DNA from: Nipponacmea schrenckii
Taxonomy: Eukaryota; Mollusca; Gastropoda; Lottiidae
Length of the DNA stretch: 64,000 nt
Reading direction: 5' to 3'
Assembly: GCA_030562195.1 (NCBI GenBank)
Contig: JAUJPP010000002.1
Span: forward strand, 4,836,001-4,900,000
Shown here: positions 1 to 64,000 of the stretch, one piece after another
Position numbering within the stretch: the stretch's first letter is position 1
How the letters are laid out: each line of letters starts with the position of its first letter
Notes under the pieces: model-generated
What the model saw: the letters and a program-made list of their open reading frames with translations, nothing else
What the model was told of the DNA's origin: nothing
Databases searched by the model: none
Position numbers and translations under genes: made by a program

Positions 1-14
1 CATCATATCACCTA

Positions 15-134
15 TCAACTGGTAATACAGTATATGCTGTAGTTATTAGATTTTGATAAGTTAGGAACATCTCTTCTTTTATTAGGATAGCCTAAACCTT
101 GGCAATTTACAGATATAATACTGATATCAGCCAT
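15..134 (-). pseudogene. LINE ORF2 endonuclease N-terminus, unit 1
   Basis: A 39-codon reading frame beginning MADISIISVNCQGLG. It has the look of the first strand of the APE-type endonuclease of L1/Tx1 LINEs (I-SVN-QGL-KR pattern). It runs to YSIYC, then hits a stop where such proteins continue toward the catalytic QDTH/QETH motif. This is a truncated LINE 5' end captured in the repeat unit. Recognition rests on family pattern memory. Confidence 0.6.
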
Positions 135-892
135 GAGATTTCGAGTGATATAAATATACTCATAAGTTAACAGACGGACTGGAATGAGTAAGTGACGAAC
201 GGACTATATGATATTTGGACAGACTTGAATACTGTGAATGGACGGACGTGAGAGTGGACGTGACAAAATTATGAATAACATGTAAGATAAGGGACAAAGA
301 CATAAAACAAAACAATATGTTTACACATAAAGTTAAGCATAAAAATGCTACACATAAAAAGTTTCGAGTTACCCATGGTAAGTTTAGTGTTGTTAACCAT
401 TATTATGCCTCTAGTATTTTCTTTGTGATATTTAAGAAAATAAATAATCATATTTTAGTTATCATTGAAATAAAAGATTAAGAAGCCAATAAAGAGAGCG
501 GAAATATCGTAACCTTCAAAAATTCTGAAAGTGTAATATACATATAGTTAAAAGATTACCTTTCTGAAGGTTTTTGCTAAATACATAGAATATACAATGA
601 AATAGTTTTATAAAATAAATCAAGACAAGAAAGACATCGTGGTTTCGGGTGTCTTCAGTTAGGAATTTGTACGGAAGCTATGATATAGTTGTCCTCTTTT
701 ATAAAGGAAAAATTGAGTAAACAATATAATATTAAAAATTACAAAAATATTCCATGGGACATAATTCAGATAAATCCATTGTTGTCGGACAGCTTGATAT
801 GAAAAAGGTAAACAGTGCAAAGATTCTGTTTGTGAAGTCTTTAAATTCTCATGTTCTGTTTAAAATGAGTGGCATAATCCCACTAAATAATC

Positions 893-1633
893 CGCGGATT
901 ATTTAAATGCAGGGGGGTCTGTAAAGATATGTTTTACTGGGTTTACTGGCCGAATGATTCAGGCCGGTACAGGTCATGACGTCATGCGCAATTTATATGC
1001 GCAATGGAAGTGCTGCACGTGCTGGGTAACTGTTCTTATACAGTAATTTAGTCAGTTGGTGGCAGACATAGAAAAGATACAGTTCAAATATTCATTTGAT
1101 TTATTTTTTAAAGTCATCATCCGATGACCATTCCCAGTCGAATGCAAAATGCAAAAAGAGCTTTAAAGTGGTTGTCAGCCGCTTTATCTCGTGCCAAGTT
1201 CAGCATATCTGCCCAAAAATAAAATTGAGACGGATTCATTCCGTTGACATAGACAAATGTGGATATCATAATTCTGTTCCAGTGGTTCAAATGTTTCGTC
1301 CAAAACAGTCTTCTGAAAAACCGAGGCCAGTTTCTGGCAGGCCCGATTATATCTTGGATGTCCTTCCAACTTTCATATATTTGCTTGTCTCTAATGTTAG
1401 ACATGATTTATGATTGTGATGTAATACTGAATATTATTTATTAACTATTACTCACTTTATATTTTTTGTTAAATAAACATCAATATGAACAATGATGAGT
1501 TTATTATTTTTTCCTTCGGCTATATAAGACTGTCGTACACAATTTTCAAAAATGCCGTTTTTATGATTATTGCTGTTGACAAATATAGCTTTATTCCGTG
1601 TTTTGATACCCACCTGCATTTAAATAATCCATG
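893..1633. mobile_element. TIR-bounded small element with 95-aa ORF, unit 1
   Basis: About 735 bp bounded by inverted copies of GGATTATTTAAATGCAGG(G)n: GGATTATTTAAATGCAGGGGGG at the left, and its complement ending CTGCATTTAAATAATCC at 1615-1631. The minus-strand 95-codon ORF fills part of the interior. The layout fits a small DNA transposon. No transposase catalytic domain is visible, so it is either non-autonomous or the ORF is an accessory. Corresponding elements lie at about 3829-4556, 6764-7390 (right end lost) and 12617-13356. Confidence 0.55.
1117..1404 (-). CDS. conserved 95-aa ORF of unknown function, repeat unit 1
   Basis: Starts MSNIRDK, with an aromatic-rich middle (FFRRLFWTKHLNHW, TFVYVNG, FYFWADM). 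It is preserved with only one or two amino-acid differences in three direct units and is frameshifted in the inverted copy. It sits inside a TIR-like boundary, which suggests a transposon-encoded protein. I cannot assign a family. Because whole units are nearly identical, preservation may reflect recent duplication and does not by itself show selection. Confidence 0.45.
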   Translation of the reverse strand: MSNIRDKQIYESWKDIQDIIGPARNWPRFFRRLFWTKHLNHWNRIMISTFVYVNGMNPSQFYFWADMLNLARDKAADNHFKALFAFCIRLGMVIG

Positions 1634-1810
1634 AATCACGAAATAAAGCCAAATTTCAAAGAAATAAAATCAGAAAAACGGCATTTTTTAAAATCGTTTC
1701 CCCAAAAAAACTTCTACACCCCTTTTTTGCTCTCGCATTTACCCCAAGGAAGACCCTTCAAAGTAGGATAGTCTAAGGCTTAATGTACTGTAGCTCCAAG
1801 CATACTGAGG

Positions 1811-1933
1811 CTAGCTTTCCGAAACAAAAGCTAAAATTTCTTCTTTCTTCAAATTCTTTTCCACATACTTCAACAAATCTGACTTCAGATTGTCATCTTG
1901 TTTCCAATTTTCATTCCGTATTCTGGCAGTCAT
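1811..1933 (-). pseudogene. integrase-like transposase N-terminal fragment, unit 1
   Basis: A 40-codon frame starting MTARIRNENWKQDD, with an acidic/lysine-rich helix ending FVSES, then a TAG. Beyond the stop the same frame continues PQYAWSYSTL and a RL-Y-F pattern. Together this resembles the N-terminal DNA-binding region of a widespread invertebrate integrase-core (rve-like) transposon protein, in which the stop would replace a codon between FVSES and PQYAW. It is a fragment; no DDE core follows. Family call from pattern memory. Confidence 0.45.
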
Positions 1934-2958
1934 GGAAGAACTGAAATGGCCAACGAAAATCAATTATCAATAAAATGATGAAATAAATCAAGACTAGGCC
2001 TATATATTTTTTCTGGGGACCTTTTGACTTGTGCTTTGGACCTTTTGACTTTTGCTTCGGAGACGCCTTGACTTCATCTTTAGGGAACTTTCGGCATGGG
2101 GACCTTTTGACTATAACCCATACAAGACTAGTACTAGTACAGTAGGCCTACTCCGTCCACTAGTGTGTGTAGATCAGCTGTATGGCATAGAATGAATGAA
2201 GAATTCAAGAAAGGAATAATATTTTTACAGTGACAGTACCAAGTGTTATGCCCATGGGTTTCTCCGTGCTAGATGTTAAGATGATCACAGGTCTAATTCT
2301 AGTTCATAGGAGTAATGTTTTGAAATATCTTACCTTTAAATTGTGTAATTTTCAGTTTTGATAAATGTTGGGCGTAGACTCGATTCTCCAGACTTAAGCA
2401 CTATGGGCTATTGACAAGGACTGAATAATCAAGACTATCAAAGACTGGATAGTCAAGACACTATTGTATCACTGGGCTCGATGAAATTGTTTTTCTTTTT
2501 TCTTTTTATTTAATATAAAAAAAAAAGATGAAATGTTAAATAAATAAAAAAAAATGTTAATTTTTACATGAATAGATTAAAAAAAAATGAAATTAGAATG
2601 AAAATTATTTTGAAATGAAATTTAAAAAAAAAAATGTTAATTTGCATTCTGAAACACAAGAAGTTTATATAATTCTGCTATTAGACTCGTTGGCCACCAT
2701 ACTGCTCAGTACCGTTCCGACGGCTCTATTTTTTTTTTTTTGCGATTCTCGGATGAGTTTGCAGACAACCTGGTAAAAGGTACAGAAATTCTAAATCTAC
2801 AGTTGATCTTAGAATGATTTCTATTATCAAATAAAACAAAACCGGAAATTCTATCTCTGACCGGAAGTGAGAAGTTACGTAATTACGTCATTGAGGCTAA
2901 ACCGGAAGTCGAGTTTTTTTTTTTTTTAATTTTTTAAAAATTATCATCATATCACCTA

Positions 2959-3078
2959 TCAACTGGTAATACAGTATATGCTGTAGTTATTAGATTTTGA
3001 TAAGTTAGGAACATCTCTTCTTTTATTAGGATAGCCTAAACCTTGGCAATTTACAGATATAATACTGATATCAGCCAT
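2959..3078 (-). pseudogene. LINE ORF2 endonuclease N-terminus, unit 2
   Basis: Same 39-codon fragment in the second repeat unit, with the same stop position. Confidence 0.6.
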
Positions 3079-4039
3079 GAGATTTCGAGTGATATAAATA
3101 TACTCATAAGTTAACAGACGGACTGGAATGAGTAAGTGACGAACGGACTATATGATATTTGGACAGACTTGAATACTGTGAATGGACGGACGTGAGAGTG
3201 GACGTGACAAAATTATGAATAACATGTAAGATAAGGGACAAAGACATAAAACAAAACAATATGTTTACACATAAAGTTAAGCATAAAAATGCTACACATA
3301 AAAAGTTTCGAGTTACCCATGGTAAGTTTAGTGTTGTTAACCATTATTATGCCTCTAGTATTTTCTTTGTGATATTTAAGAAAATAAATAATCATATTTT
3401 AGTTATCATTGAAATAAAAGATTAAGAAGCCAATAAAGAGAGCGGAAATATCGTAACCTTCAAAAATTCTGAAAGTGTAATATACATATAGTTAAAACAA
3501 GATTACCTTTCTGAAGGTTTTTGCTAAATACATAGAATATACAATGAAATAGTTTTATAAAATAAATCAAGACAAGAAAGACATCGTGGTTTCGGGTGTC
3601 TTCAGTTAGGAATTTGTACGGAAGCTATGATATAGTTGTCCTCTTTTATAAAGGAAAAATTGAGTAAACAATATAATATTAAAAATTACAAAAATATTCC
3701 ATGGGACATAATTCAGATAAATCCATTGTTGTCGGACAGCTTGATATGAAAAAGGTAAACAGTGCAAAGATTCTGTTTGTGAAGTCTTTAAATTCTCATG
3801 TTCTGTTTAAAATGAGTGGCATTATTTAAATGCAGGGGGGTCTGTAAAGATATGTTTTACTGGGTTTACTGGCCGAATGATTCAGGCCGGTACAGGTCAT
3901 GACGTCATGCGCAATTTATATGCGCAATGGAAGTGCTGCACGTGCTGGGTAACTGTTCTTATACAGTAATTTAGTCAGTTGGTGGCAGACATAGAAAAGA
4001 TACAGTTCAAATATTCATTTGATTTATTTTTTAAAGTCA

Positions 4040-4327
4040 TCATCCGATGACCATTCCCAGTCGAATGCAAAATGCAAAAAGAGCTTTAAAGTGGTTGTCA
4101 GCCGCTTTATCTCGTGCCAAGTTCAGCATATCTGCCCAAAAATAAAATTGAGACGGATTCATTCCGTTGACATAGACAAATGTGGATATCATAATTCTGT
4201 TCCAGTGGTTCAAATGTTTCGTCCAAAACAGTCTTCTGAAAAACCGAGGCCAGTTTCTGGCAGGCCCGATTATATCTTGGATGTCCTTCCAACTTTCATA
4301 TATATGCTTGTCTCTAATGTTAGACAT
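4040..4327 (-). CDS. conserved 95-aa ORF of unknown function, repeat unit 2
   Basis: Second copy of the MSNIRDK ORF; differs from unit 1 by Q8H. Same TIR context. Confidence 0.42.
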   Translation of the reverse strand: MSNIRDKHIYESWKDIQDIIGPARNWPRFFRRLFWTKHLNHWNRIMISTFVYVNGMNPSQFYFWADMLNLARDKAADNHFKALFAFCIRLGMVIG

Positions 4328-4735
4328 GATTTATGATTGTGATGTAATACTGAATATTATTTATTAACTATTACTCACTTTATATTTTTTGTTAAATAAA
4401 CATCAATATGAACAATGATGAGTTTATTATTTTTTCCTTCGGCTATATAAGACTGTCGTACACAATTTTCAAAAACGCCGTTTTTATGATTATTGCTGTT
4501 GACAAATATAGCTTTATTCCGTGTTTTGATACCCCCCCCTGCATTTAAATAATCCATGAATCACGAAATAAAGCCAAATTTCAAAGAAATAAAATCAGAA
4601 AAACGGCATTTTTTAAAATCGTTTCCCCAAAAAAACTTCTACACCCCTTTTTTGCTCTCGCATTTACCCCAAGGAAGACCCTTCAAAGTAGGATAGTCTA
4701 AGGCTTAATGTACTGTAGCTTCAAGCATACTGAGG

Positions 4736-4858
4736 CTAGCTTTCCGAAACAAAAGCTAAAATTTCTTCTTTCTTCAAATTCTTTTCCACATACTTCAACA
4801 AATCTGACTTCAGATTGTCATCTTGTTTCCAATTTTCATTCCGTATTCTGGCCGTCAT
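4736..4858 (-). pseudogene. integrase-like transposase N-terminal fragment, unit 2
   Basis: Same 40-codon frame and in-frame stop in the second unit. Confidence 0.43.
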
Positions 4859-5882
4859 GGAAGAACTGAAATGGCCAACGAAAATCAATTATCAATAAAA
4901 TGATGAAATAAATCAAGACTAGGCCTATATATTTTTTCTGGGGACCTTTTGACTTGTGCTTTGGACCTTTTGACTTTTGCTTCGGAGACGCCTTGACTTC
5001 ATCTTTAGGGAACTTTCGGCATGGGGACCTTTTGACTATAACCCATACAAGACTAGTACTAGTACAGTAGGCCTACTCCGTCCACTAGTGTGTGTAGATC
5101 AGCTGTATGGCATAGAATGAATGAAGAATTCAAGAAAGGAATAATATTTTTACAGTGACAGTACCAAGTGTTATGGCCATGGGTTTCTCCGTGCTAGATG
5201 TTAAGATGATCACAGGTCTAATTCTAGTTCATAGGAGTAATGTTTTGAAATATCTTACCTTTAAATTGTGTAATTTTCAGTTTTGATAAATGTTGGGCGT
5301 AGACTCGATTCTCCAGACTTAAGCACTATGGGCTATTGACAAGGACTGAATAATCAAGACTATCAAAGACTGGATAGTCAAGACACTATTGTATCACTGG
5401 GCTCGATGAAATTGTTTTTCTTTTTTCTTTTTATTTAATTTAAAAAAAAAAGATGAAATGTTAAATAAATAAAAAAAAATGTTAATTTTTACATGAATAG
5501 ATTAAAAAAAAATGAAATTAGAATGAAAATTATTTTGAAATGAAATTTAAAAAAAAAATGTTAATTTGCATTCTGAAACACAAGAAGTTTATATAATTCT
5601 GCTATTAGACTCGTGGGCCACCATACTGCTCAGTACCGTTCCGACGGCTCTATTTTTTTTTTTTTGCGATTCTCGGATGAGTTTGCAGACAACCTGGTAA
5701 AAGGTACAGAAATTCTAAATCTACAGTTGATCTTAGAATGATTTCTATTATCAAATAAAACAAAACCGGAAATTCTATCTCTGACCGGAAGTGAGAAGTT
5801 ACGTAATTACGTCATTGAGGCTAAACCGGAAGTCGAGTTTTTTTTTTTTTTAATTTTTTAAAAATTATCATCATATCACCTA

Positions 5883-6002
5883 TCAACTGGTAATACAGTA
5901 TATGCTGTAGTTATTAGATTTTGATAAGTTAGGAACATCTCTTCTTTTATTAGGATAGCCTAAACCTTGGCAATTTACAGATATAATACTGATATCAGCC
6001 AT
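5883..6002 (-). pseudogene. LINE ORF2 endonuclease N-terminus, unit 3
   Basis: Same 39-codon fragment in the third repeat unit. Confidence 0.6.
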
Positions 6003-6987
6003 GAGATTTCGAGTGATATAAATATACTCATAAGTTAACAGACGGACTGGAATGAGTAAGTGACGAACGGACTATATGATATTTGGACAGACTTGAATAC
6101 TGTGAATGGACGGACGTGAGAGTGGACGTGACAAAATTATGAATAACATGTAAGATAAGGGACAAGTACATAAAACAAAACAATATGTTTACACATAAAG
6201 TTAAGCATAAAAATGCTACACATAAAAAGTTTCGAGTTACCCATGGTAAGTTTAGTGTTGTTAACCATTATTATGCCTCTAGTATTTTCATTGTGATATT
6301 TAAGAAAATAAATAATCATATTTTAGTTATCATTGAAATAAAAGATTAAGAAGCCAATAAAGAGAGAGGAAATATCGTAACCTTCAAAAATTCTGAAAGT
6401 GTAATATACATATAGTTAAAACAAGATTACCTTTCTGAAGGTTTTTGCTAAATACATAGAATATACAATGAAAAAGTTTTATAAAATAAATCAAGACAAG
6501 AAAGACATCGTGGTTTCGGGTGTCTTCAGTTAAGAATTTGTACGGAAGCTATGATATAGTTGTCCTCTTTTATAAAGGAAAAATTGAGTAAACAATATAA
6601 TATTAAAAATTACAAAAATATTCCATGGGACATAATTCAGATAAATCCATTGTTGTCGGACAGCTTGATATGAAAAAGGTAAACAGTGCAAAGATTCTGT
6701 TTGTGAAGTCTTTAAATTCTCATGTTCTGTTTAAAATGAGTGGCATAATCCCACTAAATAATCCGCGGATTATTTAAATGCAGGGGGGTCTGTAAAGATA
6801 TGTTTTACTGGGTTTACTGGCCGAATGATTCAGGCCGGTACAGGTCATGACGTCATGCGCAATTTATATGCGCAATGGAAGTGCTGCACGTGCTGGGTAA
6901 CTGTTCTTATACAGTAATTTAGTCAGTTGGTGGCAGACATAGAAAAGATACAGTTCAAATATTCATTTGATTTATTTTTTAAAGTCA

Positions 6988-7275
6988 TCATCCGATGACC
7001 ATTCCCAGTCGAATGCAAAATGCAAAAAGAGCTTTAAAGTGGTTGTCAGCCGCTTTATCTCGTGCCAAGTTCAGCATATCTGCCCAAAAATAAAATTGAG
7101 ACGGATTCATTCCGTTGACATAGACAAATGTGGATATCATAATTCTGTTCCAGTTGTTCAAATGTTTCGTCCAAAACAGTCTTCTGAAAAACCGAGGCCA
7201 GTTTCTGGCAGGCCCGATTATATCTTGGATGTCCTTCCAACTTTCATATATTTGCTTGTCTCTAATGTTAGACAT
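6988..7275 (-). CDS. conserved 95-aa ORF of unknown function, repeat unit 3
   Basis: Third copy; differs from unit 1 by an H-to-N change in the LNHWNR segment. The right-hand TIR of its element is lost at the junction with the 240-bp array. Confidence 0.42.
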   Translation of the reverse strand: MSNIRDKQIYESWKDIQDIIGPARNWPRFFRRLFWTKHLNNWNRIMISTFVYVNGMNPSQFYFWADMLNLARDKAADNHFKALFAFCIRLGMVIG

Positions 7276-7407
7276 GATTTATGATTGTGATGTAATACTG
7301 AATATTTTTTATTAACTATTACTCACTTTATATTTTTTGTTAAATAAACATCAATATGAACAATGATGAGTTTATTATTTTTTCCTTCGGCTATATAAGA
7401 CTGTCCC

Positions 7408-8265
7408 TGCTCTCGCATTTACCCCAAGGAAGACCCTTCCCCGGGACTCTCCTTCCCCAGTTGCAGTATAATATCGTTTATTTTTTTTGACCGTCGCCTA
7501 TATAATAGTCCCACTAAATAATCCATGGATTATTTAAATGCAGGGGTCTTGCAAAATCACGAAATAAAGCCAAATTTCAAAGAAATAAAATCAGAAAAAC
7601 GGCATTTTTTAAAATCGTTTCCCCCAAAAAACTTCTACACCCCTTTTTTGTTCTCGCATTTACCCCAAGGAAGACCCTTCCCCGGGACTCTCCTTCCCCA
7701 GTCGCAGTATAATATCGTTTATTTTTTTGTCCGTCGCTTATATAATAGTCCCACTAAATAATCCATGGATTATTTAAATGCAGGGGTTTTGCAAAATCAC
7801 GAAAAAAAGCCAAATTTCAAAGAAATAAAATCAGAAAAACGGCATTTTTTAAAATCGTTTCCCCCAAAAAACTTCTACACCCCTTTTTTGTTCTCGCATT
7901 TACCCCAAGGAAGACCCTTCCCCGGGACTCTCCTTCCCCAGTCGCAGTATAATATCGTTTATTTTTTTGTCCGTCGCTTATATAATAGTCCCACTAAATA
8001 ATCCATGGATTATTTAAATGCAGGGGTTTTGCAAAATCACGAAATAAAGCCAAATTTCAAAGAAATAAAATCAGAAAAACGGCATTTTTTAAAATCGTTT
8101 CCCCCAAAAAACTTCTACACCCCTTTTTTTCTCTCGCATTTACCCCAAGGAAGACCCTTCCTCGGGACTCTCCTTCCCCAGTCGCAGTATAATATCGTTT
8201 ATTTTTTTTGTCCGTCGCCTATATAATAGTCCCACTAATTAATCCATGGATTATTTAAATACAGA
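7408..8265. repeat. 240-bp tandem array
   Basis: About 3.5 copies with a 240-bp period; the phrase GGATTATTTAAATGCAGGGG recurs at about 7527, 7767, 8007 and 8248. Each unit contains a near-palindrome (AAATAATCC-AT-GGATTATTT), an A/C-rich stretch and CCCCGGGACTCTCC-like sequence. Part of the unit matches 1630-1760 of the 2.93-kb repeat, so it was probably derived from a piece of that repeat that includes a TIR boundary. Open 78-codon frames in each unit result from the period being a multiple of three. Confidence 0.88.
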
Positions 8266-8426
8266 GGGTTTGCATAAAACAAAAAATAAAGCCAAATTTG
8301 ATAAAACATAAATCAGGAAAAAACGCCTATAATACTCCTACTTATTATTAATACAGTAGGTCTGCGTAAACACTAACTAAATCTATACATGTATTCACTG
8401 TATATACTGACACTAGCCTATACAGT
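8266..8426. other. short unassigned spacer
   Basis: AT-rich spacer between the 240-bp array and the LINE tail; no ORF or structure seen. Confidence 0.5.
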
Positions 8427-9041
8427 AATAATAATAATAGTTTTATTCTCATTTACGACCCCTCGGAAGGGTCCAATAGAGTACACAATCACAATGTAAT
8501 ATCATAAATAGATGACAACAGGTTTATATCTACAATACTACACAAGTTTATCTTGGAAATAACGTAAGATTTCTTGTACAAATAATATTAACTTAATATG
8601 GTTTTTTGAGCAGAAAAGCTGATGCATCTTTAATATATTTGGATTTGTAAAAAAATATCGTTTTAAGTACATTATTCGTAACGGTGTGAAAAAGGGGCAA
8701 ACAAGTAAATAATGGAACTCATCTGGTCTATCGCTAGATTGACATATCTCGCAAAAATAATTAGACCGATCTGATTCACCTACAAATTTGTTCTTAATAT
8801 ACGGTAGATTATGATCACCACACCTGAACTTACATAAAATGTTTCTATCCTTAAAGCTGTAATTCGTTAAATATGTCTCTAAACAATGATTTAGCTTTAT
8901 AATTCTATAATTAATACATAAACTGTTTGTAAAAAGGGAATCATGCCACGACTGTTTATAAATATCTTGAAGTCTTAATTTTACAGCACCCTTCAGCCAA
9001 TTTGTGTTTATTGAACAATAACTATTCCAGATATCTGACAT
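8427..9041 (-). mobile_element. 3' end of a non-LTR retrotransposon
   Basis: The minus-strand frame (8538-9041) encodes about 168 residues ending the reverse-transcriptase polypeptide, with a zinc-knuckle-like pattern C-x2-C-x(n)-H-x(4)-C (FCEIC ... EFHYLLVC) typical of the C-termini of many LINE ORF2 proteins. A 3' UTR follows, ending in an (ATT)n microsatellite tail at about 8427-8440, a tail type found in CR1/RTE-like groups rather than L1. The upstream RT and endonuclease are hidden in the gap or missing. Confidence 0.75.
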
Positions 9042-9541
9042 NNNNNNNNNNNNNNNNNNNNNNNNNNNNNNNNNNNNNNNNNNNNNNNNNNNNNNNNNNN
9101 NNNNNNNNNNNNNNNNNNNNNNNNNNNNNNNNNNNNNNNNNNNNNNNNNNNNNNNNNNNNNNNNNNNNNNNNNNNNNNNNNNNNNNNNNNNNNNNNNNNN
9201 NNNNNNNNNNNNNNNNNNNNNNNNNNNNNNNNNNNNNNNNNNNNNNNNNNNNNNNNNNNNNNNNNNNNNNNNNNNNNNNNNNNNNNNNNNNNNNNNNNNN
9301 NNNNNNNNNNNNNNNNNNNNNNNNNNNNNNNNNNNNNNNNNNNNNNNNNNNNNNNNNNNNNNNNNNNNNNNNNNNNNNNNNNNNNNNNNNNNNNNNNNNN
9401 NNNNNNNNNNNNNNNNNNNNNNNNNNNNNNNNNNNNNNNNNNNNNNNNNNNNNNNNNNNNNNNNNNNNNNNNNNNNNNNNNNNNNNNNNNNNNNNNNNNN
9501 NNNNNNNNNNNNNNNNNNNNNNNNNNNNNNNNNNNNNNNNN
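9042..9541. other. assembly gap (500 N)
   Basis: Exactly 500 N, a placeholder. Reading frames drawn across it are meaningless. It separates a LINE from the 283-bp array, both repeat families, which probably caused the assembly break. Confidence 0.99.
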
Positions 9542-9651
9542 CAGGATATATGGCTGTCTCCCCGTGCGGGTGTAAGAAAACATTCATTTGAATCGTGTAG
9601 GCGACAGTACTTCTCGTTAAAACTGAGTTCTGAAACCACTTTTTTAGGGTG

Positions 9652-9733
9652 GTGAATGGCTCAGTGGTTAGCGAGTTGGACTGTCGTCTGCTAGGCGACT
9701 AGGTGCCGTGGGTTCGAATCCCGATGGTGCGAG
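9652..9733 (+). repeat. tRNA-like head, array copy 1
   Basis: Begins TGAATGGCTCAGTGG. It has a D-arm-like region, an anticodon-arm-like hairpin (GTCG...CGAC) and a T-arm with GGTTCGAATCC. This copy lacks one C in the CCCGAT(C)GGT stretch found in the other copies. Probably a SINE promoter, not a functional tRNA. Confidence 0.6.
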
Positions 9734-9933
9734 GAAATAAAAATTAGGTCTGATTCCTAGGCCCGTGCTTTCCCGGAGCTACGAGATAGTAGTTTCCACC
9801 CCTCTATCTAAATCTGCCAGTGCCAGGATATATGGCTGTCTCCCCGTGCGGGTGTAAGAAAACATTCATTTGAATCGTGTAGGCGACAGTACTTCTCGTT
9901 AAAACTGAGTTCTGAAACCATTTTTTTAGGGTG

Positions 9934-10016
9934 GTGAATGGCTCAGTGGTTAGCGAGTTGGACTGTCGTCTGCTAGGCGACTAGGTGCCGTGGGTTCGAA
10001 TCCCGATCGGTGCGAG
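9934..10016 (+). repeat. tRNA-like head, array copy 2
   Basis: Same A-box/B-box structure as copy 1, with the longer CCCGATCGGT ending. Confidence 0.6.
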
Positions 10017-10216
10017 GAAATAAAAATTAGGTCTGATTCCTAGGCCCGTGCTTTCCCGGAGCTACGAGATAGTAGTTTCCACCCCTCTATCTAAATCTGC
10101 CAGTGCCAGGATATATGGCTGTCTCCCCGTGCGGGTGTAAGAAAACATTCATTTGAATCGTGTAGGCGACAGTACTTCTCGTTAAAACTGAGTTCTGAAA
10201 CCACTTTTTTAGGGTG

Positions 10217-10299
10217 GTGAATGGCTCAGTGGTTAGCGAGTTGGACTGTCGTCTGCTAGGCGACTAGGTGCCGTGGGTTCGAATCCCGATCGGTGCGAG
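10217..10299 (+). repeat. tRNA-like head, array copy 3
   Basis: Same structure as copy 2. Confidence 0.6.
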
Positions 10300-10499
10300 G
10301 AAATAAAAATTAGGTCTGATTCCTAGGCCCGTGCTTTCCCGGAGCTACGAGATAGTAGTTTCCACCCCTCTATCTAAATCTGCCAGTGCCAGGATATATG
10401 GCTGTCTCCCCGTGCGGGTGTAAGAAAACATTCATTTGAATCGTGTAGGCGACAGTACTTCTCGTTAAAACTGAGTTCTGAAACCACTTTTTTAGGGTG

Positions 10500-10582
10500 G
10501 TGAATGGCTCAGTGGTTAGCGAGTTGGACTGTCGTCTGCTAGGCGACTAGGTGCCGTGGGTTCGAATCCCGATCGGTGCGAG
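10500..10582 (+). repeat. tRNA-like head, array copy 4
   Basis: Same structure as copy 2. Confidence 0.6.
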
Positions 10583-10782
10583 GAAATAAAAATTAGGTCT
10601 GATTCCTAGGCCCGTGCTTTCCCGGAGCTACGAGATAGTAGTTTCCACCCCTCTATCTAAATCTGCCAGTGCCAGGATATATGGCTGTCCCCCCGTGCGG
10701 GTGTAAGAAAACATTCATTTGAATCGTGTAGGCGACAGTACTTCTCGTTAAAACTGAGTTCTGAAACCACTTTTTTAGGGTG

Positions 10783-10865
10783 GTGAATGCCTCAGTGGTT
10801 AGCGAGTTGGACTGTCGTCTGCTAGGCGACTAGGTGCCGTGGGTTCGAATCCCGATCGGTGCGAG
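10783..10865 (+). repeat. tRNA-like head, array copy 5
   Basis: Same structure, with a G-to-C change in the A-box region (AATGCCTCAG). The unit around it is cut off at 10941. Confidence 0.6.
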
Positions 10866-12315
10866 GAAATAAAAATTAGGTCTGATTCCTAGGCCCGTGC
10901 TTTCCCGGAGCTACGAGATAGTAGTTTCCACCCCTCTATCGAAACTTTTTATGTGTAGCATTTTTATGCTTAACTTTATGTGTAAACATATTGTTTTGTT
11001 TTATGTCCTTGTCCCTTATCTTACATGTTATTCATAATTTTGTCACGTCCACTCTCACGTCCGTCCCTTCACAGTATTCAAGTCTGTCCAAATATCATAT
11101 AGTCCGTTCGTCACTTACTCATTCCAGTCCGTCTGTTAACTTATGAGTATATTTATATCACTCGAAATCTCATGGCTGATATCAGTATTATATCTGAAAT
11201 GCCAAGGTTTAGGCTATCCTAATAAAAGAAGAGATGTTCCTAACTTATCAAAATCTAATAACTACAGCATATACTGTATTACCAGTTGATAGGTGATATG
11301 ATGATAATTTTTAAAAAATTAAAAAAAAAAAAACTCGACTTCCGGTTTAGCCTCAATGACGTAATTACGTAACTTCTCACTTCCGGTCAGAGATAGAATT
11401 TCCGGTTTTGTTTTATTTGATAATAGAAATCATTCTAAGATCAACTGTAGATTTAGAATTTCTGTACCTTTTACCAGGTTGTCTGCAAACTCATCCGAGA
11501 ATCGCAAAAAAAAAAAAAATAGAGCCGTCGGAACGGTACTGAGCAGTATGGTGGCCCACGAGTCTAATAGCAGAATTATATAAACTTCTTGTGTTTCAGA
11601 ATGCAAATTAACATTTTTTTTTTTTAAATTTCATTTCAAAATAATTTTCATTCTAATTTCATTTTTTTTTAATCTATTCATGTAAAAATTAACATTTTTT
11701 TTTATTTATTTAACATTTCATCTTTTTTTTTTTAAATTAAATAAAAAGAAAAAAGAAAAACAATTTCATCGAGCCCAGTGATACAATAGTGTCTTGACTA
11801 TCCAGTCTTTGATAGTCTTGATTATTCAGTCCTTGTCAATAGCCCATAGTGCTTAAGTCTGGAGAATCGAGTCTACGCCCAACATTTATCAAAACTGAAA
11901 ATTACACAATTTAAAGGTAAGATATTTCAAAACATTACTCCTATGAACTAGAATTAGACCTGTGATCATTTAACATCTAGCACGGAGAAACCCATGGGCA
12001 TAACACTTGGTACTGTCACTGAAAAAATATTATTCCTTTCTTGAATTCTTCATTCATTCTATGCCATACAGCTGATCTACACACACTAGTGGACGGAGTA
12101 GGCCTACTGTACTAGTACTAGTCTTGTATGGGTTATAGTCAAAAGGTCCCCATGCCGAAAGTTCCCTAAAGATGAAGTCAAGGCGTCTCCGAAGCAAAAG
12201 TCAAAAGGTCCAAAGCACAAGTCAAAAGGCCCCCAGAAAAAATATATAGGCCTAGTCTTGATTTATTTCATCATTTTATTGATAATTGATTTTCGTTGGC
12301 CATTTCAGTTCTTCC

Positions 12316-12438
12316 ATGACTGCCAGAATACGGAATGAAAATTGGAAACAAGATGACAATCTGAAGTCAGATTTGTTGAAGTATGTGGAAAAGAATTTGA
12401 AGAAAGAAGAAATTTTAGCTTTTGTTTCGGAAAGCTAG
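12316..12438 (+). pseudogene. integrase-like transposase N-terminal fragment, inverted copy
   Basis: Same 40-codon MTARIRN frame as at 1811-1933, on the plus strand. The frame beyond the TAG stays open through PQYAWSYSTL to about 12495. Confidence 0.45.
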
Positions 12439-12616
12439 CCTCAGTATGCTTGGAGCTACAGTACATTAAGCCTTAGACTATCCTACTTTGAAGGGTCTTC
12501 CTTGGGGGAAATGCGAGAGCAAAAAAGGGGTGTAGAAGTTTTTTTGGGGAAACGATTTTAAAAAATGCCGTTTTTCTGATTTTATTTCTTTGAAATTTGG
12601 CTTTATTGCGTGATTC

Positions 12617-13356
12617 ATGGATTATTTAAATGCAGGGGGGTATCAAAACACGGAATAAAGCTATATTTGTCAACAGCAATAATCATAAAAACGGCATTTT
12701 TGAAAATTGTGTACGACAGTCTTATATAGCCGAAGGAAAAAATAATAAACTCATCATTGTTCATTTTGATGTTTATTTAACAAAAAATATAAAGTGAGTA
12801 ATAGTTAATAAATAATATTCAGTATTACATCACAATCATAAATCATGTCTAACATTAGAGACAAGCAAATATATGAAAGTTGGAAGGACATCCAAGATAT
12901 AATCGGGCCTGCCAGAAACTGGCCTCGGTTTTTCAGAAGACTGTTTTGGACGAAACATTTGAACCACGGAACAGAATTATGATATCCACATTTGTCTATG
13001 TCAACGGAATGAATCCGTCTCAATTTTATTTTTGGGCAGATATGCTGAACTTGGCACGAGATAAAGCGGTTGACAACCACTTTAAAGCTCTTTTTGCATT
13101 TTGCATTCGACTGGGAATGGTCATCGGATGATGACTTTAAAAAAAAAATCAAATGAATATTTTAACTGTATCTTTTCTATGTCTGCCACCAACTGACTAA
13201 ATTACTGTATAAGAACAGTTACCCAGCACGTGCAGCACTTCCATTGCGCATATAAATTGCGCATGACGTCATGACCTGTACCGGCCTGAATCATTCGGCC
13301 AGTAAACCCCGTAAAACATATCTTTACAGACCCCCCTGCATTTAAATAATCCGCGG
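12617..13356. mobile_element. TIR-bounded small element, inverted copy
   Basis: Clear 22-bp inverted ends: GGATTATTTAAATGCAGGGGGG at 12618 and its complement at about 13335-13356. About 740 bp. It encloses the frameshifted 95-codon ORF. The same ends bound the equivalent element in the direct units. Confidence 0.6.
12845..13129 (+). pseudogene. frameshifted copy of the 95-aa ORF
   Basis: Homologous to the MSNIRDK ORFs of the direct units, but a single-base deletion in the region encoding LNHWNR (GAACCACGG here, GAACCACTGG there) shifts the frame. Confidence 0.6.
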
Positions 13357-14116
13357 ATTATTTAGTGGGATTATGCCACTCATTTTTAAAAAGAACATGA
13401 GAATTTAAAGACTTCACAAACAGAATCTTTGCACTGTTTACCTTTTTCATATCAAGCTGTCCGACAACAAAGGATTTATCTGAATTATGTCCCATGGAAT
13501 ATTTTTTTAATTTTTAATATTATATTGTTTACTCAATTTTTCCTTTATAAAAGAGGACAACTATATCATAGCTTCCGTACAAATTCCTAACTGAAGACAC
13601 CCGAAACCACGATGTCTTTTTGTCTTGATTTTTTTTATAAAACTATTTCATTGTATATTCTATGTATTTAGCAAAAACCTTCAGAAAGGTAATCTTGTTT
13701 TAACTATATGTATATTACACTTTCAGAATTTTTGAAGGTTACGATATTTCCGCTCTCTTTATTGGCTTCTTAATCTTTTATTTCAATGATAACTAAAATA
13801 TGATTATTTATTTTCTTAAATATCACAATGAAAATACTAGAGGCATAATAATGGTTAACAACACTAAACTTACCATGGGTAACTCGAAACTTTTTATGTG
13901 TAGCATTTTTATGCTTAACTTTATGTATAAACATATTGTTTTGTTTTATGTACTTGTCCCTTATCTTACATGTTATTCATAATTTTGTCACGTCCACTCT
14001 CACGTCCGTCCATTCACAGTATTCAAGTCTGTCCAAATATCATATAGTCCGTTCGTCACTTACTCATTCCCGTCCGTCTGTTAACTTATGAGTATATTTA
14101 TATCACTCGAAATCTC

Positions 14117-14236
14117 ATGGCTGATATCAGTATTATATCTGTAAATTGCCAAGGTTTAGGCTATCCTAATAAAAGAAGAGATGTTCCTAACTTATCAAAA
14201 TCTAATAACTACAGCATATACTGTATTACCAGTTGA
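14117..14236 (+). pseudogene. LINE ORF2 endonuclease N-terminus, inverted copy
   Basis: Same 39-codon MADISII frame as at 15-134. The other inverted copy, starting at 11172, has lost two bases after the ISV region and is out of frame. Confidence 0.58.
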
Positions 14237-14880
14237 TAGGTGATATGATGATAATTTTTAAAAAAATTTAAAAAAAACAAAACTCGACTTCCGGTTTAGC
14301 CTCAATGACGTAATTACGTAACTCTTCCGGTCAGAGATAGAATTTCCGGTTTTGTTTTATTTGATAATAGAAATCATTCTAAGATCAACTGTAGATTTAG
14401 AATTTCTGTACCTTTTACCAGGTTGTCTGCAAACTCATCCGAGAATCGCAAAAAAAAAAAATAGAGCCGTCGGAACGGTACTGAGCAGTATGGTGGCCCA
14501 CGAGTCTAATAGCAGAATTATATAAACTTCTTGTGTTTCAGAATGCAAATTAACATTTTTTTTTTAAATTTCATTTCAAAATAATTTACTAATCATTACT
14601 CCTATGAACTAGAATTAGACCTGTGATCATCTTAACATGTAGCACGGAGAAACCCATGGGCATAACACTTGGTACTGTCACTGTAAAAATATTATTCCTT
14701 TCTTGAATTCTTCATTCATTCTATGCCATGATGATTGATCCATAACACAGCTGATCTACACACACTAGTGGACGGAGTAGGCCTACTGTAGTACTAGTCT
14801 TGTATGGGTTATAGTCAAAAGGTCCCCATGCCGAAAGTTCCCTAAAGATGAAGTCAAAGCCTCTCCGAAGCAAAAGTCAA

Positions 14881-15726
14881 ATCAATCTATCAAAACCCTG
14901 ATACTTTATCTAAAAAATGTTGGGAACAGAATTTTGATTTTCGAATTTGAATTTTTTTTATGCCCGTTCGAATTTTTCAAAAATTTAAAACTCTATATCT
15001 CGTGACCTTGACCTTCAATGACCTTGACATTTGAGATGTAGAATGTCCTTGACCTCAGCTGTCTATAGATGTGCTGATATTGCATGACAAATATTAACTT
15101 CCGGTTTTATAGCCCACCGAAATCTGACTATTTTGCAATTTTGGACGGTTATATTACACTTTTGGGCTCTAATGTTCGGATCGATCTGAAATTTACAGGA
15201 TATAGATAAATACGCAACACAATTAAAAATATATCATCAAAATTTTTTGATCACTTCCGGTTTGGGCATGGGGACTTCCGGTTTTTTATCTCATTTCAGG
15301 CGACCCTACATCCCGTGTAATTCAAGAATGTAAGCAAAAACAGTATATATTAGCTATACAAAATAATTTGTATCCCCCGAGAAGAAAAAATTCCAATTGC
15401 TAGTTGCGCATGCGCCATTTTTCCGAGAATGGCAAATTTTCTTTAAAATTTAATTAGTCCGTCATTTATTATTTATGCCCGTTTGAATTTTTTAAAAATT
15501 TGAAATTCTAAATCTTGTGACCTTCACCTTCAATGACCTTGAAATTTTCCATATAGAATGGCCTTGACATCAGCTGTCTATAGATCTAACAATATTGTTA
15601 CGCTTGTTCCACAATTGGAGGCTGAAAAGTACCGGAATTGAAAGCTAGCAGGTTAGAAGTTTCAAAATGTTCGAAATCCATGGGATAACGCATAGTTGCC
15701 ACGCTCGGAGCTGTTCACAGTTCTAG
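14881..15726. repeat. diverged AGGTCA-type non-coding repeat
   Basis: Two diverged copies (about 14930-15100 and 15465-15600) of a module with TGCCCGTTCGAATTTTT, GTGACCTTGACCTTCAATGACCTTGA, AGCTGTCTATAGAT and a following CTTCCGGTTT. It is related in style to the 33-40 kb repeats. No coding capacity seen. Confidence 0.6.
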
Positions 15727-15927
15727 TTGATAATTGATTTTCGTTGGCCATTTCAGTTCTTCCATGACTGCCAGAATACGGAATGAAAATTGGAAACAAT
15801 ATGACAATCTGAAGTCAGATTTGTTGAAGTATGTGGAAAAGAATTTGAAGAAAGAAGAAATTTTAGCTTTTGTTTCGGAAAGCTAGCCTCAGTATGCTTG
15901 GAGCTACAGTACATTAATCCTTAGACT
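15727..15927 (-). repeat. short partial copy of the 2.93-kb repeat
   Basis: Matches about 12280-12480, including the complete transposase-like 40-codon frame (15764-15886). It stops at CCTTAGACT, where the Polinton-like terminal hairpin begins; the uninterrupted repeat reads on as ATCCTACTTTG. Confidence 0.85.
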
Positions 15928-16018
15928 AGTAGTAATAGAACTTACAGATATCCGGCACCCCTCCGCTTCGCTCCGCTCCGCTCCGAGCTACCGGATATCT
16001 GTAAGTTCTATTACTACT
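15928..16018. repeat. left terminal palindrome (hairpin) of the element
   Basis: A perfect 28-bp inverted repeat (15928-15955 and 15991-16018; starts AGTAGTAATAG, ends CCGG at the loop) around a 35-nt loop made largely of CCGCT/CGCTC pentamers. It starts exactly where the flanking repeat is interrupted. The outer base pairs and the Rep-independent gene set do not match any standard short TIR. The design resembles hairpin ends of parvoviruses more than the long simple TIRs of typical Polintons. Confidence 0.85.
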
Positions 16019-16056
16019 ATTTGCCCACCCGCCCTCCCTTTTTAAATAACCAAAAA

Positions 16057-16496
16057 ATGTCTTTAATAAACATTCACTCCCCTACAACTTATTTCGGATC
16101 AGGAGACATTCAAAAATCTCTAACTAAACTTCCCGGTTTTCCATGGGCTAAATATAAAGGTGAGAACATCTTCCAGGTCATAATTACACTGGTCCGGGAA
16201 CTAGGTTAGATTTACGATTGGATGAAAATGATAATCCAAAACCAGGTGAAGAACCTGTTAATAGAGTTGATGCTGCTGCACTTAAACACGACAAACTATA
16301 CAGAAATGAAGACTTACAATTTCGACACGAAGCAGATAAACAAATGATTAAAGAATTAGAATCCATTTCAAATCCTACTTTTAGAGAAAAGGTTGAAAGA
16401 GCATTAATCATAAGATTATTAAAATCAAAAATGAAATTAGGTATGGGATTAGCAGATGAAATTCATAAAGAATTCAGAAAAACTAAAAACTTTTAA
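16057..16496 (+). pseudogene. PLA2-domain protein (parvovirus VP1-like), left arm, frameshifted
   Basis: The N-terminal part (from MSLINIH at 16057) and the C-terminal part (16218-16496) are in different frames because one A is missing near 16162 compared with the right arm. The DNA between keeps the calcium-loop region (YTGPGT) and the catalytic HD dyad (within AALKHDKLY), the signature of the secreted-PLA2-like domain of parvovirus VP1 N-termini. In parvoviruses that domain breaches the endosomal membrane during entry; here the role is inferred. The C-terminal 90 residues are a charged helix-rich tail. It ends just before the integrase. Confidence 0.75.
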
Positions 16497-16499
16497 AAA

Positions 16500-17208
16500 G
16501 TGAAAGTATTTGCCAAAGACGATATATGGTCTGCAGATTTAATTAATATGCCCCCAGAAAGAGGTTATAAATATTGCTTAACAGTTATAGATTTATATAC
16601 AAGATACGCTTGGGTTATTCCTCTAAAAAACAAAACAGGTCTAACTGTTAAAAAAGCATTTGAAACAATAATGAAACATAGAAAACCCAAAAAGTTATGG
16701 GTAGATCAAGGAACAGAATTTTATAATAAAAATATGAAATCTCTAGGGTTTGAAATTTACAGTACATATAACGAAGGTAAAGCTGTAGTTATTGAGAGAT
16801 TTGAAAAACAAATTATTCAAAAAGTTCACAGAATTGAATTCTCAAAAATGGCTTAAAATATTACCTATTGTTGTCGATGAATATAATAATAAAATTCATT
16901 CATCTATAAAAGTTACTCCTACAGAAGCTTCAAAAAATCCAGATATTATAAAATCAATTAACACACAAAACAATTTTGAAAATGAGAATTTAAATATTAA
17001 ACGCAAATTTAAAGTTGGAGATAGAGTTCGTATTTATAAATATAAAAGTAAATTCGAAAAAGGTTATGTTGGATATTGGACGAATGAAATCTTTATTATT
17101 GATAAAGTTAATAAAACTTCACCACCAACTTACAGTTTAGTAGATTTACACGGTGAAGAAATCTTGGGCAGAGTTTATCAAAACGAACTTCAAAAAACTG
17201 ATTTCTAA
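16500..17208 (+). pseudogene. DDE integrase (Polinton type), left arm, frameshifted
   Basis: Retroviral-type integrase core: IWSADLINMP (first Asp), KLWVDQGTEF (second Asp) and VIERF (Glu), then YNNKIHSSIKVTPTEA and an SH3-like C-terminal region (KVGDRVRIYK ... FEKGYVGYW). This is the profile of the F54H12.3/Maverick integrase. Shortly after the catalytic Glu the frame shifts: the first ORF runs 16500-16856 and the second 16792-17208, and the right arm reads straight through. The 5' end abuts the PLA2 protein; a stop separates them here, but on the right arm the two are in one frame. No N-terminal HHCC zinc domain is seen. Confidence 0.85.
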
Positions 17209-17211
17209 AAA

Positions 17212-17652
17212 ATGATTACATTCGAAGAATTCTTACAAAAATACGGAACAGATACTACCACAAATTTTCAATTAATCAGATGGGCAGAAGAATTAAACAT
17301 AAAACCTTTTTACTACTGTATGCGTGATGAAATATCATCTCTTAAAAATAAAACAAAATTCTATGCTATATCTAATATCCATACTTCAGATCAAAAAGGC
17401 GTCCATCATTCTGCTTTATTCAAAGGGGATTCGATGTATTTTTTCGATTCGTATGGATTAGATCCAACTAAAGAAATAATCGATTTGAATTGTGGTCCGA
17501 TCAAATGTTCTACTTTTCAAATTCAAAAACCAGGAGATAAATTTTGTGGACAACTTTCACTTTGGGTTTTATATCAATTAAGTTTAGGTAAACCATTTGA
17601 ACAAATAGTATTAAATCTTTGTTTAAAAAAATGGCAAATAAATTTGGTCTAG
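17212..17652 (+). CDS. adenain-like cysteine protease, left arm, intact
   Basis: 146 residues starting MITFEEFLQKYG three bases after the integrase stop. The catalytic triad of the adenovirus-protease (Ulp1-like) fold is visible: His65/66 in GVHHSAL, Asp79 in FFDSYG, Cys112 in FCGQLSLW. Family members mature virion proteins; Polintons and adintoviruses encode one. It is somewhat shorter than adenain (about 200 aa) but complete in these motifs. The last codons overlap the start of the fibre gene in another frame. This is the only complete copy; the right-arm copy lost the His/Asp segment. Confidence 0.85.
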   Translation: MITFEEFLQKYGTDTTTNFQLIRWAEELNIKPFYYCMRDEISSLKNKTKFYAISNIHTSDQKGVHHSALFKGDSMYFFDSYGLDPTKEIIDLNCGPIKCSTFQIQKPGDKFCGQLSLWVLYQLSLGKPFEQIVLNLCLKKWQINLV

Positions 17653-18361
17653 GAAACTTAAAGAATGAAGTTCCTACATTAACGCTTAGTAAATTCAAAC
17701 CATATTTTGTAGATCAAACTGGAGACACACTTCAAGGTGATATAGATATGAATAATTTCAAAATAACTAATTTAAAATTTCCTCAACATAAAAAAGATGC
17801 AATAAATAAAGCTTATTTAACTCAAACAACTAAAAGTTTACATCAAAAAATAACTGTATTAGATAAAGATAGTAAAAACCAATTAGAAAACCATCAAAAA
17901 CTTTTAGATTCACATCATAAAAAACTAGAAAGTTATCAACAACAATTAGCTAATATAGTCGATAAAACTCAGTTGGATAGAATAAATTTATTAATATCAC
18001 AACTAGACGAAAAAATTACAAAACAAAAATCAGATATTAAACAACTGATAGGTAACATTAAACCAGGTATAAATGAGGAAAGATTGAAACAAGAATTATA
18101 TAATCTTGAAACGAAACTAAATGATGATAATGAACTAACAGAAATTAAAACCTATATTCAACAACAATTAGTTAATGTGGTTGATAAATCTCAATTACAA
18201 AATTTAAATTTATTAATATCTCAACTAGACGATAAAATTACAAAGCAAAAATTAGATATTAAACAACTGACAAGTAACATTAAACCAGGTATAAGCGAAG
18301 AAAAATTAAAACAAGAATTAATTAATCTAGAGACGAAACTAAATGATAACAATGAACTAAC
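17631..18361 (+). pseudogene. fibre-like coiled-coil protein, left arm, 5' part
   Basis: The open frame runs from 17619, but the ATG at 17631 (MANKFGLG) is as likely a start. Near the N-terminus (residues 34-52 counted from 17619) is TGDTLQGDIDMNNFKITNL followed by P...DAINKAYL, a pattern seen in phage tail-fibre shafts (D-M-Q-G-x-L-D-M-...-K-I-x-N-L ... DA-x-K-Y). Then come helical repeats of 74 aa (QQL-N-VDK-QL ... NIKPGI-EE-LKQEL), first at about residues 108-181. I infer an elongated trimeric or dimeric fibre. The gene is split at 18361 by the LINE; it resumes at 22621. Confidence 0.7.
18349..18361. repeat. target-site duplication of the LINE, left copy
   Basis: ACAATGAACTAAC, repeated at 22621-22633 directly after the poly(A). 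The undisturbed sequence is seen in sister repeats of the fibre gene. Confidence 0.85.
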
Positions 18362-18689
18362 TATAATTGTTAAAAGATAATCTTGGATTTTTGAAATCTG
18401 TTTTAATACAGATTAAATTAGACCATAAAATATGCTTTTTCAGGGAGATACATTATCGACTCCACCAGTAATTGTTATTCCATTCTTCCTGCTTCTTGTT
18501 TTCAAGAGCAACTATTAATGTGTAAATTATGTCAAGGATAGCTTTATATCTCTTTCTTTTCTTTATCTTATGTTCTTTCCCTATATTTTCTTTAAATTCA
18601 AATCTATTACCTTTGTATATGAGCCAAATTATTTTAAGCACCGACCATCTCACTCACACACATGATAACGAAACCACATATATAATATT

Positions 18690-21600
18690 ATGTCCATAAA
18701 AATATGTAGCTTCAACGCTCGTGGACTCAGAAATAATCATAAAAGAGCAGAAATCTTTACATGGCTAAAACAGACCAAATCTGATATTACTTTTCTACAA
18801 GAAACACATTCAGTACCTAGTGATGAAGACAAATGGTCAAATGAATGGGGTAATACTGCCTATTTTTCTCACTTAACTAACAACAGTTCTGGGGTAGCAA
18901 TTTTATTTCATAACGCCAAATTTCAAGAGATTGAACTATTACAAGAAATACCAGGTAGATATCTATCTTTAAAATTAACTAAAGATGATAGCCCACTTGT
19001 TATATCAAATGTATACGGGCCAAATATAGATAATCCAGATTTTTTTGAAAAAATCTTTTCAAAACTTTCAAACCATGAAACTTCCCCTTTCATTATAGGA
19101 GGTGATTTCAATTTTATAATGGACTTTGAATTAGATAAATTTGGGGGGCAACAAAAAACCAACGAAAAATCTAGGAAAACAATAATTCAATATATGGACT
19201 TACTGAATCTAAATGATGTTTACCGAACATTACATCCCTCTAAAAAGTGTTACACTTGGAAAAGAAATAAACCTATTATCTGTTCAAGATTGGACATGTT
19301 TTTTGCAACAAGTGATATTACCAATAAGATTACAGTATGTGATAGCCAACATGGTTATCGATCAGACCACAGCCTAATTTACCTTAAATTTAATCTAGAT
19401 AAACACAAAAAGGGGCCAGGATTCTTTAAAATAAGTCAATCATTACTTTTAGACTCAGAGTATATCGAAAATATTCGAAAACTGATCAAAGATTGCAAAG
19501 AAAAGTACCTCAATTGTGACCCACAAACTTTATGGGAATTAATTCAGTTAGATATACGAGGAGAAACTATCCAATATTCAAGTCGAAAAAAGAAAAGCGA
19601 CCTTAAAATTGAAAATGAACTGGAAGCAAAACAAAAACTCATTTTACAACGACAACCCATATCTTTCAAAGATTATAACGAAATCCAACATATCCAAATA
19701 AAACTAGAAGAATTAAATCAGCGCAAATTGGCAGGAGTTATGATGAGGGCGCGGGCAAAAAATCTTGTAGATCCTGAAAACTGCAGCAAATTTTACTTGA
19801 ATCTTGAATTGCGAAATAGCGAAAAAAAGATAATTTCTACTCTTTATAATAAATCTGATAACATTATAACCAATCCAAATGAAATCTTGCAAGAAGTCAA
19901 AATATTTTACGAAAACCTTTACGACTCTAAAACAATAATTGATAATGACTATGAACAACAAATAGATTATTTCTTTAAACAGTGTGAAGAAAACATTCCT
20001 AAGCTAACTGATACTGATCGATTCATCTGTGAAGGTTTAATAACAGATATAGAATGCAGAGAAGTTATAAAATCATTTAAAAATGGCAAATGTCCAGGAA
20101 GTAGTGGTATTTGTATTGAATTCTATAAAATTTTCTGGAAAGAAATAGGTCCTTTGGTTCTGAATTCTTTTAATGATTCTTTCAATAAAAATCAATTAAG
20201 TATTTCACAAAGACATGGAATTATATCATTGTTACCAAAATCAGACAAAGACACAAAATATATTAAAAACTGGCGACCTATAAGTCTTTTAAATTGTGAT
20301 TATAAAATATTAACTAAAGTAATAGCCAACAGAATTAAAAAAATTCTTAATACCATCATACATGAAGACCAGAAAGGCTTCATTAAAGGACGATACATTG
20401 GTGAAAACCTAAGAGAACTTTTTGATATAATAGATTATTTAGAAGAAAATAATGAAGAAGCAATGTTATTCCAAATTGATTTTCAAAAAGCTTTCGACTC
20501 TTTGCAATGGAACTTTATCGATAAAACAATTGATTTCTTTGGCTTTGGAAAAATGCTTAAAAGATGGATAAATATATTTTACACTAACATAACAAGTAGC
20601 GTTCTAAACAATGGATGGGCATCAAACCCTTTAGCAATCCACAGGGGAGTCAGACAGGGTTGCCCTCTATCGCCGTATATATTCATACTATGCGCAGAAA
20701 TACTAGCATCCGTTTTGAGAAATAATCCACTATATAAAGGCATACAAATTAATAACTCGACTAAAAAGATTTCACAATTTGCAGATGATACAACCCTGTT
20801 ATTAGACACTAAATTAACCACTTTGAAAACGGTTTTGAAAATACTTGACAATTTTGGCAAAATTAGTGGTCTAAAACCAAACTTAGAAAAATGCGAATTA
20901 GCTAGAATTGGGAGTATCACAAATCAAAATTTTCCATATGAAATTCCCAACAACATACGGCTCATAACAGATGTAATAAAAATTTTAGGTATATATATTC
21001 CAGTGAACAATAGACTACAAGACATCATTAAACTGAACTACGACAAAAAATTGGTAAAAATAAAAAACACATTAAATTTATTTAAAGGAAAAATTAAAAC
21101 TCTCAGAGGTAAAATAAGCATTATTAAATCATTAGCTCTTCCAAAAATTCTATACCAAATATCGATTTTACCAAATCCTCCGAAAGAATACCTAAAGGAA
21201 CTTGACCGGACTTTCTTTCAATTTATATGGGAAAATAAACCCGCAAAAATAAAACGAGAAATCTTGTGTTCTCCAATAGATAGTGGAGGGCTGAATGCTC
21301 CAGATATTTTCAATTTTACAAATGCAATAAAAATCTCATGGTCACATAAGTACTTCTCTTCAGCGAAAACTCATGTTTGGAAACATAGTATAAACAAACT
21401 TTTAAAAATAGATGATAAAATCAGTCCCTTTCAACTTAATCTCAATAGGAAAGACATAGAAAAATTAGGGATAAGAAACACATTCATCGAAGAAATACTT
21501 ATTGCTTATTCTAAAATAAACTACTGCAATAACATATCTAAGGATAGCATTATTTGGTATAATTCTAATATTAAAGTGAATAAAAAAGTTATCTTCTATA

Positions 21601-22385
21601 AAAAATGGTTCGACAATAATATCTATAGAGTGTCAGACTTATTAGATGAATCGAATAATTTCCTCTTGTACGAGGATTTTTGCAAAAAATTTCATTATCT
21701 TAAAGTAGACTTCGTGACATATCTAGGTTTAATAACTGCTATTAAAAAACGGAAAATACCGGAAAAAGAATCACCAAATGTTTATAGTTGTAAAGAGGCA
21801 TACACGAAATTACGAAAACCACTTAACGAGTCCGTTAAATTTGGAGAAAATAAATGGGTGAATCTCATCTGCGAACACGAGACTCAATTCTATTTTCGAA
21901 AAATTAAACAGATTACTAACAGCGTCAACCTACAAAACTTTCAATTCAAACTACTACACAAAATTTTGCCAAACAATTCTTTTCTGCATAAGATAAAATA
22001 TATTACCTCCCCTCTGTGTACTCTATGTGATAAAGAAATAGACAGCTTGGAACATTACCTGTTTAACTGTAAAAATAGCCAGTCATTTCTAAAAGAATTA
22101 ATTTCGCTTTTAAATCAAAATGTTGAACACAAAATCAAACTGGACCTGTCTAGTGTGATATTTAATGCACTTGAAAAACAAAACTCCTCTATAGAGTATA
22201 TTCTTCTATATGCGAAATACTATATACACTGTTGTAAATATAAATCTCGTCAGCCGAACCTAGGACAATTTTTAGAAAAATTAAACAATCAAGAACTTGT
22301 AGAAAACGAAGCTGCTCTAATCAACAATTGTATGGAAAAACACAATACGAAATGGTCAATAATAAAAACTGTTACACAAAATTAG
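18690..22385 (+). CDS. LINE ORF2: APE endonuclease + reverse transcriptase
   Basis: 1231 residues, uninterrupted. The N-terminal APE-type endonuclease has FNARGL near residue 8, FLQETHS near 35-41, GGDFNF near 137 and SDHSLIYL near 225. The reverse transcriptase has LPKSDKDTKYIKNWRPISLLN, FQIDFQKAFDSLQW (Asp), RGVRQGCPLSPY and the catalytic FADDTTLL. The C-terminus carries a zinc-knuckle pattern C-x2-C-x(8)-H-x(4)-C (LCTLCDKEIDSLEHYLFNC). The RT block wording (RPISLLN-DYKIL-KV-ANR, FI-GR-I-EN) is that of the L1/Tx1 clade. It nicks the target and reverse-transcribes its own RNA. All catalytic motifs look intact, so it may be active or recently active. Confidence 0.93.
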   Translation: MSIKICSFNARGLRNNHKRAEIFTWLKQTKSDITFLQETHSVPSDEDKWSNEWGNTAYFSHLTNNSSGVAILFHNAKFQEIELLQEIPGRYLSLKLTKDDSPLVISNVYGPNIDNPDFFEKIFSKLSNHETSPFIIGGDFNFIMDFELDKFGGQQKTNEKSRKTIIQYMDLLNLNDVYRTLHPSKKCYTWKRNKPIICSRLDMFFATSDITNKITVCDSQHGYRSDHSLIYLKFNLDKHKKGPGFFKISQSLLLDSEYIENIRKLIKDCKEKYLNCDPQTLWELIQLDIRGETIQYSSRKKKSDLKIENELEAKQKLILQRQPISFKDYNEIQHIQIKLEELNQRKLAGVMMRARAKNLVDPENCSKFYLNLELRNSEKKIISTLYNKSDNIITNPNEILQEVKIFYENLYDSKTIIDNDYEQQIDYFFKQCEENIPKLTDTDRFICEGLITDIECREVIKSFKNGKCPGSSGICIEFYKIFWKEIGPLVLNSFNDSFNKNQLSISQRHGIISLLPKSDKDTKYIKNWRPISLLNCDYKILTKVIANRIKKILNTIIHEDQKGFIKGRYIGENLRELFDIIDYLEENNEEAMLFQIDFQKAFDSLQWNFIDKTIDFFGFGKMLKRWINIFYTNITSSVLNNGWASNPLAIHRGVRQGCPLSPYIFILCAEILASVLRNNPLYKGIQINNSTKKISQFADDTTLLLDTKLTTLKTVLKILDNFGKISGLKPNLEKCELARIGSITNQNFPYEIPNNIRLITDVIKILGIYIPVNNRLQDIIKLNYDKKLVKIKNTLNLFKGKIKTLRGKISIIKSLALPKILYQISILPNPPKEYLKELDRTFFQFIWENKPAKIKREILCSPIDSGGLNAPDIFNFTNAIKISWSHKYFSSAKTHVWKHSINKLLKIDDKISPFQLNLNRKDIEKLGIRNTFIEEILIAYSKINYCNNISKDSIIWYNSNIKVNKKVIFYKKWFDNNIYRVSDLLDESNNFLLYEDFCKKFHYLKVDFVTYLGLITAIKKRKIPEKESPNVYSCKEAYTKLRKPLNESVKFGENKWVNLICEHETQFYFRKIKQITNSVNLQNFQFKLLHKILPNNSFLHKIKYITSPLCTLCDKEIDSLEHYLFNCKNSQSFLKELISLLNQNVEHKIKLDLSSVIFNALEKQNSSIEYILLYAKYYIHCCKYKSRQPNLGQFLEKLNNQELVENEAALINNCMEKHNTKWSIIKTVTQN

Positions 22386-22568
22386 GCTCAAACTTTCTAC
22401 ACCTTACATCTACTCATCCTATCTTCTTTCTATTCTCAATCTATCTTATTCTTATCTTTCTTCTGTACAAAACAAATATGTCTTTCATTATCTTTATATT
22501 CAGATCAAACCTATGTACTAAATTATGATATGTCTGTGTAAAAACTTTGCAATGTACTTAAAATTGAT

Positions 22569-22584
22569 TTGAATAAAGTAATTG

Positions 22585-22620
<36 letters not shown>
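22569..22620 (+). terminator. polyadenylation signal and poly(A) tail of the LINE
   Basis: GAATAAAG followed about 10 bases later by a run of about 34 A, ending at the 3' target-site duplication. Confidence 0.85.
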
Positions 22621-22622
<2 letters not shown>

Positions 22623-23160
22623 AATGAACTAACAGAAATTAAAACCTATATCGATCAGCAATTGGCTAATGTGGTTGATAAAACTCGGTTACAGAATTTA
22701 ATTTCATTAATATCCAAATTAGATGATAGAATTACAAAAGAGAAAATAGATTTGAAACAACTAATAGATAATATTAAACCAGGTATAAGCGAAGAAAGAC
22801 TGAAACTAGAAATGTCTAAATTTGAAACAAATAATAACAACGAGCTAACAGAAATTAAAACCTATATTCAACAACAATTAGTTAATGTAGCCGATAAATC
22901 TAAATTTAAATTTATTAATGACCCAATTAGATGAAAATGTAAATCAACTAATAGCTAATATTAAACCAGGTATAAGCGAAGAAAAATTAAAACAAGAATT
23001 ATCTGATTTAGAAACTAAACTAACAGAAATTAAAACCTATATCGAACAGCAATTGGCTAATGTAGTAGACAAAGCACAGTTAGAGAGATTAAGATCATTA
23101 ATATTTCAATTAGATCGAAAACTTGAGACAATAGACATAAAAAATGAAAAAATGAGCTCC
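22621..23160 (+). pseudogene. fibre-like coiled-coil protein, left arm, 3' part
   Basis: Continuation of the fibre repeats after the LINE: NELTEIKTYI-QQLANVVDK units with NIKPGISEE-LK linkers. A frameshift lies near 22915 (the frame switches from one ending KFINDPIR to one starting with TQLDENV). At about 23155 the fibre is fused by deletion to the middle of the next gene; the fibre's C-terminal domain seen in the right arm (FPFKLKIKTF...) is missing here. Confidence 0.75.
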
Positions 23161-23385
23161 CATATTTATAGAAGAAAATGATGAAAATAGAGATTACTTT
23201 GCACGTTTTAAAATAGAAAGTATAACAGAACTGATACCACGGTCAAAATATTTTCCTAAAAATTTTAATTATTTACCAAAATTAGAGATATCAATTATTA
23301 TAGAATATATTGGTTATAAAAACGAAGACAATGAAATATTTTGGTCTACGAAAAACATTGGTTTATCACAAATACAGTTAATTTA
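23155..23385 (+). pseudogene. unknown 137-aa protein, left arm, 5' truncated
   Basis: Codes for about 75 C-terminal residues (EENDENRDYFARFKIES ... IFWSTKNIGLSQIQLI) that match the full copy at 25734-26147. The N-terminal half was lost in the deletion that fused it to the fibre gene. Confidence 0.7.
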
Positions 23386-23395
23386 ATTCTTAAAA

Positions 23396-23881
23396 ATGAA
23401 TACCGAAGAGTTAAACACACAGAATTTACAAGATGTTATGATGCGTAAACAAAAAGAGTTAGAAGGAGAATTCAATCATTACAAAAAGTTAACAAAATGT
23501 TGGAGTAGGATAGACACTACTTTTAAAACTGTAAGTGTTATATCAGCTTGTCTTATAGCAACAGCAACTACTATAACAGCAAGTATTTCTCTTCCAATAT
23601 TTATTCCAACTATCTTAGGAGCTCTTACAGCTATTCAAACATCTTCATGTGGTTTAATTACTATTGGGTTTACCTCTAAAAAGAAATTATATTACAAAAC
23701 CATATCAAATTTAATAAGAACATATTTAGATAAATTATTTATTTTTTTCGAAAGAAGCAAATCTGATAAAATAATTACCATAGAAGAACTCGAAGAATTT
23801 AATGAAATATTCGATGAATTGTTAACAAAAATTGAATCCTTAAAAATAGAACATAAAAAATTGAAAAAGAAGCATGACTAA
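23396..23881 (+). CDS. small two-segment membrane protein, left arm
   Basis: 161 residues starting MNTEELNTQN. A hydrophilic, probably coiled-coil N-terminus (to about residue 43) is followed by two adjacent hydrophobic segments (about 44-66, VSVISACLIATATTITASISLPIF; about 67-87, PTILGALTAIQTSSCGLITIGF) and a long charged helical C-terminus ending KKLKKKHD. Topology suggests a hairpin membrane anchor. I do not recognise a family; position in the cluster suggests a virion or membrane-active component. The stop overlaps the start of the next gene (ATGACTAA). Intact, unlike the right-arm copy. Confidence 0.7.
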   Translation: MNTEELNTQNLQDVMMRKQKELEGEFNHYKKLTKCWSRIDTTFKTVSVISACLIATATTITASISLPIFIPTILGALTAIQTSSCGLITIGFTSKKKLYYKTISNLIRTYLDKLFIFFERSKSDKIITIEELEEFNEIFDELLTKIESLKIEHKKLKKKHD

Positions 23882-24543
23882 ATTAATTAAAAAAAAAAGA
23901 ACCTAATGCTGTAAAACCGAAGAAAAAAATTGACAATGAATTATTTGAACATGTGGTTTCTGATATAATTGAAGAGTTTAATACTTTTAATGGACAAATT
24001 GAAATCGATGGAAAAATTTTTGAAGATGGTGAATTCAAACAAAATATGAATTTATCTTTCTTTAATGTTCAAATGATTTCTAGAGTTGTCAATAATATGA
24101 GTGAAAAATCAGATAGTTCAGATTGGTATTTTACTGGTCATATAATATATCGTAAAGATGATTTCAAACCAATCAAAAGATCAAATATAGGAAAAGGAAC
24201 TCAATTGTTATTTACAATCAATGAATACGTTGGAAAATATTGTTATATTCCAACTGACGGAGCTTGTTTTATCAAGTGTGTAAATTATGTTTTGAAACGA
24301 GATTTAACAAACGAATTTAATAAATTTATTTATTCCTATTCAAAACATAACAGAAAGGGAATTATGACTCAAGCTCGAATCGGAGAATTCAATGAAAAAA
24401 TTGAAACTTCGTTCCAAATTTATAATCCTAAAGATAGAACTTTATATCCTAGAAAAAGAAACACTCCATCAGAATGGGTTTTGTATTTACACAATAATCA
24501 TTTCTGTTTGATAAAAAGAGATAACAAACGTTTAGAAAAAAAA
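23874..24543 (+). pseudogene. N-terminal part of probable protein-primed DNA polymerase B, left arm
   Basis: The likely start is the ATG at 23874 overlapping the previous stop; one extra base in the A-run at about 23888-23897 shifts the frame, after which it is open from about 23900 into the gap. Residues include YCYIPTDGACFIKCVNYV, GIMTQARIGEF and YLHNNHFCLIKR. This C...H arrangement recalls the OTU-like N-terminal region that precedes the polymerase in many invertebrate Polinton PolB proteins. The exonuclease and polymerase motifs would lie in the gap. Assignment is from pattern memory, not from a visible polymerase motif. Confidence 0.55.
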
Positions 24544-25043
24544 NNNNNNNNNNNNNNNNNNNNNNNNNNNNNNNNNNNNNNNNNNNNNNNNNNNNNNNNN
24601 NNNNNNNNNNNNNNNNNNNNNNNNNNNNNNNNNNNNNNNNNNNNNNNNNNNNNNNNNNNNNNNNNNNNNNNNNNNNNNNNNNNNNNNNNNNNNNNNNNNN
24701 NNNNNNNNNNNNNNNNNNNNNNNNNNNNNNNNNNNNNNNNNNNNNNNNNNNNNNNNNNNNNNNNNNNNNNNNNNNNNNNNNNNNNNNNNNNNNNNNNNNN
24801 NNNNNNNNNNNNNNNNNNNNNNNNNNNNNNNNNNNNNNNNNNNNNNNNNNNNNNNNNNNNNNNNNNNNNNNNNNNNNNNNNNNNNNNNNNNNNNNNNNNN
24901 NNNNNNNNNNNNNNNNNNNNNNNNNNNNNNNNNNNNNNNNNNNNNNNNNNNNNNNNNNNNNNNNNNNNNNNNNNNNNNNNNNNNNNNNNNNNNNNNNNNN
25001 NNNNNNNNNNNNNNNNNNNNNNNNNNNNNNNNNNNNNNNNNNN
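24544..25043. other. assembly gap (500 N) at the centre of the inverted arms
   Basis: Placeholder of unknown length at the junction of the two arms. It can hide the polymerase, capsid and ATPase genes, or mark a false join between two separate elements. Confidence 0.99.
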
Positions 25044-25723
25044 ACAATTCATCGAATATTTCATTAAATTCTTCGAGTTCTTCTATGGTAATTATTTTAT
25101 CAGATTTGCTTCTTTCGAAAAAAATAAATAATTTATCTAAATATGTTCTTATTAAATTTGATATGGTTTTGTACGGAAGCCCATATGGTACCTTCGAACT
25201 TAGAACTTACGACTTAATACTTACGACTTAGAACTTACGACGTATAGACAGAATAAGGGACAGAAAAAAAACAGTTTGGAATATGACACATTTACTTCAG
25301 TAAAACGACCAAAATTACAAAATATCTTACACGAAGCCTAACTTCTACATCGTAAGTTCTAAGTCGTAAGTATTAAGTCGTAAGTTCTAAGTTCGAAGGT
25401 ACCATATGGGCTTCCGTAGTTTTGTAATATAATTTCTTTTTAGAGGTAAACCCAATAGTAATTAAACCACATGAAGATGTTTGAATAGCTGTAAGAGCTC
25501 CTAGGATAGTTGGAATAAATATTGGAAGAGAAATACTTGCTGTTATAGTAGTTACTGTTGCTATAAGACAAGCTGATATAACACTTACAGTTTTAAAAGT
25601 AGTGTCTATCTTACTCCAACATTTTGTTAACTTTTTGTAATGATTGAATTCTCCTTCTAACTCTTTTTGTTTACGCATCATAACATCTTGTAAATTCTGT
25701 ATGTTTAACTCTTCGGTACTCAT
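25044..25723 (-). pseudogene. two-segment membrane protein, right arm, interrupted
   Basis: Same protein as 23396-23881 (start MSTEELNIQN at 25723). The N-terminal and hydrophobic segments are at 25425-25723, and the C-terminal part continues at 25044-25171. A 247-bp MITE (25172-25418) splits the gene just after KKKLYYKT. The 3' end enters the gap. Confidence 0.8.
25172..25418. mobile_element. 247-bp MITE with long TIRs and 6-bp TSD
   Basis: Terminal inverted repeats of about 69 bp (TACGGAAGCCCATATGG... / mirrored) contain direct sub-repeats of the form AACTTACGACTTA. It is flanked by GTTTTG at 25166-25171 and 25419-25424; the left arm has the single-copy empty site. The core (about 110 bp) is non-coding. 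The 6-bp duplication does not fit Tc1/mariner (TA), hAT (8) or piggyBac (TTAA). Confidence 0.85.
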
Positions 25724-25733
25724 TTTTTAAGAA

Positions 25734-26147
25734 TTAAATTAACTGTATTTGTGATAAACCAATGTTTTTCGTAGACCAAAATATTTCATTGTCTTCGTTT
25801 TTATAACCAATATATTCTATAATAATTGATATCTCTAATTGAGGTATATAATGAACATTTTTAGGTAAATGATTTGACCGTGGCAATCCTGTTATACTTT
25901 CTATTTTAAAACGTGCAAAGTAATCTACATTATCGTTATCTTCCATCATAAGTACGGGAGGTGTTATAAATGCTTTATTTACTTGAGATTTATGAACATC
26001 AAATGAAGTAAAAATATTACCAAAATCAAAATAACATCTTATGTGTTCAAATTCTTTCCATTTCAAAAATGTATATTTTTTTCTTCCATCGTTATGTAAT
26101 TTTTTATCATTTATCAAATTTACAATTTGTGGTTTTTCATTTGTCAT
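25734..26147 (-). CDS. unknown 137-aa protein, right arm, full length
   Basis: Starts MTNEKPQIVNLI and ends LSQIQLI. It has a mixed alpha/beta look, no signal peptide and no membrane segment. Not recognised. It lies between the fibre and membrane-protein genes in both arms, and the last 70 residues are well conserved between arms, so it is a genuine gene of the element. The start lies directly after the fibre stop region, with almost no spacer, as in compact viral operon-like blocks. Confidence 0.65.
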   Translation of the reverse strand: MTNEKPQIVNLINDKKLHNDGRKKYTFLKWKEFEHIRCYFDFGNIFTSFDVHKSQVNKAFITPPVLMMEDNDNVDYFARFKIESITGLPRSNHLPKNVHYIPQLEISIIIEYIGYKNEDNEIFWSTKNIGLSQIQLI

Positions 26148-26530
26148 TTATATCAAATCCAGGAAATATATACCACACTCAGTGATAACAAATGGTTCTT
26201 TTTTAAGTAAGTCATTTATAAAAGAATCTTGATCCGTAAGGTTTATTTTAATTTCCACTCCATCGACAAAATCTGTATTTAGTGGTACATTATCCATATT
26301 ATAAGGAGGTATGAAAGATACATGAATCTCTTTAATTTTTCCACCCTTGGTTATTGTGGAAATTGTTCTTTTAAATAGTCTAATATCATAATTAAATGTT
26401 ATACCATTTCGATCCATTTGTTTATACACAAATGTTTTTATTTTTAATTTAAAAGGAAACAATATAGTAATGACTGCTTCAGTTGAAGACGTAATTTCAA
26501 ATATTGAAAAGTTTGATGTAATTTGGATAT
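26148..26530 (-). pseudogene. fibre C-terminal domain, right arm
   Basis: The C-terminal domain runs 26463 to 26148 (FPFKLKIKTFVYKQMDRNG ... CGIYFLDLI). It is preceded in frame by the segment EITSS-EAVITI (26464-26530) that also appears at 27274-27330. This gives the true end of the fibre protein: a non-repetitive domain of about 110 residues after the coiled-coil shaft, a plausible knob. Confidence 0.65.
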
Positions 26531-26884
26531 TAATGAAATAAAATTCTGTAACCGAGTTTTATCAACCACATTAACTAATTGTTGTTGAACATAAGTTTTA
26601 ATTTCTGTTAGTTTACTGTCATCATTAAGTTTCGTCTCTAGATTAGAACTTACGATTTATTTTATTTTATTTTAATTTCCACTCCATCGACAAAATCTGT
26701 ATTTAGTGGTACATTATCCATATTATAAGGAGGTATGAAAGATACATGAATCTCTTTAATTTTTCCACCCTTGGTTATTGTGGAAATTGTTCTTTTAAAT
26801 AGTCTAATATCATAATTAAATGTTATACCATTTCGATCCATTTGTTTATACACAAATGTTTTTATTTTTAATTTAAAAGGAAAC
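26531..26884 (-). pseudogene. duplicated fragments of the fibre gene, right arm
   Basis: 26531-26645 repeats a shaft segment found at about 27983-28105. 26665-26884 repeats the C-terminal domain segment of 26243-26463. They are joined by a short TTTTATTTTATTTTA stretch. This is a local rearrangement by duplication with deletion. Confidence 0.75.
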
Positions 26885-26994
26885 AATAATAATAATAATA
26901 ATAATAAACTCTTTATTTTACATGGGTCAGAATTAGGCCCAATACACAAGGACATGGTCCTGTCTCACATTCAGCCCATGGGGCAATACATTGG

Positions 26995-27026
<32 letters not shown>

Positions 27027-27230
27027 AAAAAAATCGAAAATACATAATATCTCAATATACAATTCGTCTGAAATACTAAAAATACACAAGTACATGTGTA
27101 TCAAATGGACAGAGATATGTTCCGGCGATCAAGTACATGACCACGAAATAAATATACAATACTCCACGTACAATTTGTTTAAAAATACACAAGTACATGT
27201 GCATGAATGGACAGATTTTCAACCTACAAT
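26885..27230 (-). mobile_element. 3' end of a retroposon with (ATT)n tail
   Basis: Starts with (AAT)n on the plus strand, then AAACTCTTTATTTTACATGGGTC, a CCCATGGGGCAATACATTGG segment, a long A-run (26995-27032), and about 1.5 units of a repeat with ACACAAGTACATGTG that also forms the array at 60301-60760. Read on the minus strand it ends in an (ATT)n tail, as in many LINE/SINE 3' ends. It interrupts the fibre gene. Confidence 0.6.
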
Positions 27231-28618
27231 TAGTTTATAAAATGGATGTAATATATAGTAATATATGTAATATATAGTAATGACTGCTACAGTTGAAGAC
27301 GTAATTTCAAATATTGAAAAGTTTGATGTAATTTTATGATTTGGATATGCGTATTTCTTCGCAAACATAGATTTAAATCGAGATAGGTCAACTAATCTTC
27401 CTTCATATGTTGCAACAAATCCATACTTTTCTAAAATACCATCATTAAAGGGTAAACTAAAACAATAAGGCTTTTCTATCGGTAGTAATCTTTTATTTAT
27501 TTTTTTAAACATCTTTTCACTTGACTCAATTTTTTTATCTAATTCAGATATGGATGATTTTAATCTCTCTAACTCCGCTTTGTCTACTACATTAGCTAAT
27601 TGCTGTTCGATATAGGTTTTAATTTCTGTTAGTTCATTGTTATCATTAAGTTTAGTTTCTAAATCAGATAATTCTTGTTTTAATATTTCTTCGCTTATAC
27701 CTGGTTTGATATTAGCTATTAGTTGTTTTACATTTGATTTTTGTTTGGTAATTTTATCATCTAATTGGGTTATTAATAAATTTAAATTTTGTAATTGAGT
27801 TTTATCGGCTACACTAACTAATTGTTGTTGAATATAGGTTTTAATTTCTGTTAGCTCGTTGTTATTATTTGTTTCTAATTTAGACAATTCTTGTTTCAGT
27901 CTCTCTTCGCTTATACCTGGTTTAATATTATCTATTAGTTGTTTCAAATCTATTTTCTCTTTTGTAATTCTATCATCTAATTTGGATATTAATGAAATAA
28001 AATTCTGTAACCGAGTTTTATCAACCACATTAACTAATTGTTGTTGAACATAAGTTTTAATTTCTGTTAGTTTACTGTCATCATTAAGTTTCGTCTCTAG
28101 ATTAATTAATTCTTGTTTTAATTTTTCTTCGCTTATACCTGGTTTAATGTTACTTGTCAGTTGTTTAATATCTAATTTTTGCTTTGTAATTTTATCGTCT
28201 AGTTGAGATATTAATAAATTTAAATTTGTAATTGTGAGTTATCAACCACATTAACTAATTGTTGTTGAATATAGGTTTTAATTTCTGTTAGTTCATTATC
28301 ATCATTTAGTTTCGTTTCAAGATTAGCTAATTCTTGTTTTAATTTTTCTTTGCTTATACCTGGTTTAATGTTACCTATCAGTTGTTTAATATCTGATTTT
28401 TGTTTTGTAATTTTTTCGTCTCGTTGTGATATTAATAAATTTATTCTGTCCAACTGAGTTTTATCAACTATATTAGCTAATTGTTGTTGATAACTTTCTA
28501 GTTTTTTATGATGTGAGTTTAAAAGTTTTTGATGGTTTTCTAATTGGTTTTTACTATCTTTATCTAATACAGTTATTTTTTGATGTAAACTTTTAGTTGT
28601 TTGAGTTAAATAACCTTT
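27231..28618 (-). pseudogene. fibre-like coiled-coil protein, right arm shaft
   Basis: Contains five to six 70-74-aa helical repeats (TEIKTYI-QQL-NVVDK-QL ... NIKPGISEE-LKQEL). The main open frame is 27219-28028, a second 28220-28453, with frameshifts near 28030 and 28225. The 5' end is lost: a deletion joins the protease end to the QTTKSL region of the fibre. After the shaft comes a non-repeat region (KKINKRLLPIEKPYCFSLPF ... YEGRLVDLSRF) not present on the left arm. Confidence 0.78.
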
Positions 28619-28935
28619 ATACTATTTGTTCAAATGGTTTACCTAAACTTAATTGATATAAAACCCAAAGTGAAAGTTGTCCACAAAATTTATCTCCTGG
28701 TTTTTGAATTTGAAAAGTAGAACATTTTATTGGACCATAATTCAAATCAATAATTTCCTGAAGTATGGATATTAGTTATAGCATAGAATTTTGTTTTATT
28801 TTTTAGAGATGATATTTCATCACGCATATAATAGTAAAAAGGTTTTATGTTTAATTCTTCTGCCCATTTGATTAATTGAAAATTTGTGGTAGTATCTGTT
28901 CCGTATTTTTGTAAGAATTCTTTAAAAGTAATCAT
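28618..28935 (-). pseudogene. adenain-like protease, right arm, internal deletion
   Basis: Starts MITFKEFLQKYG like the left copy, but about 30 residues holding the catalytic His and Asp are deleted after NIHTS. The Cys-containing part (GDKFCGQLSLW) survives in another frame, and the end is fused to the fibre remnant. Inactive. Confidence 0.82.
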
Positions 28936-28943
28936 TTTAAAAA

Positions 28944-29663
28944 TCAGTTTTTTGAAGTTCGTTTTGATAAAAATCTACCCAAGATTTCTTCACCATGTAA
29001 ATCTACTAAACTGTAAGTTGGTGGTGAAGTTTCATTAACTTTATCAATAATAAAGATTTCATTCGTCCAATATCCAACATAACCTTTTTCGAATTTACTT
29101 TTATATTTATAAATACGAACTCGATCTCCAACTTTAAATTTGAGTTTGATATTTAAATTCCCTTTTTCAAAATTGCTTTGTGTGTTAATTGATTTTATAA
29201 TATCTGGATTATTTGAAGCTTCTGTAGGAGTAACTTTTATAGATGAATGAATTTTATTATTATATTCATCGACAACAATAGGTAATATTTTAAGCCATTT
29301 TTGAGAATTCAATTCTGTGAACTTTTTGAATAATTTGTTTTTTAGAGTTCTGTTAAATCTCTCAATTACTAAAGCTTTACCTTCGTTATATGTACTGTAA
29401 ATTTCAAACCCTAAAGATTTCATATTTTTATTATAAAACTCTGTTCCTTGATCTACCCATAACTTTGTGGGTTTTCTATGTTTCATTAATGTTTCAAATG
29501 CTTTTTTAACAGTTAAACCTGTTTTGTTTTTTAGAGGAATAACCCAAGCGTATCTTGTATATAAATCTATAACTGTTAAGCAATATTTATAACCTCTTTC
29601 TGGGGGCATATTAATCAAATCTGCTGACCATATATCGTCTTTGGCGAATACTTTAACTTTTAA
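28944..29663 (-). CDS. DDE integrase (Polinton type), right arm, core intact
   Basis: Forms the C-terminal 240 residues of an open frame that starts at 29924. DDE residues: Asp in WSADLINMP, Asp in LWVDQGTEF, Glu in VIERFNRTLK; then the YNNKIHSS helix and SH3-like tail. Unlike the left copy it is in frame with the tail of the PLA2 gene (KTKNFLKVKVFAK), so the two could be one polyprotein, or the join could result from a one-base change. The last residues (FLSKRTSKN) differ from the left end and look frameshifted. Integrases of this type insert the linear element genome and duplicate about 6 bp of target. Confidence 0.85.
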   Translation of the reverse strand, partial: LKVKVFAKDDIWSADLINMPPERGYKYCLTVIDLYTRYAWVIPLKNKTGLTVKKAFETLMKHRKPTKLWVDQGTEFYNKNMKSLGFEIYSTYNEGKALVIERFNRTLKNKLFKKFTELNSQKWLKILPIVVDEYNNKIHSSIKVTPTEASNNPDIIKSINTQSNFEKGNLNIKLKFKVGDRVRIYKYKSKFEKGYVGYWTNEIFIIDKVNETSPPTYSLVDLHGEEILGRFLSKRTSKN

Positions 29664-30090
29664 AAAGTTTTTAGTTTTTCTGAATTCTTTATGAATTTCA
29701 TCTGCTAATCCCAAACCCAATTTCATTTTTGATTTTAATAATCTCATGATTAACGCTCTTTCAACTTTTTCTCTAAATGTGGGATTTGGAATAGATTCTA
29801 ATTCTTTTATCATTTGTTTGTCTGCTTTGTAAGTCTTCATTTCTGTATAGTTTGTCGTGTTTAAGTGCAGCAGCATCCACTCTATTAACAGGTTCTTCAC
29901 CTGGTTTTGGATTATCATTTTCATCTAGTCGTAAATCTAACCTAGTTCCAGGACCAGTGTAATTATGACCTGGAAGATGTTTCTCACCTTTATATTTAGA
30001 CCATGGGAAACCGGGAAGTTTAGTTAGAGATTTTTGAATGTCTCCTGATCCGAAATAAGTTGTAGGGGAGTGAATGTTTATTAAAGACAT
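29664..30090 (-). pseudogene. PLA2-domain protein (parvovirus VP1-like), right arm, frameshifted
   Basis: The N-terminal part from MSLINIH (30090) stays open through the calcium loop YTGPGT and the catalytic AALKHDKLY motif. A 10-base deletion near 29834 relative to the left arm then shifts the frame; the C-terminal helix-rich tail continues in the frame of the downstream integrase. The lesion differs from the left arm's, so each arm decayed separately. In parvoviruses the domain sits at the N-terminus of the minor capsid protein; here it is a separate small protein or fused to the integrase frame. Confidence 0.76.
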
Positions 30091-30127
30091 TTTTTGGTTA
30101 TTTAAAAGGGAGGGCGGGTGGCCAAAT

Positions 30128-30208
30128 AGTAGTAATAGAGCTTACAGATATCCGGTAGCTCGGAGCGGAGCGGAGGGGTGCCGGATATCTGTAAGCTCTA
30201 TTACTACT
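30128..30208. repeat. right terminal palindrome (hairpin) of the element
   Basis: Perfect 28-bp inverted repeat (30128-30155 and 30181-30208) around a 25-nt loop that is the reverse complement of the left loop minus two pentamers. It differs from the left stem at one base pair, changed on both sides (A:T at 15940/16006, G:C at 30140/30196), so pairing is kept. Confidence 0.85.
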
Positions 30209-30900
30209 GACACTTTGTGTTAAATGCGTTAACAACACTATCTAAATATTCAAATGTCGAGTATGATGTTTTCTTTTGGGTTTGAAACTTCAGTGACGAT
30301 TTGTAAACGAGAGGTACCCCTCCACCATTACCGGATAATCTGGGCTTATTTTCGATGGAATAGCCTTTGGGTTTCAATGAAGACATGTTTCTGTGATAGC
30401 GAGTATACCAATGTCGTGTTCTCAAATAAAATCGTTAAGTTCTGTAGGTTTGTTCACAACAGATCTGGCGTTCAATACCGACATCTTCGACTTTGAAATA
30501 ATGTCCTTGGGTGGATCATTGACTTTTGTGAGATGTGAAAAATTCTCAAAATTGACGGCACTTTTCTGAATTTTAATGTCATGATCTGGTCTATTTGAAG
30601 TCACAACTTTAATTCTTCTGATCCGATTTTTTCCAGAGGAACAACCCCTTCAAGTCTTGTTGCCTTTTATTATGTCACAGGTGACGTTTTTAATAAAAAT
30701 TAAATCGGGTATAGTTAAAATGTTACTGTTGCTTTTAGACAAGAGTTGATCTCTCGTGTAAGTGAATTCAACGACCATTGTGAATAGAAAACACTGTGAT
30801 GCATATAGTAAAAATTTTGTTAGCTCAGTCAATGATTTCATGCTTCATCGGTCACTATTTAGTTCAATAAAAATATTAAAAACCATAACTAACTTCAGAG
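30209..30900 (-). mobile_element. CR1/L2-like LINE, endonuclease 5' part
   Basis: Minus-strand frames 30841-30650 (FTYTRDQLLSKSNSN), 30604-30422 (SVLNARSVVNKPTELNDFI) and 30425-30209 (SLKPKGYSIENKPRLSGNGGGVPLVYKSS) are in different frames but in the right order for the N-terminus of a CR1/L2-type ORF2 endonuclease (LNARSV-NK ... GGGV-LVY). It is cut at FNTKC exactly where the Polinton-like hairpin begins at 30208, so the hairpin-bearing element joined into this LINE. Confidence 0.7.
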
Positions 30901-31420
30901 TGTACACGCACACTCCGCATTTGGATAGAGAGTTTATTTGGACAAAAGAGTGTGAGGAAGCATTTAATACTCTTAAACTCAGACTTACTGAAAGTCCTGT
31001 TCTTGCGTATCCAGACCCAAACAAGCCTTTCATCGTGAATACTGATGCTAGTGGTTATGGAATTGGGGCTGTGGTGTCACAAACTTATGATGGAGTAGAA
31101 CGTGTCATAGCCTATGGTAGTCGTTCCCTTACTAAAGCTGAGAGGAACTATTGGGTTACGCTTAAAGAACTTTTGGCCGTTGTGTACTTTGTAAAATACT
31201 TTAAAGCTTATCTCTATGGAAACCAATTTACTCTCAGAACGGATCATGGAGCATTAAGGTGGCTGTTAAACTTTAAAAATCCTGAAGGTCAGATAGCACG
31301 TTGGATCGAACAGTTGGCCCAATTCAATTTGAAGTTATACATCGAGGAGGCAGAATACATAACAACTCTGATGCGTTGAGTGTGGATTTCGGGGAAGGGA
31401 GGGATTGAATCTCCCAAATG
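30901..31420 (+). pseudogene. Ty3/gypsy RNase H fragment
   Basis: Reads EFIWTKECEEAFNTLK, then FIVNTDASGYGIGAVVSQ (catalytic Asp), YGSRSLTKAERNYWVTLKELLAVV (Glu) and FTLRTDHGALRWL (Asp): the RNase H domain of a gypsy-type pol polyprotein. The end shifts frame into HNNSDALS, the usual RNase H C-terminus. No RT before or integrase after. A solitary relic lying head-to-head with the LINE fragment. Confidence 0.85.
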
Positions 31421-31553
31421 TACAGGCCTAGGGTGGAACAAATATCTTATTGAGAAATTGGGATCTGGATCTCTTGGATGATTTTCTTCTCTTCTGATCT
31501 GAAATTAGAAAAAATAAAATAACTCGCCCGATGGGCGAGTAGTATAGTACCTG
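31421..31553. other. short unassigned spacer
   Basis: Between the gypsy relic and the Penelope-like element; no feature recognised. Confidence 0.4.
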
Positions 31554-32590
31554 TTAAGTACAGATTATTTTTAGTTTGCTATGAACAAGGTTGTCATTTA
31601 AGTTCTGATTTTTTGAATATGCCACTATCATTTTCTGTTTATAGACATGAGGAAATTTCTCTTGAAGACTCTTATAATGGGTTTGAACTATCTTACTTGC
31701 TTTATTACTGGTTGTATTAAATGGAACTACAAAGGGTGCTATGCCTACACTGTGGTGAATATTAAGTCCTATGGGTCTTGCTGTATTCAATGTCTCAATC
31801 CAATGGGCTTCTCTAGATTGACGGAATTTGGTAGTTTCATCTTCGGGCAAGTCGATTTCTATGCGCTCAATTGGGGTTAGGGTGAGATCCTCAAGTGAAT
31901 GGTCGTCAAGATTGAAATGGTTAGAAACAGGCTTGTCTTTTTTTAATTTAATATCTGATCTGTGAGCATTAAAACGAGTGCGTAATTTGTTCTTTGTTTC
32001 CCCGATATATTGTTTGGGACATTTTTTGCATGAAATTAAGTATATTACATTCGAGTTTTCACATGTTAGGTGCTCTTGGATCGGGTATCTTTTATTCGTA
32101 GAGTTACTTTGAAAATAATGCGTTTCTGATATAAAGGGACATGTTTTGCATCTGGTTGACATACATGGGGCACTCCTTAAACCTGGAGGCCCTTCGGCAT
32201 AAAGTCTATTTTTAGCTGCTAACTGTGCTAATGTGGAATTTTTTATGTTTCGTAAAAATCGTTTAGAGTATCCACGAGAAAACAATCGTACAGGCTTGGT
32301 TGAAATCAGAAGGCCTTGTGCAAATTCGGTGAAATCGTAAAACTTGTGACTTAATAATTCCAGAAAATGTATGTTTTGGATGAAATGAGCTCTTATGCAA
32401 AAGTTGATGAGTGTCGGTTTCTTTGAAATATACTTTAATATCTAATTTATTAGTCTCCGCTATGGAATCACCTTTAAAAACAGTAGTATCGAGAAAATCT
32501 ATGCTTTTGTGACTGACACTGGCTGTTAGTTTGATGGACGGGTGGTGGTTGTTGAGGATTTCAAAAACATTGACAACATTATACAAATAA
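31554..32590 (-). pseudogene. Penelope-like retroelement, RT end + GIY-YIG endonuclease
   Basis: 32586-32263 encodes the end of the reverse transcriptase and linker (SIDFLDTTVFKG, ETDTHQLLHKSSFHPKHTF, KSQVLRFHRICT). 32285-31554 encodes RGYSKRFLR, the Cys motif CKTCPF, and the GIY-YIG nuclease (VIYLISCKKCPKQYIGETKNKLRTRFNAHRSDI). A one-base shift near 32275 separates them. The N-terminal RT core is missing (5' truncation, usual for these elements). Penelope-like elements use the GIY-YIG domain for target nicking. Confidence 0.88.
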
Positions 32591-32890
32591 TAAAATATTT
32601 CAGAGTTTGATAAATTATCTGAATTAAATAATTTTCCTAATTACTTCATAAGAAAATAAACTAGCAGGGCTTATTTGCAATACGAATTGAGACACATTGA
32701 TTCGTAAATATATATCAGACATTACAAGATTTGCACTTACGACGAAATATTTAAATAGATTTTATTTTATCAAAAATAATAGGTACCACCTATCGAAAAC
32801 AAAACAAGGTACCGGTATTCATGAGGTATAGGCTATAGAAGATTTTGACATTTCTGAAATTATTTAACCGGAAACAAAAAACGAATCCTG
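32591..32890. other. non-coding AT-rich spacer
   Basis: No ORF or repeat recognised before the AGGTCA-type modules start. Confidence 0.4.
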
Positions 32891-34370
32891 ATCGAAATTC
32901 AAAAACTCAAACTTTGAATTTTGTTAGCAATCGACTAAAGACTCCATAGACATCAATATAATGCAAATCGGATGATGACTTGGTGAAATATATTTATTCA
33001 AAGAAAAGTTGCTGTAACCATGATGACTGTTTAAGTGTTACTTCCGGATCCGTTTTCATCACTTTTTCTCTGTTTGTCATGTTCTATCATATCTTTAAAA
33101 GAATTTGTCGACTTTCATAAAAATATGTAAATAAAAAAACACGTGCTTTTCCCGCCAAAAATCACGCACAGTTACTATTGAACAAAGAACAAAATTTTTA
33201 AATTCTAAAAAGCGCAATTTTTATTAAAATATCAAGTGTTATACATCATTGGAAAGAAAAGATTATGTGTAATAAGAACATTTCGACGTGTGTAAATTAG
33301 GTCACGTGACAGAGCTCTTCAAAGGTTGAAATTGTGATTTTCAAATGGCTGTAAAACCGGAAGTTGACATTGCACAACAAAAATGAAGACATCAATAGAT
33401 AGGTCTTGACAAGGGCAATAACTTTTGAGGAGGTCATAAGGTCACCAAAGGTCAAGGTCACGAGATATTGACCTTCGAAATTTAGGCACGTATTAAAAAT
33501 ATAGAACCGGAAAAAAAGGAAAAGCTAAATCGAAATTCAAAATTCGGCTGCCTGAGATTTGTTAGCAGTCGATTGAAGATGACATAGACATCAAACTTAC
33601 AGTTGTCCGATTAAACCCTAAGGCCCCATTTTTCGTTTTACAAAAGTTAGTCATTTCATGATAGCGGTTTAAGTGTTACTTCACTCTATCATCTTTCTTT
33701 ATCATGTTCTATCATATCTATTGACGAATTTGACGACTTTCGTAAAAAAATACGTAATTTAAAAAAACACGTGCTCTTTTATAAATCACGCACAATTACT
33801 ATAGAACTTAGAACAAAATTTTCAAATTCTCAAAAGCGCAATTTTGATCAAAATATCAAGTGTTATACATCATTGGAAAGAATAGATTACGTGAAATAAG
33901 GGCATGAAAGAAACATTGACTTATGTAAATTAGGTCACATGACAGAGCTCTTCAAAGGTACAAATTGCGATTTTCAATTGGCTGTAAAACCGGAAGTTGA
34001 CATTGTACATCAAAAATGAAGACATCAATAGAAAGGTCTTGACAAGGGCAAGAACTTTTGTGCAGGTCACAAGGTCACCAAAGGTCAAGGTCACGAGATA
34101 TTAACCTTCGAAAATTAGGCACTTGGTGAAAAAATATAACTGGAAATAAAGGAAAAGCAAAATCGAAATTCAAAATTCGGCTTCCTGAGAATTGTTAGCA
34201 ATCAATTGAAGATTACATAGACATCAAAATTACAATTGTCCGATTAACCCCTAAGGCCCCATTTTCCGTTTTACAAAAGTAAGTAGTTTAATGATGGCGG
34301 CTGACCTGTTACTTCCGGGTCAATTTTTGTTAATTATTGAATTATTATGAGTTAATAGTAACTAATTGCA
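32891..34370. repeat. two tandem AGGTCA-type modules (about 630 bp each)
   Basis: 33141-33640 and 33768-34290 are diverged copies. Order in each: CACGTG, ATCACGCACA-TTACTAT, GCGCAATTTT, AAGTGTTATACATCATTGGAAAGA, TTAGGTCACRTGACAGAGCTCTTCAAAGGT, AAAACCGGAAGTTGACATTG, a cluster of AGGTCA half-sites (33430-33465; 34065-34095), AACCCTAAGGCCCCATTTT. Non-coding. Confidence 0.8.
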
Positions 34371-34850
34371 AAAAAAAAATTCCGGAAGTTGGTTTTTCAA
34401 GTTTAGAGTCGAATGACGTCAAAACCGGAAGTGATGTCGAAATTTTGAAAACGGAAATATGTTGACAAACAAAATGTCTATCTACCTGCAAATTTTTATT
34501 TTGATCAATTCAAAATTGTAGAAGTTTAAAAAAGTGTTAAATTTAAATTACAAAAAGTCAGCGACAAAAGTCAAAATTTCCATATTGTGAAACTGCTATA
34601 ATTATCCCTAAAACATAGAATAAAAAAAACGCGGTCAAAATCGGTTCAGAATTAGATCTGTAGAGGCAAAAAAACGAAAATGGGTATTTTGAGGTACGTC
34701 ACTTCCGGTTGGGCACAAATGCGTCATTCTACATTCATCCACTAATGACACACATTTCATGTAAGATTATCATGTCAGTTTATGTGTGTCATTTGCAATT
34801 ATGGCTGTGGATCAATTAAGATAGGTAATATGTTAAAATCATAATAAAAA
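34371..34850. repeat. diverged non-coding repeat with CCGGAAGT motifs
   Basis: Contains ATTCCGGAAGTTGG, AAAACCGGAAGTGATG, AAAGTCAGCGACAAA. The same order recurs at 36360-36620, so it is part of the larger repeat unit. No coding frames. Confidence 0.6.
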
Positions 34851-36330
34851 AAATGGATAAAGGGTCGTTTAATCAAAAAAAGATCGCCGAAACTCATATT
34901 TTGTAAATCGCCCAAACGCAGAGAATAATATCCAATGGATTGTTTCATATATTAAATTCGCAATTTTCAGATGGCGATGAAACCAAAAGTACACATTGTA
35001 CAACATAGCATTGGATAGACATTGTCGAAAGCTATATACTTTGTACAAATCAAAAGGTCACTAATGGTTTAAGTTGTCGTAAGTTGCCAGGGTATAACAT
35101 TGAGACACTACATAATAGCGCGGCTAAAGATTTTAAAATTTATATTGAATAGAGTTCCGTCCCTTAGACCACTATTCCACTCAACTGTATATCATTGTTG
35201 CATAAGAGATACAATTTAAAATTCTAAAGATTGTAATTTCGTTCCAAATATTCAATATTTACATCACCCACAACAGGAAGTAAACCACAATTTCATTTAT
35301 TTAATATATATAAAATCTTTGAATCATTTTAACTGGATGTATAACGATTAAACTAAAAAATAAATTTGGATCGCTGAAACTCATATCTTGTAGATCGCCC
35401 AAACGCAACACACATTTAACAGATTGTTTTATAGGGTAAATTCGAAATTTTTTAAATGGCGATGAAAGCGGAAATATACATCTTACAGTAAAGCTTTATA
35501 TATCATTGGATAGATCTTCTCGAGAGCTATCACGTTTGTACAGGTCAAAAATTCGTCAAAGGTCAACGTCACAATATACGACCCTTCAAAGTTTTTAAAA
35601 ATTTTAATCGTAAAAAAATCAAAATCAAAATCGAAATTAAAAAATGGGTTTTCCCATATATATTTCGTCAATCGGTTATAGATTCTATATACATCAAAAT
35701 AACACAAATCGAATTATTCCCCGAGACCCTATTTCGATTTAAAAAAAAACACGCACAGTTAGTATAGAAGAAATAACAAAATTTTGAAATTTTTAAACGC
35801 GCAATTTTGATCAAAATACCAAGTGTGATATATTAATAGAAAGATGAGATTAAGCGTAAAAGGAATATGTAAGAAATTATGTCCTATGTAAATTAGGTCA
35901 CGTGATAGAGCTCTTTAAAATAAAAATTCGTGATTTTCAATTGGCTGCAAAACCGGAAGTAAACATCGGACAACAAAGGTGAAGATACCATTGCGTAGAT
36001 ATAATCAAGGGCAATAACTTTTGTTCAGGTCAAAAGGTCACCGAAGGTCAAGGTCGCGAAATATGACCTTTTAAATTTTTGACAATTACGGGAAAAATTT
36101 CAACCGGAAATAAAAGAAAAGCAAAAGCGAAATTCAAAAATCCCTTCCCATACTTTTTTGCGCAATCGTTGAATGTTTTTACAAAATTTTAAAATTTATG
36201 CAAATTAGATTTAACCCTAAGGCCCCATTTTGAGTTTTACAAAAATTAGTCATATCAAGATGGCGGCTGATCCGTTACTTCCGGTTCGGATTTTTTTAAT
36301 TTAGCATCATTTAATAGACAATTGTAGCTA
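34851..36330. repeat. 1.4-kb dispersed repeat, copy 1
   Basis: Matches 39125-40539 in the same orientation over its whole length (GATCGCCGAAACTCATAT, ATAGCGCGGC, TTGAATCATTTTAACTGGATGTA, GGTCACGTGATAGAGCTCTTTAAA, AACATCGGACAACAAA). Its second half includes another AGGTCA-type module with a cluster at about 36028-36060. Confidence 0.85.
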
Positions 36331-36900
36331 ATTGAAAAAGAAATTTTTTCAATATCTTTAATATTCCGGAAGTGCAAAATTAAACTTTAAAAGCAAATAA
36401 CTTCAAAACCGGAAGTAATATCGAAATTTTGAAAATTAATTATAGTTCGCAATCAAAATGTCTATATATTTGTAAGTTTTCAAGTCGATCGAAAGAAAAC
36501 TGTAGAAGTAAAAAAATGCTAAAAATTCAAAATTCAAAAAGTCAGCGACAAAGTTGGGAAATGTTTAATTCTCAATTTCCTATTTTTTAGAACTAAGTTC
36601 AATGTAGTTATCAAAAAAAGAACGATCAAAATCGGATCAAAAATAAAGCCGCAAATTGAAAAACAAAGAAAAACTTTGGAATGCGCTACGTCATTTCCTG
36701 TTTACAAAAAATGCATCAAATTACATTCATTAACATTACTTTCACGAGTACGACAAGAAAATCGAAAGAGTGAATTCATAGCATATGTAGTTTTGGCTGG
36801 GCGCTCTGGGAAGAATTCAAAAAAAAAAAAAAAAACTAGAGCCACACGTGGCACAGAGTGGGACTTTGCTAACGTTGCAAAATTTCAAAAAATAGGCCAA
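36331..36900. repeat. non-coding repeat continuation
   Basis: Continues the pattern of 34371-34700 (CCGGAAGT, AAAGTCAGCGACAAA), then a short A-run at 36818-36835. No gene. Confidence 0.5.
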
Positions 36901-38115
36901 AACATCTGATTTTCTGGGAGAAACGGGCCCAAAGCAACAAGGTATCTGTGTGCAAAAAATTTTTTGGAAAAATGTTATTTCCTACAGATGTAAAGCGCTA
37001 ACCGATATAACTGGTAAATTGGAAGTTTACCCGTATGTGCCACGCCCATCTAATTTACTTTTGCGTAAATCTAATCTCATTCAAAATATATATTCAGGGT
37101 ACAAATTTGAAGCTTGTACATCAAATAGATCACGAGATATACACAAATACGTTTCAAAAAAGCAAAATGTACTTTAATTTTAAAAGTCCAAAAATTAAAT
37201 TTTCTTTTTAAAAAACTTTTGTTGTGCATCGCTGGAAAGAGGACAAAAGGCGCCTTCGGAATGTGAAAAAAAAAACCCTCTAAATTAATTAGGTCACGCT
37301 CTAGAGCAGTCCAACGTTGCAAATTTTGCTGCTTTCGAGCAGCTATAAAACCGGAAATAGACGTCAGAAGTCTAATGCCAAATTGTCAACTGATAGCTAA
37401 AGTCAGTGACCAATGACCTTGTAAAGGTCAAGGTCACCAAAGGTCAAAGTCACTAGAAACAAGCCCCCAAACTAAAAAAAACTGATTTTTTGCAAATGTC
37501 GCAAAATTGCAACAAACAGGTAGAAACATTTGATTTTTTGGGATAAACTGTCCAAAGTAATGAGATATATATAGATATAGATATAGATATTAAAAAACGT
37601 TATTTACTGCAGCCGTAATTCGCTGACCGATATAAATGGTAAATTTGAAGTTCACCCGGATGTGCCACGCCCATTTCGTGTTTTTGGAGGGGAATCTAAT
37701 CATATTCAAAATGTATATTCACAGTAAAAATTTGAAGCTTGTACAGCTAATAGATCACGAGATATACACACATACATTTCCAAAAAAAAGTAAACACGAC
37801 AAAATGTACTTGAATTTTCAAAAAACAAAAAATTCAATTTCCATTTTATAAACTTTTGTTATATATCGTTGGAAAGAAGACAAAAAGCACTTTAAGAATC
37901 TAAAAAAAATAACACTCTAAATTAATTAGGTCACGCTCTAGAGCAGTCCAAAGTTGAAAATTATGCTGTTTTCGGGGAGTTATAAAACCGGAAGTACACG
38001 TCGGAGGTCAAAGGTCAAAGTATCAACTGATAGCCAAGGTCAATGACCTTTGTACTACTTAAGGTCAAGGTCATCAAAGGTCAAGGTCACGAGAAATAAG
38101 CCCCCAAACTTCGAA
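36901..38115. repeat. two tandem modules, about 630 bp period
   Basis: 36905-37470 and 37535-38100 are diverged direct copies (AACCGATATAACTGGTAAATT / GACCGATATAAATGGTAAATT; GTGCCACGCCCAT; TAATTAGGTCACGCTCTAGAGCAGTCCAA; AAAACCGGAA-TA-ACGTC; clusters of AAGGTCAAGGTCA). The short (ATAGAT)n run at 37569-37590 is in the second copy only. Confidence 0.78.
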
Positions 38116-39120
38116 AAAATTCAACCGGATGTTGCAAAAATGCAAAAGCGAAAAACAAAAATCGACTTCCAATGTTTTGTTGCAATCTTTATGTTCTTTC
38201 ATTTGACACCAAAATTATCTCAATCGGACAAGCCATAATGTCTGAATTAAATTCGCGCAATTTCAGAAAAATCAAAATGGCGGCGAAAGTTGCGCATGCG
38301 GCCTTGATTTTATTTTCTTCGCTTTTTTGTATGGCTAATGGCTATCCGATGATACAAGTTTGAATCTCATACATAAATAAAACCGGAAGTTATTCAACCG
38401 GACGTAAAACTCCATTTTTCGCAAAAACCGGAAGTGACGCAAAAAATTTTTACCTACTTTTTGGAAATCATTCAATGGGCTACATATACTAAATTTTTTT
38501 TAAAATTAATCGGTCTTTAAATAACAAAGTTGCAAAAATGTGCAAAATAAGGCAAAAAAATGTGTGCTACGAATTTTCGAATTTTGAAATTTTTAAAATT
38601 TCTATCTTGTTGGAAATTATTTCAAGTTTCCAAAAATGCAAACCCGACGAAAATCGATTGAAAATTGCGACTTCTAGAGCCACTGACCGACTTTTTAGGT
38701 ATGTTGCAATGCAACACTTCCGGTTTTGCAAAAATGTTCCAATTTTTATTTAATAGAAACGTCGCCACGACAGAAGGGGTAGAGAAGTTGTGAAATTGCT
38801 GCAACTATAGCGGCCTAGGCTGTGTGCCCTGTGTAAATTTTGAAAAAAAAAAAAAAAAAAAAAAAAGAATTTACAAACCGAAAACAAACTGGGACTTTGC
38901 GGTAGCAAAGTCCCACAACTAGAGCCGTACGCCTAACGGCACTGAAGCAGTGCGTTCCATCCAGGGATTCGTTCGTTAAGCAAAAGACAAAAAGGTTTTA
39001 TTAAAATAAAAAAAAAGTGCATCAGAAATGGATTTTGATTTCATAACAAACGCTCCCATACCCCCCTTTCCCCCCTTTCCCCTCTTTGCCCCTCCCCATC
39101 CTTAGCCCTCATCATCAATT
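38116..39120. repeat. further diverged repeat and simple sequence
   Basis: Holds ACCGGAAGT at about 38384 and 38424, an A-run at 38842-38866 and a C/T-rich stretch CCCCCTTTCCCCCCTTTCCCC (39061-39080). No coding feature; a 5'-GGGACTTTGC...GCAAAGTCCC-3' inverted repeat lies near 38890-38912. Confidence 0.5.
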
Positions 39121-40539
39121 AAGATAGATAATAACTTAAAATCATAATAAAAAATGGGTAGAGGGTCGTTTTAAACTAAAAAAAATATCCGGATCGCCGA
39201 AACTCATATTTGTAAATCGCCCAAACGTAGAGAATAATACCCAAGCAATGTAGATTGTTTTATATATTTAAAATTTGCAATTTTCAGATGGCGATGAAAA
39301 CCCAAAAATAGATATCGTACAAAAAATATATATATAGCATTGGATAGACAATGTCGAAGCTATATACAAATCGAAAGGTCACTAATGGTTCAAGTTGTCT
39401 TAAGTCGCTAGGGTATAACATTGAGACACCACATAAATAGCGCGGCCTAACATTTTAAAATTTATATTGAATAGAGTTTCGTCCCTTAGACCATTATTCC
39501 AGTCAATTGTATATTATTGTTGCATAATTATAAGAGATAAAATTTAAAATTCTAAAGGTTGTAATTTCGTTCCAAATATTCAATATTTACATCACCCACA
39601 ACAGGAAAAACATATATAACAACTTTGAATCATTTTAACTGGATGTAGAACGATTAAACTAAAAAATAATTTCAGATCGCTGAAACTTCTATCTTGTAGA
39701 TCGCCCAAAAGCAACACATTAAACAGATTGTTTTATAGGGAAAATTCGAAAATTTCAAATGGCGATAAAAGCGGAAGTATACATCTTACAATAAAGCTTT
39801 ATATATCATTGGATAGAACTTCTCGAGAGCTATCATATTTGTACGGGTCAAAAATTCTTCAAAGGTCAACGTCACAATATACGACCCTTCAAAGTTTTTA
39901 AAAATTGTAATCGTTAAAAAATCAAAATCAAAATCAAAATTTAAAAATCGGTTTCCATATATATTTCGGCAATCGGTTATAGATTCTATATACATCAAAA
40001 TAACACAAATCGAATTATCCCCCCAGACCCAATTTCGATTTAAAGAAAAACACGCACAGTTAGTATAGAAGAAATTACAAAATTTTTAAATTTTTAAACG
40101 CGCAATTTTGACTAAAATACCAAGTTTGATATATTAATGGGAAGATGACATTAAGCGTAAAAGGAATATGTAAGAAATTCTGTCCTATGTAAATTAGGTC
40201 ACGTGATAGAGCTCTTTAAATTTAAAATTCGTGATTTTCAATAGGCTGCAAAACCGGAAGTAAACATCGGACAACAAAAGTGAACATACCATTGGGTAGA
40301 TATAATCAAGGGCAATAACTTTTGTTCAGGTCAAAAGGTCACCGAAGGTCAAGGTCGCGAAATATGACCTTTTAAATTTTTGACAATTACTGGAAAATTT
40401 CAAACCCGGGAAAAAAAAGAAAAGCAAAAGCGAAATTCAAAAATCCCTTCCCATACTTTTTTGCGCAATCGTTAAATGTTTTTAGAAAATCTAAAATTAT
40501 GGAAATTAGATTTAACCCTGAGGCCCCATTTTGAGTTTT
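39121..40539. repeat. 1.4-kb dispersed repeat, copy 2
   Basis: Direct copy of 34851-36330 with indels, ending at the gap in the phrase AGGCCCCATTTTGAGTTTT. A cluster of AGGTCA half-sites at about 40329-40360. Confidence 0.85.
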
Positions 40540-41039
40540 NNNNNNNNNNNNNNNNNNNNNNNNNNNNNNNNNNNNNNNNNNNNNNNNNNNNNNNNNNNNN
40601 NNNNNNNNNNNNNNNNNNNNNNNNNNNNNNNNNNNNNNNNNNNNNNNNNNNNNNNNNNNNNNNNNNNNNNNNNNNNNNNNNNNNNNNNNNNNNNNNNNNN
40701 NNNNNNNNNNNNNNNNNNNNNNNNNNNNNNNNNNNNNNNNNNNNNNNNNNNNNNNNNNNNNNNNNNNNNNNNNNNNNNNNNNNNNNNNNNNNNNNNNNNN
40801 NNNNNNNNNNNNNNNNNNNNNNNNNNNNNNNNNNNNNNNNNNNNNNNNNNNNNNNNNNNNNNNNNNNNNNNNNNNNNNNNNNNNNNNNNNNNNNNNNNNN
40901 NNNNNNNNNNNNNNNNNNNNNNNNNNNNNNNNNNNNNNNNNNNNNNNNNNNNNNNNNNNNNNNNNNNNNNNNNNNNNNNNNNNNNNNNNNNNNNNNNNNN
41001 NNNNNNNNNNNNNNNNNNNNNNNNNNNNNNNNNNNNNNN
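40540..41039. other. assembly gap (500 N)
   Basis: Lies between the 1.4-kb repeat and the copia-like element; its 3' parts (integrase, RT, 3' LTR) could be inside. Confidence 0.99.
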
Positions 41040-41182
41040 GACATTGAAACTTATTAAGCCTACTTGTACTACAATGTTGCATTGGTTTACTCTTTACACT
41101 AATATCAATGCAATAATGCCCACAAGAGGTTAAATGCACAGTAACTGGTTTACCTAACATATATACTTGGTCATTATTGAGA

Positions 41183-42133
41183 TCAATTCAGAGGAAGATC
41201 CTTATCAATAACTTCAACCTTAATTGCCAAACGACTATTATTAATTTGAATAGGAATCTGGGCTACCTTATAAGAATAAACACCATCCCCAAATTTAAAT
41301 GCAGTATGACTTTCTGTGTAAATTATATCACGTTTAAAAGATTCATCTAAAGTTAAAAGATAATGTTCTAACGAAAGTTTACCACAAACAGTTTTACTAC
41401 ACGCAGTGTCAATAACAGCAGGATTAAATGCTTCCATAGTTAATATTTCATTAATGGTGTATTCTGTTGTTAATAGAACCAAGTTTACATCTTCCTCCAT
41501 TTCATCAACATTACACAAATCCACATTTGATGACTGATTTGGACAATTTCTATACCAATGATATCTTGAGTTACAAACACTGCACCTACTAACTGCCCCA
41601 TTGATTATGGGATTCATCCTCTGTGGTGAAGAATATTTACCACCTGGTTGACCAAAATGATTTCGAGTTTGGCCCTGACTGTTGATATCTGCAGACTTGT
41701 ATTTGTATTGGTTTCCAGTCCGTCCACTGCGTCGATTCCAAGAACTGGTTCTGATATTCGCATTACATACTTCTGCTTTTTCTGGTTTAATGTCAATATT
41801 ACTGGTCAAGATTTTTGGTTCTTCACCAGTTTTACCAAAAATTCTGTTTAGAGCAGATTTCATGTTATCAAATTTAACTTCAGTACAAGCTGTCAGTGCC
41901 ATCTGTCGCTCCTTAACTGATAAGTTAGCATTGTCCAAAAGCTTAAATGCTAAAATAGCCTCTGGAAGCACCATCTCATATTTCTTCATAGAATTATATT
42001 TCTGTTCAAACTCTGTTCAACTTTCCTTGGGAAGTTCAGTCACAAGTTGCCACATGTCCAGTTCATTTTTCCATTGACTGTAAGTCTTTCCTTTCAAACA
42101 AGGTGGATTCTTAAAACTGTTACCACTTGCCAT
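41183..42133 (-). pseudogene. gag and protease of the copia-like element
   Basis: Start MASGNSFKNP at 42133, then the copia-gag-type motif CLKGKTYSQWKNELDMWQL; a deletion and frameshift at about 42000-42017 remove part of gag. From 41989 down: FKLLDNANLS, a CCHC zinc knuckle (CSVCNSRYHWYRNCP), and an aspartic-protease-like active site VIDTACSKTVCG with a downstream FGDG loop. A stop at 41183 is followed in another frame by YMLGKPVTV-L-SCGHYCI to the gap. Nucleocapsid and protease functions are recognised; the element is defective. Confidence 0.75.
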
Positions 42134-42144
42134 CTTTAAACCAG

Positions 42145-42155
42145 CTCTGCTACCA
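42145..42155 (-). promoter_or_regulatory. primer-binding site (initiator tRNA-Met 3' end)
   Basis: TGGTAGCAGAG on the minus strand is complementary to the 3' end of eukaryotic initiator tRNA-Met. It is placed directly inside the LTR, where minus-strand DNA synthesis would be primed. Confidence 0.7.
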
Positions 42156-42156
42156 A

Positions 42157-42334
42157 TGTTAATCAGTTTAATACCACATAAACTCACAATACAGTACATA
42201 CATCATAGCACATGGATAAACAAGATGGCAGACTATTTCTCACTTCCCCAAGGGAGATCACTTTTACAACTCTTAGCTACAGACCACTAATACTAAAGTC
42301 AGACACCTACAATATACAAATACAATACTGAACA
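42157..42334 (-). repeat. 5' LTR of the copia-like element
   Basis: Begins TGTTCAG and ends TTAACA on the minus strand, so it has TG...CA termini. It is followed after one base by the primer-binding site. The candidate 5-bp target duplication next to it is GAACT (42335-42339); its partner would lie beyond the gap. Confidence 0.7.
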
Positions 42335-43155
42335 AGTTCTGTTAGAACTCGAATAGACATACTATCCTTATCCCGTAATTCTTGACAATAGTTTTTAATT
42401 TTTAATGCCTTTTCTTCAGTTAGTCTTATAGTCATATCAGTCGAATTAAGAATGAAACCCAAATAGACAATGCATTTAGTAGGTTTTAGAATTGATTTAA
42501 TCTGGGTGAATAGAAAAACCAGCTTGAATAGAAGCTTTGACTGTGTCTATAATATTTTGCTGGCATTCTTCTATGGTTTTAGCAACCAAAAGAGAATCAT
42601 CAATAAAGGAAGTATTGGCGTGACCCATTTTATGTAAGTGTGAGAACAGAACTTTAGTTAATTTTGTAAATATTCGTGGACTTGAGGTTAAACGCATTGG
42701 CAAGCAAGTAAATTGATACAAGTGTTGTTATAAACAAATTTAAGAAATCTCCTTTGTGATTTTCTGATCTGCATCGAGAAATAAGCATCTGACCAATCAA
42801 TGGATGCTAAATAACAATCCTGAGAAACAAGATCGATAGCTTGTTGTAAATCATCCGTTTTTAAATGTCTATAAGTTACATTCTCATTTAGTTCTTTCAA
42901 ATCAAGGATAATCCTTAATGACCCATCTTTCTTTGGTCTGGAGAAGATGTTAGATATGAATTCATTTGATTCATGACTACACTTTTCTACAATTTGCTTG
43001 TCAATGAATTTCAAATAAATCTCTCTTATCCTGGCCAATCACAAAGGGAGACATAATATTATTTTGATCTGGAGAACTGCTAAATTCAATTGATGCTCCA
43101 CAAATACAAGTTAAAATGAAATTATCAGTTGTGATACTTTTCCAATAATCCAAGC
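42335..43155 (-). pseudogene. DIRS-like reverse transcriptase, fragment
   Basis: On the minus strand: SLDYWKSITTDNFIL, then RPKKDGSLRIILDLKELNENVTY, CYLASIDWSDAYFSMQI (catalytic Asp), YQFTCLPMRL, and NTSFIDDSLL (the FIDD box). Then GFILNS, after which it is cut by the copia-like LTR. Wording such as FISNIF-RPKKDGS and W-DAYFS-I is typical of DIRS elements, which use a tyrosine recombinase instead of an integrase; that part is absent. Frameshifts near 42500 and 42720. Confidence 0.8.
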
Positions 43156-43182
43156 TACAGTACAGCAACTTTATAACTTATC

Positions 43183-43330
43183 TTCGTCGCCGGCGACGGT
43201 CTGCAGTTCGTCGGCAAAATAAGCTCAGACGGTCCCCAGTTCGTCGCCAGTTTGTCGGCGACGGTCTGCAGACGGCCGCCAGTTCGTCGGCGACGGTCTG
43301 CAGACGGTCGCCAGTTCGTTGCCGAATATT
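43183..43330. repeat. GC-rich minisatellite in the left end of the Tc1-type element
   Basis: Repeats of GTCGCCAGTTCGTCGGCGACGGTCTGCAGA-like units, GC-rich in an AT-rich region. Largely self-complementary (CTGCAG, CCGGCGACGG), so it could fold. A matching array in inverse orientation lies at 45112-45260. Confidence 0.85.
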
Positions 43331-45111
43331 TGACGACCTTCGTCAAAATTTCTATAATCTTTGTGTACATCATGACGTCAAGACTTTGCTTGACAACAGA
43401 CTAGTTTCTAAATATAGCTACATGTATTGTAGGTCTACAACGCAACTTTCTTTTTTTTCTACCAACAATGGTTCAGAAACTTTAAATATTACTTTTCATA
43501 TTTTTCACAATTGCATTCTAATGATCGGTAACTAGTCTACGAAAGACATTTCCCTGGTCAGCCTGATTAACAAGGAACATTGCTTTACCTCATAATGTCA
43601 TTCAAATCGACCTTAGCATTAATTATTGAGATTGTTTCAATTGTGAAAAAAATATACAAAGAGAAATATTGTCAAACTGAGCTTGCTATTTGTTCTGATA
43701 TTTTACCGTAGGTAAACTCATAAAAAGCGTTCCGGATAACTGATGGTGAAATTCTAACCGGTTGCTCGTGAAATCCTAGTATTAGTAGTTACTATTACAC
43801 CTGAACAAATTCCGATATCAGAATCTGAGACTGGATTCATTACAACGTTAGTAGTGATAATCCTTTCAATATGGTGCCCAAAGAACTTAAAAGTAGTGCT
43901 TGGATTGACGCTTTCAAACGAAACTAAACCCAAATGTATCTTGGCACGCAGTTACGAAGAAGTAGGCGTGGTTTCTCAAAACGTCAATCCCGACATCGTT
44001 GTTTTACCATTGGATGATGAAAATAGAACAAAGCGTTTATTGGTTATAATTTATACTCATTCATATGCATGAGAATGAAATATACCGAAGTAGGTGGATC
44101 TCACAGAGTTATTTATAATAATAGGCGGTGCCAGCAAAATGATGAATGTCTACTTATTAATATTATAATAGAGAAAAAAAAAAGAATAAATATTAATAAT
44201 CCGTCAATGAGCGCAGTCGGAACTGGTTAAGCATCATTGCTATATTGACCGCTGTAGATTTAGGCTGGGTTGGGCGTCGTGATTTTAAATATATCCCCCG
44301 TGATAAGTTTGAATTTAAAATTATAAAAATAGAGCCGGTGGGTGGCCCGAGAATTAATTTATTATAAAGTCCGAGGTTGTAGGCCTAGTCCCGAAAAGCC
44401 ATGGTAAAAGGGTTGATACAATTTCTTTTCATCGAATTGAGAATCTGCTTGATATCCTAGTTTCTATGGTTAAATAATCTGTTACAGGCTTTAAATTTCT
44501 ACGTTCTTTGGTTGGACACGATCAAGACTGGGCCTACTAGGTCTATTTGAGGTTTTCTACAGGTACATCTTACAACAGTAGCCTTTTTTGTAACCATAAA
44601 CGGCCTGATTACCGGGAACAAAGTAATGCACCCTCAGACCTTATTGATCACCAAAATAAGGTACTTTATTGTTTCAAAAAATTACTGTAGACCAAGCTTT
44701 CACCCCAAGTGCCCCAACACGCATTCCGTAGAGATTTGAAGTATAGGCTCCACCCATTTGTTCTCCTCTTGTCACTCTCAGTCTCATAGGCCGGCTATCG
44801 TTGTTTAATCTTTTGACGAAAAAAATAGATTGATGAAGCCTTTATTGGGCACATTCTGCATATCAACTCAAAACTAAGGTTTTTTTCCATGCATGTGTAC
44901 ATAATAAAAATTCTGATGACATGTATTTCAAAATAATAGGCTTAGCCTAGTAGTAGTGGCGCAGGCCTAGTGCATTGTTAATTTCGCTCATGAAAGAATT
45001 ATGATTCTTGGCGTCAAAAGATGAAGATTTGGATCGTGACGTGATGGTCATTAAATTATGACATCATCTTCAGTTCTTCTTGACAACGGAAAGCGATGGA
45101 TTTTCTTTCTG
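43331..45111. other. interior of the Tc1-type element, no gene recognised
   Basis: AT-rich; holds a 72-codon frame at 43854-44072 with no recognisable family. No DDE/D motif series found. Confidence 0.5.
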
Positions 45112-45260
45112 GAAGTGGCGACGAACTGGCGACCGTCTGCAGACGAACTGGCGACGAACTGGCGACCGTCTGCAGACGAACTGGCGACGAACTGGCGACC
45201 GTCGCCAGTTCGTCTGCAGACGGTCGCCAGTTCGTCGGCAAATGTTCTGCCGACCATCTG
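45112..45260. repeat. GC-rich minisatellite in the right end of the Tc1-type element
   Basis: CGACGAACTGGCGACCGTCTGCAGA units, four to five copies, partly in both orientations (the sequence turns around at about 45198). All frames are open over the array, which produces meaningless ORFs. Confidence 0.85.
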
Positions 45261-45306
45261 CAGATGATCTGCAGATAAAGATAAGTTATAAAGTTGCTGT
45301 ACTGTA

Positions 45307-45395
45307 AATCTTAGCTGACCTGCCTTAAAATTATCTTTTGATAATTTTCTGAAAAAGTTCCCCATTCTGTTAAAGAAGTAATAGTACTCACCAAG
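45307..45395 (-). pseudogene. DIRS-like ORF2 start
   Basis: Encodes MGNFFRKLSKDNFKAGQLRF, which continues in frame into the RT fragment at 43155 once the Tc1-type element is removed. Confidence 0.7.
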
Positions 45396-45593
45396 TCAGA
45401 AGTTACTTCTTTTTGTCTTGGTTGCTGGGTTGTTCCCCTGTCCTCGACAGGGTCCCCTCTTCCCTAAAAAAGACCTTCCTTTAGTAGAAGAGGGCTGTCT
45501 GTAATGACCCTTAAAGTTACTGTGATGATTATAGTGGTTATTGTAATTGTGGTTATTGTAACTATTTCCATAACCAGATATCCTCGATCTCAT
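45396..45593 (-). pseudogene. C-terminus of DIRS-like ORF1
   Basis: Asn/His/Arg/Gly-rich segment (SYNNHNYNNHYNHHSNF ... GRSFLGKRGPCRGQ) typical of the basic, low-complexity ends of DIRS gag-like proteins. Its upstream part is replaced by the Myb/SANT-bearing segment. Confidence 0.5.
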
Positions 45594-45813
45594 CTGATTG
45601 GTATCCTTTAATTCTTTCCCTCTTCACTGTTGGGAAGGAAGCATTCAGCTGCGCAGTAACGAAGTCCCAGACTGCCTTCTTCGATTGCGATGACACATTT
45701 GCCGAAAACTTGGCTTGAATTACTTGCTTCTTTGCTTGAATAAATTTGCACATAAGCATGACTTCATCTTCAGACCTGTTAGGGCGTCGAGTTGGCTTAG
45801 TTTTTTGCGACAT
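45562..45813 (-). pseudogene. Myb/SANT-like DNA-binding domain fragment
   Basis: 83 codons starting MSQKTKPTRRPNRSEDEVML. The pattern S-D-E ... LM-KFI-AKK-VI-AKFS-NV-S--KK--WDFVTAQLNASFPTVKRE matches Myb/SANT-like (Myb_DNA-bind_5 type) domains, found in host factors and in accessory proteins of Harbinger-type transposons. It is fused at its end into the DIRS ORF1 frame. It could be a separate inserted element together with 45814-46139. Confidence 0.55.
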
Positions 45814-45887
45814 TTTTGTTAGCTTAATTTAAGATGACGTCATTAAAAGGTATTTACTCACGTGAAACCATGGAGAAAAAGCGTATT

Positions 45888-45992
45888 CTTAAGTATTCAA
45901 TCTGCTTCACTAAGCAACGTACTAAGAGAGTTTATGCATATGAAAATAAGCATGTTGCTAAGTTAAGCAGATTGAACCATGCTTAAGAAAAA
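45888..45992. repeat. imperfect inverted repeat
   Basis: CTTAAGTATTCAATCTGCTT-ACTAAGCAAC is mirrored as GTTGCTAAGTTAAGCAGATTGAACCATGCTTAAG about 35 bp further on. A potential 28-30-bp hairpin upstream of the Myb/SANT ORF. Confidence 0.7.
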
Positions 45993-46139
45993 AGATAAGT
46001 TAAAAGTTAAGTATTTTTATGCATAATATTTTGTGATACAGATCTTTTAAGATTCATCAAATCACTAGTAACACTTGACAAAGCATAAGTGGAAATTATA
46101 ATTTTGTCACTAATCTTTTGTAATTTCATCTCAGTTATC

Positions 46140-47021
46140 TTAGTTGGAAGAGGTTTTAATATGATCCATATTTCCTATTATTATTACTTTTGGTGAGAAT
46201 ATTTGAATATTGTTAGGTCTAGGATATTTTTCTGCAAACTTTGATATTGTCTCTTCAACTTTGTTAGACCCATTTGCAGGTGGCCCAAAGAGATTATTGA
46301 TTATGCCTGCTAGTTTAGCATGAATGTCTTCTCCTGACTTCTCATCAAGGCTATATTCTTCCACCAAATAATTTTTCGAATTCATCATCATTACCATTAT
46401 GAGGAATTTCACCTTCTTCGATGTTTATGTCATTCTTTTCAGTATCATCCAACAAATCATCAATTTGTTGAGTTATTCCCTTCTTTTGTTCAATACGAGG
46501 GATTTTATATCTTCGTTGAGTCAGTTTAGACCATTCTCTTTCTGAATCTTCTTCAGAAAAATCACTTTCTAATATGATATGGGCGCTGCCATGTTCGTTT
46601 TCAATGACGTCGGCTTTTCTTTTTCTGTCGCCATCCATAAAATTACTATTATTTATGGAATCTTTAATGAAAGACATTATTTCAGCTTTAAAGTTCTTAA
46701 TCTCATTGTCAAGATGAGATTTATAATCCGTATCTGGTTTGAGTATATTCTCGTTAGATTGAGAATTGGCAGTGATTTGGTCTTGGATGACAAAGTCTTA
46801 CTGCTGTTACTATTTATAGGTGTCGAACTAGCCGAAGCGTTCTTATTACTAGCTTTGGAACCAATTTTCAGTTTTTCTGACAAAGCTTTCTTCTTCTGAT
46901 TCAAATTCTCTATCTTCTTTTTATCAAATAAGGTTTCAGCTAAATTAAAAGCTTCATTCGTCCTTCCATTAGATTTTGAAGGTGTCGAACCAGACGGGTT
47001 GGACGCCGAACCCAAATCCAT
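46140..47021 (-). pseudogene. DIRS-like ORF1 (gag-like), decayed
   Basis: Three frames in order: 47021-46677 (MDLGSASNPSGSTPSK ... KKKALSEKLKIGSK), 46677-46351 (acidic, EEDSEREWSKL ... EEGEIPHNGND) and 46412-46140 (EEYSLDEKSGEDIHAKLAGIIN ... KYPRPNNI). The last resembles the conserved DEKTG-type helix of DIRS ORF1 proteins. Two frameshifts; the middle-to-C-terminal part is replaced at 46140. The assignment rests partly on its position ahead of the DIRS-like RT in the same orientation. Confidence 0.6.
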
Positions 47022-47234
47022 ATTAGCTAGGCCTAGTGAGAATAACGAAGAAACTTCTACAATTGAAGTTCGATTCTGTGTTAACTAAATACACAGTAGG
47101 GAATAATCCCACAGTATAATGAAGGTCGACTAGAACTAAAACTATTTAGATTCTACCTCGACAGAGAACTTCAATTTCACGTCTTATCGCTAAGAAGGAC
47201 TTGGCAGTCGCGCGTCTTCTCCGCTTAGGAGATC
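47022..47234 (-). other. probable 5' region of the DIRS-like element
   Basis: Non-coding sequence upstream of ORF1; no terminal repeat partner can be identified in the window. Confidence 0.35.
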
Positions 47235-48623
47235 ACGTGGTATGGTGGAATCAAACTTTGCGGTCAAGTTCGATTTGGACGATATTTCGATAAACAGCTT
47301 TTGAGTTAATGCCCATGCCTCCATATTTGTTGTAGACACAATATAAGCTACAATTTTCAATGGATTTTAATGAAACTTGGTGTGAGCATTGGAATTGATA
47401 AGACGGCGTCAAGTTCGAATTTGAAGATTTTTCGATGAACGTTTTTTGAGTTATTGCCCTTGACTTATTTACATCACATCAAAATTTATTGTTGATGCAA
47501 TAGAAGCTACAATTTTCAATGGATTTGAATGAAACTTGGTATGACATTGGAACTGATAAGGCGGTGGTCAGGTTCGAATTTGATGATTTTTTCGACGAAC
47601 AGTTTATGAGTAATTGCCCTTGACTAAGTAAAATGGTGCAAAAATTCATTTGTTGTAGACACTATGGAAGCTACATTTTTTTATGGATTTTAAAGAAACT
47701 TAAAAATTAAAGACCTCAGTCAATTTCGATTTGGAGGATTTTTCGTTAACAGTTTTTGAGTTATTGCTCCTGCCTCTATATTTGTTGTATACACAAAAGA
47801 AGCTACAATTTTCAATGGTTTTAAAAGAAACTTGGTGTGAGCATTGGAATTGATAAGAGGGCAGTCAAGTTCGAATTTGAAGATTTTTCAAATGGTTTTT
47901 GAGTTATTGTCCTTGAATTAGTAAGATTGAATCAAAATTTTATTGTGGGTGCAATAGAAGCTACGATTTTCAATGGATTTTGATGAAACTTGGTTTGAGC
48001 ATTGGAGTTGATAAGACACGGTCAAGTTCAAATTTGACAATTTTTTTCGATGAACAGTTTTTGAGTTATTACCCTTGACCTAGTAAATTCTTGTCAAAAT
48101 TTAAGTGTTGATGCAATAAATCCTCCGATTTTCAAAGGATTTTGATTTAACTTGGTGTGAGCATTGGAATTGATTAGACCTCAGTCAAGTTTGAATTTGA
48201 CAGTTTTTCGATGAACAGTTTTGAGTTATTGCCCTTGACTTAGTGAAATTTCATCAAAATCTATTGTCGTTGCAATAAGAACAAAGCTTTAATTTTCAAA
48301 GGATTTTGATGCAACTTGGTGTAAGCATCAGAATAAATAAGACATTAGTCAAGTTTGAATTTCCGACTTTTTAACTAATGGTTTTAAAGTTATTGCCCTT
48401 GACTTAGTAAAATTGCGTCAAAAATTTTTGTGGGTGCCAAATAAGCTACAATTTTTAATAGATTTGATGAAACTTGGTATGATTATTGAAATAGATAAGA
48501 TGTAAGCTTTTGCCCTTGACTTCAATATTAATTCAGTGAATGTTTCTTAGTTATTGCTCAATTTATTATTTAAATTCAATGCTGCCAGTGGGCGTATGTT
48601 ACCTTGCCTGGCAAGCTATCTTT
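47235..48623. repeat. ATACGCCCAC-family repeat, degenerate internal array
   Basis: Degenerate tandem units of about 150 bp (GAAACTTGGTGTGAGCATTGGAATTGATAAG ... GAGTTATTGCCCTTGAC) ending in the family's constant 3' end GCCAGTGGGCGTATGTTACC-TTGCCTGGCAAGCTATC. Same family as 52631-54930. It sits just before the first recognised host exon. Confidence 0.8.
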
Positions 48624-48745
48624 GAAAGGTGATTTTTGAATTTTTTTTGCAGTACATGATTTCTGATATAATTTCACGGAAATGACTCTTATTGACAAGG
48701 TAGTAAAATGAATTGCAGAAAAGAATGGCTTTTTTGATGTTTCAG

Positions 48746-48865
48746 GTTTCTGAAAAAATATGTTTAGAAATCTATTGTGAAGATGATGTTGATAGATATT
48801 GTAGTTTGATTCTAGAAACTCTCAGTGAAAAGGCATTTAAAGAATTTAACCGTGTAATAATACAG
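48746..48865 (+). CDS. host gene exon (block 1, exon a)
   Basis: 40 codons, VSEKICLEIYCEDDVDRYCSLILETLSEKAFKEFNRVIIQ-type helical sequence. Acceptor TTTCAG, donor GTATTG; phase 0 to 0. Earlier exons are not found in the window because of the repeat upstream. Confidence 0.6.
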
Positions 48866-49113
48866 GTATTGTATATGACATAACTGAAAAAAAAAACAGT
48901 AAATGATGAAACTATAGGTGATGATTTGTTAAAACTTTCAATACCATTCCATTTTATTCAACTAGTTGTTATGTGATCAAAGAAAGACTTTGCAATTTCC
49001 TACACATCTAACTCTATTAAAATATTTTAATCCAGCCGTACACCTCAAATTTTTATTCATTTATTACAAACTTGTCATATATCCTTTGAAAATATTGATA
49101 TTAAATATTTCAG

Positions 49114-49255
49114 AATGAATATTATCATATTGAAGATACCAAAAGGAATGGAAAATTGTTATCTAAAGCTTGGGAGCCTTTTTATTCTAAATACATAGAA
49201 AACCCAGAATATTTATTTGAATGGAGTCCTTTAAAAAAGTATATTGAAGTTTTTG
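49114..49255 (+). CDS. host gene exon (block 1, exon b)
   Basis: Encodes NEYHIEDTKRNG ... SPLKKYIEVF; acceptor TTTCAG, donor GTAGGT. Ends in phase 1, matching the next exon. Confidence 0.65.
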
Positions 49256-49661
49256 GTAGGTATTGTAAACATATAAAATAAATGAGATTGTGACAAGTTA
49301 ATTCTGGCAGTTGAACTTACATGAATTTGGTTTCTTTTTGTTTGATTATATTTTAGTGATTATTAATAGAGTAAATCATTATTATTTGGTGAACATGCAC
49401 AATATTGTATAAAGTAAATCTAGTAGTATGTGACAGGTAAACTACTGTCAAGATGAATTTGTCCTGGCCAGATATTAGAGATTTACACAGTTTTGAAAGA
49501 TTTATACTAGTAGAAAATATGCATTATACAGAAAATATGAAAATCAATATCACATTTAATAAAGAATATTTCATACACTTTCAATAAAGAAAACAACAAA
49601 TCATGCCAGACAGAAACAATTAGTATATTTTACAACTATTTTTACTATTTTTTTCTTCAAG

Positions 49662-49943
49662 TTGGTCAAGAAAAGTCTAAATTTCTAACACAAAATTGCA
49701 AGGAAGAGCTTACTTTGGTTCTATCTAAAATAGAAGATTATTATAGTAGACTAGTAACAGGGGAGATAACCAGAAATGAAATGATAATGATTACTGAAAA
49801 ATCAGACAGAGTGAAAACACTTTTTCAAATAGTCAAGAAAGATGAAAAGATAGATTTGATATTAATTGTACGTCAGAAAGAGTTAACTGGTTTACAGGAT
49901 TATTTTGATCAACTACAATCTATGTTGAATATTGCCAGAATAG
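49662..49943 (+). CDS. host gene exon (block 1, exon c)
   Basis: Encodes GQEKSKFLTQNCKEELTLV ... LQDYFDQLQSMLNIARI. Acceptor TTCAAG, donor GTAAAT; starts with 2 bases completing the previous codon, ends in phase 1. Confidence 0.68.
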
Positions 49944-50467
49944 GTAAATATATTTTTACACTAATTCCACTTCTATATTGTCCATATCATGTCTGTATGT
50001 GACTGTATCGCCTGTATGACTTGACATTTTCTATTGAACAATTCTACTAATGTGAAAAAACTGCCCTCTAAATCTGGTGATAATTTGAGAAATTATGTAT
50101 ATCCACATTCTATCATGAGGTGTCATTTAAGTTATCTCTGTAAGATCATATTTTCTTGTGAATGGTATACTTTACTACAGTTACTAAATGCTGAGATCAG
50201 TTTGTAACAAAATTTAGATTTAGGTACCCATGTTTAGTTTTGAAATTAAATATGCTTTCAATCTTCACAATTTTTTAACGCTCTACTATTAATTCTTTGT
50301 TATATATTTAATTTGTTATGTCTGATTTGAAAAAATGTTGTGCTGTGTAATTTTTCCTTGCTTGTCTTTCAGTTTGTTAGCCAGTATAGATGTTTAACTT
50401 TTAAATTGCATAATATATGTATATATTTTATATATTTTGTATAGTTCCACTCTCTGTATATTTACAG

Positions 50468-51039
50468 GTTTTAAAGATGTTGTTGATCAGTTTGGTGAAG
50501 AGTATCATAAACTGACTAGAGACTCTCTTGATATGTCATTAAATCAACTTTATGAAACTTTGGTAAATTTTGAAAATGTGGAAATAGAGAATTATACACC
50601 AATCATCAATCCTCTCAAACTCTCTCCAACTATACAAGACATTCTACCAACTATTCCCAATCTAGAAAAAAGTCAGCTCTTTCTTAGCGTATGGAAAGCA
50701 AACGCAAGAAAAGAAGAAGGCACTTTATTTGAAAGAATTGAAACAGCATGGAATAATTCAATAAAAGAATGGCAGAAATTCTGCAAGGATTTTGAATCTG
50801 GAATGATTTCTTTTAAAAATTTTGAGAAATCTGCATCTGTTGTGGAGAATGAGAAGCATTTGATGTCTGAGCTCTGTAAAGTGTTTAAAAATGAAGACTT
50901 GATACAGCAGAGGGTGAAACAATATGAAACTTTTAAAACTATTACCACTTGTCAAAAAGCAAGTTCTGTCATTATGGAAATCAAGGATATGTTACAGATT
51001 TCTGGGGATTTTTCCATATGTACAAAAATAAAAACAATG
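50468..51039 (+). CDS. host gene exon (block 1, exon d)
   Basis: 190 codons, GFKDVVDQFGEEYHKL ... TTCQKASSVIMEIKDMLQISGDFSICTKIKTM. Acceptor TTTACAG, donor GTAAGT. The largest exon seen. The pattern of helices followed by GDFS matches the RNF213 stalk as I remember it. Confidence 0.72.
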
Positions 51040-51564
51040 GTAAGTTAAGTAAATATCTTATTATTTATAAGGCCAGACCAATTTTTTTTCTTGTTTTACG
51101 GATTTTTTTGGAAAAAATCTGTAAAGGCAGGAGGAAAAAAAAAAAGAAAAAAAAAAAGGACCAAAATTGAGGGTAGGAGGGAAAAAAAAAAAAAAAAAAA
51201 TCCACACCAATCCCGGCTGTATAGTGGACAACAGAGCAGTTAATTCAATCATGGGTATTGTGCCACTGCCATATCAAATTTCAGCCCCATAATTCAGAAA
51301 TATCGTATATCCAGAAAATGCTTGGAATATATCTGGAATTAGTAAACCACGATCTTTTAACTTCTGATGCTGTGAAGTTATATACCATAATGCTTACAAA
51401 ATGCTTCCCAGTTAATGTAAAGTCGATTAACATTATGGGCTGTGAATCCAACATTCAGTTCTTTCAATAATTCTAGAGAATGTCATTAAACATCTTATGA
51501 TCTTTTCTAGTATTTTCATAGTCTTTTGTAGATGGTAAACAATCATATTTAATACTACTAGTCA
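51040..51564. other. intron segment with A-rich tracts
   Basis: Intron between exons d and e. A/G tracts lie at 51134-51200. The segment GACCAATTTTTTTTCTTGTTTTACGG (51073-51099) is mirrored at about 55180-55212, marking an inverted pair of another repeat family. Confidence 0.5.
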
Positions 51565-51975
51565 TCAACACATCAAAGGCATTTTTTTCTTGTTTCTTCG
51601 GTTCTTTGTCACCACTGGCACTACTACTCTAGTACTAGACGTGGGGAGAGCTGATTTAGATTTTGAACCAGAATTGGCTTTGCAAATAAACACAGTCACA
51701 AACAATAGATTAAAACCCACGATGACATGAAGGGGTGTAGAAGTTGCTGTTATATCCAAACTACTTGTGGATTCTGAAGCTATGATCTTTTCGATACGTA
51801 GTCCTTCATCAATGACATCATCGGAAGACGAAGTTGAAGACGTGCCAAGAAGGCCTACTTTTTCAATTGCGCAATTGGCCAGTTCACCAACTGTTCGGTC
51901 GATGCTCATACAAATCAAACACTTGAGCGTTTCCAGAGCTCTTATTACGGTAACACTAAAATAGCGTGAAGCCAT
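51565..51975 (-). CDS. antisense intronic ORF, possible small membrane protein
   Basis: 137 codons from MASRYFSVTVIRALETLK (the frame is open upstream to 52101). Visible: an N-terminal helix with CLICMSIDRTVGELANCAIEKVG, a Ser/Thr-rich acidic middle, one hydrophobic segment (LHVIVGFNLLFVTVFICKA), then a basic tail (NRRNKKKMP). It lies on the opposite strand within the intron between exons d and e. No family recognised; could be a real nested single-exon gene or chance. Confidence 0.35.
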   Translation of the reverse strand: MASRYFSVTVIRALETLKCLICMSIDRTVGELANCAIEKVGLLGTSSTSSSDDVIDEGLRIEKIIASESTSSLDITATSTPLHVIVGFNLLFVTVFICKANSGSKSKSALPTSSTRVVVPVVTKNRRNKKKMPLMC

Positions 51976-52305
51976 TTGCATAAACAGAAAAACAAAATAA
52001 AATGTCATTTCATCCACACGATTTTCCAAATTCCATCGATCTCTGAAAGAGCTAGTTGTGAAATCGTATTTCATTGGCTGGCTATTGTGTAGTTGTATCA
52101 AAGAATGAACATGATTGGTTCAGTAAAATTTGCCGGGAAATCCTAGGAAAACCCCATAGCAACAAAATAGTAATTTTGATATTGAAAAAGATCCGTATTA
52201 ACATTTCATTGTAATAACTTAAGTGTACAACTATATGGTTATTCCGTAATTTTTCACAATTTATAAGAAACATCATTATGAATTGATCAAAGTAATAATC
52301 TGTTA

Positions 52306-52430
52306 CCGTTTTGGTGGAGTTGTTACCGTTTTAACCGAAAATTTTTGTTACCGTTTTGGTGGAGTTGTTACCGTTTTAACTAATAAAATTTGTTACCGTT
52401 TTGACATGTTACCGTTTTAACTGGATACCT
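52306..52430. repeat. GTTACCGTTTT minisatellite
   Basis: Seven copies of GTTACCGTTTT separated by short variable spacers (GGTGGAGTT, AACCGAAAATTTTT, AACTAATAAAATTT). Confidence 0.8.
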
Positions 52431-52630
52431 TATGAATGCCTTGCATATAATGAATGCGCGGGTTTTAGAAATATTTTCGTTTCACAATTTCAATAGACTT
52501 GCGTAAGCAATATTATTTCAATCCAAAAAAAGAACCATTGTCCGAGTGCATTAGCAGAACATCCGTGACATTTGGGTGATCGAGACTATCATTGCTTTCA
52601 TGGACGAAAGTCAAAGTAGCAGCGGTTTTT

Positions 52631-54930
52631 ATACGCCCACATGGAAATGTGGACGTATATTGCCGTCGCCCCTGTCCGTCCGTCCGTCGGTCCGTCCACA
52701 TTTGTTGTATCCACGATAGAGGCTACAGTTTTTATCCGATCTTAATGAAACTTGGTATACATGTATATATTGATGATATCTCGGTCAAGTTCGAAAATTG
52801 AAATTATCGCATGAACGGATTTTGAGTTATTGCACTTGACTTAGTAAAAACGCGTCAAATTTGGGTTGTATCCACAATAGAGGCTACAGTTTTTATCCGA
52901 TCTTAATGAAACTTGGTATACATGTATATATTGATGATATCTCGGTCAAGTTCGAAAATTGAAATTATCGAATGAACGGTTTTTGAGTTATTGCACTTGA
53001 CTTAGTAAAAACGCGTCAAATTTGGGTTGTATCCACAATAGAGGCTACAGTTTTTATCCGATCTTAATGAAACTTGGTATACATGTATATATTGATGATA
53101 TCTCGGTCAAGTTCGAAAATTGAAATTATCGAATGAACGGATTTTGAGTTATTGCCCTTGACTTAGTAAAAACGCGTCAAATTTGGGTTGTATCCACAAT
53201 AGAGGCTACAGTTTTTATCCGATCTTAATGAAACTTGGTATACATGTATATATTGATGATATCTCGGTCAAGTTCGAAAATTGAAATTATCGAATGAACG
53301 GATTTTGAGTTATTGCACTTGACTTAGTAAAAACGCGTCAAATTTGGGTTGTATCCACAATAGAGGCTACAGTTTTTATCCGATCTTAATGAAACTTGGT
53401 ATACATGTATATATTGATGATATCTCGGTCAAGTTCGAAAATTGAAATTATCGAATGAACGGTTTTTGAGTTATTGCACTTGACTTAGTAAAAACGCGTC
53501 AAATTTGGGTTGTATCCACAATAGAGGCTACAGTTTTTATCCGATCTTAATGAAACTTGGTATACATGTATATATTGATGATATCTCGGTCAAGTTCGAA
53601 AATTGAAATTATCGAATGAACGGATTTTGAGTTATTGCACTTGACTTAGTAAAAACGCGTCAAATTTGGGTTGTATCCACAATAGAGGCTACAGTTTTTA
53701 TCCGATCTTAATGAAACTTGGTATACATGTATATATTGATGATATCTTGGTCAAGTTCGAAAATGGAAATTATCGCATGAACGGTTTTTGAGTTATTGCA
53801 CTTGACTTAGTAAAAACGCGTCAAATTTGGGTTGTATCCACAATAGAGGCTACAGTTTTTATCCGATCTTAATGAAACTTGGTATACATGTATATATTGA
53901 TGATATCTCGGTCAAGTTCGAAAATTGAAATTATCGAATGAACGGATTTTGAGTTATTGCCCTTGACTTAGTAAAAACGCGTCAAATTTGGGTTGTATCC
54001 ACAATAGAGGCTACAGTTTTTATCCGATCCTAATGAAACTTGGTATACATGTATATATTGATGATATCTCGGTCAAGTTCGAAAATGGAAATTATCGCAT
54101 GAACGTTTTTTGAGTTATTGCACTTGACTTAGTAAAAACGCGTCAAATTTGGGTTGAATCCACAATAGAGGCTACAGTTTTTATCCGATCTTAATGAAAC
54201 TTGGCATACATGTATATATTGATGATATAACGGTCAAGTTCGAAAATGGAAATTATCGCATGCACGTTTTTTGAGTTATTGCACTTGACTTAGTAAAAAC
54301 GCGTCAAATTTGGGTTGTATCCACAATAGAGGCTACAGTTTTTATCTGATCTTAATGAAACTTGGTATACAGGTATATATTGATGATATCTCTGTCAAGT
54401 TCAAAAATGGAAATTATCGAATGAACAGATTTTGAGTTATTGCCCTTGACTTAGTAAAAATGCGTCAAATTTGGGTTATATCCACAATATAGGCTACAGT
54501 TTTTATCAGAAATTCAAATTTGACGTTTTTTTGATGAATAGTTTATGAGTAATTGCCCTTGACTAAGTAAAATTGCGTAAAAATTCATTTTCTGTAGACA
54601 CTATAGAAGCTACAATTTTCAATGGATTTAAATGAAACTTGGTGTGAGCATTGGAATTGATAAGACAACGGTCAAGTTCGATTTGGACGATTTTGCGATA
54701 AACAGTTTTTTAGTTATTGCCCTTGACTTAGTAAGATTGTGTCAAAATTTTATTGTGGGTTCAATAGAAGCTACAATTTTCAATGGATTTTGATGAAACT
54801 TGGTGTTTTTGAGATTTTGCCCTTGACTTCAATATCCATTTAGTGAATGTTTTTGAGTCATTGCTCTATTTATTTTTCAAATTCAATGCTGCCAGTGGGC
54901 GTATGTTACCTTGCCTGGCAAGCTATCTTT
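52631..54930. repeat. ATACGCCCAC-family repeat with 161-bp x 12 array
   Basis: Begins ATACGCCCACATGGAAATGTGGACGTAT (itself a hairpin), has a short GTCCGTCCGTC run, then twelve 161-bp units (TTGGGTTGTATCCACAATAG at 52861, 53022, 53183 and so on) that are almost identical, then degenerate units, and ends GTGGGCGTATGTTACCTTGC-CTGGCAAGCTATC. Ends are inverse of each other (ATACGCCCAC/GTGGGCGTAT). No coding capacity. The near-identity of the central units indicates recent expansion or homogenisation. Confidence 0.88.
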
Positions 54931-55080
54931 GTAATTTTGTAATTTTGGGAATACTTTTTTGTTGATCTTCTTGGAGTAATTTTTGGAAGTGAGTTTATTA
55001 CTAAAAAATGCTTAGATCCACAATTATTTTAGTTCTAATTTACAACAAATCAGAAGTTGAACTCGCTGAATCAAAAGATG

Positions 55081-55151
55081 TTTTTTTTTTTGATCGGGAA
55101 TGGAGGTTGTTTTTTTTTTTCGTCGGAGCTGATTTTGGTTTTTTTTTTTTT
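55081..55151. repeat. T-rich tracts in intron
   Basis: Three T-runs of 10-13 bases separated by G-rich spacers; part of a repeat whose inverted relative is at 51073-51200. Confidence 0.5.
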
Positions 55152-55363
55152 CGGATTTCCTGAAAATGTGGGTCGGCGGATCCGTAAAACAAGAAAATAA
55201 ATTGGTCTCGCCTAAAGGACAGTCAATTATAAGTATATATAGCACATCTATAGGCCTTATTTCTATTTAAGACTTATAGATTTATTAATAATAATTTGAA
55301 TGAATAGAATTTTGTCATGATTTCATGGATAATATTTTTTTATGTGTATGTCTTTATTTACAG

Positions 55364-55517
55364 GGAGCTAACCAGAATTTAGCCATGAAGGAAATAAATG
55401 AATCATTATTGAATATGGTTGGTAAAATGAAGGAGTTAGGGAAAGAGAAAATGGAATTGTTAGAAAGTTTTAGAAAGTCAGAGAGTATAGTGAATTGGTT
55501 GAAAGAAACTATGAAAG
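55364..55517 (+). CDS. host gene exon (block 1, exon e)
   Basis: Encodes GANQNLAMKEINESLLNMVGKM ... SESIVNWLKETMK. Acceptor TTTACAG, donor GTATAA; phase 0 in, phase 1 out. The next exon with matching phase is not in the window, pointing to missing exons at the gap. Confidence 0.68.
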
Positions 55518-55577
55518 GTATAATGTTATTCAAATCCTTTAAAGGAGAGAATAATTTTTGGTAATTGCATTTATGTT

Positions 55578-55645
55578 TTTATACACCCACATTATAATGT
55601 GGTTGTATGTTGCAATTGCACATATTTGTCTATCTGCCTGTCTTT
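55578..55645. repeat. fragment of the ATACGCCCAC family
   Basis: TACACCCACATTATAATGTGGTTGTAT hairpin start of the family, cut off by the SINE that follows. Confidence 0.6.
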
Positions 55646-55646
55646 G

Positions 55647-55975
55647 GTAGCTGCGGTGGTTTAGTGAGTTAGACGCTTGCCGTCTAACCTAAGGGTCCAG
55701 GGTTCAATCCAGGCAAATGTTGAGATGAACTTTCAGACTTTTCAGTCTGGTTACCCCTTGTAAATGATACAATTTGGAGGAAAAAGCATCTAGTTGTTGG
55801 TATGGAACAATAAACTGAGGCCCTGTTTGCTGCAGGCTGTGCACATTAAAGATCCTTCAACAGTTAGAACTCACAAAAAATTAGGCTTATGCCACTTTTC
55901 TAACAAAAATTTGCCCTTCCTCATTAGCCCACAAGGTGCAGAAGAGTAGGACATAAAACTCCATTCATTTCATTT
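55647..55975 (+). mobile_element. tRNA-derived SINE
   Basis: tRNA-like head (GGTAGCTGCGGTGGTTTAGTG, A-box region; GGGTTCAATCC, B-box), then a conserved-looking body with GCAGGCTGTGCACATTAAAGATCCTTC and an (ATTT)n tail at 55962-55975. The body phrase is a widespread mollusc/metazoan SINE core as I recall it. Mobilised by LINE machinery in trans. Confidence 0.8.
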
Positions 55976-56047
55976 TTCTGTCTTTTATCTTATTGAAGAA
56001 TTAGATGTTTATGTTAGTAGTTAATGGTATTTTTATAGTTGGTTTAA

Positions 56048-57111
56048 CCCTTTGAACCCTGACGTCAAATAACGTCACAGTACCTCAGACCCTGGCGCCC
56101 AAGACAAAATGACGTCGTTGACGTTTTTTAGTGAATTTACTGCGGAAGCCTTATACTAACTGTTAGGAAAAGCTAAATTTAAAGCACCAATGTGTCCTAG
56201 AAAATAAATAAGTTATATGTTTAGCTAGCTGAACTTTAATTTTATTGAACAAACTGTTAATTCATTAACAACACCAACAATTTATAAACTATGTGAATTT
56301 GATTAGTTTATAACAATGATTGCAATTTGAGATCAAGTCCATTTCAATTGTACCAATATTGTCTTTTACTATGGTATGCGCTAAAGCAGTTTGATGTGCC
56401 ATTTTTGACACACAAGAACACATTGCAAGTTGTACATTTGAAAACAGTTTTGCGAATTTTCGGGAGGTCACTATAACGTGCATCTGGCGCTTGTCGTTTG
56501 GCTTTAGGATTTTTCTCAAGACAAACAACACAACGATTATTTGTGGATGCCTACTCTGCATGTTCTACAATGTGGAGTGGTCTATCTGAATCATTCAAAA
56601 GACGGGTCTCGCTTTCTATTATGCCTCGGGTCAAACGAACAGGTGCATTATGTCGGTAGTCACCAATAAGTTCCATGCATAGCCGTTCAATGTAACCATG
56701 AAAAGACAGTTTTCTCCCAGGTGTATCCATAGGTCTCAATGTTTGATATATAACATATGAATTATATGTGGCTCACATAAAAAATTTCACAGTTAGTCTG
56801 CGCCGCCACCGGTAATGTCGTCGACACCGTTGGAGCCTTGTCAACTGATCTTTGAGATCCGTCCCGCCCATAAAATGGTTATATTGTTTTACAGGTTTGG
56901 GACAGTTTACCCCTACTCGTTTATGTTCTTTGGCATCGTATCTCAATACGGTTTGCATAGGAGTGTCGACATGTGTTGAGGTGACAAAGTATATGGGTCT
57001 CTTATCGCAACACACAAAAGCAGCACATTTCCCATTGAATAAAATATTGGATGTGCCACGTTCCATTTGCTTTTGAACTAAAGCCTTGGGGAACCCCTTC
57101 CTATTCGTCAT
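56048..57111 (-). pseudogene. piggyBac transposase, 3' part of the element
   Basis: TTAA at 56044-56047 is followed by CCCTTTGAACCC, a piggyBac-type terminus. The minus-strand frame 57111-56773 encodes FPKALVQKQM ... VTSTHVD and KQYNHFMGGTDLKDQ (the MGG-D-x2-DQ motif with a catalytic Asp). Frame 56739-56551 then 56561-56289 gives PGRKLSFHGYIERL and a Cys-rich finger (CVVC ... CTTCNVFLCV ... CFSAYH) typical of PGBD C-termini. Frameshifts separate the parts. The N-terminal half is in the gap. Confidence 0.85.
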
Positions 57112-57611
57112 NNNNNNNNNNNNNNNNNNNNNNNNNNNNNNNNNNNNNNNNNNNNNNNNNNNNNNNNNNNNNNNNNNNNNNNNNNNNNNNNNNNNNNNNN
57201 NNNNNNNNNNNNNNNNNNNNNNNNNNNNNNNNNNNNNNNNNNNNNNNNNNNNNNNNNNNNNNNNNNNNNNNNNNNNNNNNNNNNNNNNNNNNNNNNNNNN
57301 NNNNNNNNNNNNNNNNNNNNNNNNNNNNNNNNNNNNNNNNNNNNNNNNNNNNNNNNNNNNNNNNNNNNNNNNNNNNNNNNNNNNNNNNNNNNNNNNNNNN
57401 NNNNNNNNNNNNNNNNNNNNNNNNNNNNNNNNNNNNNNNNNNNNNNNNNNNNNNNNNNNNNNNNNNNNNNNNNNNNNNNNNNNNNNNNNNNNNNNNNNNN
57501 NNNNNNNNNNNNNNNNNNNNNNNNNNNNNNNNNNNNNNNNNNNNNNNNNNNNNNNNNNNNNNNNNNNNNNNNNNNNNNNNNNNNNNNNNNNNNNNNNNNN
57601 NNNNNNNNNNN
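57112..57611. other. assembly gap (500 N) inside the host gene
   Basis: Placeholder; separates the piggyBac fragment from block 2 of the host gene and probably hides missing exons. Confidence 0.99.
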
Positions 57612-57882
57612 TCGTAGGGAAATATCTTAAAACGTTGTAGTGCTTGTGCCTCAAATGCTTAGGTTGGGTTGTTTATTGCACCTGGATTTAGCAGTGAACT
57701 ACAATTTTAGTACTTTCCTCATCCACTCTCCACAAATACTAATTTTATTAGATAAACTGATGCAAAATAAGAACATAGTTATCAGTTGATGTTAACAGGG
57801 TGGTATTTTAGATGTATTGAAATAAAGTGATAATCATAGAAACAAAATGCCTAACTAATTGATTATTTGATATTTTTTTTAG
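57612..57882. other. non-coding sequence between gap and exon f
   Basis: The first 40 bases could continue the piggyBac element, but no terminal CCCTTT/TTAA end is seen; the rest looks like intron. Confidence 0.4.
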
Positions 57883-57993
57883 CCCTTAGTTCAAGACAGA
57901 TTTATAATATATGGTAAAAACTATCTAAATATTAGAAAACAGTTAACATTAGTTGATATGGGATCCAAAGTTAAACAACTCAATGATTTAAAG
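57883..57993 (+). CDS. host gene exon (block 2, exon f)
   Basis: 37 codons, PLVQDRFIIYGKNYLNIRKQ ... KVKQLNDLK; acceptor TTTTTTTTAG, donor GTAACA, phase 0 to 0. Its phase does not follow exon e (phase 1), so at least one exon is missing between. Confidence 0.6.
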
Positions 57994-58203
57994 GTAACAT
58001 TTGAATTAATATTGTATTGCAATTTCTTGAAGAAAGCATTCTTGGTAAATTTTTTGATGCAGAATAACTCCAATAACTTGTTCTGCATGTCTCTAACAGT
58101 ATACACCCAATAAATGTTCATACCAATGGAGACTGATATGATTCAGTTTGATTGGAGTGTTTGTTGGTAAAAAATTGTACACTTTTAAAATTTCTCTTTG
58201 AAG

Positions 58204-58272
58204 GGGAAAGCTGACTGGGAAATCATGTTTGTAATGGCTCTTTTAAGTAAAGTACCAACATTTCAAAGTCAG
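58204..58272 (+). CDS. host gene exon (block 2, exon g)
   Basis: 23 codons, GKADWEIMFVMALLSKVPTFQSQ; acceptor TTGAAG, donor GTAATG; phase 0 to 0. Confidence 0.6.
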
Positions 58273-58492
58273 GTAATGTTTTAAGAACTTTTTTTTTATC
58301 TTGCTAACACTAAAGAGCACAAATCTGGTTGATTTTTTTTTACAGAAAATGGGATTTTGTTCATTAGGACAATAAAAAATTAAAAAGACTTGTATGACTG
58401 AAGATTGAATAATTTAATATGGTTGATTGATCATGTTAATTCTGTTGATGATCATGTTAATACTGTTGATTGATCATGTAGTGTCAAATATT

Positions 58493-59070
58493 TTTATTCC
58501 AAATAAAAGCTGCCAGCGGTTGTATAATGACTTACCTAGTCAAATCACTTCAAAAATTTTATTGTGACTGCAATAGATGCTAAAATTTTCATTGGATTTT
58601 GATGAAACTTTGTGTGAGCATTGGAATTTTTAAGACAGCAGTCATGTTAAAATTTGCTGCTTTTTCAATGAACTATTTATTGAGTTATTGCCCTTGACTA
58701 AGTAAAATCGCATCAAAACTGTATTGAAGAAGCTGCAATTTTCACTGGATTTTGATGAAACTTAATTTAACCATTGGAATTGATAAGGCCCTTGACTAAA
58801 TTTTATTATCGCTGCAATTTTCAATAGTTTTGATATAACTTGGTATGAGCATTGGAATTGATAACACAGTGGTCAAGTTCAAATTTTTCAATGAACAGTT
58901 TTGAGTTAATACCCTTGTATATATTGATGAGATGAAGGTCAAGTTTGAATTTGGAAAAAAAGTGGTTGAACAGTTTTTGGCTTGTAAACACAATACAGGC
59001 AAAAGTTGTTACCCGATTTTGATGAAACTTGATATGCATGTATATATAATATTGAGATTTAATAAAGCTG
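58493..59070. repeat. ATACGCCCAC-family internal units, degenerate
   Basis: Three to four diverged units of the GATGAAACTT-GTGTGAGCATTGGAATTGATAAG type without clear family ends; within the intron between exons g and h. Confidence 0.65.
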
Positions 59071-59139
59071 TTGTGTTAGCGTATGTTTTTATTATGTTGA
59101 ATTTCATATTAGTTATTTTAATATTTTGTATAAACACAG

Positions 59140-59199
59140 ATGTTACAGAAACTGCAGCCATTTATAGAGAAGAATATGAAGAAAAATACAGACTTGAAA
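59140..59199 (+). CDS. host gene exon (block 2, exon h)
   Basis: 20 codons in phase 0 (MLQKLQPFIEKNMKKNTDLK); acceptor AACACAG, donor GTAAGA. The +1 frame (VTETAAIYREEYEEKYRLE) is also open, but only the phase-0 reading joins exons g and i without a stop. Confidence 0.5.
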
Positions 59200-59814
59200 G
59201 TAAGAATTATATATGTAGGCCTGTAAGTCATCACTGTTGTCAGTCACTGTTGACCTTTGGAAGCCCCAGTCAGTTTTTTTTCATCATGATTTTGTTAAAA
59301 AAAAAATACCAAGCTGGATGAGCAGCTTATTGCTGGACTGAAGTTTACTCTGACATTAATTGTTTTTGAAACTTTTGCTGTGTGTCATAAAAATGTTCAA
59401 TAACCTTCAGCAACCATTTCACAAAGTTTTTACTGGTTTGCATATTCAAAGAGCACAAAACTATTGATTGTTATATGCTTGTGAATTGAGAGCTGGCACA
59501 TGTGTTTTAAATTGAAACTCATGAAAGAAAAAGGTTTAGCCTTCAAATGAAAATAATTGCTAGTTTATGTTTAAAAAAATCATTGTGACTTATTGATTTA
59601 CATGCTTACTTGCTATTCTGCAGATTATCTGACTCTTCGTCATTTCTCAATCAGGTATTCCTTTTTGCAAGTGAGATCAAATTTCTCTATTGCACTTTGT
59701 ATATTAGCGCATTATAACTGAAGTACCAAAATAGATATGATACAGTTAACTCAAATGATCTATGTGTTAAATGTGTGTTTTATGTCAAATTCATATAACT
59801 GTTTTATTTTATAG

Positions 59815-60006
59815 GAACTAGCACTAACAATATTGTCATCAGAACAAGGTTCTAGTCCATTATTCAGTGTAAGATGTACCAGCTTAGTTGAAACTAAGAA
59901 TTTAGAATGTTTATTGTGTCATTGGTTATTAGTATTAAAATCAACTCCAGAAAATACAATTCTACAACCATTAGTTAATTTAGCCTTTAACACAACAACC
60001 ATGAAG
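59815..60006 (+). CDS. host gene exon (block 2, exon i)
   Basis: 64 codons, ELALTILSSEQGSSPLFSVRC ... PLVNLAFNTTTMK; acceptor TTTATAG, donor GTAAGA; phase 0 to 0. Confidence 0.68.
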
Positions 60007-60096
60007 GTAAGAGAGATAGTTATATTGAGGTAATATATGGGTGAAGTAGTTGTATATTTATAGAACTATTAAGGTAATCAAATTCATATTTTTTAC

Positions 60097-60300
60097 CTTA
60101 TATATCCAGATAATGAAAGTCATATATCCGTAGAACCTCATATATCCAGATAATGAGTGTCATATATCCGTAGAACCTCATATATCCAGATAATGAAAGT
60201 CATATATCTGTAGAACCTTATATATCCAGATAATGAAAGTCATATATCTGTAGAACCTCATATATCCAGATAATGAAAGTCATATATTTATAGAACCTCA
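60097..60300. repeat. 40-bp tandem repeat, 5 copies
   Basis: TATATCCAGATAATG recurs at 60101, 60141, 60181, 60221 and 60261; unit TATATCCAGATAATGAAAGT-CATATATCCGTAGAACCTCA with few changes. Confidence 0.9.
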
Positions 60301-60760
60301 TATAAAATACACAAATACATTTGTATAAAATAGACAGATCTTTTTTTCTGGCCACCAAGTATATAACAGAAAAAATATACAATATTTCAACATGCAATTT
60401 GTTTAAAATACACAAGTACATGTGTATAAAAATAGACAGATCTTTTTTTCTGGCCACCAAGTACATAACAACAAAAAATATACAATTTTTCAACATGCAA
60501 TTTGTTTAAAATACACAAGTACATGTGTATAAAATAGACAGATCTTTTTTCTGGCTACCAAGTACATAACTACAAACAATGTACAATATTTCAATGTACG
60601 ATTTGTTTAAAATACACAAGTACATGTGTATTAAATGGAAAGATCTTTTTTCCAGGGATCAAGTACATGACCACAAAATTATATAGTATTTCAACGTATA
60701 ATTTGTTTAAAAGTATACAAGTACATATGTATAAACTGGAAAGATCTATTTTCAGGATCT
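60301..60760. repeat. about 102-bp tandem repeat, 4-5 copies
   Basis: AAAATACACAAGTACATGTGTAT recurs about every 101-104 bp, each followed by GACAGATCTTTTTTCTGGC and CAAGTACATAAC. The same unit appears at 27057-27230 at the end of a retroposon tail in the same orientation, so it derives from that family. Confidence 0.85.
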
Positions 60761-61034
60761 TTCTTTCAACATGTCCATTGGAATTATTTTAAATTTAATC
60801 AGTACTGAGGCATATAATATTGATATTTTTTGGACTGCTAAATTTAATGTCAGACACAATTTCTAATGTTATTTCATGTTTGGGTAGATCTATAATGTAA
60901 TTGTTATTAATATTTACTCTGTCATGTGGAGGGTAGGGCTTTTTATTTGGAGCAGAAATTTATGAATTTTTTGAAAAAAATTTTTTTTTAAAAGCTGTCT
61001 ATAAAAAATTACTTTTAAATTTTCTTTTTTGTAG

Positions 61035-61131
61035 GATTCCTTTCTACCTACAATGCCTGAAGAAGATAGACAAAATTTAAATACACTGTTATCTGTATTG
61101 AAACAGACAGAATCAACATCTACTGTTTACC
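61035..61131 (+). CDS. host gene exon (block 2, exon j)
   Basis: 32 codons plus one base, DSFLPTMPEEDRQNLNTLLSV ... TESTSTVY; acceptor TTTGTAG, donor GTAAGA, phase 0 in, 1 out. FLPTMPE is the segment I associate with the region just before the RZ zinc finger of RNF213. No later exon is visible before the window ends. Confidence 0.68.
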
Positions 61132-61339
61132 GTAAGATAATAATTAAACTTTAATTATTTATGAAGATGTTCTTCAGTTGTCATGTTCATCACACCAGTA
61201 ATTAAATGTGACATTTGCATTAATAGTTTTGAAATTTCTGGTGTGAGCAAATATCTTTTAGATATGAAAATATCTTTTGGACATGAAAATATCTTTTGGA
61301 CATTAAAAAAATGTTTTAGTTCTTGACTTCATTACTTAT

Positions 61340-62065
61340 AATGCCCACACATTAATGTGTGTGAGTGTTTGTTATAACCCAAGGATAAAGCCTATTGAAA
61401 ATAAAACCAATCAAAAAATATTTACTATGAGTTATTGCCCTTGTCCTGAAATTTCTTGTGAACACGATAGGAAGCCGGGTTCTTGATGGAATTCGATGAA
61501 ACTTGGTATTTGTTATAACTCAAGGAAAGACCCTATTAAAAATCAGACCAATCAAAAAATATTGAATGAGTTATTGCCCTTGTTCTTAAAACGTGTTCAC
61601 TTTATCAGCCTCTCACAATTGTTACGAACACGATAGAGACCACATTCCTTGATGGATCTTAATGAAACTTGGAATGAGTCTTTGAAATGACCCAAGGATG
61701 AAGCCTATTGAAAATAAAACCAATCGAAAAATATTTACTATGAGTTGTTGCCCTTGTCCTGATATTTCTTGTGAACACTATAGGGAGCCGGCACATTACT
61801 TGATGGATTTTAATGAAACTTGGAATGAGTCTTTGTAATGACCCGAAGATGAAGCCTATTGAAAATAAAACCCATTGAAAAATATTTACTATGAGTTATT
61901 TCCTTTGTCCTGAAATTCCTTGTGAAAACGATAGGGAGCCGGGTTCTTGATGGAATTTAATGAAACTTGGTGTGAGTGTTTGTTTGCCTATTGAAAATAA
62001 AAGCAATTGATAACTTGGGCTGCCAATTGTGGGCGTATTACGATGGGCCATCGCTATTTTTCAAT
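61340..62065. repeat. second subfamily of the ATACGCCCAC repeats
   Basis: Starts TGCCCACACATTAATGTGTGTGAG (hairpin), has four units with AACCAATCAAAAAATATTTACTATGAGTTATTGCCCTTGTCCTGA, and ends near GTGGGCGTATTACGATGG. Unit sequence differs from the 161-bp type but has the same layout. Confidence 0.7.
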
Positions 62066-62092
62066 ATTTTGATAGTCATTATTTTTTATTTT

Positions 62093-62745
62093 ATACGCCC
62101 ATATGAATATGTTGCAATTTTCAATGGAATTTCATGAAACTTATTGTGCATATTGGAATATTGTGGGTACAATGGAAGCTACAATTTTAATGGATTTTGA
62201 TTAAACTTGGTTTGATTATTGGAATAGATAAAACTGCTTTTTCAATGAATTGTTTTGGGTTATTTCCTTGTAAAATCATGTCAAAATTGTATTGTGGGTG
62301 TAGTAGAAGCTGTAATTTTAACTAGATTTCATTGAAACTTAGTTTGAGCATTGATATTGAGAAGGCGGCAGTCTAGTTCGAATTTGACAATTTTAATGAA
62401 CATTTTTTGAGTTATTGCTTATTACTTAATAATATCGCATCAAATTTTATTGATGGTGCAATAGAAGCTGCAATTTTCAATGGATTTTGTTGAAACTTGG
62501 TGTGAACATTCGCATAATTTATAAGAAGGCAGTAAAGATTGAATTTAACAATTTTTTAAATGAACAGTCTTAAAGTTGTTGCCATTGACTTGCGTCAAAA
62601 TTGTATTGTTCGTGCAATATAAGCTGCAGTTTTCAGTTGCTTTTAGTGAAACCAAAAATTTTCAATGACCATTTTTTTAGTTATTGCCCAATTAATTATT
62701 CAAACTGGTTGATATTACCTTGCCTGGCAAGTTTTCTTGTATAAT
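62093..62745. repeat. ATACGCCCAC-family repeat
   Basis: Starts TATACGCCCATATGAATATG, has four degenerate units, and ends CCTTGCCTGGCAAGTTTTC. Confidence 0.7.
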
Positions 62746-64000
62746 ATATTGACCTCACAGTGCCTGTCTGATGATATCAATCTCATGCTAATTCTACTGG
62801 TTACAAATTTTGAAATATCTTTTTCATTTTGTTGGTTGGGATTTAGCAATGCAAAGTTATATATTTTTCCAGTTTTTGAGAACATTTTTCAGCATTGGAC
62901 TGAAATGACTGTTTAGGCTGCGGAATACAATGTCTGTCCAATTTAGGTTGTTTTTTTTTTTTCGATTCACAGATGATTTTCATTTATTTGGTACCTGTAT
63001 TTTATTTAACATTAAATTTATTGAAGGATTCAGTTTCTGTTTTTTATTCAATGAATTGGTATATTATTTAGTTCTCATGGATATTAAGGGGGTTGACAAC
63101 CTTATCGTTCGAGGTGTATTTCAATCAAGAAAGGTATGAAGTTTATATCCATTCTATTTGGCATTAAAAAAAACTCATCTAGTAAAAAAATTAGCTCAAT
63201 CGCTTCAGTAGTTCGTCTGATATCCGTCCGTGAAGATAATCTAGAACAAAACGGGGTATTCCTCTATGTAGACGTAAAAATTACGTTGTCAGTTGACATT
63301 TGTGATTACAACGTCAGCGGCTAAATGAACATTCTCTACGTTTGCCGGTCAGTTATTGTTAATATCGGCACGCGAAGTAAGAGTTTGTGTATCGGGGGAA
63401 TCCAGAAGTCACGTGATGTCCCATAAATCATTACGTCACATGTAAACAAAGAAAATTTTATGATTGGTGGGTGGAAGGGTTTTGACATTGTACTAATCCA
63501 TTGTTTTAGCACTCCAATCATGTGGAGATCAGTGCATATCGATGCCTAAAAGGTGCTTAAAGATTTCTACAGCATGAAAGACAATCTTTTAACAACATGA
63601 TCGTTAATTACGTAAGGTTTACATGTGTTTGCAAAATGTTGAAAAAAAATGCCATTTTTCCAAAAGCATATCTCGCTTACAATTTATCCGATTTTTACAA
63701 ACTTTGGCTTCAGCTAAAGCTTACGATGTCCTCTATAACTTTGAGTTGGCTTTTTTTTATAAAATGAATAGTTTTTTAAAAATTCAATTTTTCGTAAATG
63801 CACTCGCTAAATTTTGATTTCTATCAATGTCTTCAAAACAAAAACAAAATTTCCAAAAAGCCAACGTAATTTTGTAGAGATACATGTAGACTTGTGTTGT
63901 GCAAAATTTCAACCTTCTATATTAAATAGCCTAGAAGATATGCTAATTTTAAGGGAATAATTGACGTTTTTTTCGTTCATCTTTCATACCCTATTTTCAT
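62746..64000. other. non-coding, nothing recognised
   Basis: AT-rich; no ORF with family features, no tandem array. It may be intron or intergenic sequence downstream of the host gene. Confidence 0.5.

Follow-up and report, generated by a model that had tools for sequence, protein, structure and literature searches.

We describe a family of Polinton/Maverick elements, in what is probably a mollusc genome, in which each end of the element is a DNA hairpin. The kind itself is known; the hairpin ends appear to be new, as we found no report of a hairpin-ended Polinton or Maverick in the literature searched. The palindrome (~91 bp) is the terminus cut by the integrase and bears (AGT)2, an end motif of Mavericks. 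Its arms co-vary, and the same arm type is found at both ends of an insertion.

Two such hairpins lie in the window, the stretch of 64,000 nucleotides that was analysed. The left palindrome (15928-16018, 91 bp) has perfect arms of 28 bp, or 29 counting the flanking T-A pair, around a GC-rich loop of 35 nt; the right palindrome (30128-30208, 81 bp) also has perfect 28-bp arms, with a loop of 25 nt. When the whole window was scanned for perfect stems of at least 14 bp with at most 120 nt between the arms, both ranked right behind a single 38-bp stem, which has two alternative pairings and lies within a tandem array. Folded as single-stranded DNA, the left and right hairpins reach -27.7 and -29.4 kcal/mol (z -9.8 and -11.6), respectively, and 0 of 200 shuffles were as stable as either. 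Scan and folding thus confirm the perfect palindromes that an earlier note had placed at both ends. Its claim that they directly border an integrase/protease/fibre gene set also holds: PLA2, integrase, protease, and coiled-coil frames compatible with a fibre lie directly inside, with the PLA2 start codon ~40 bp from the palindrome. The features, by position and strand, are as follows:

15928..16018, + strand: left terminal hairpin, GAAC arm type (arms 15928-15955 and 15991-16018, loop 15956-15990); same terminus in other copies
15928..16078, + strand: ~150-bp terminal repeat (hairpin plus ~60 bp), common to both end kinds of the family
16057..16496, + strand: PLA2 part of the PLA2-integrase protein, with a broken frame (PF08398 matched in L026 and in the right-hand copy of the window)
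16497..17208, + strand: retrovirus-type integrase in two overlapping frames (PF00665, 4e-12)
17212..17652, + strand: predicted adenain-like cysteine protease (profile and AlphaFold model; no Pfam match)
17631..18361, + strand: predicted fibre protein, first part, with 222-bp coiled-coil repeats (putative function; no family above cut-off in L026)
18362..22619, + strand: LINE (RVT_1, endonuclease) inserted in the fibre region with a 14-bp target duplication, foreign to the element
22620..23386, + strand: fibre region resumed beyond the LINE, frame-broken
23396..23881, + strand: predicted protein without a family above cut-off, in which a hydrophobic segment and a coiled coil were noted by eye
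23887..24543, + strand: stretch where the PolB N terminus is expected, cut by the gap (OTU-like motif by eye only; no Pfam support)
24544..25043, no strand: assembly gap, 500 N
25044..25726, - strand: mirror copy of the 23396..23881 gene, interrupted by a fold-back insert of 247 bp (25172-25418)
27219..28621, - strand: mirror copy of the fibre region, frame-broken
28747..28974, - strand: mirror copy of the protease gene, truncated
28944..29924, - strand: mirror copy of the integrase, one 326-aa frame (PF00665, 5.3e-12)
29773..30090, - strand: mirror copy of the PLA2 domain (PF08398, 1.6e-8)
30128..30208, - strand: right terminal hairpin, GAGC arm type (outer arm 30181-30208, loop 30156-30180, inner arm 30128-30155)

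The interior between the hairpins is a mirror image, with inverted repeats of up to 476 nt at 95%, and the 500 N break the symmetry; the earlier note had noticed neither this nor the LINE. A tblastn search of the window gave no match to the capsid protein, the ATPase, or the polymerase exonuclease/core, while the integrase control was matched. The earlier note's reading of 15928-30208 as one element with a full gene set is therefore not supported, given also the mismatched flanks and arm types and the halves mirrored across the gap. The window probably holds two mirrored half-copies of a Polinton/Maverick (adintovirus-like) provirus family, one on each side of the 500 N. We consider it unlikely that the 14-kb unit is instead one natural inverted-repeat element. 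Such elements have a precedent in L028 and L029, which carry PLA2-side sequence at both ends together with a target duplication, but the flanks of the window unit (TAGACT and GACACT) do not match, its arm types are unlike (GAAC versus GAGC), even the best three mirrored blocks are only 93.9-96.2% alike, and the gap lies between the halves.

The analysis of termini covered 52 distinct ones, of which 47 are two-armed and were parsed. The 25 ends displayed with 30 nt of flank all begin at the (AGT)2 arm end, and the elements read AGTAGT...ACTACT. When the outer flanks (40-100 nt) of the 47 two-armed termini were compared with one another by BLAST, no in-register similarity emerged. At E 1e-3, seven matches confined to five termini were returned, all inverted or far out of register except one of 20 nt (90%), which has a 3-nt offset and lies >60 nt away from the hairpin. 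Because no in-register flank is shared among these termini, the element stops at the hairpin. Among 11 facing pairs compared, taken among the matches listed, six are flanked by perfect 6-bp target duplications (AATGTA, TAAGAA, GGAATG, GGCGAC, GTGGTT, and GAAGAT). In all six, both ends have the same arm type, and three of these pairs carry one private base change; none of the four pairs with unlike arms has a duplication. A same-type pair at C12:16.58M lacks one as well, and its nearest facing end is degenerate. Pairing by position alone was rejected as a way to assign ends, since those in the window and at L026/L041, C10:3.64M, and C9:15.89M face each other yet show no target duplication.

These results bear out the earlier note's proposal of a Polinton lineage that has an integrase and ends in hairpins, through the 6-bp duplications of six pairs outside the window and the unrelated flanks. 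Of the two findings it had named as counting against this proposal, copies that continue beyond the hairpin were not seen among the 47 two-armed termini, nor were hairpins that had inserted at both places as an independent MITE, given that target duplications flank hairpin pairs. We regard the MITE explanation as hardly credible. Short hairpin-ended units do exist, at L028 (2.1 kb) and C3:1.02M (2.7 kb), but the L028 unit contains PLA2-integrase sequence, and for the six pairs with duplications the explanation is refuted. In addition, all 40 scored hairpin matches extend into the inner repeat, one as far as base 122 of 126, in a ranking by whole query that disfavours lone hairpins.

The gene set of the family was pieced together from copies L026, L041, L023, and L030. 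The L026/L041 copy has the best gene order but unlike arms and no matching duplication. In L026, PF00665 (3.5e-11) and PF08398 occur in one 404-aa frame, a PLA2-integrase fusion in which no chromodomain family was found up to E 0.5, and the A1 alignment profile of the integrase matches a solved integrase (1.4e-11). A type-B DNA polymerase of the organellar/viral family (PF03175, 2.3e-13) is present in the same copy, downstream of the same genes that precede 23887..24543 in the window; within 23887-24540, no OTU family was found in Pfam up to E 1. L023 contributes an A32-like packaging ATPase (PF04665, 3.2e-8) and a double-jelly-roll major capsid protein (PF21738, 1.8e-9). The protease, without a Pfam match, is predicted to be adenain-like: its profile matches adenain (E 0.0012), and its AlphaFold model (pLDDT 90) matches the African swine fever virus (ASFV) and adenovirus proteases; a Wolbachia deubiquitinase and the ASFV enzyme ranked ahead of the adenovirus 2 protease (Foldseek E 5.2e-4). 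The candidate for a minor capsid (penton) protein has no Pfam match and a structure model whose pLDDT of 33 is too low to draw on. Taken together, the integrase, PolB, protease, ATPase, capsid protein, terminal repeats, and 6-bp duplications suggest that the family belongs to the Polintons/Mavericks. Copy length differs, with 30 kb for the C7 copy (34.43-34.46 Mb) and 14.3 kb for the C2 copy (5.738-5.753 Mb), both of which are flanked by target duplications. At the protein level, a search identified 1292 relatives of the PLA2-integrase. In IMG/VR, the PLA2-integrase found 0 loci as a single protein and one, L042, with alignment A1 (a 27%-identical integrase), and the capsid protein found 0 loci both as a single protein and by alignment A2.

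Both arms are present in 47 of the 52 distinct termini, which comprise 11 distinct arm pairs, and more than one Watson-Crick pair is seen at five stem positions. Paired cells amount to 96.4% in the distinct set versus 89.1% (sd 1.8, max 94.5) when the inner arms were re-dealt 2000 times, a statistic that is not a probability because related copies are non-independent. Variants on one side of the stem are matched by changes on the other, which preserves the palindrome. The orientation of the loop is nearly fixed: none of the 47 parsed loops is flipped, and the exact junction of the GAGC type, which covers one arm type by exact patterns, occurs at 52 places unflipped and one flipped, the latter confirmed by reading its sequence. 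A first flip pattern with five matches was rejected as a count because a normal copy with an AAAT flank can also satisfy it through its outer arm; its C6 match has PLA2 on the other side, and a longer GAGC pattern leaves one. Among 20 termini picked without using the hairpin, 15 keep both arms and five lack the outer arm, four of these being broken within the loop.

Current ideas about how the copying of Polinton ends starts and finishes derive largely from analogy to adenoviruses. For the family with palindromic, integrase-cut termini, we consider end-to-end copying by PolB, with the hairpin as an end signal, to be the probable mechanism. The free element would be linear double-stranded DNA that its own type-B polymerase copies from end to end, and the hairpin, forming as the strands part at the end, may be a recognition signal for the polymerase, the integrase, or packaging. 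The arms could stay matched, with the loop unturned, through selection or through template switching within the hairpin.

Replication through fold-back or closed ends, as raised in the earlier note, is possible for the Polinton family. In a parvovirus-like rolling-hairpin scheme, synthesis is primed by the folded-back 3' end, and the end is restored by nicking at the inner arm boundary. This nick would fall to the integrase, since the inner arm repeats the terminal motif in inverted form. Arms that are complementary across variants, insertion ends that match in type, and the existence of one flipped loop all agree with this scheme, but fold-back plus nicking should often give both orientations, which conflicts with the loop counts, and the family has a type-B polymerase, so we think it improbable. 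Parvo_NS1 (PF01057) occurs at two places in the genome, and neither 3.4-kb locus carries the family hairpin or terminal repeat. With no Parvo_NS1 beside the hairpin and almost no flip/flop, parvovirus-type replication is not upheld. One of these two loci, L074, holds a separate, unrelated palindrome with 21-bp arms.

Covalently closed, poxvirus-like hairpin ends that are opened ahead of integration are a still more doubtful prospect. The five termini without an outer arm, four of them broken in the loop, would be compatible with the joining of an opened hairpin, but three-quarters of that set (15/20) retain both arms, and no resolvase was recognised among the frames read, several of which match no family. 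Palindromes are prone to deletion after integration, which is a simpler cause of the truncated termini. It is also quite unlikely that a Polinton took a parvovirus end as one block (hairpin plus PLA2), fused PLA2 to the integrase, and copies its ends by PolB fold-back, with the integrase cutting at (AGT)2 at both arm boundaries. The capsid gene that bears PLA2 in ambisense densoviruses begins beside the terminal hairpin. If true, such a capture would give the ends a chimaeric mechanism and would be the bidnavirus story in reverse.

Parvoviruses have terminal hairpins and a PLA2, and their hairpin loops flip and flop, as in AAV. The family shares the hairpins and PLA2 but differs from parvoviruses in that no NS1 was found, the capsid protein is of the double-jelly-roll type, a DNA polymerase is encoded, and the loop orientation is nearly fixed. 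Vertebrate Mavericks share the 6-bp target duplications, and (AGT)2...(ACT)2 is among the end motifs reported for them in the main text of PMC8097293; that main text contains 0 occurrences of "hairpin" or "palindrom". Unlike in those elements, the outer 91 bp are palindromic here, and the repeat common to both end kinds is only ~150 bp. Adintoviruses, as described in the main text of PMC11071296, combine PolB, an rve integrase, and adenovirus-like virion genes, which are also present in this family, and the sizes given in the main text of PMC8363768 (13.3-14.6 kb) compare with 14.3 kb for the C2 copy. Their OTU-like PolB N terminus and integrase chromodomain have no Pfam match here, and the word "hairpin" occurs 0 times in either main text. 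Some Polintons carry a PLA2 related to the parvovirus capsid domain, according to PMC4642659 and PMC3671162, whereas here the PLA2 is in frame with the integrase and adjoins the terminal hairpin. Bidnaviruses, in the account of PMC4061559, unite parvovirus parts with a Polinton polymerase, and their terminal repeats form no hairpins; in that case the Polinton parts were acquired by a parvovirus, whereas in the present one the parvovirus-like parts sit in a Polinton.

With a co-varying hairpin located where the integrase cuts, a single 91-bp substrate would be enough to assay priming, integration, and the structure of the end. Parts that are usually found apart are joined here in one element: hairpins and a PLA2 that resemble those of parvoviruses, an integrase of the retrovirus type, and the polymerase and capsid of a Polinton. 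The family thereby bears on the proposal that swaps of parvovirus and Polinton parts create new virus families.

To establish what the two palindromes bordering the element represent, we examined them in the window and across the host assembly. The perfect 28-bp-stem palindromes that the earlier note had described at both ends are exact, the left one at 15928-16018 (two 28-bp arms, 35-nt loop) and the right one at 30128-30208 (two 28-bp arms, 25-nt loop). Folding of the single strands compared with shuffles gives z values of -9.8 (left) and -11.6 (right), with 0 of 200 shuffles as stable, and in a scan of the window for perfect stems 14 bp or longer, only one 38-bp stem, within a tandem array, ranks ahead of both. 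That stem belongs to an inverted repeat inside 45119-45237, among GC-rich tandem arrays at 43226-45240; other arrays lie at 7411-8322 (unit 240 bp), 9542-10944 (283 bp), and 52704-54507 (161 bp).

Many copies of this hairpin-ended family are present in the host assembly (399 Mb, 1093 contigs), where a first look gave 633 candidates for the hairpin plus inner repeat (the shared sequence directly inside the hairpin) and 670 for the inner repeat, the best 40 of each being scored. The (AGT)2 arm end is the start of all 25 ends that were read with 30 nt of flank. Both arms are present in 47 of 52 distinct parsed termini, a mixture of hairpin-query ends, ends found by the inner repeat only, and ends fetched for pairing, and the outer arm is missing from five. 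Among the 20 ends found by the inner repeat alone, 15 have both arms (two, at loci L049 and L050, are one duplicated site), and the five without an outer arm (L043, L045, L046, L053, and L054) are broken within the loop in four cases and within the inner arm in one. All-against-all comparison of the outer flanks (40-100 nt) of the 47 termini yielded seven matches at E 1e-3, among five termini, which we read as a shared host repeat; six are inverted or far out of register, and the remaining one (90% over 20 nt) lies beyond 60 nt from the hairpin, with a 3-nt shift in register. Of 11 facing pairs taken among the matches listed, six carry a perfect 6-bp duplication:

L028: AATGTA
L029: TAAGAA
C7:4.82M (contig and position in Mb, as below): GGAATG
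C3:1.02M: GGCGAC
C7:34.4M: GTGGTT
C2:5.74M: GAAGAT

The window, L026/L041, C10:3.64M, C9:15.89M, and C12:16.58M show no duplication; at the last, the closest facing end (L081) is degenerate and the following one (L082) unmatched. Contig C3 (59,252,672 bp) is exactly 2 × 29,626,336, with matches recurring at that offset; it looks like one sequence entered twice, and counts on it are therefore doubled. In one published account, vertebrate Mavericks were recognized by (AGT)2...(ACT)2 ends and 6-bp duplications (PMC8097293). Given the (AGT)2 starts, the lack of in-register flank similarity, and the 6-bp duplications, the hairpin is the terminus of the element, as had been proposed.

The palindrome is also kept in the family. 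Eleven distinct arm pairs occur, with more than one Watson-Crick pair at five stem positions, and arm pairing in this set is 96.4% versus 89.1% (sd 1.8, maximum 94.5) when inner arms are reassigned over 2000 rounds, a statistic that is not a probability because related copies are not independent. Seven of the pairs (seven termini) contain one to three mismatches, as expected from decay after insertion; the other four are perfect and occur in 40 termini. Both ends share an arm type in 6/6 pairs with a duplication, three of which (C7:4.82M, C3, and C2) have one private arm change apiece, and none of the four pairs of unlike arm types carries a duplication. Loops measure 20, 25, 30, 35, 40, or 45 nt, in steps of a 5-nt unit, plus one of 34 nt, and loop length is unequal between the two ends of the C7:34.4M insertion.

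Gene order inward from the PLA2-side end was taken from L026, which begins with a 404-aa frame joining parvovirus-type PLA2 (PF08398, 1.6e-9) to a retrovirus-type integrase (PF00665, 3.5e-11). The protease gene is next, then come a long coiled-coil frame and an unknown protein, and after these DNA polymerase B pieces (PF03175, 2.3e-13). The coiled-coil frame, whose best Pfam family, FliJ, is below cut-off, is taken as a predicted fibre. The protease has no Pfam match; by profile it matches adenain (E 0.0012), and its model (pLDDT 90) also finds ASFV and adenovirus proteases, ranked after a Wolbachia deubiquitinase in first place. L023, read from the opposite end, encodes a small protein, a double-jelly-roll capsid protein (PF21738, 1.8e-9), and, beyond an unknown protein, an A32-like ATPase (PF04665, 3.2e-8), an order also present in L030 and partly in L041. 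All named relatives found for the capsid protein come from the limpet Lottia gigantea, pointing to a mollusc as the likely host. In L034, L035, and L039, ≈1.1 kb of capsid-side end sequence lies ahead of PLA2; from these copies, the family's ends seem to have been copied onto each other, and the terminal repeat would be longer if the far end is of capsid type.

The claim that 15928-30208 is a single element with a full gene set is not supported. Its halves are mirror images (the three best blocks agree at 93.9-96.2%) separated by 500 N, and its two ends differ in flank sequence and arm type. Searching the whole window by tblastn (E 1e-3) gave no match for the capsid protein, the ATPase, the exonuclease and core pieces of the polymerase, or two further proteins; the integrase control matched in both halves. 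Because of these features, the window is read as two half-copies, probably joined by scaffolding, each with an insert:

18348-22633, LINE encoding endonuclease and reverse transcriptase in a single stop-to-stop frame of 1238 codons, with a poly-A tail and 14-bp target duplication, interrupting the fibre region of the left half-copy
25172-25418, MITE-like fold-back insert of 247 bp in the right half-copy, with inverted ends and flanked by GTTTTG on either side

The unit may instead, with lower probability, be a natural inverted-repeat element, since such elements exist: both ends of L028 and of L029 carry PLA2-side sequence, and each has a target duplication.

Public data contain many PLA2-integrase proteins (1292 matches), and 106 of 120 among the matches listed carry both Pfam domains. 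In a 31-row alignment, PLA2 H95 and Y99 are the same in every row and D96 in nearly every row, G63 is invariant with the other YTGPG loop residues in the majority, and integrase D178, D234, and E264 are invariant. We take H95, D96, and Y99 to be the PLA2 HDxxY motif, G63 to lie in the YTGPG loop, and the three integrase positions to be motif residues. Parvovirus-type PLA2 is already described for Polintons (PMC4642659; PMC3671162). According to another report, bidnaviruses combine parvovirus and Polinton parts, as this family does, but their terminal repeats, unlike the ends seen here, form no hairpins (PMC4061559). The surveyed part of the published work on Polinton terminal hairpins, palindromic repeats, and hairpin telomeres contained no hairpin-ended Polinton.

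Parvovirus-type copying nicks and refills the folded end, turning the loop round. Loop orientation is identical in 47 of 47 parsed loops, and the exact inner junction, counted genome-wide for the GAGC arm type only, is in the usual orientation at 52 places (three of them C3 duplicates) and flipped at one. L075 (C12:17357951-17358550) is the sole terminus seen with a flipped loop. The suggested lineage combining an integrase with hairpin ends stands; parvovirus-style replication is not supported by these counts. All 11 candidates for Parvo_NS1 in the genome were scored, and two places hold the domain:

C12:355742, L073, open frame with Parvo_NS1, 238 aa
C12:369093, L074, open frame with Parvo_NS1, 376 aa

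Neither the family hairpin nor the terminal repeat is present in these 3.4-kb loci, which are probably endogenous parvovirus relics. L074 has a different, unrelated palindrome at 2626-2702 (21-bp arms) that may be a parvovirus's own end. The element may encode a nickase of an unrecognized kind, because several of its frames are without a family. The best reading is that PolB would copy the linear DNA from end to end, with the hairpin serving as a putative signal and selection or template switching presumably keeping the arms matched; the rare flip and arm-less termini may be post-integration events at an unstable palindrome.
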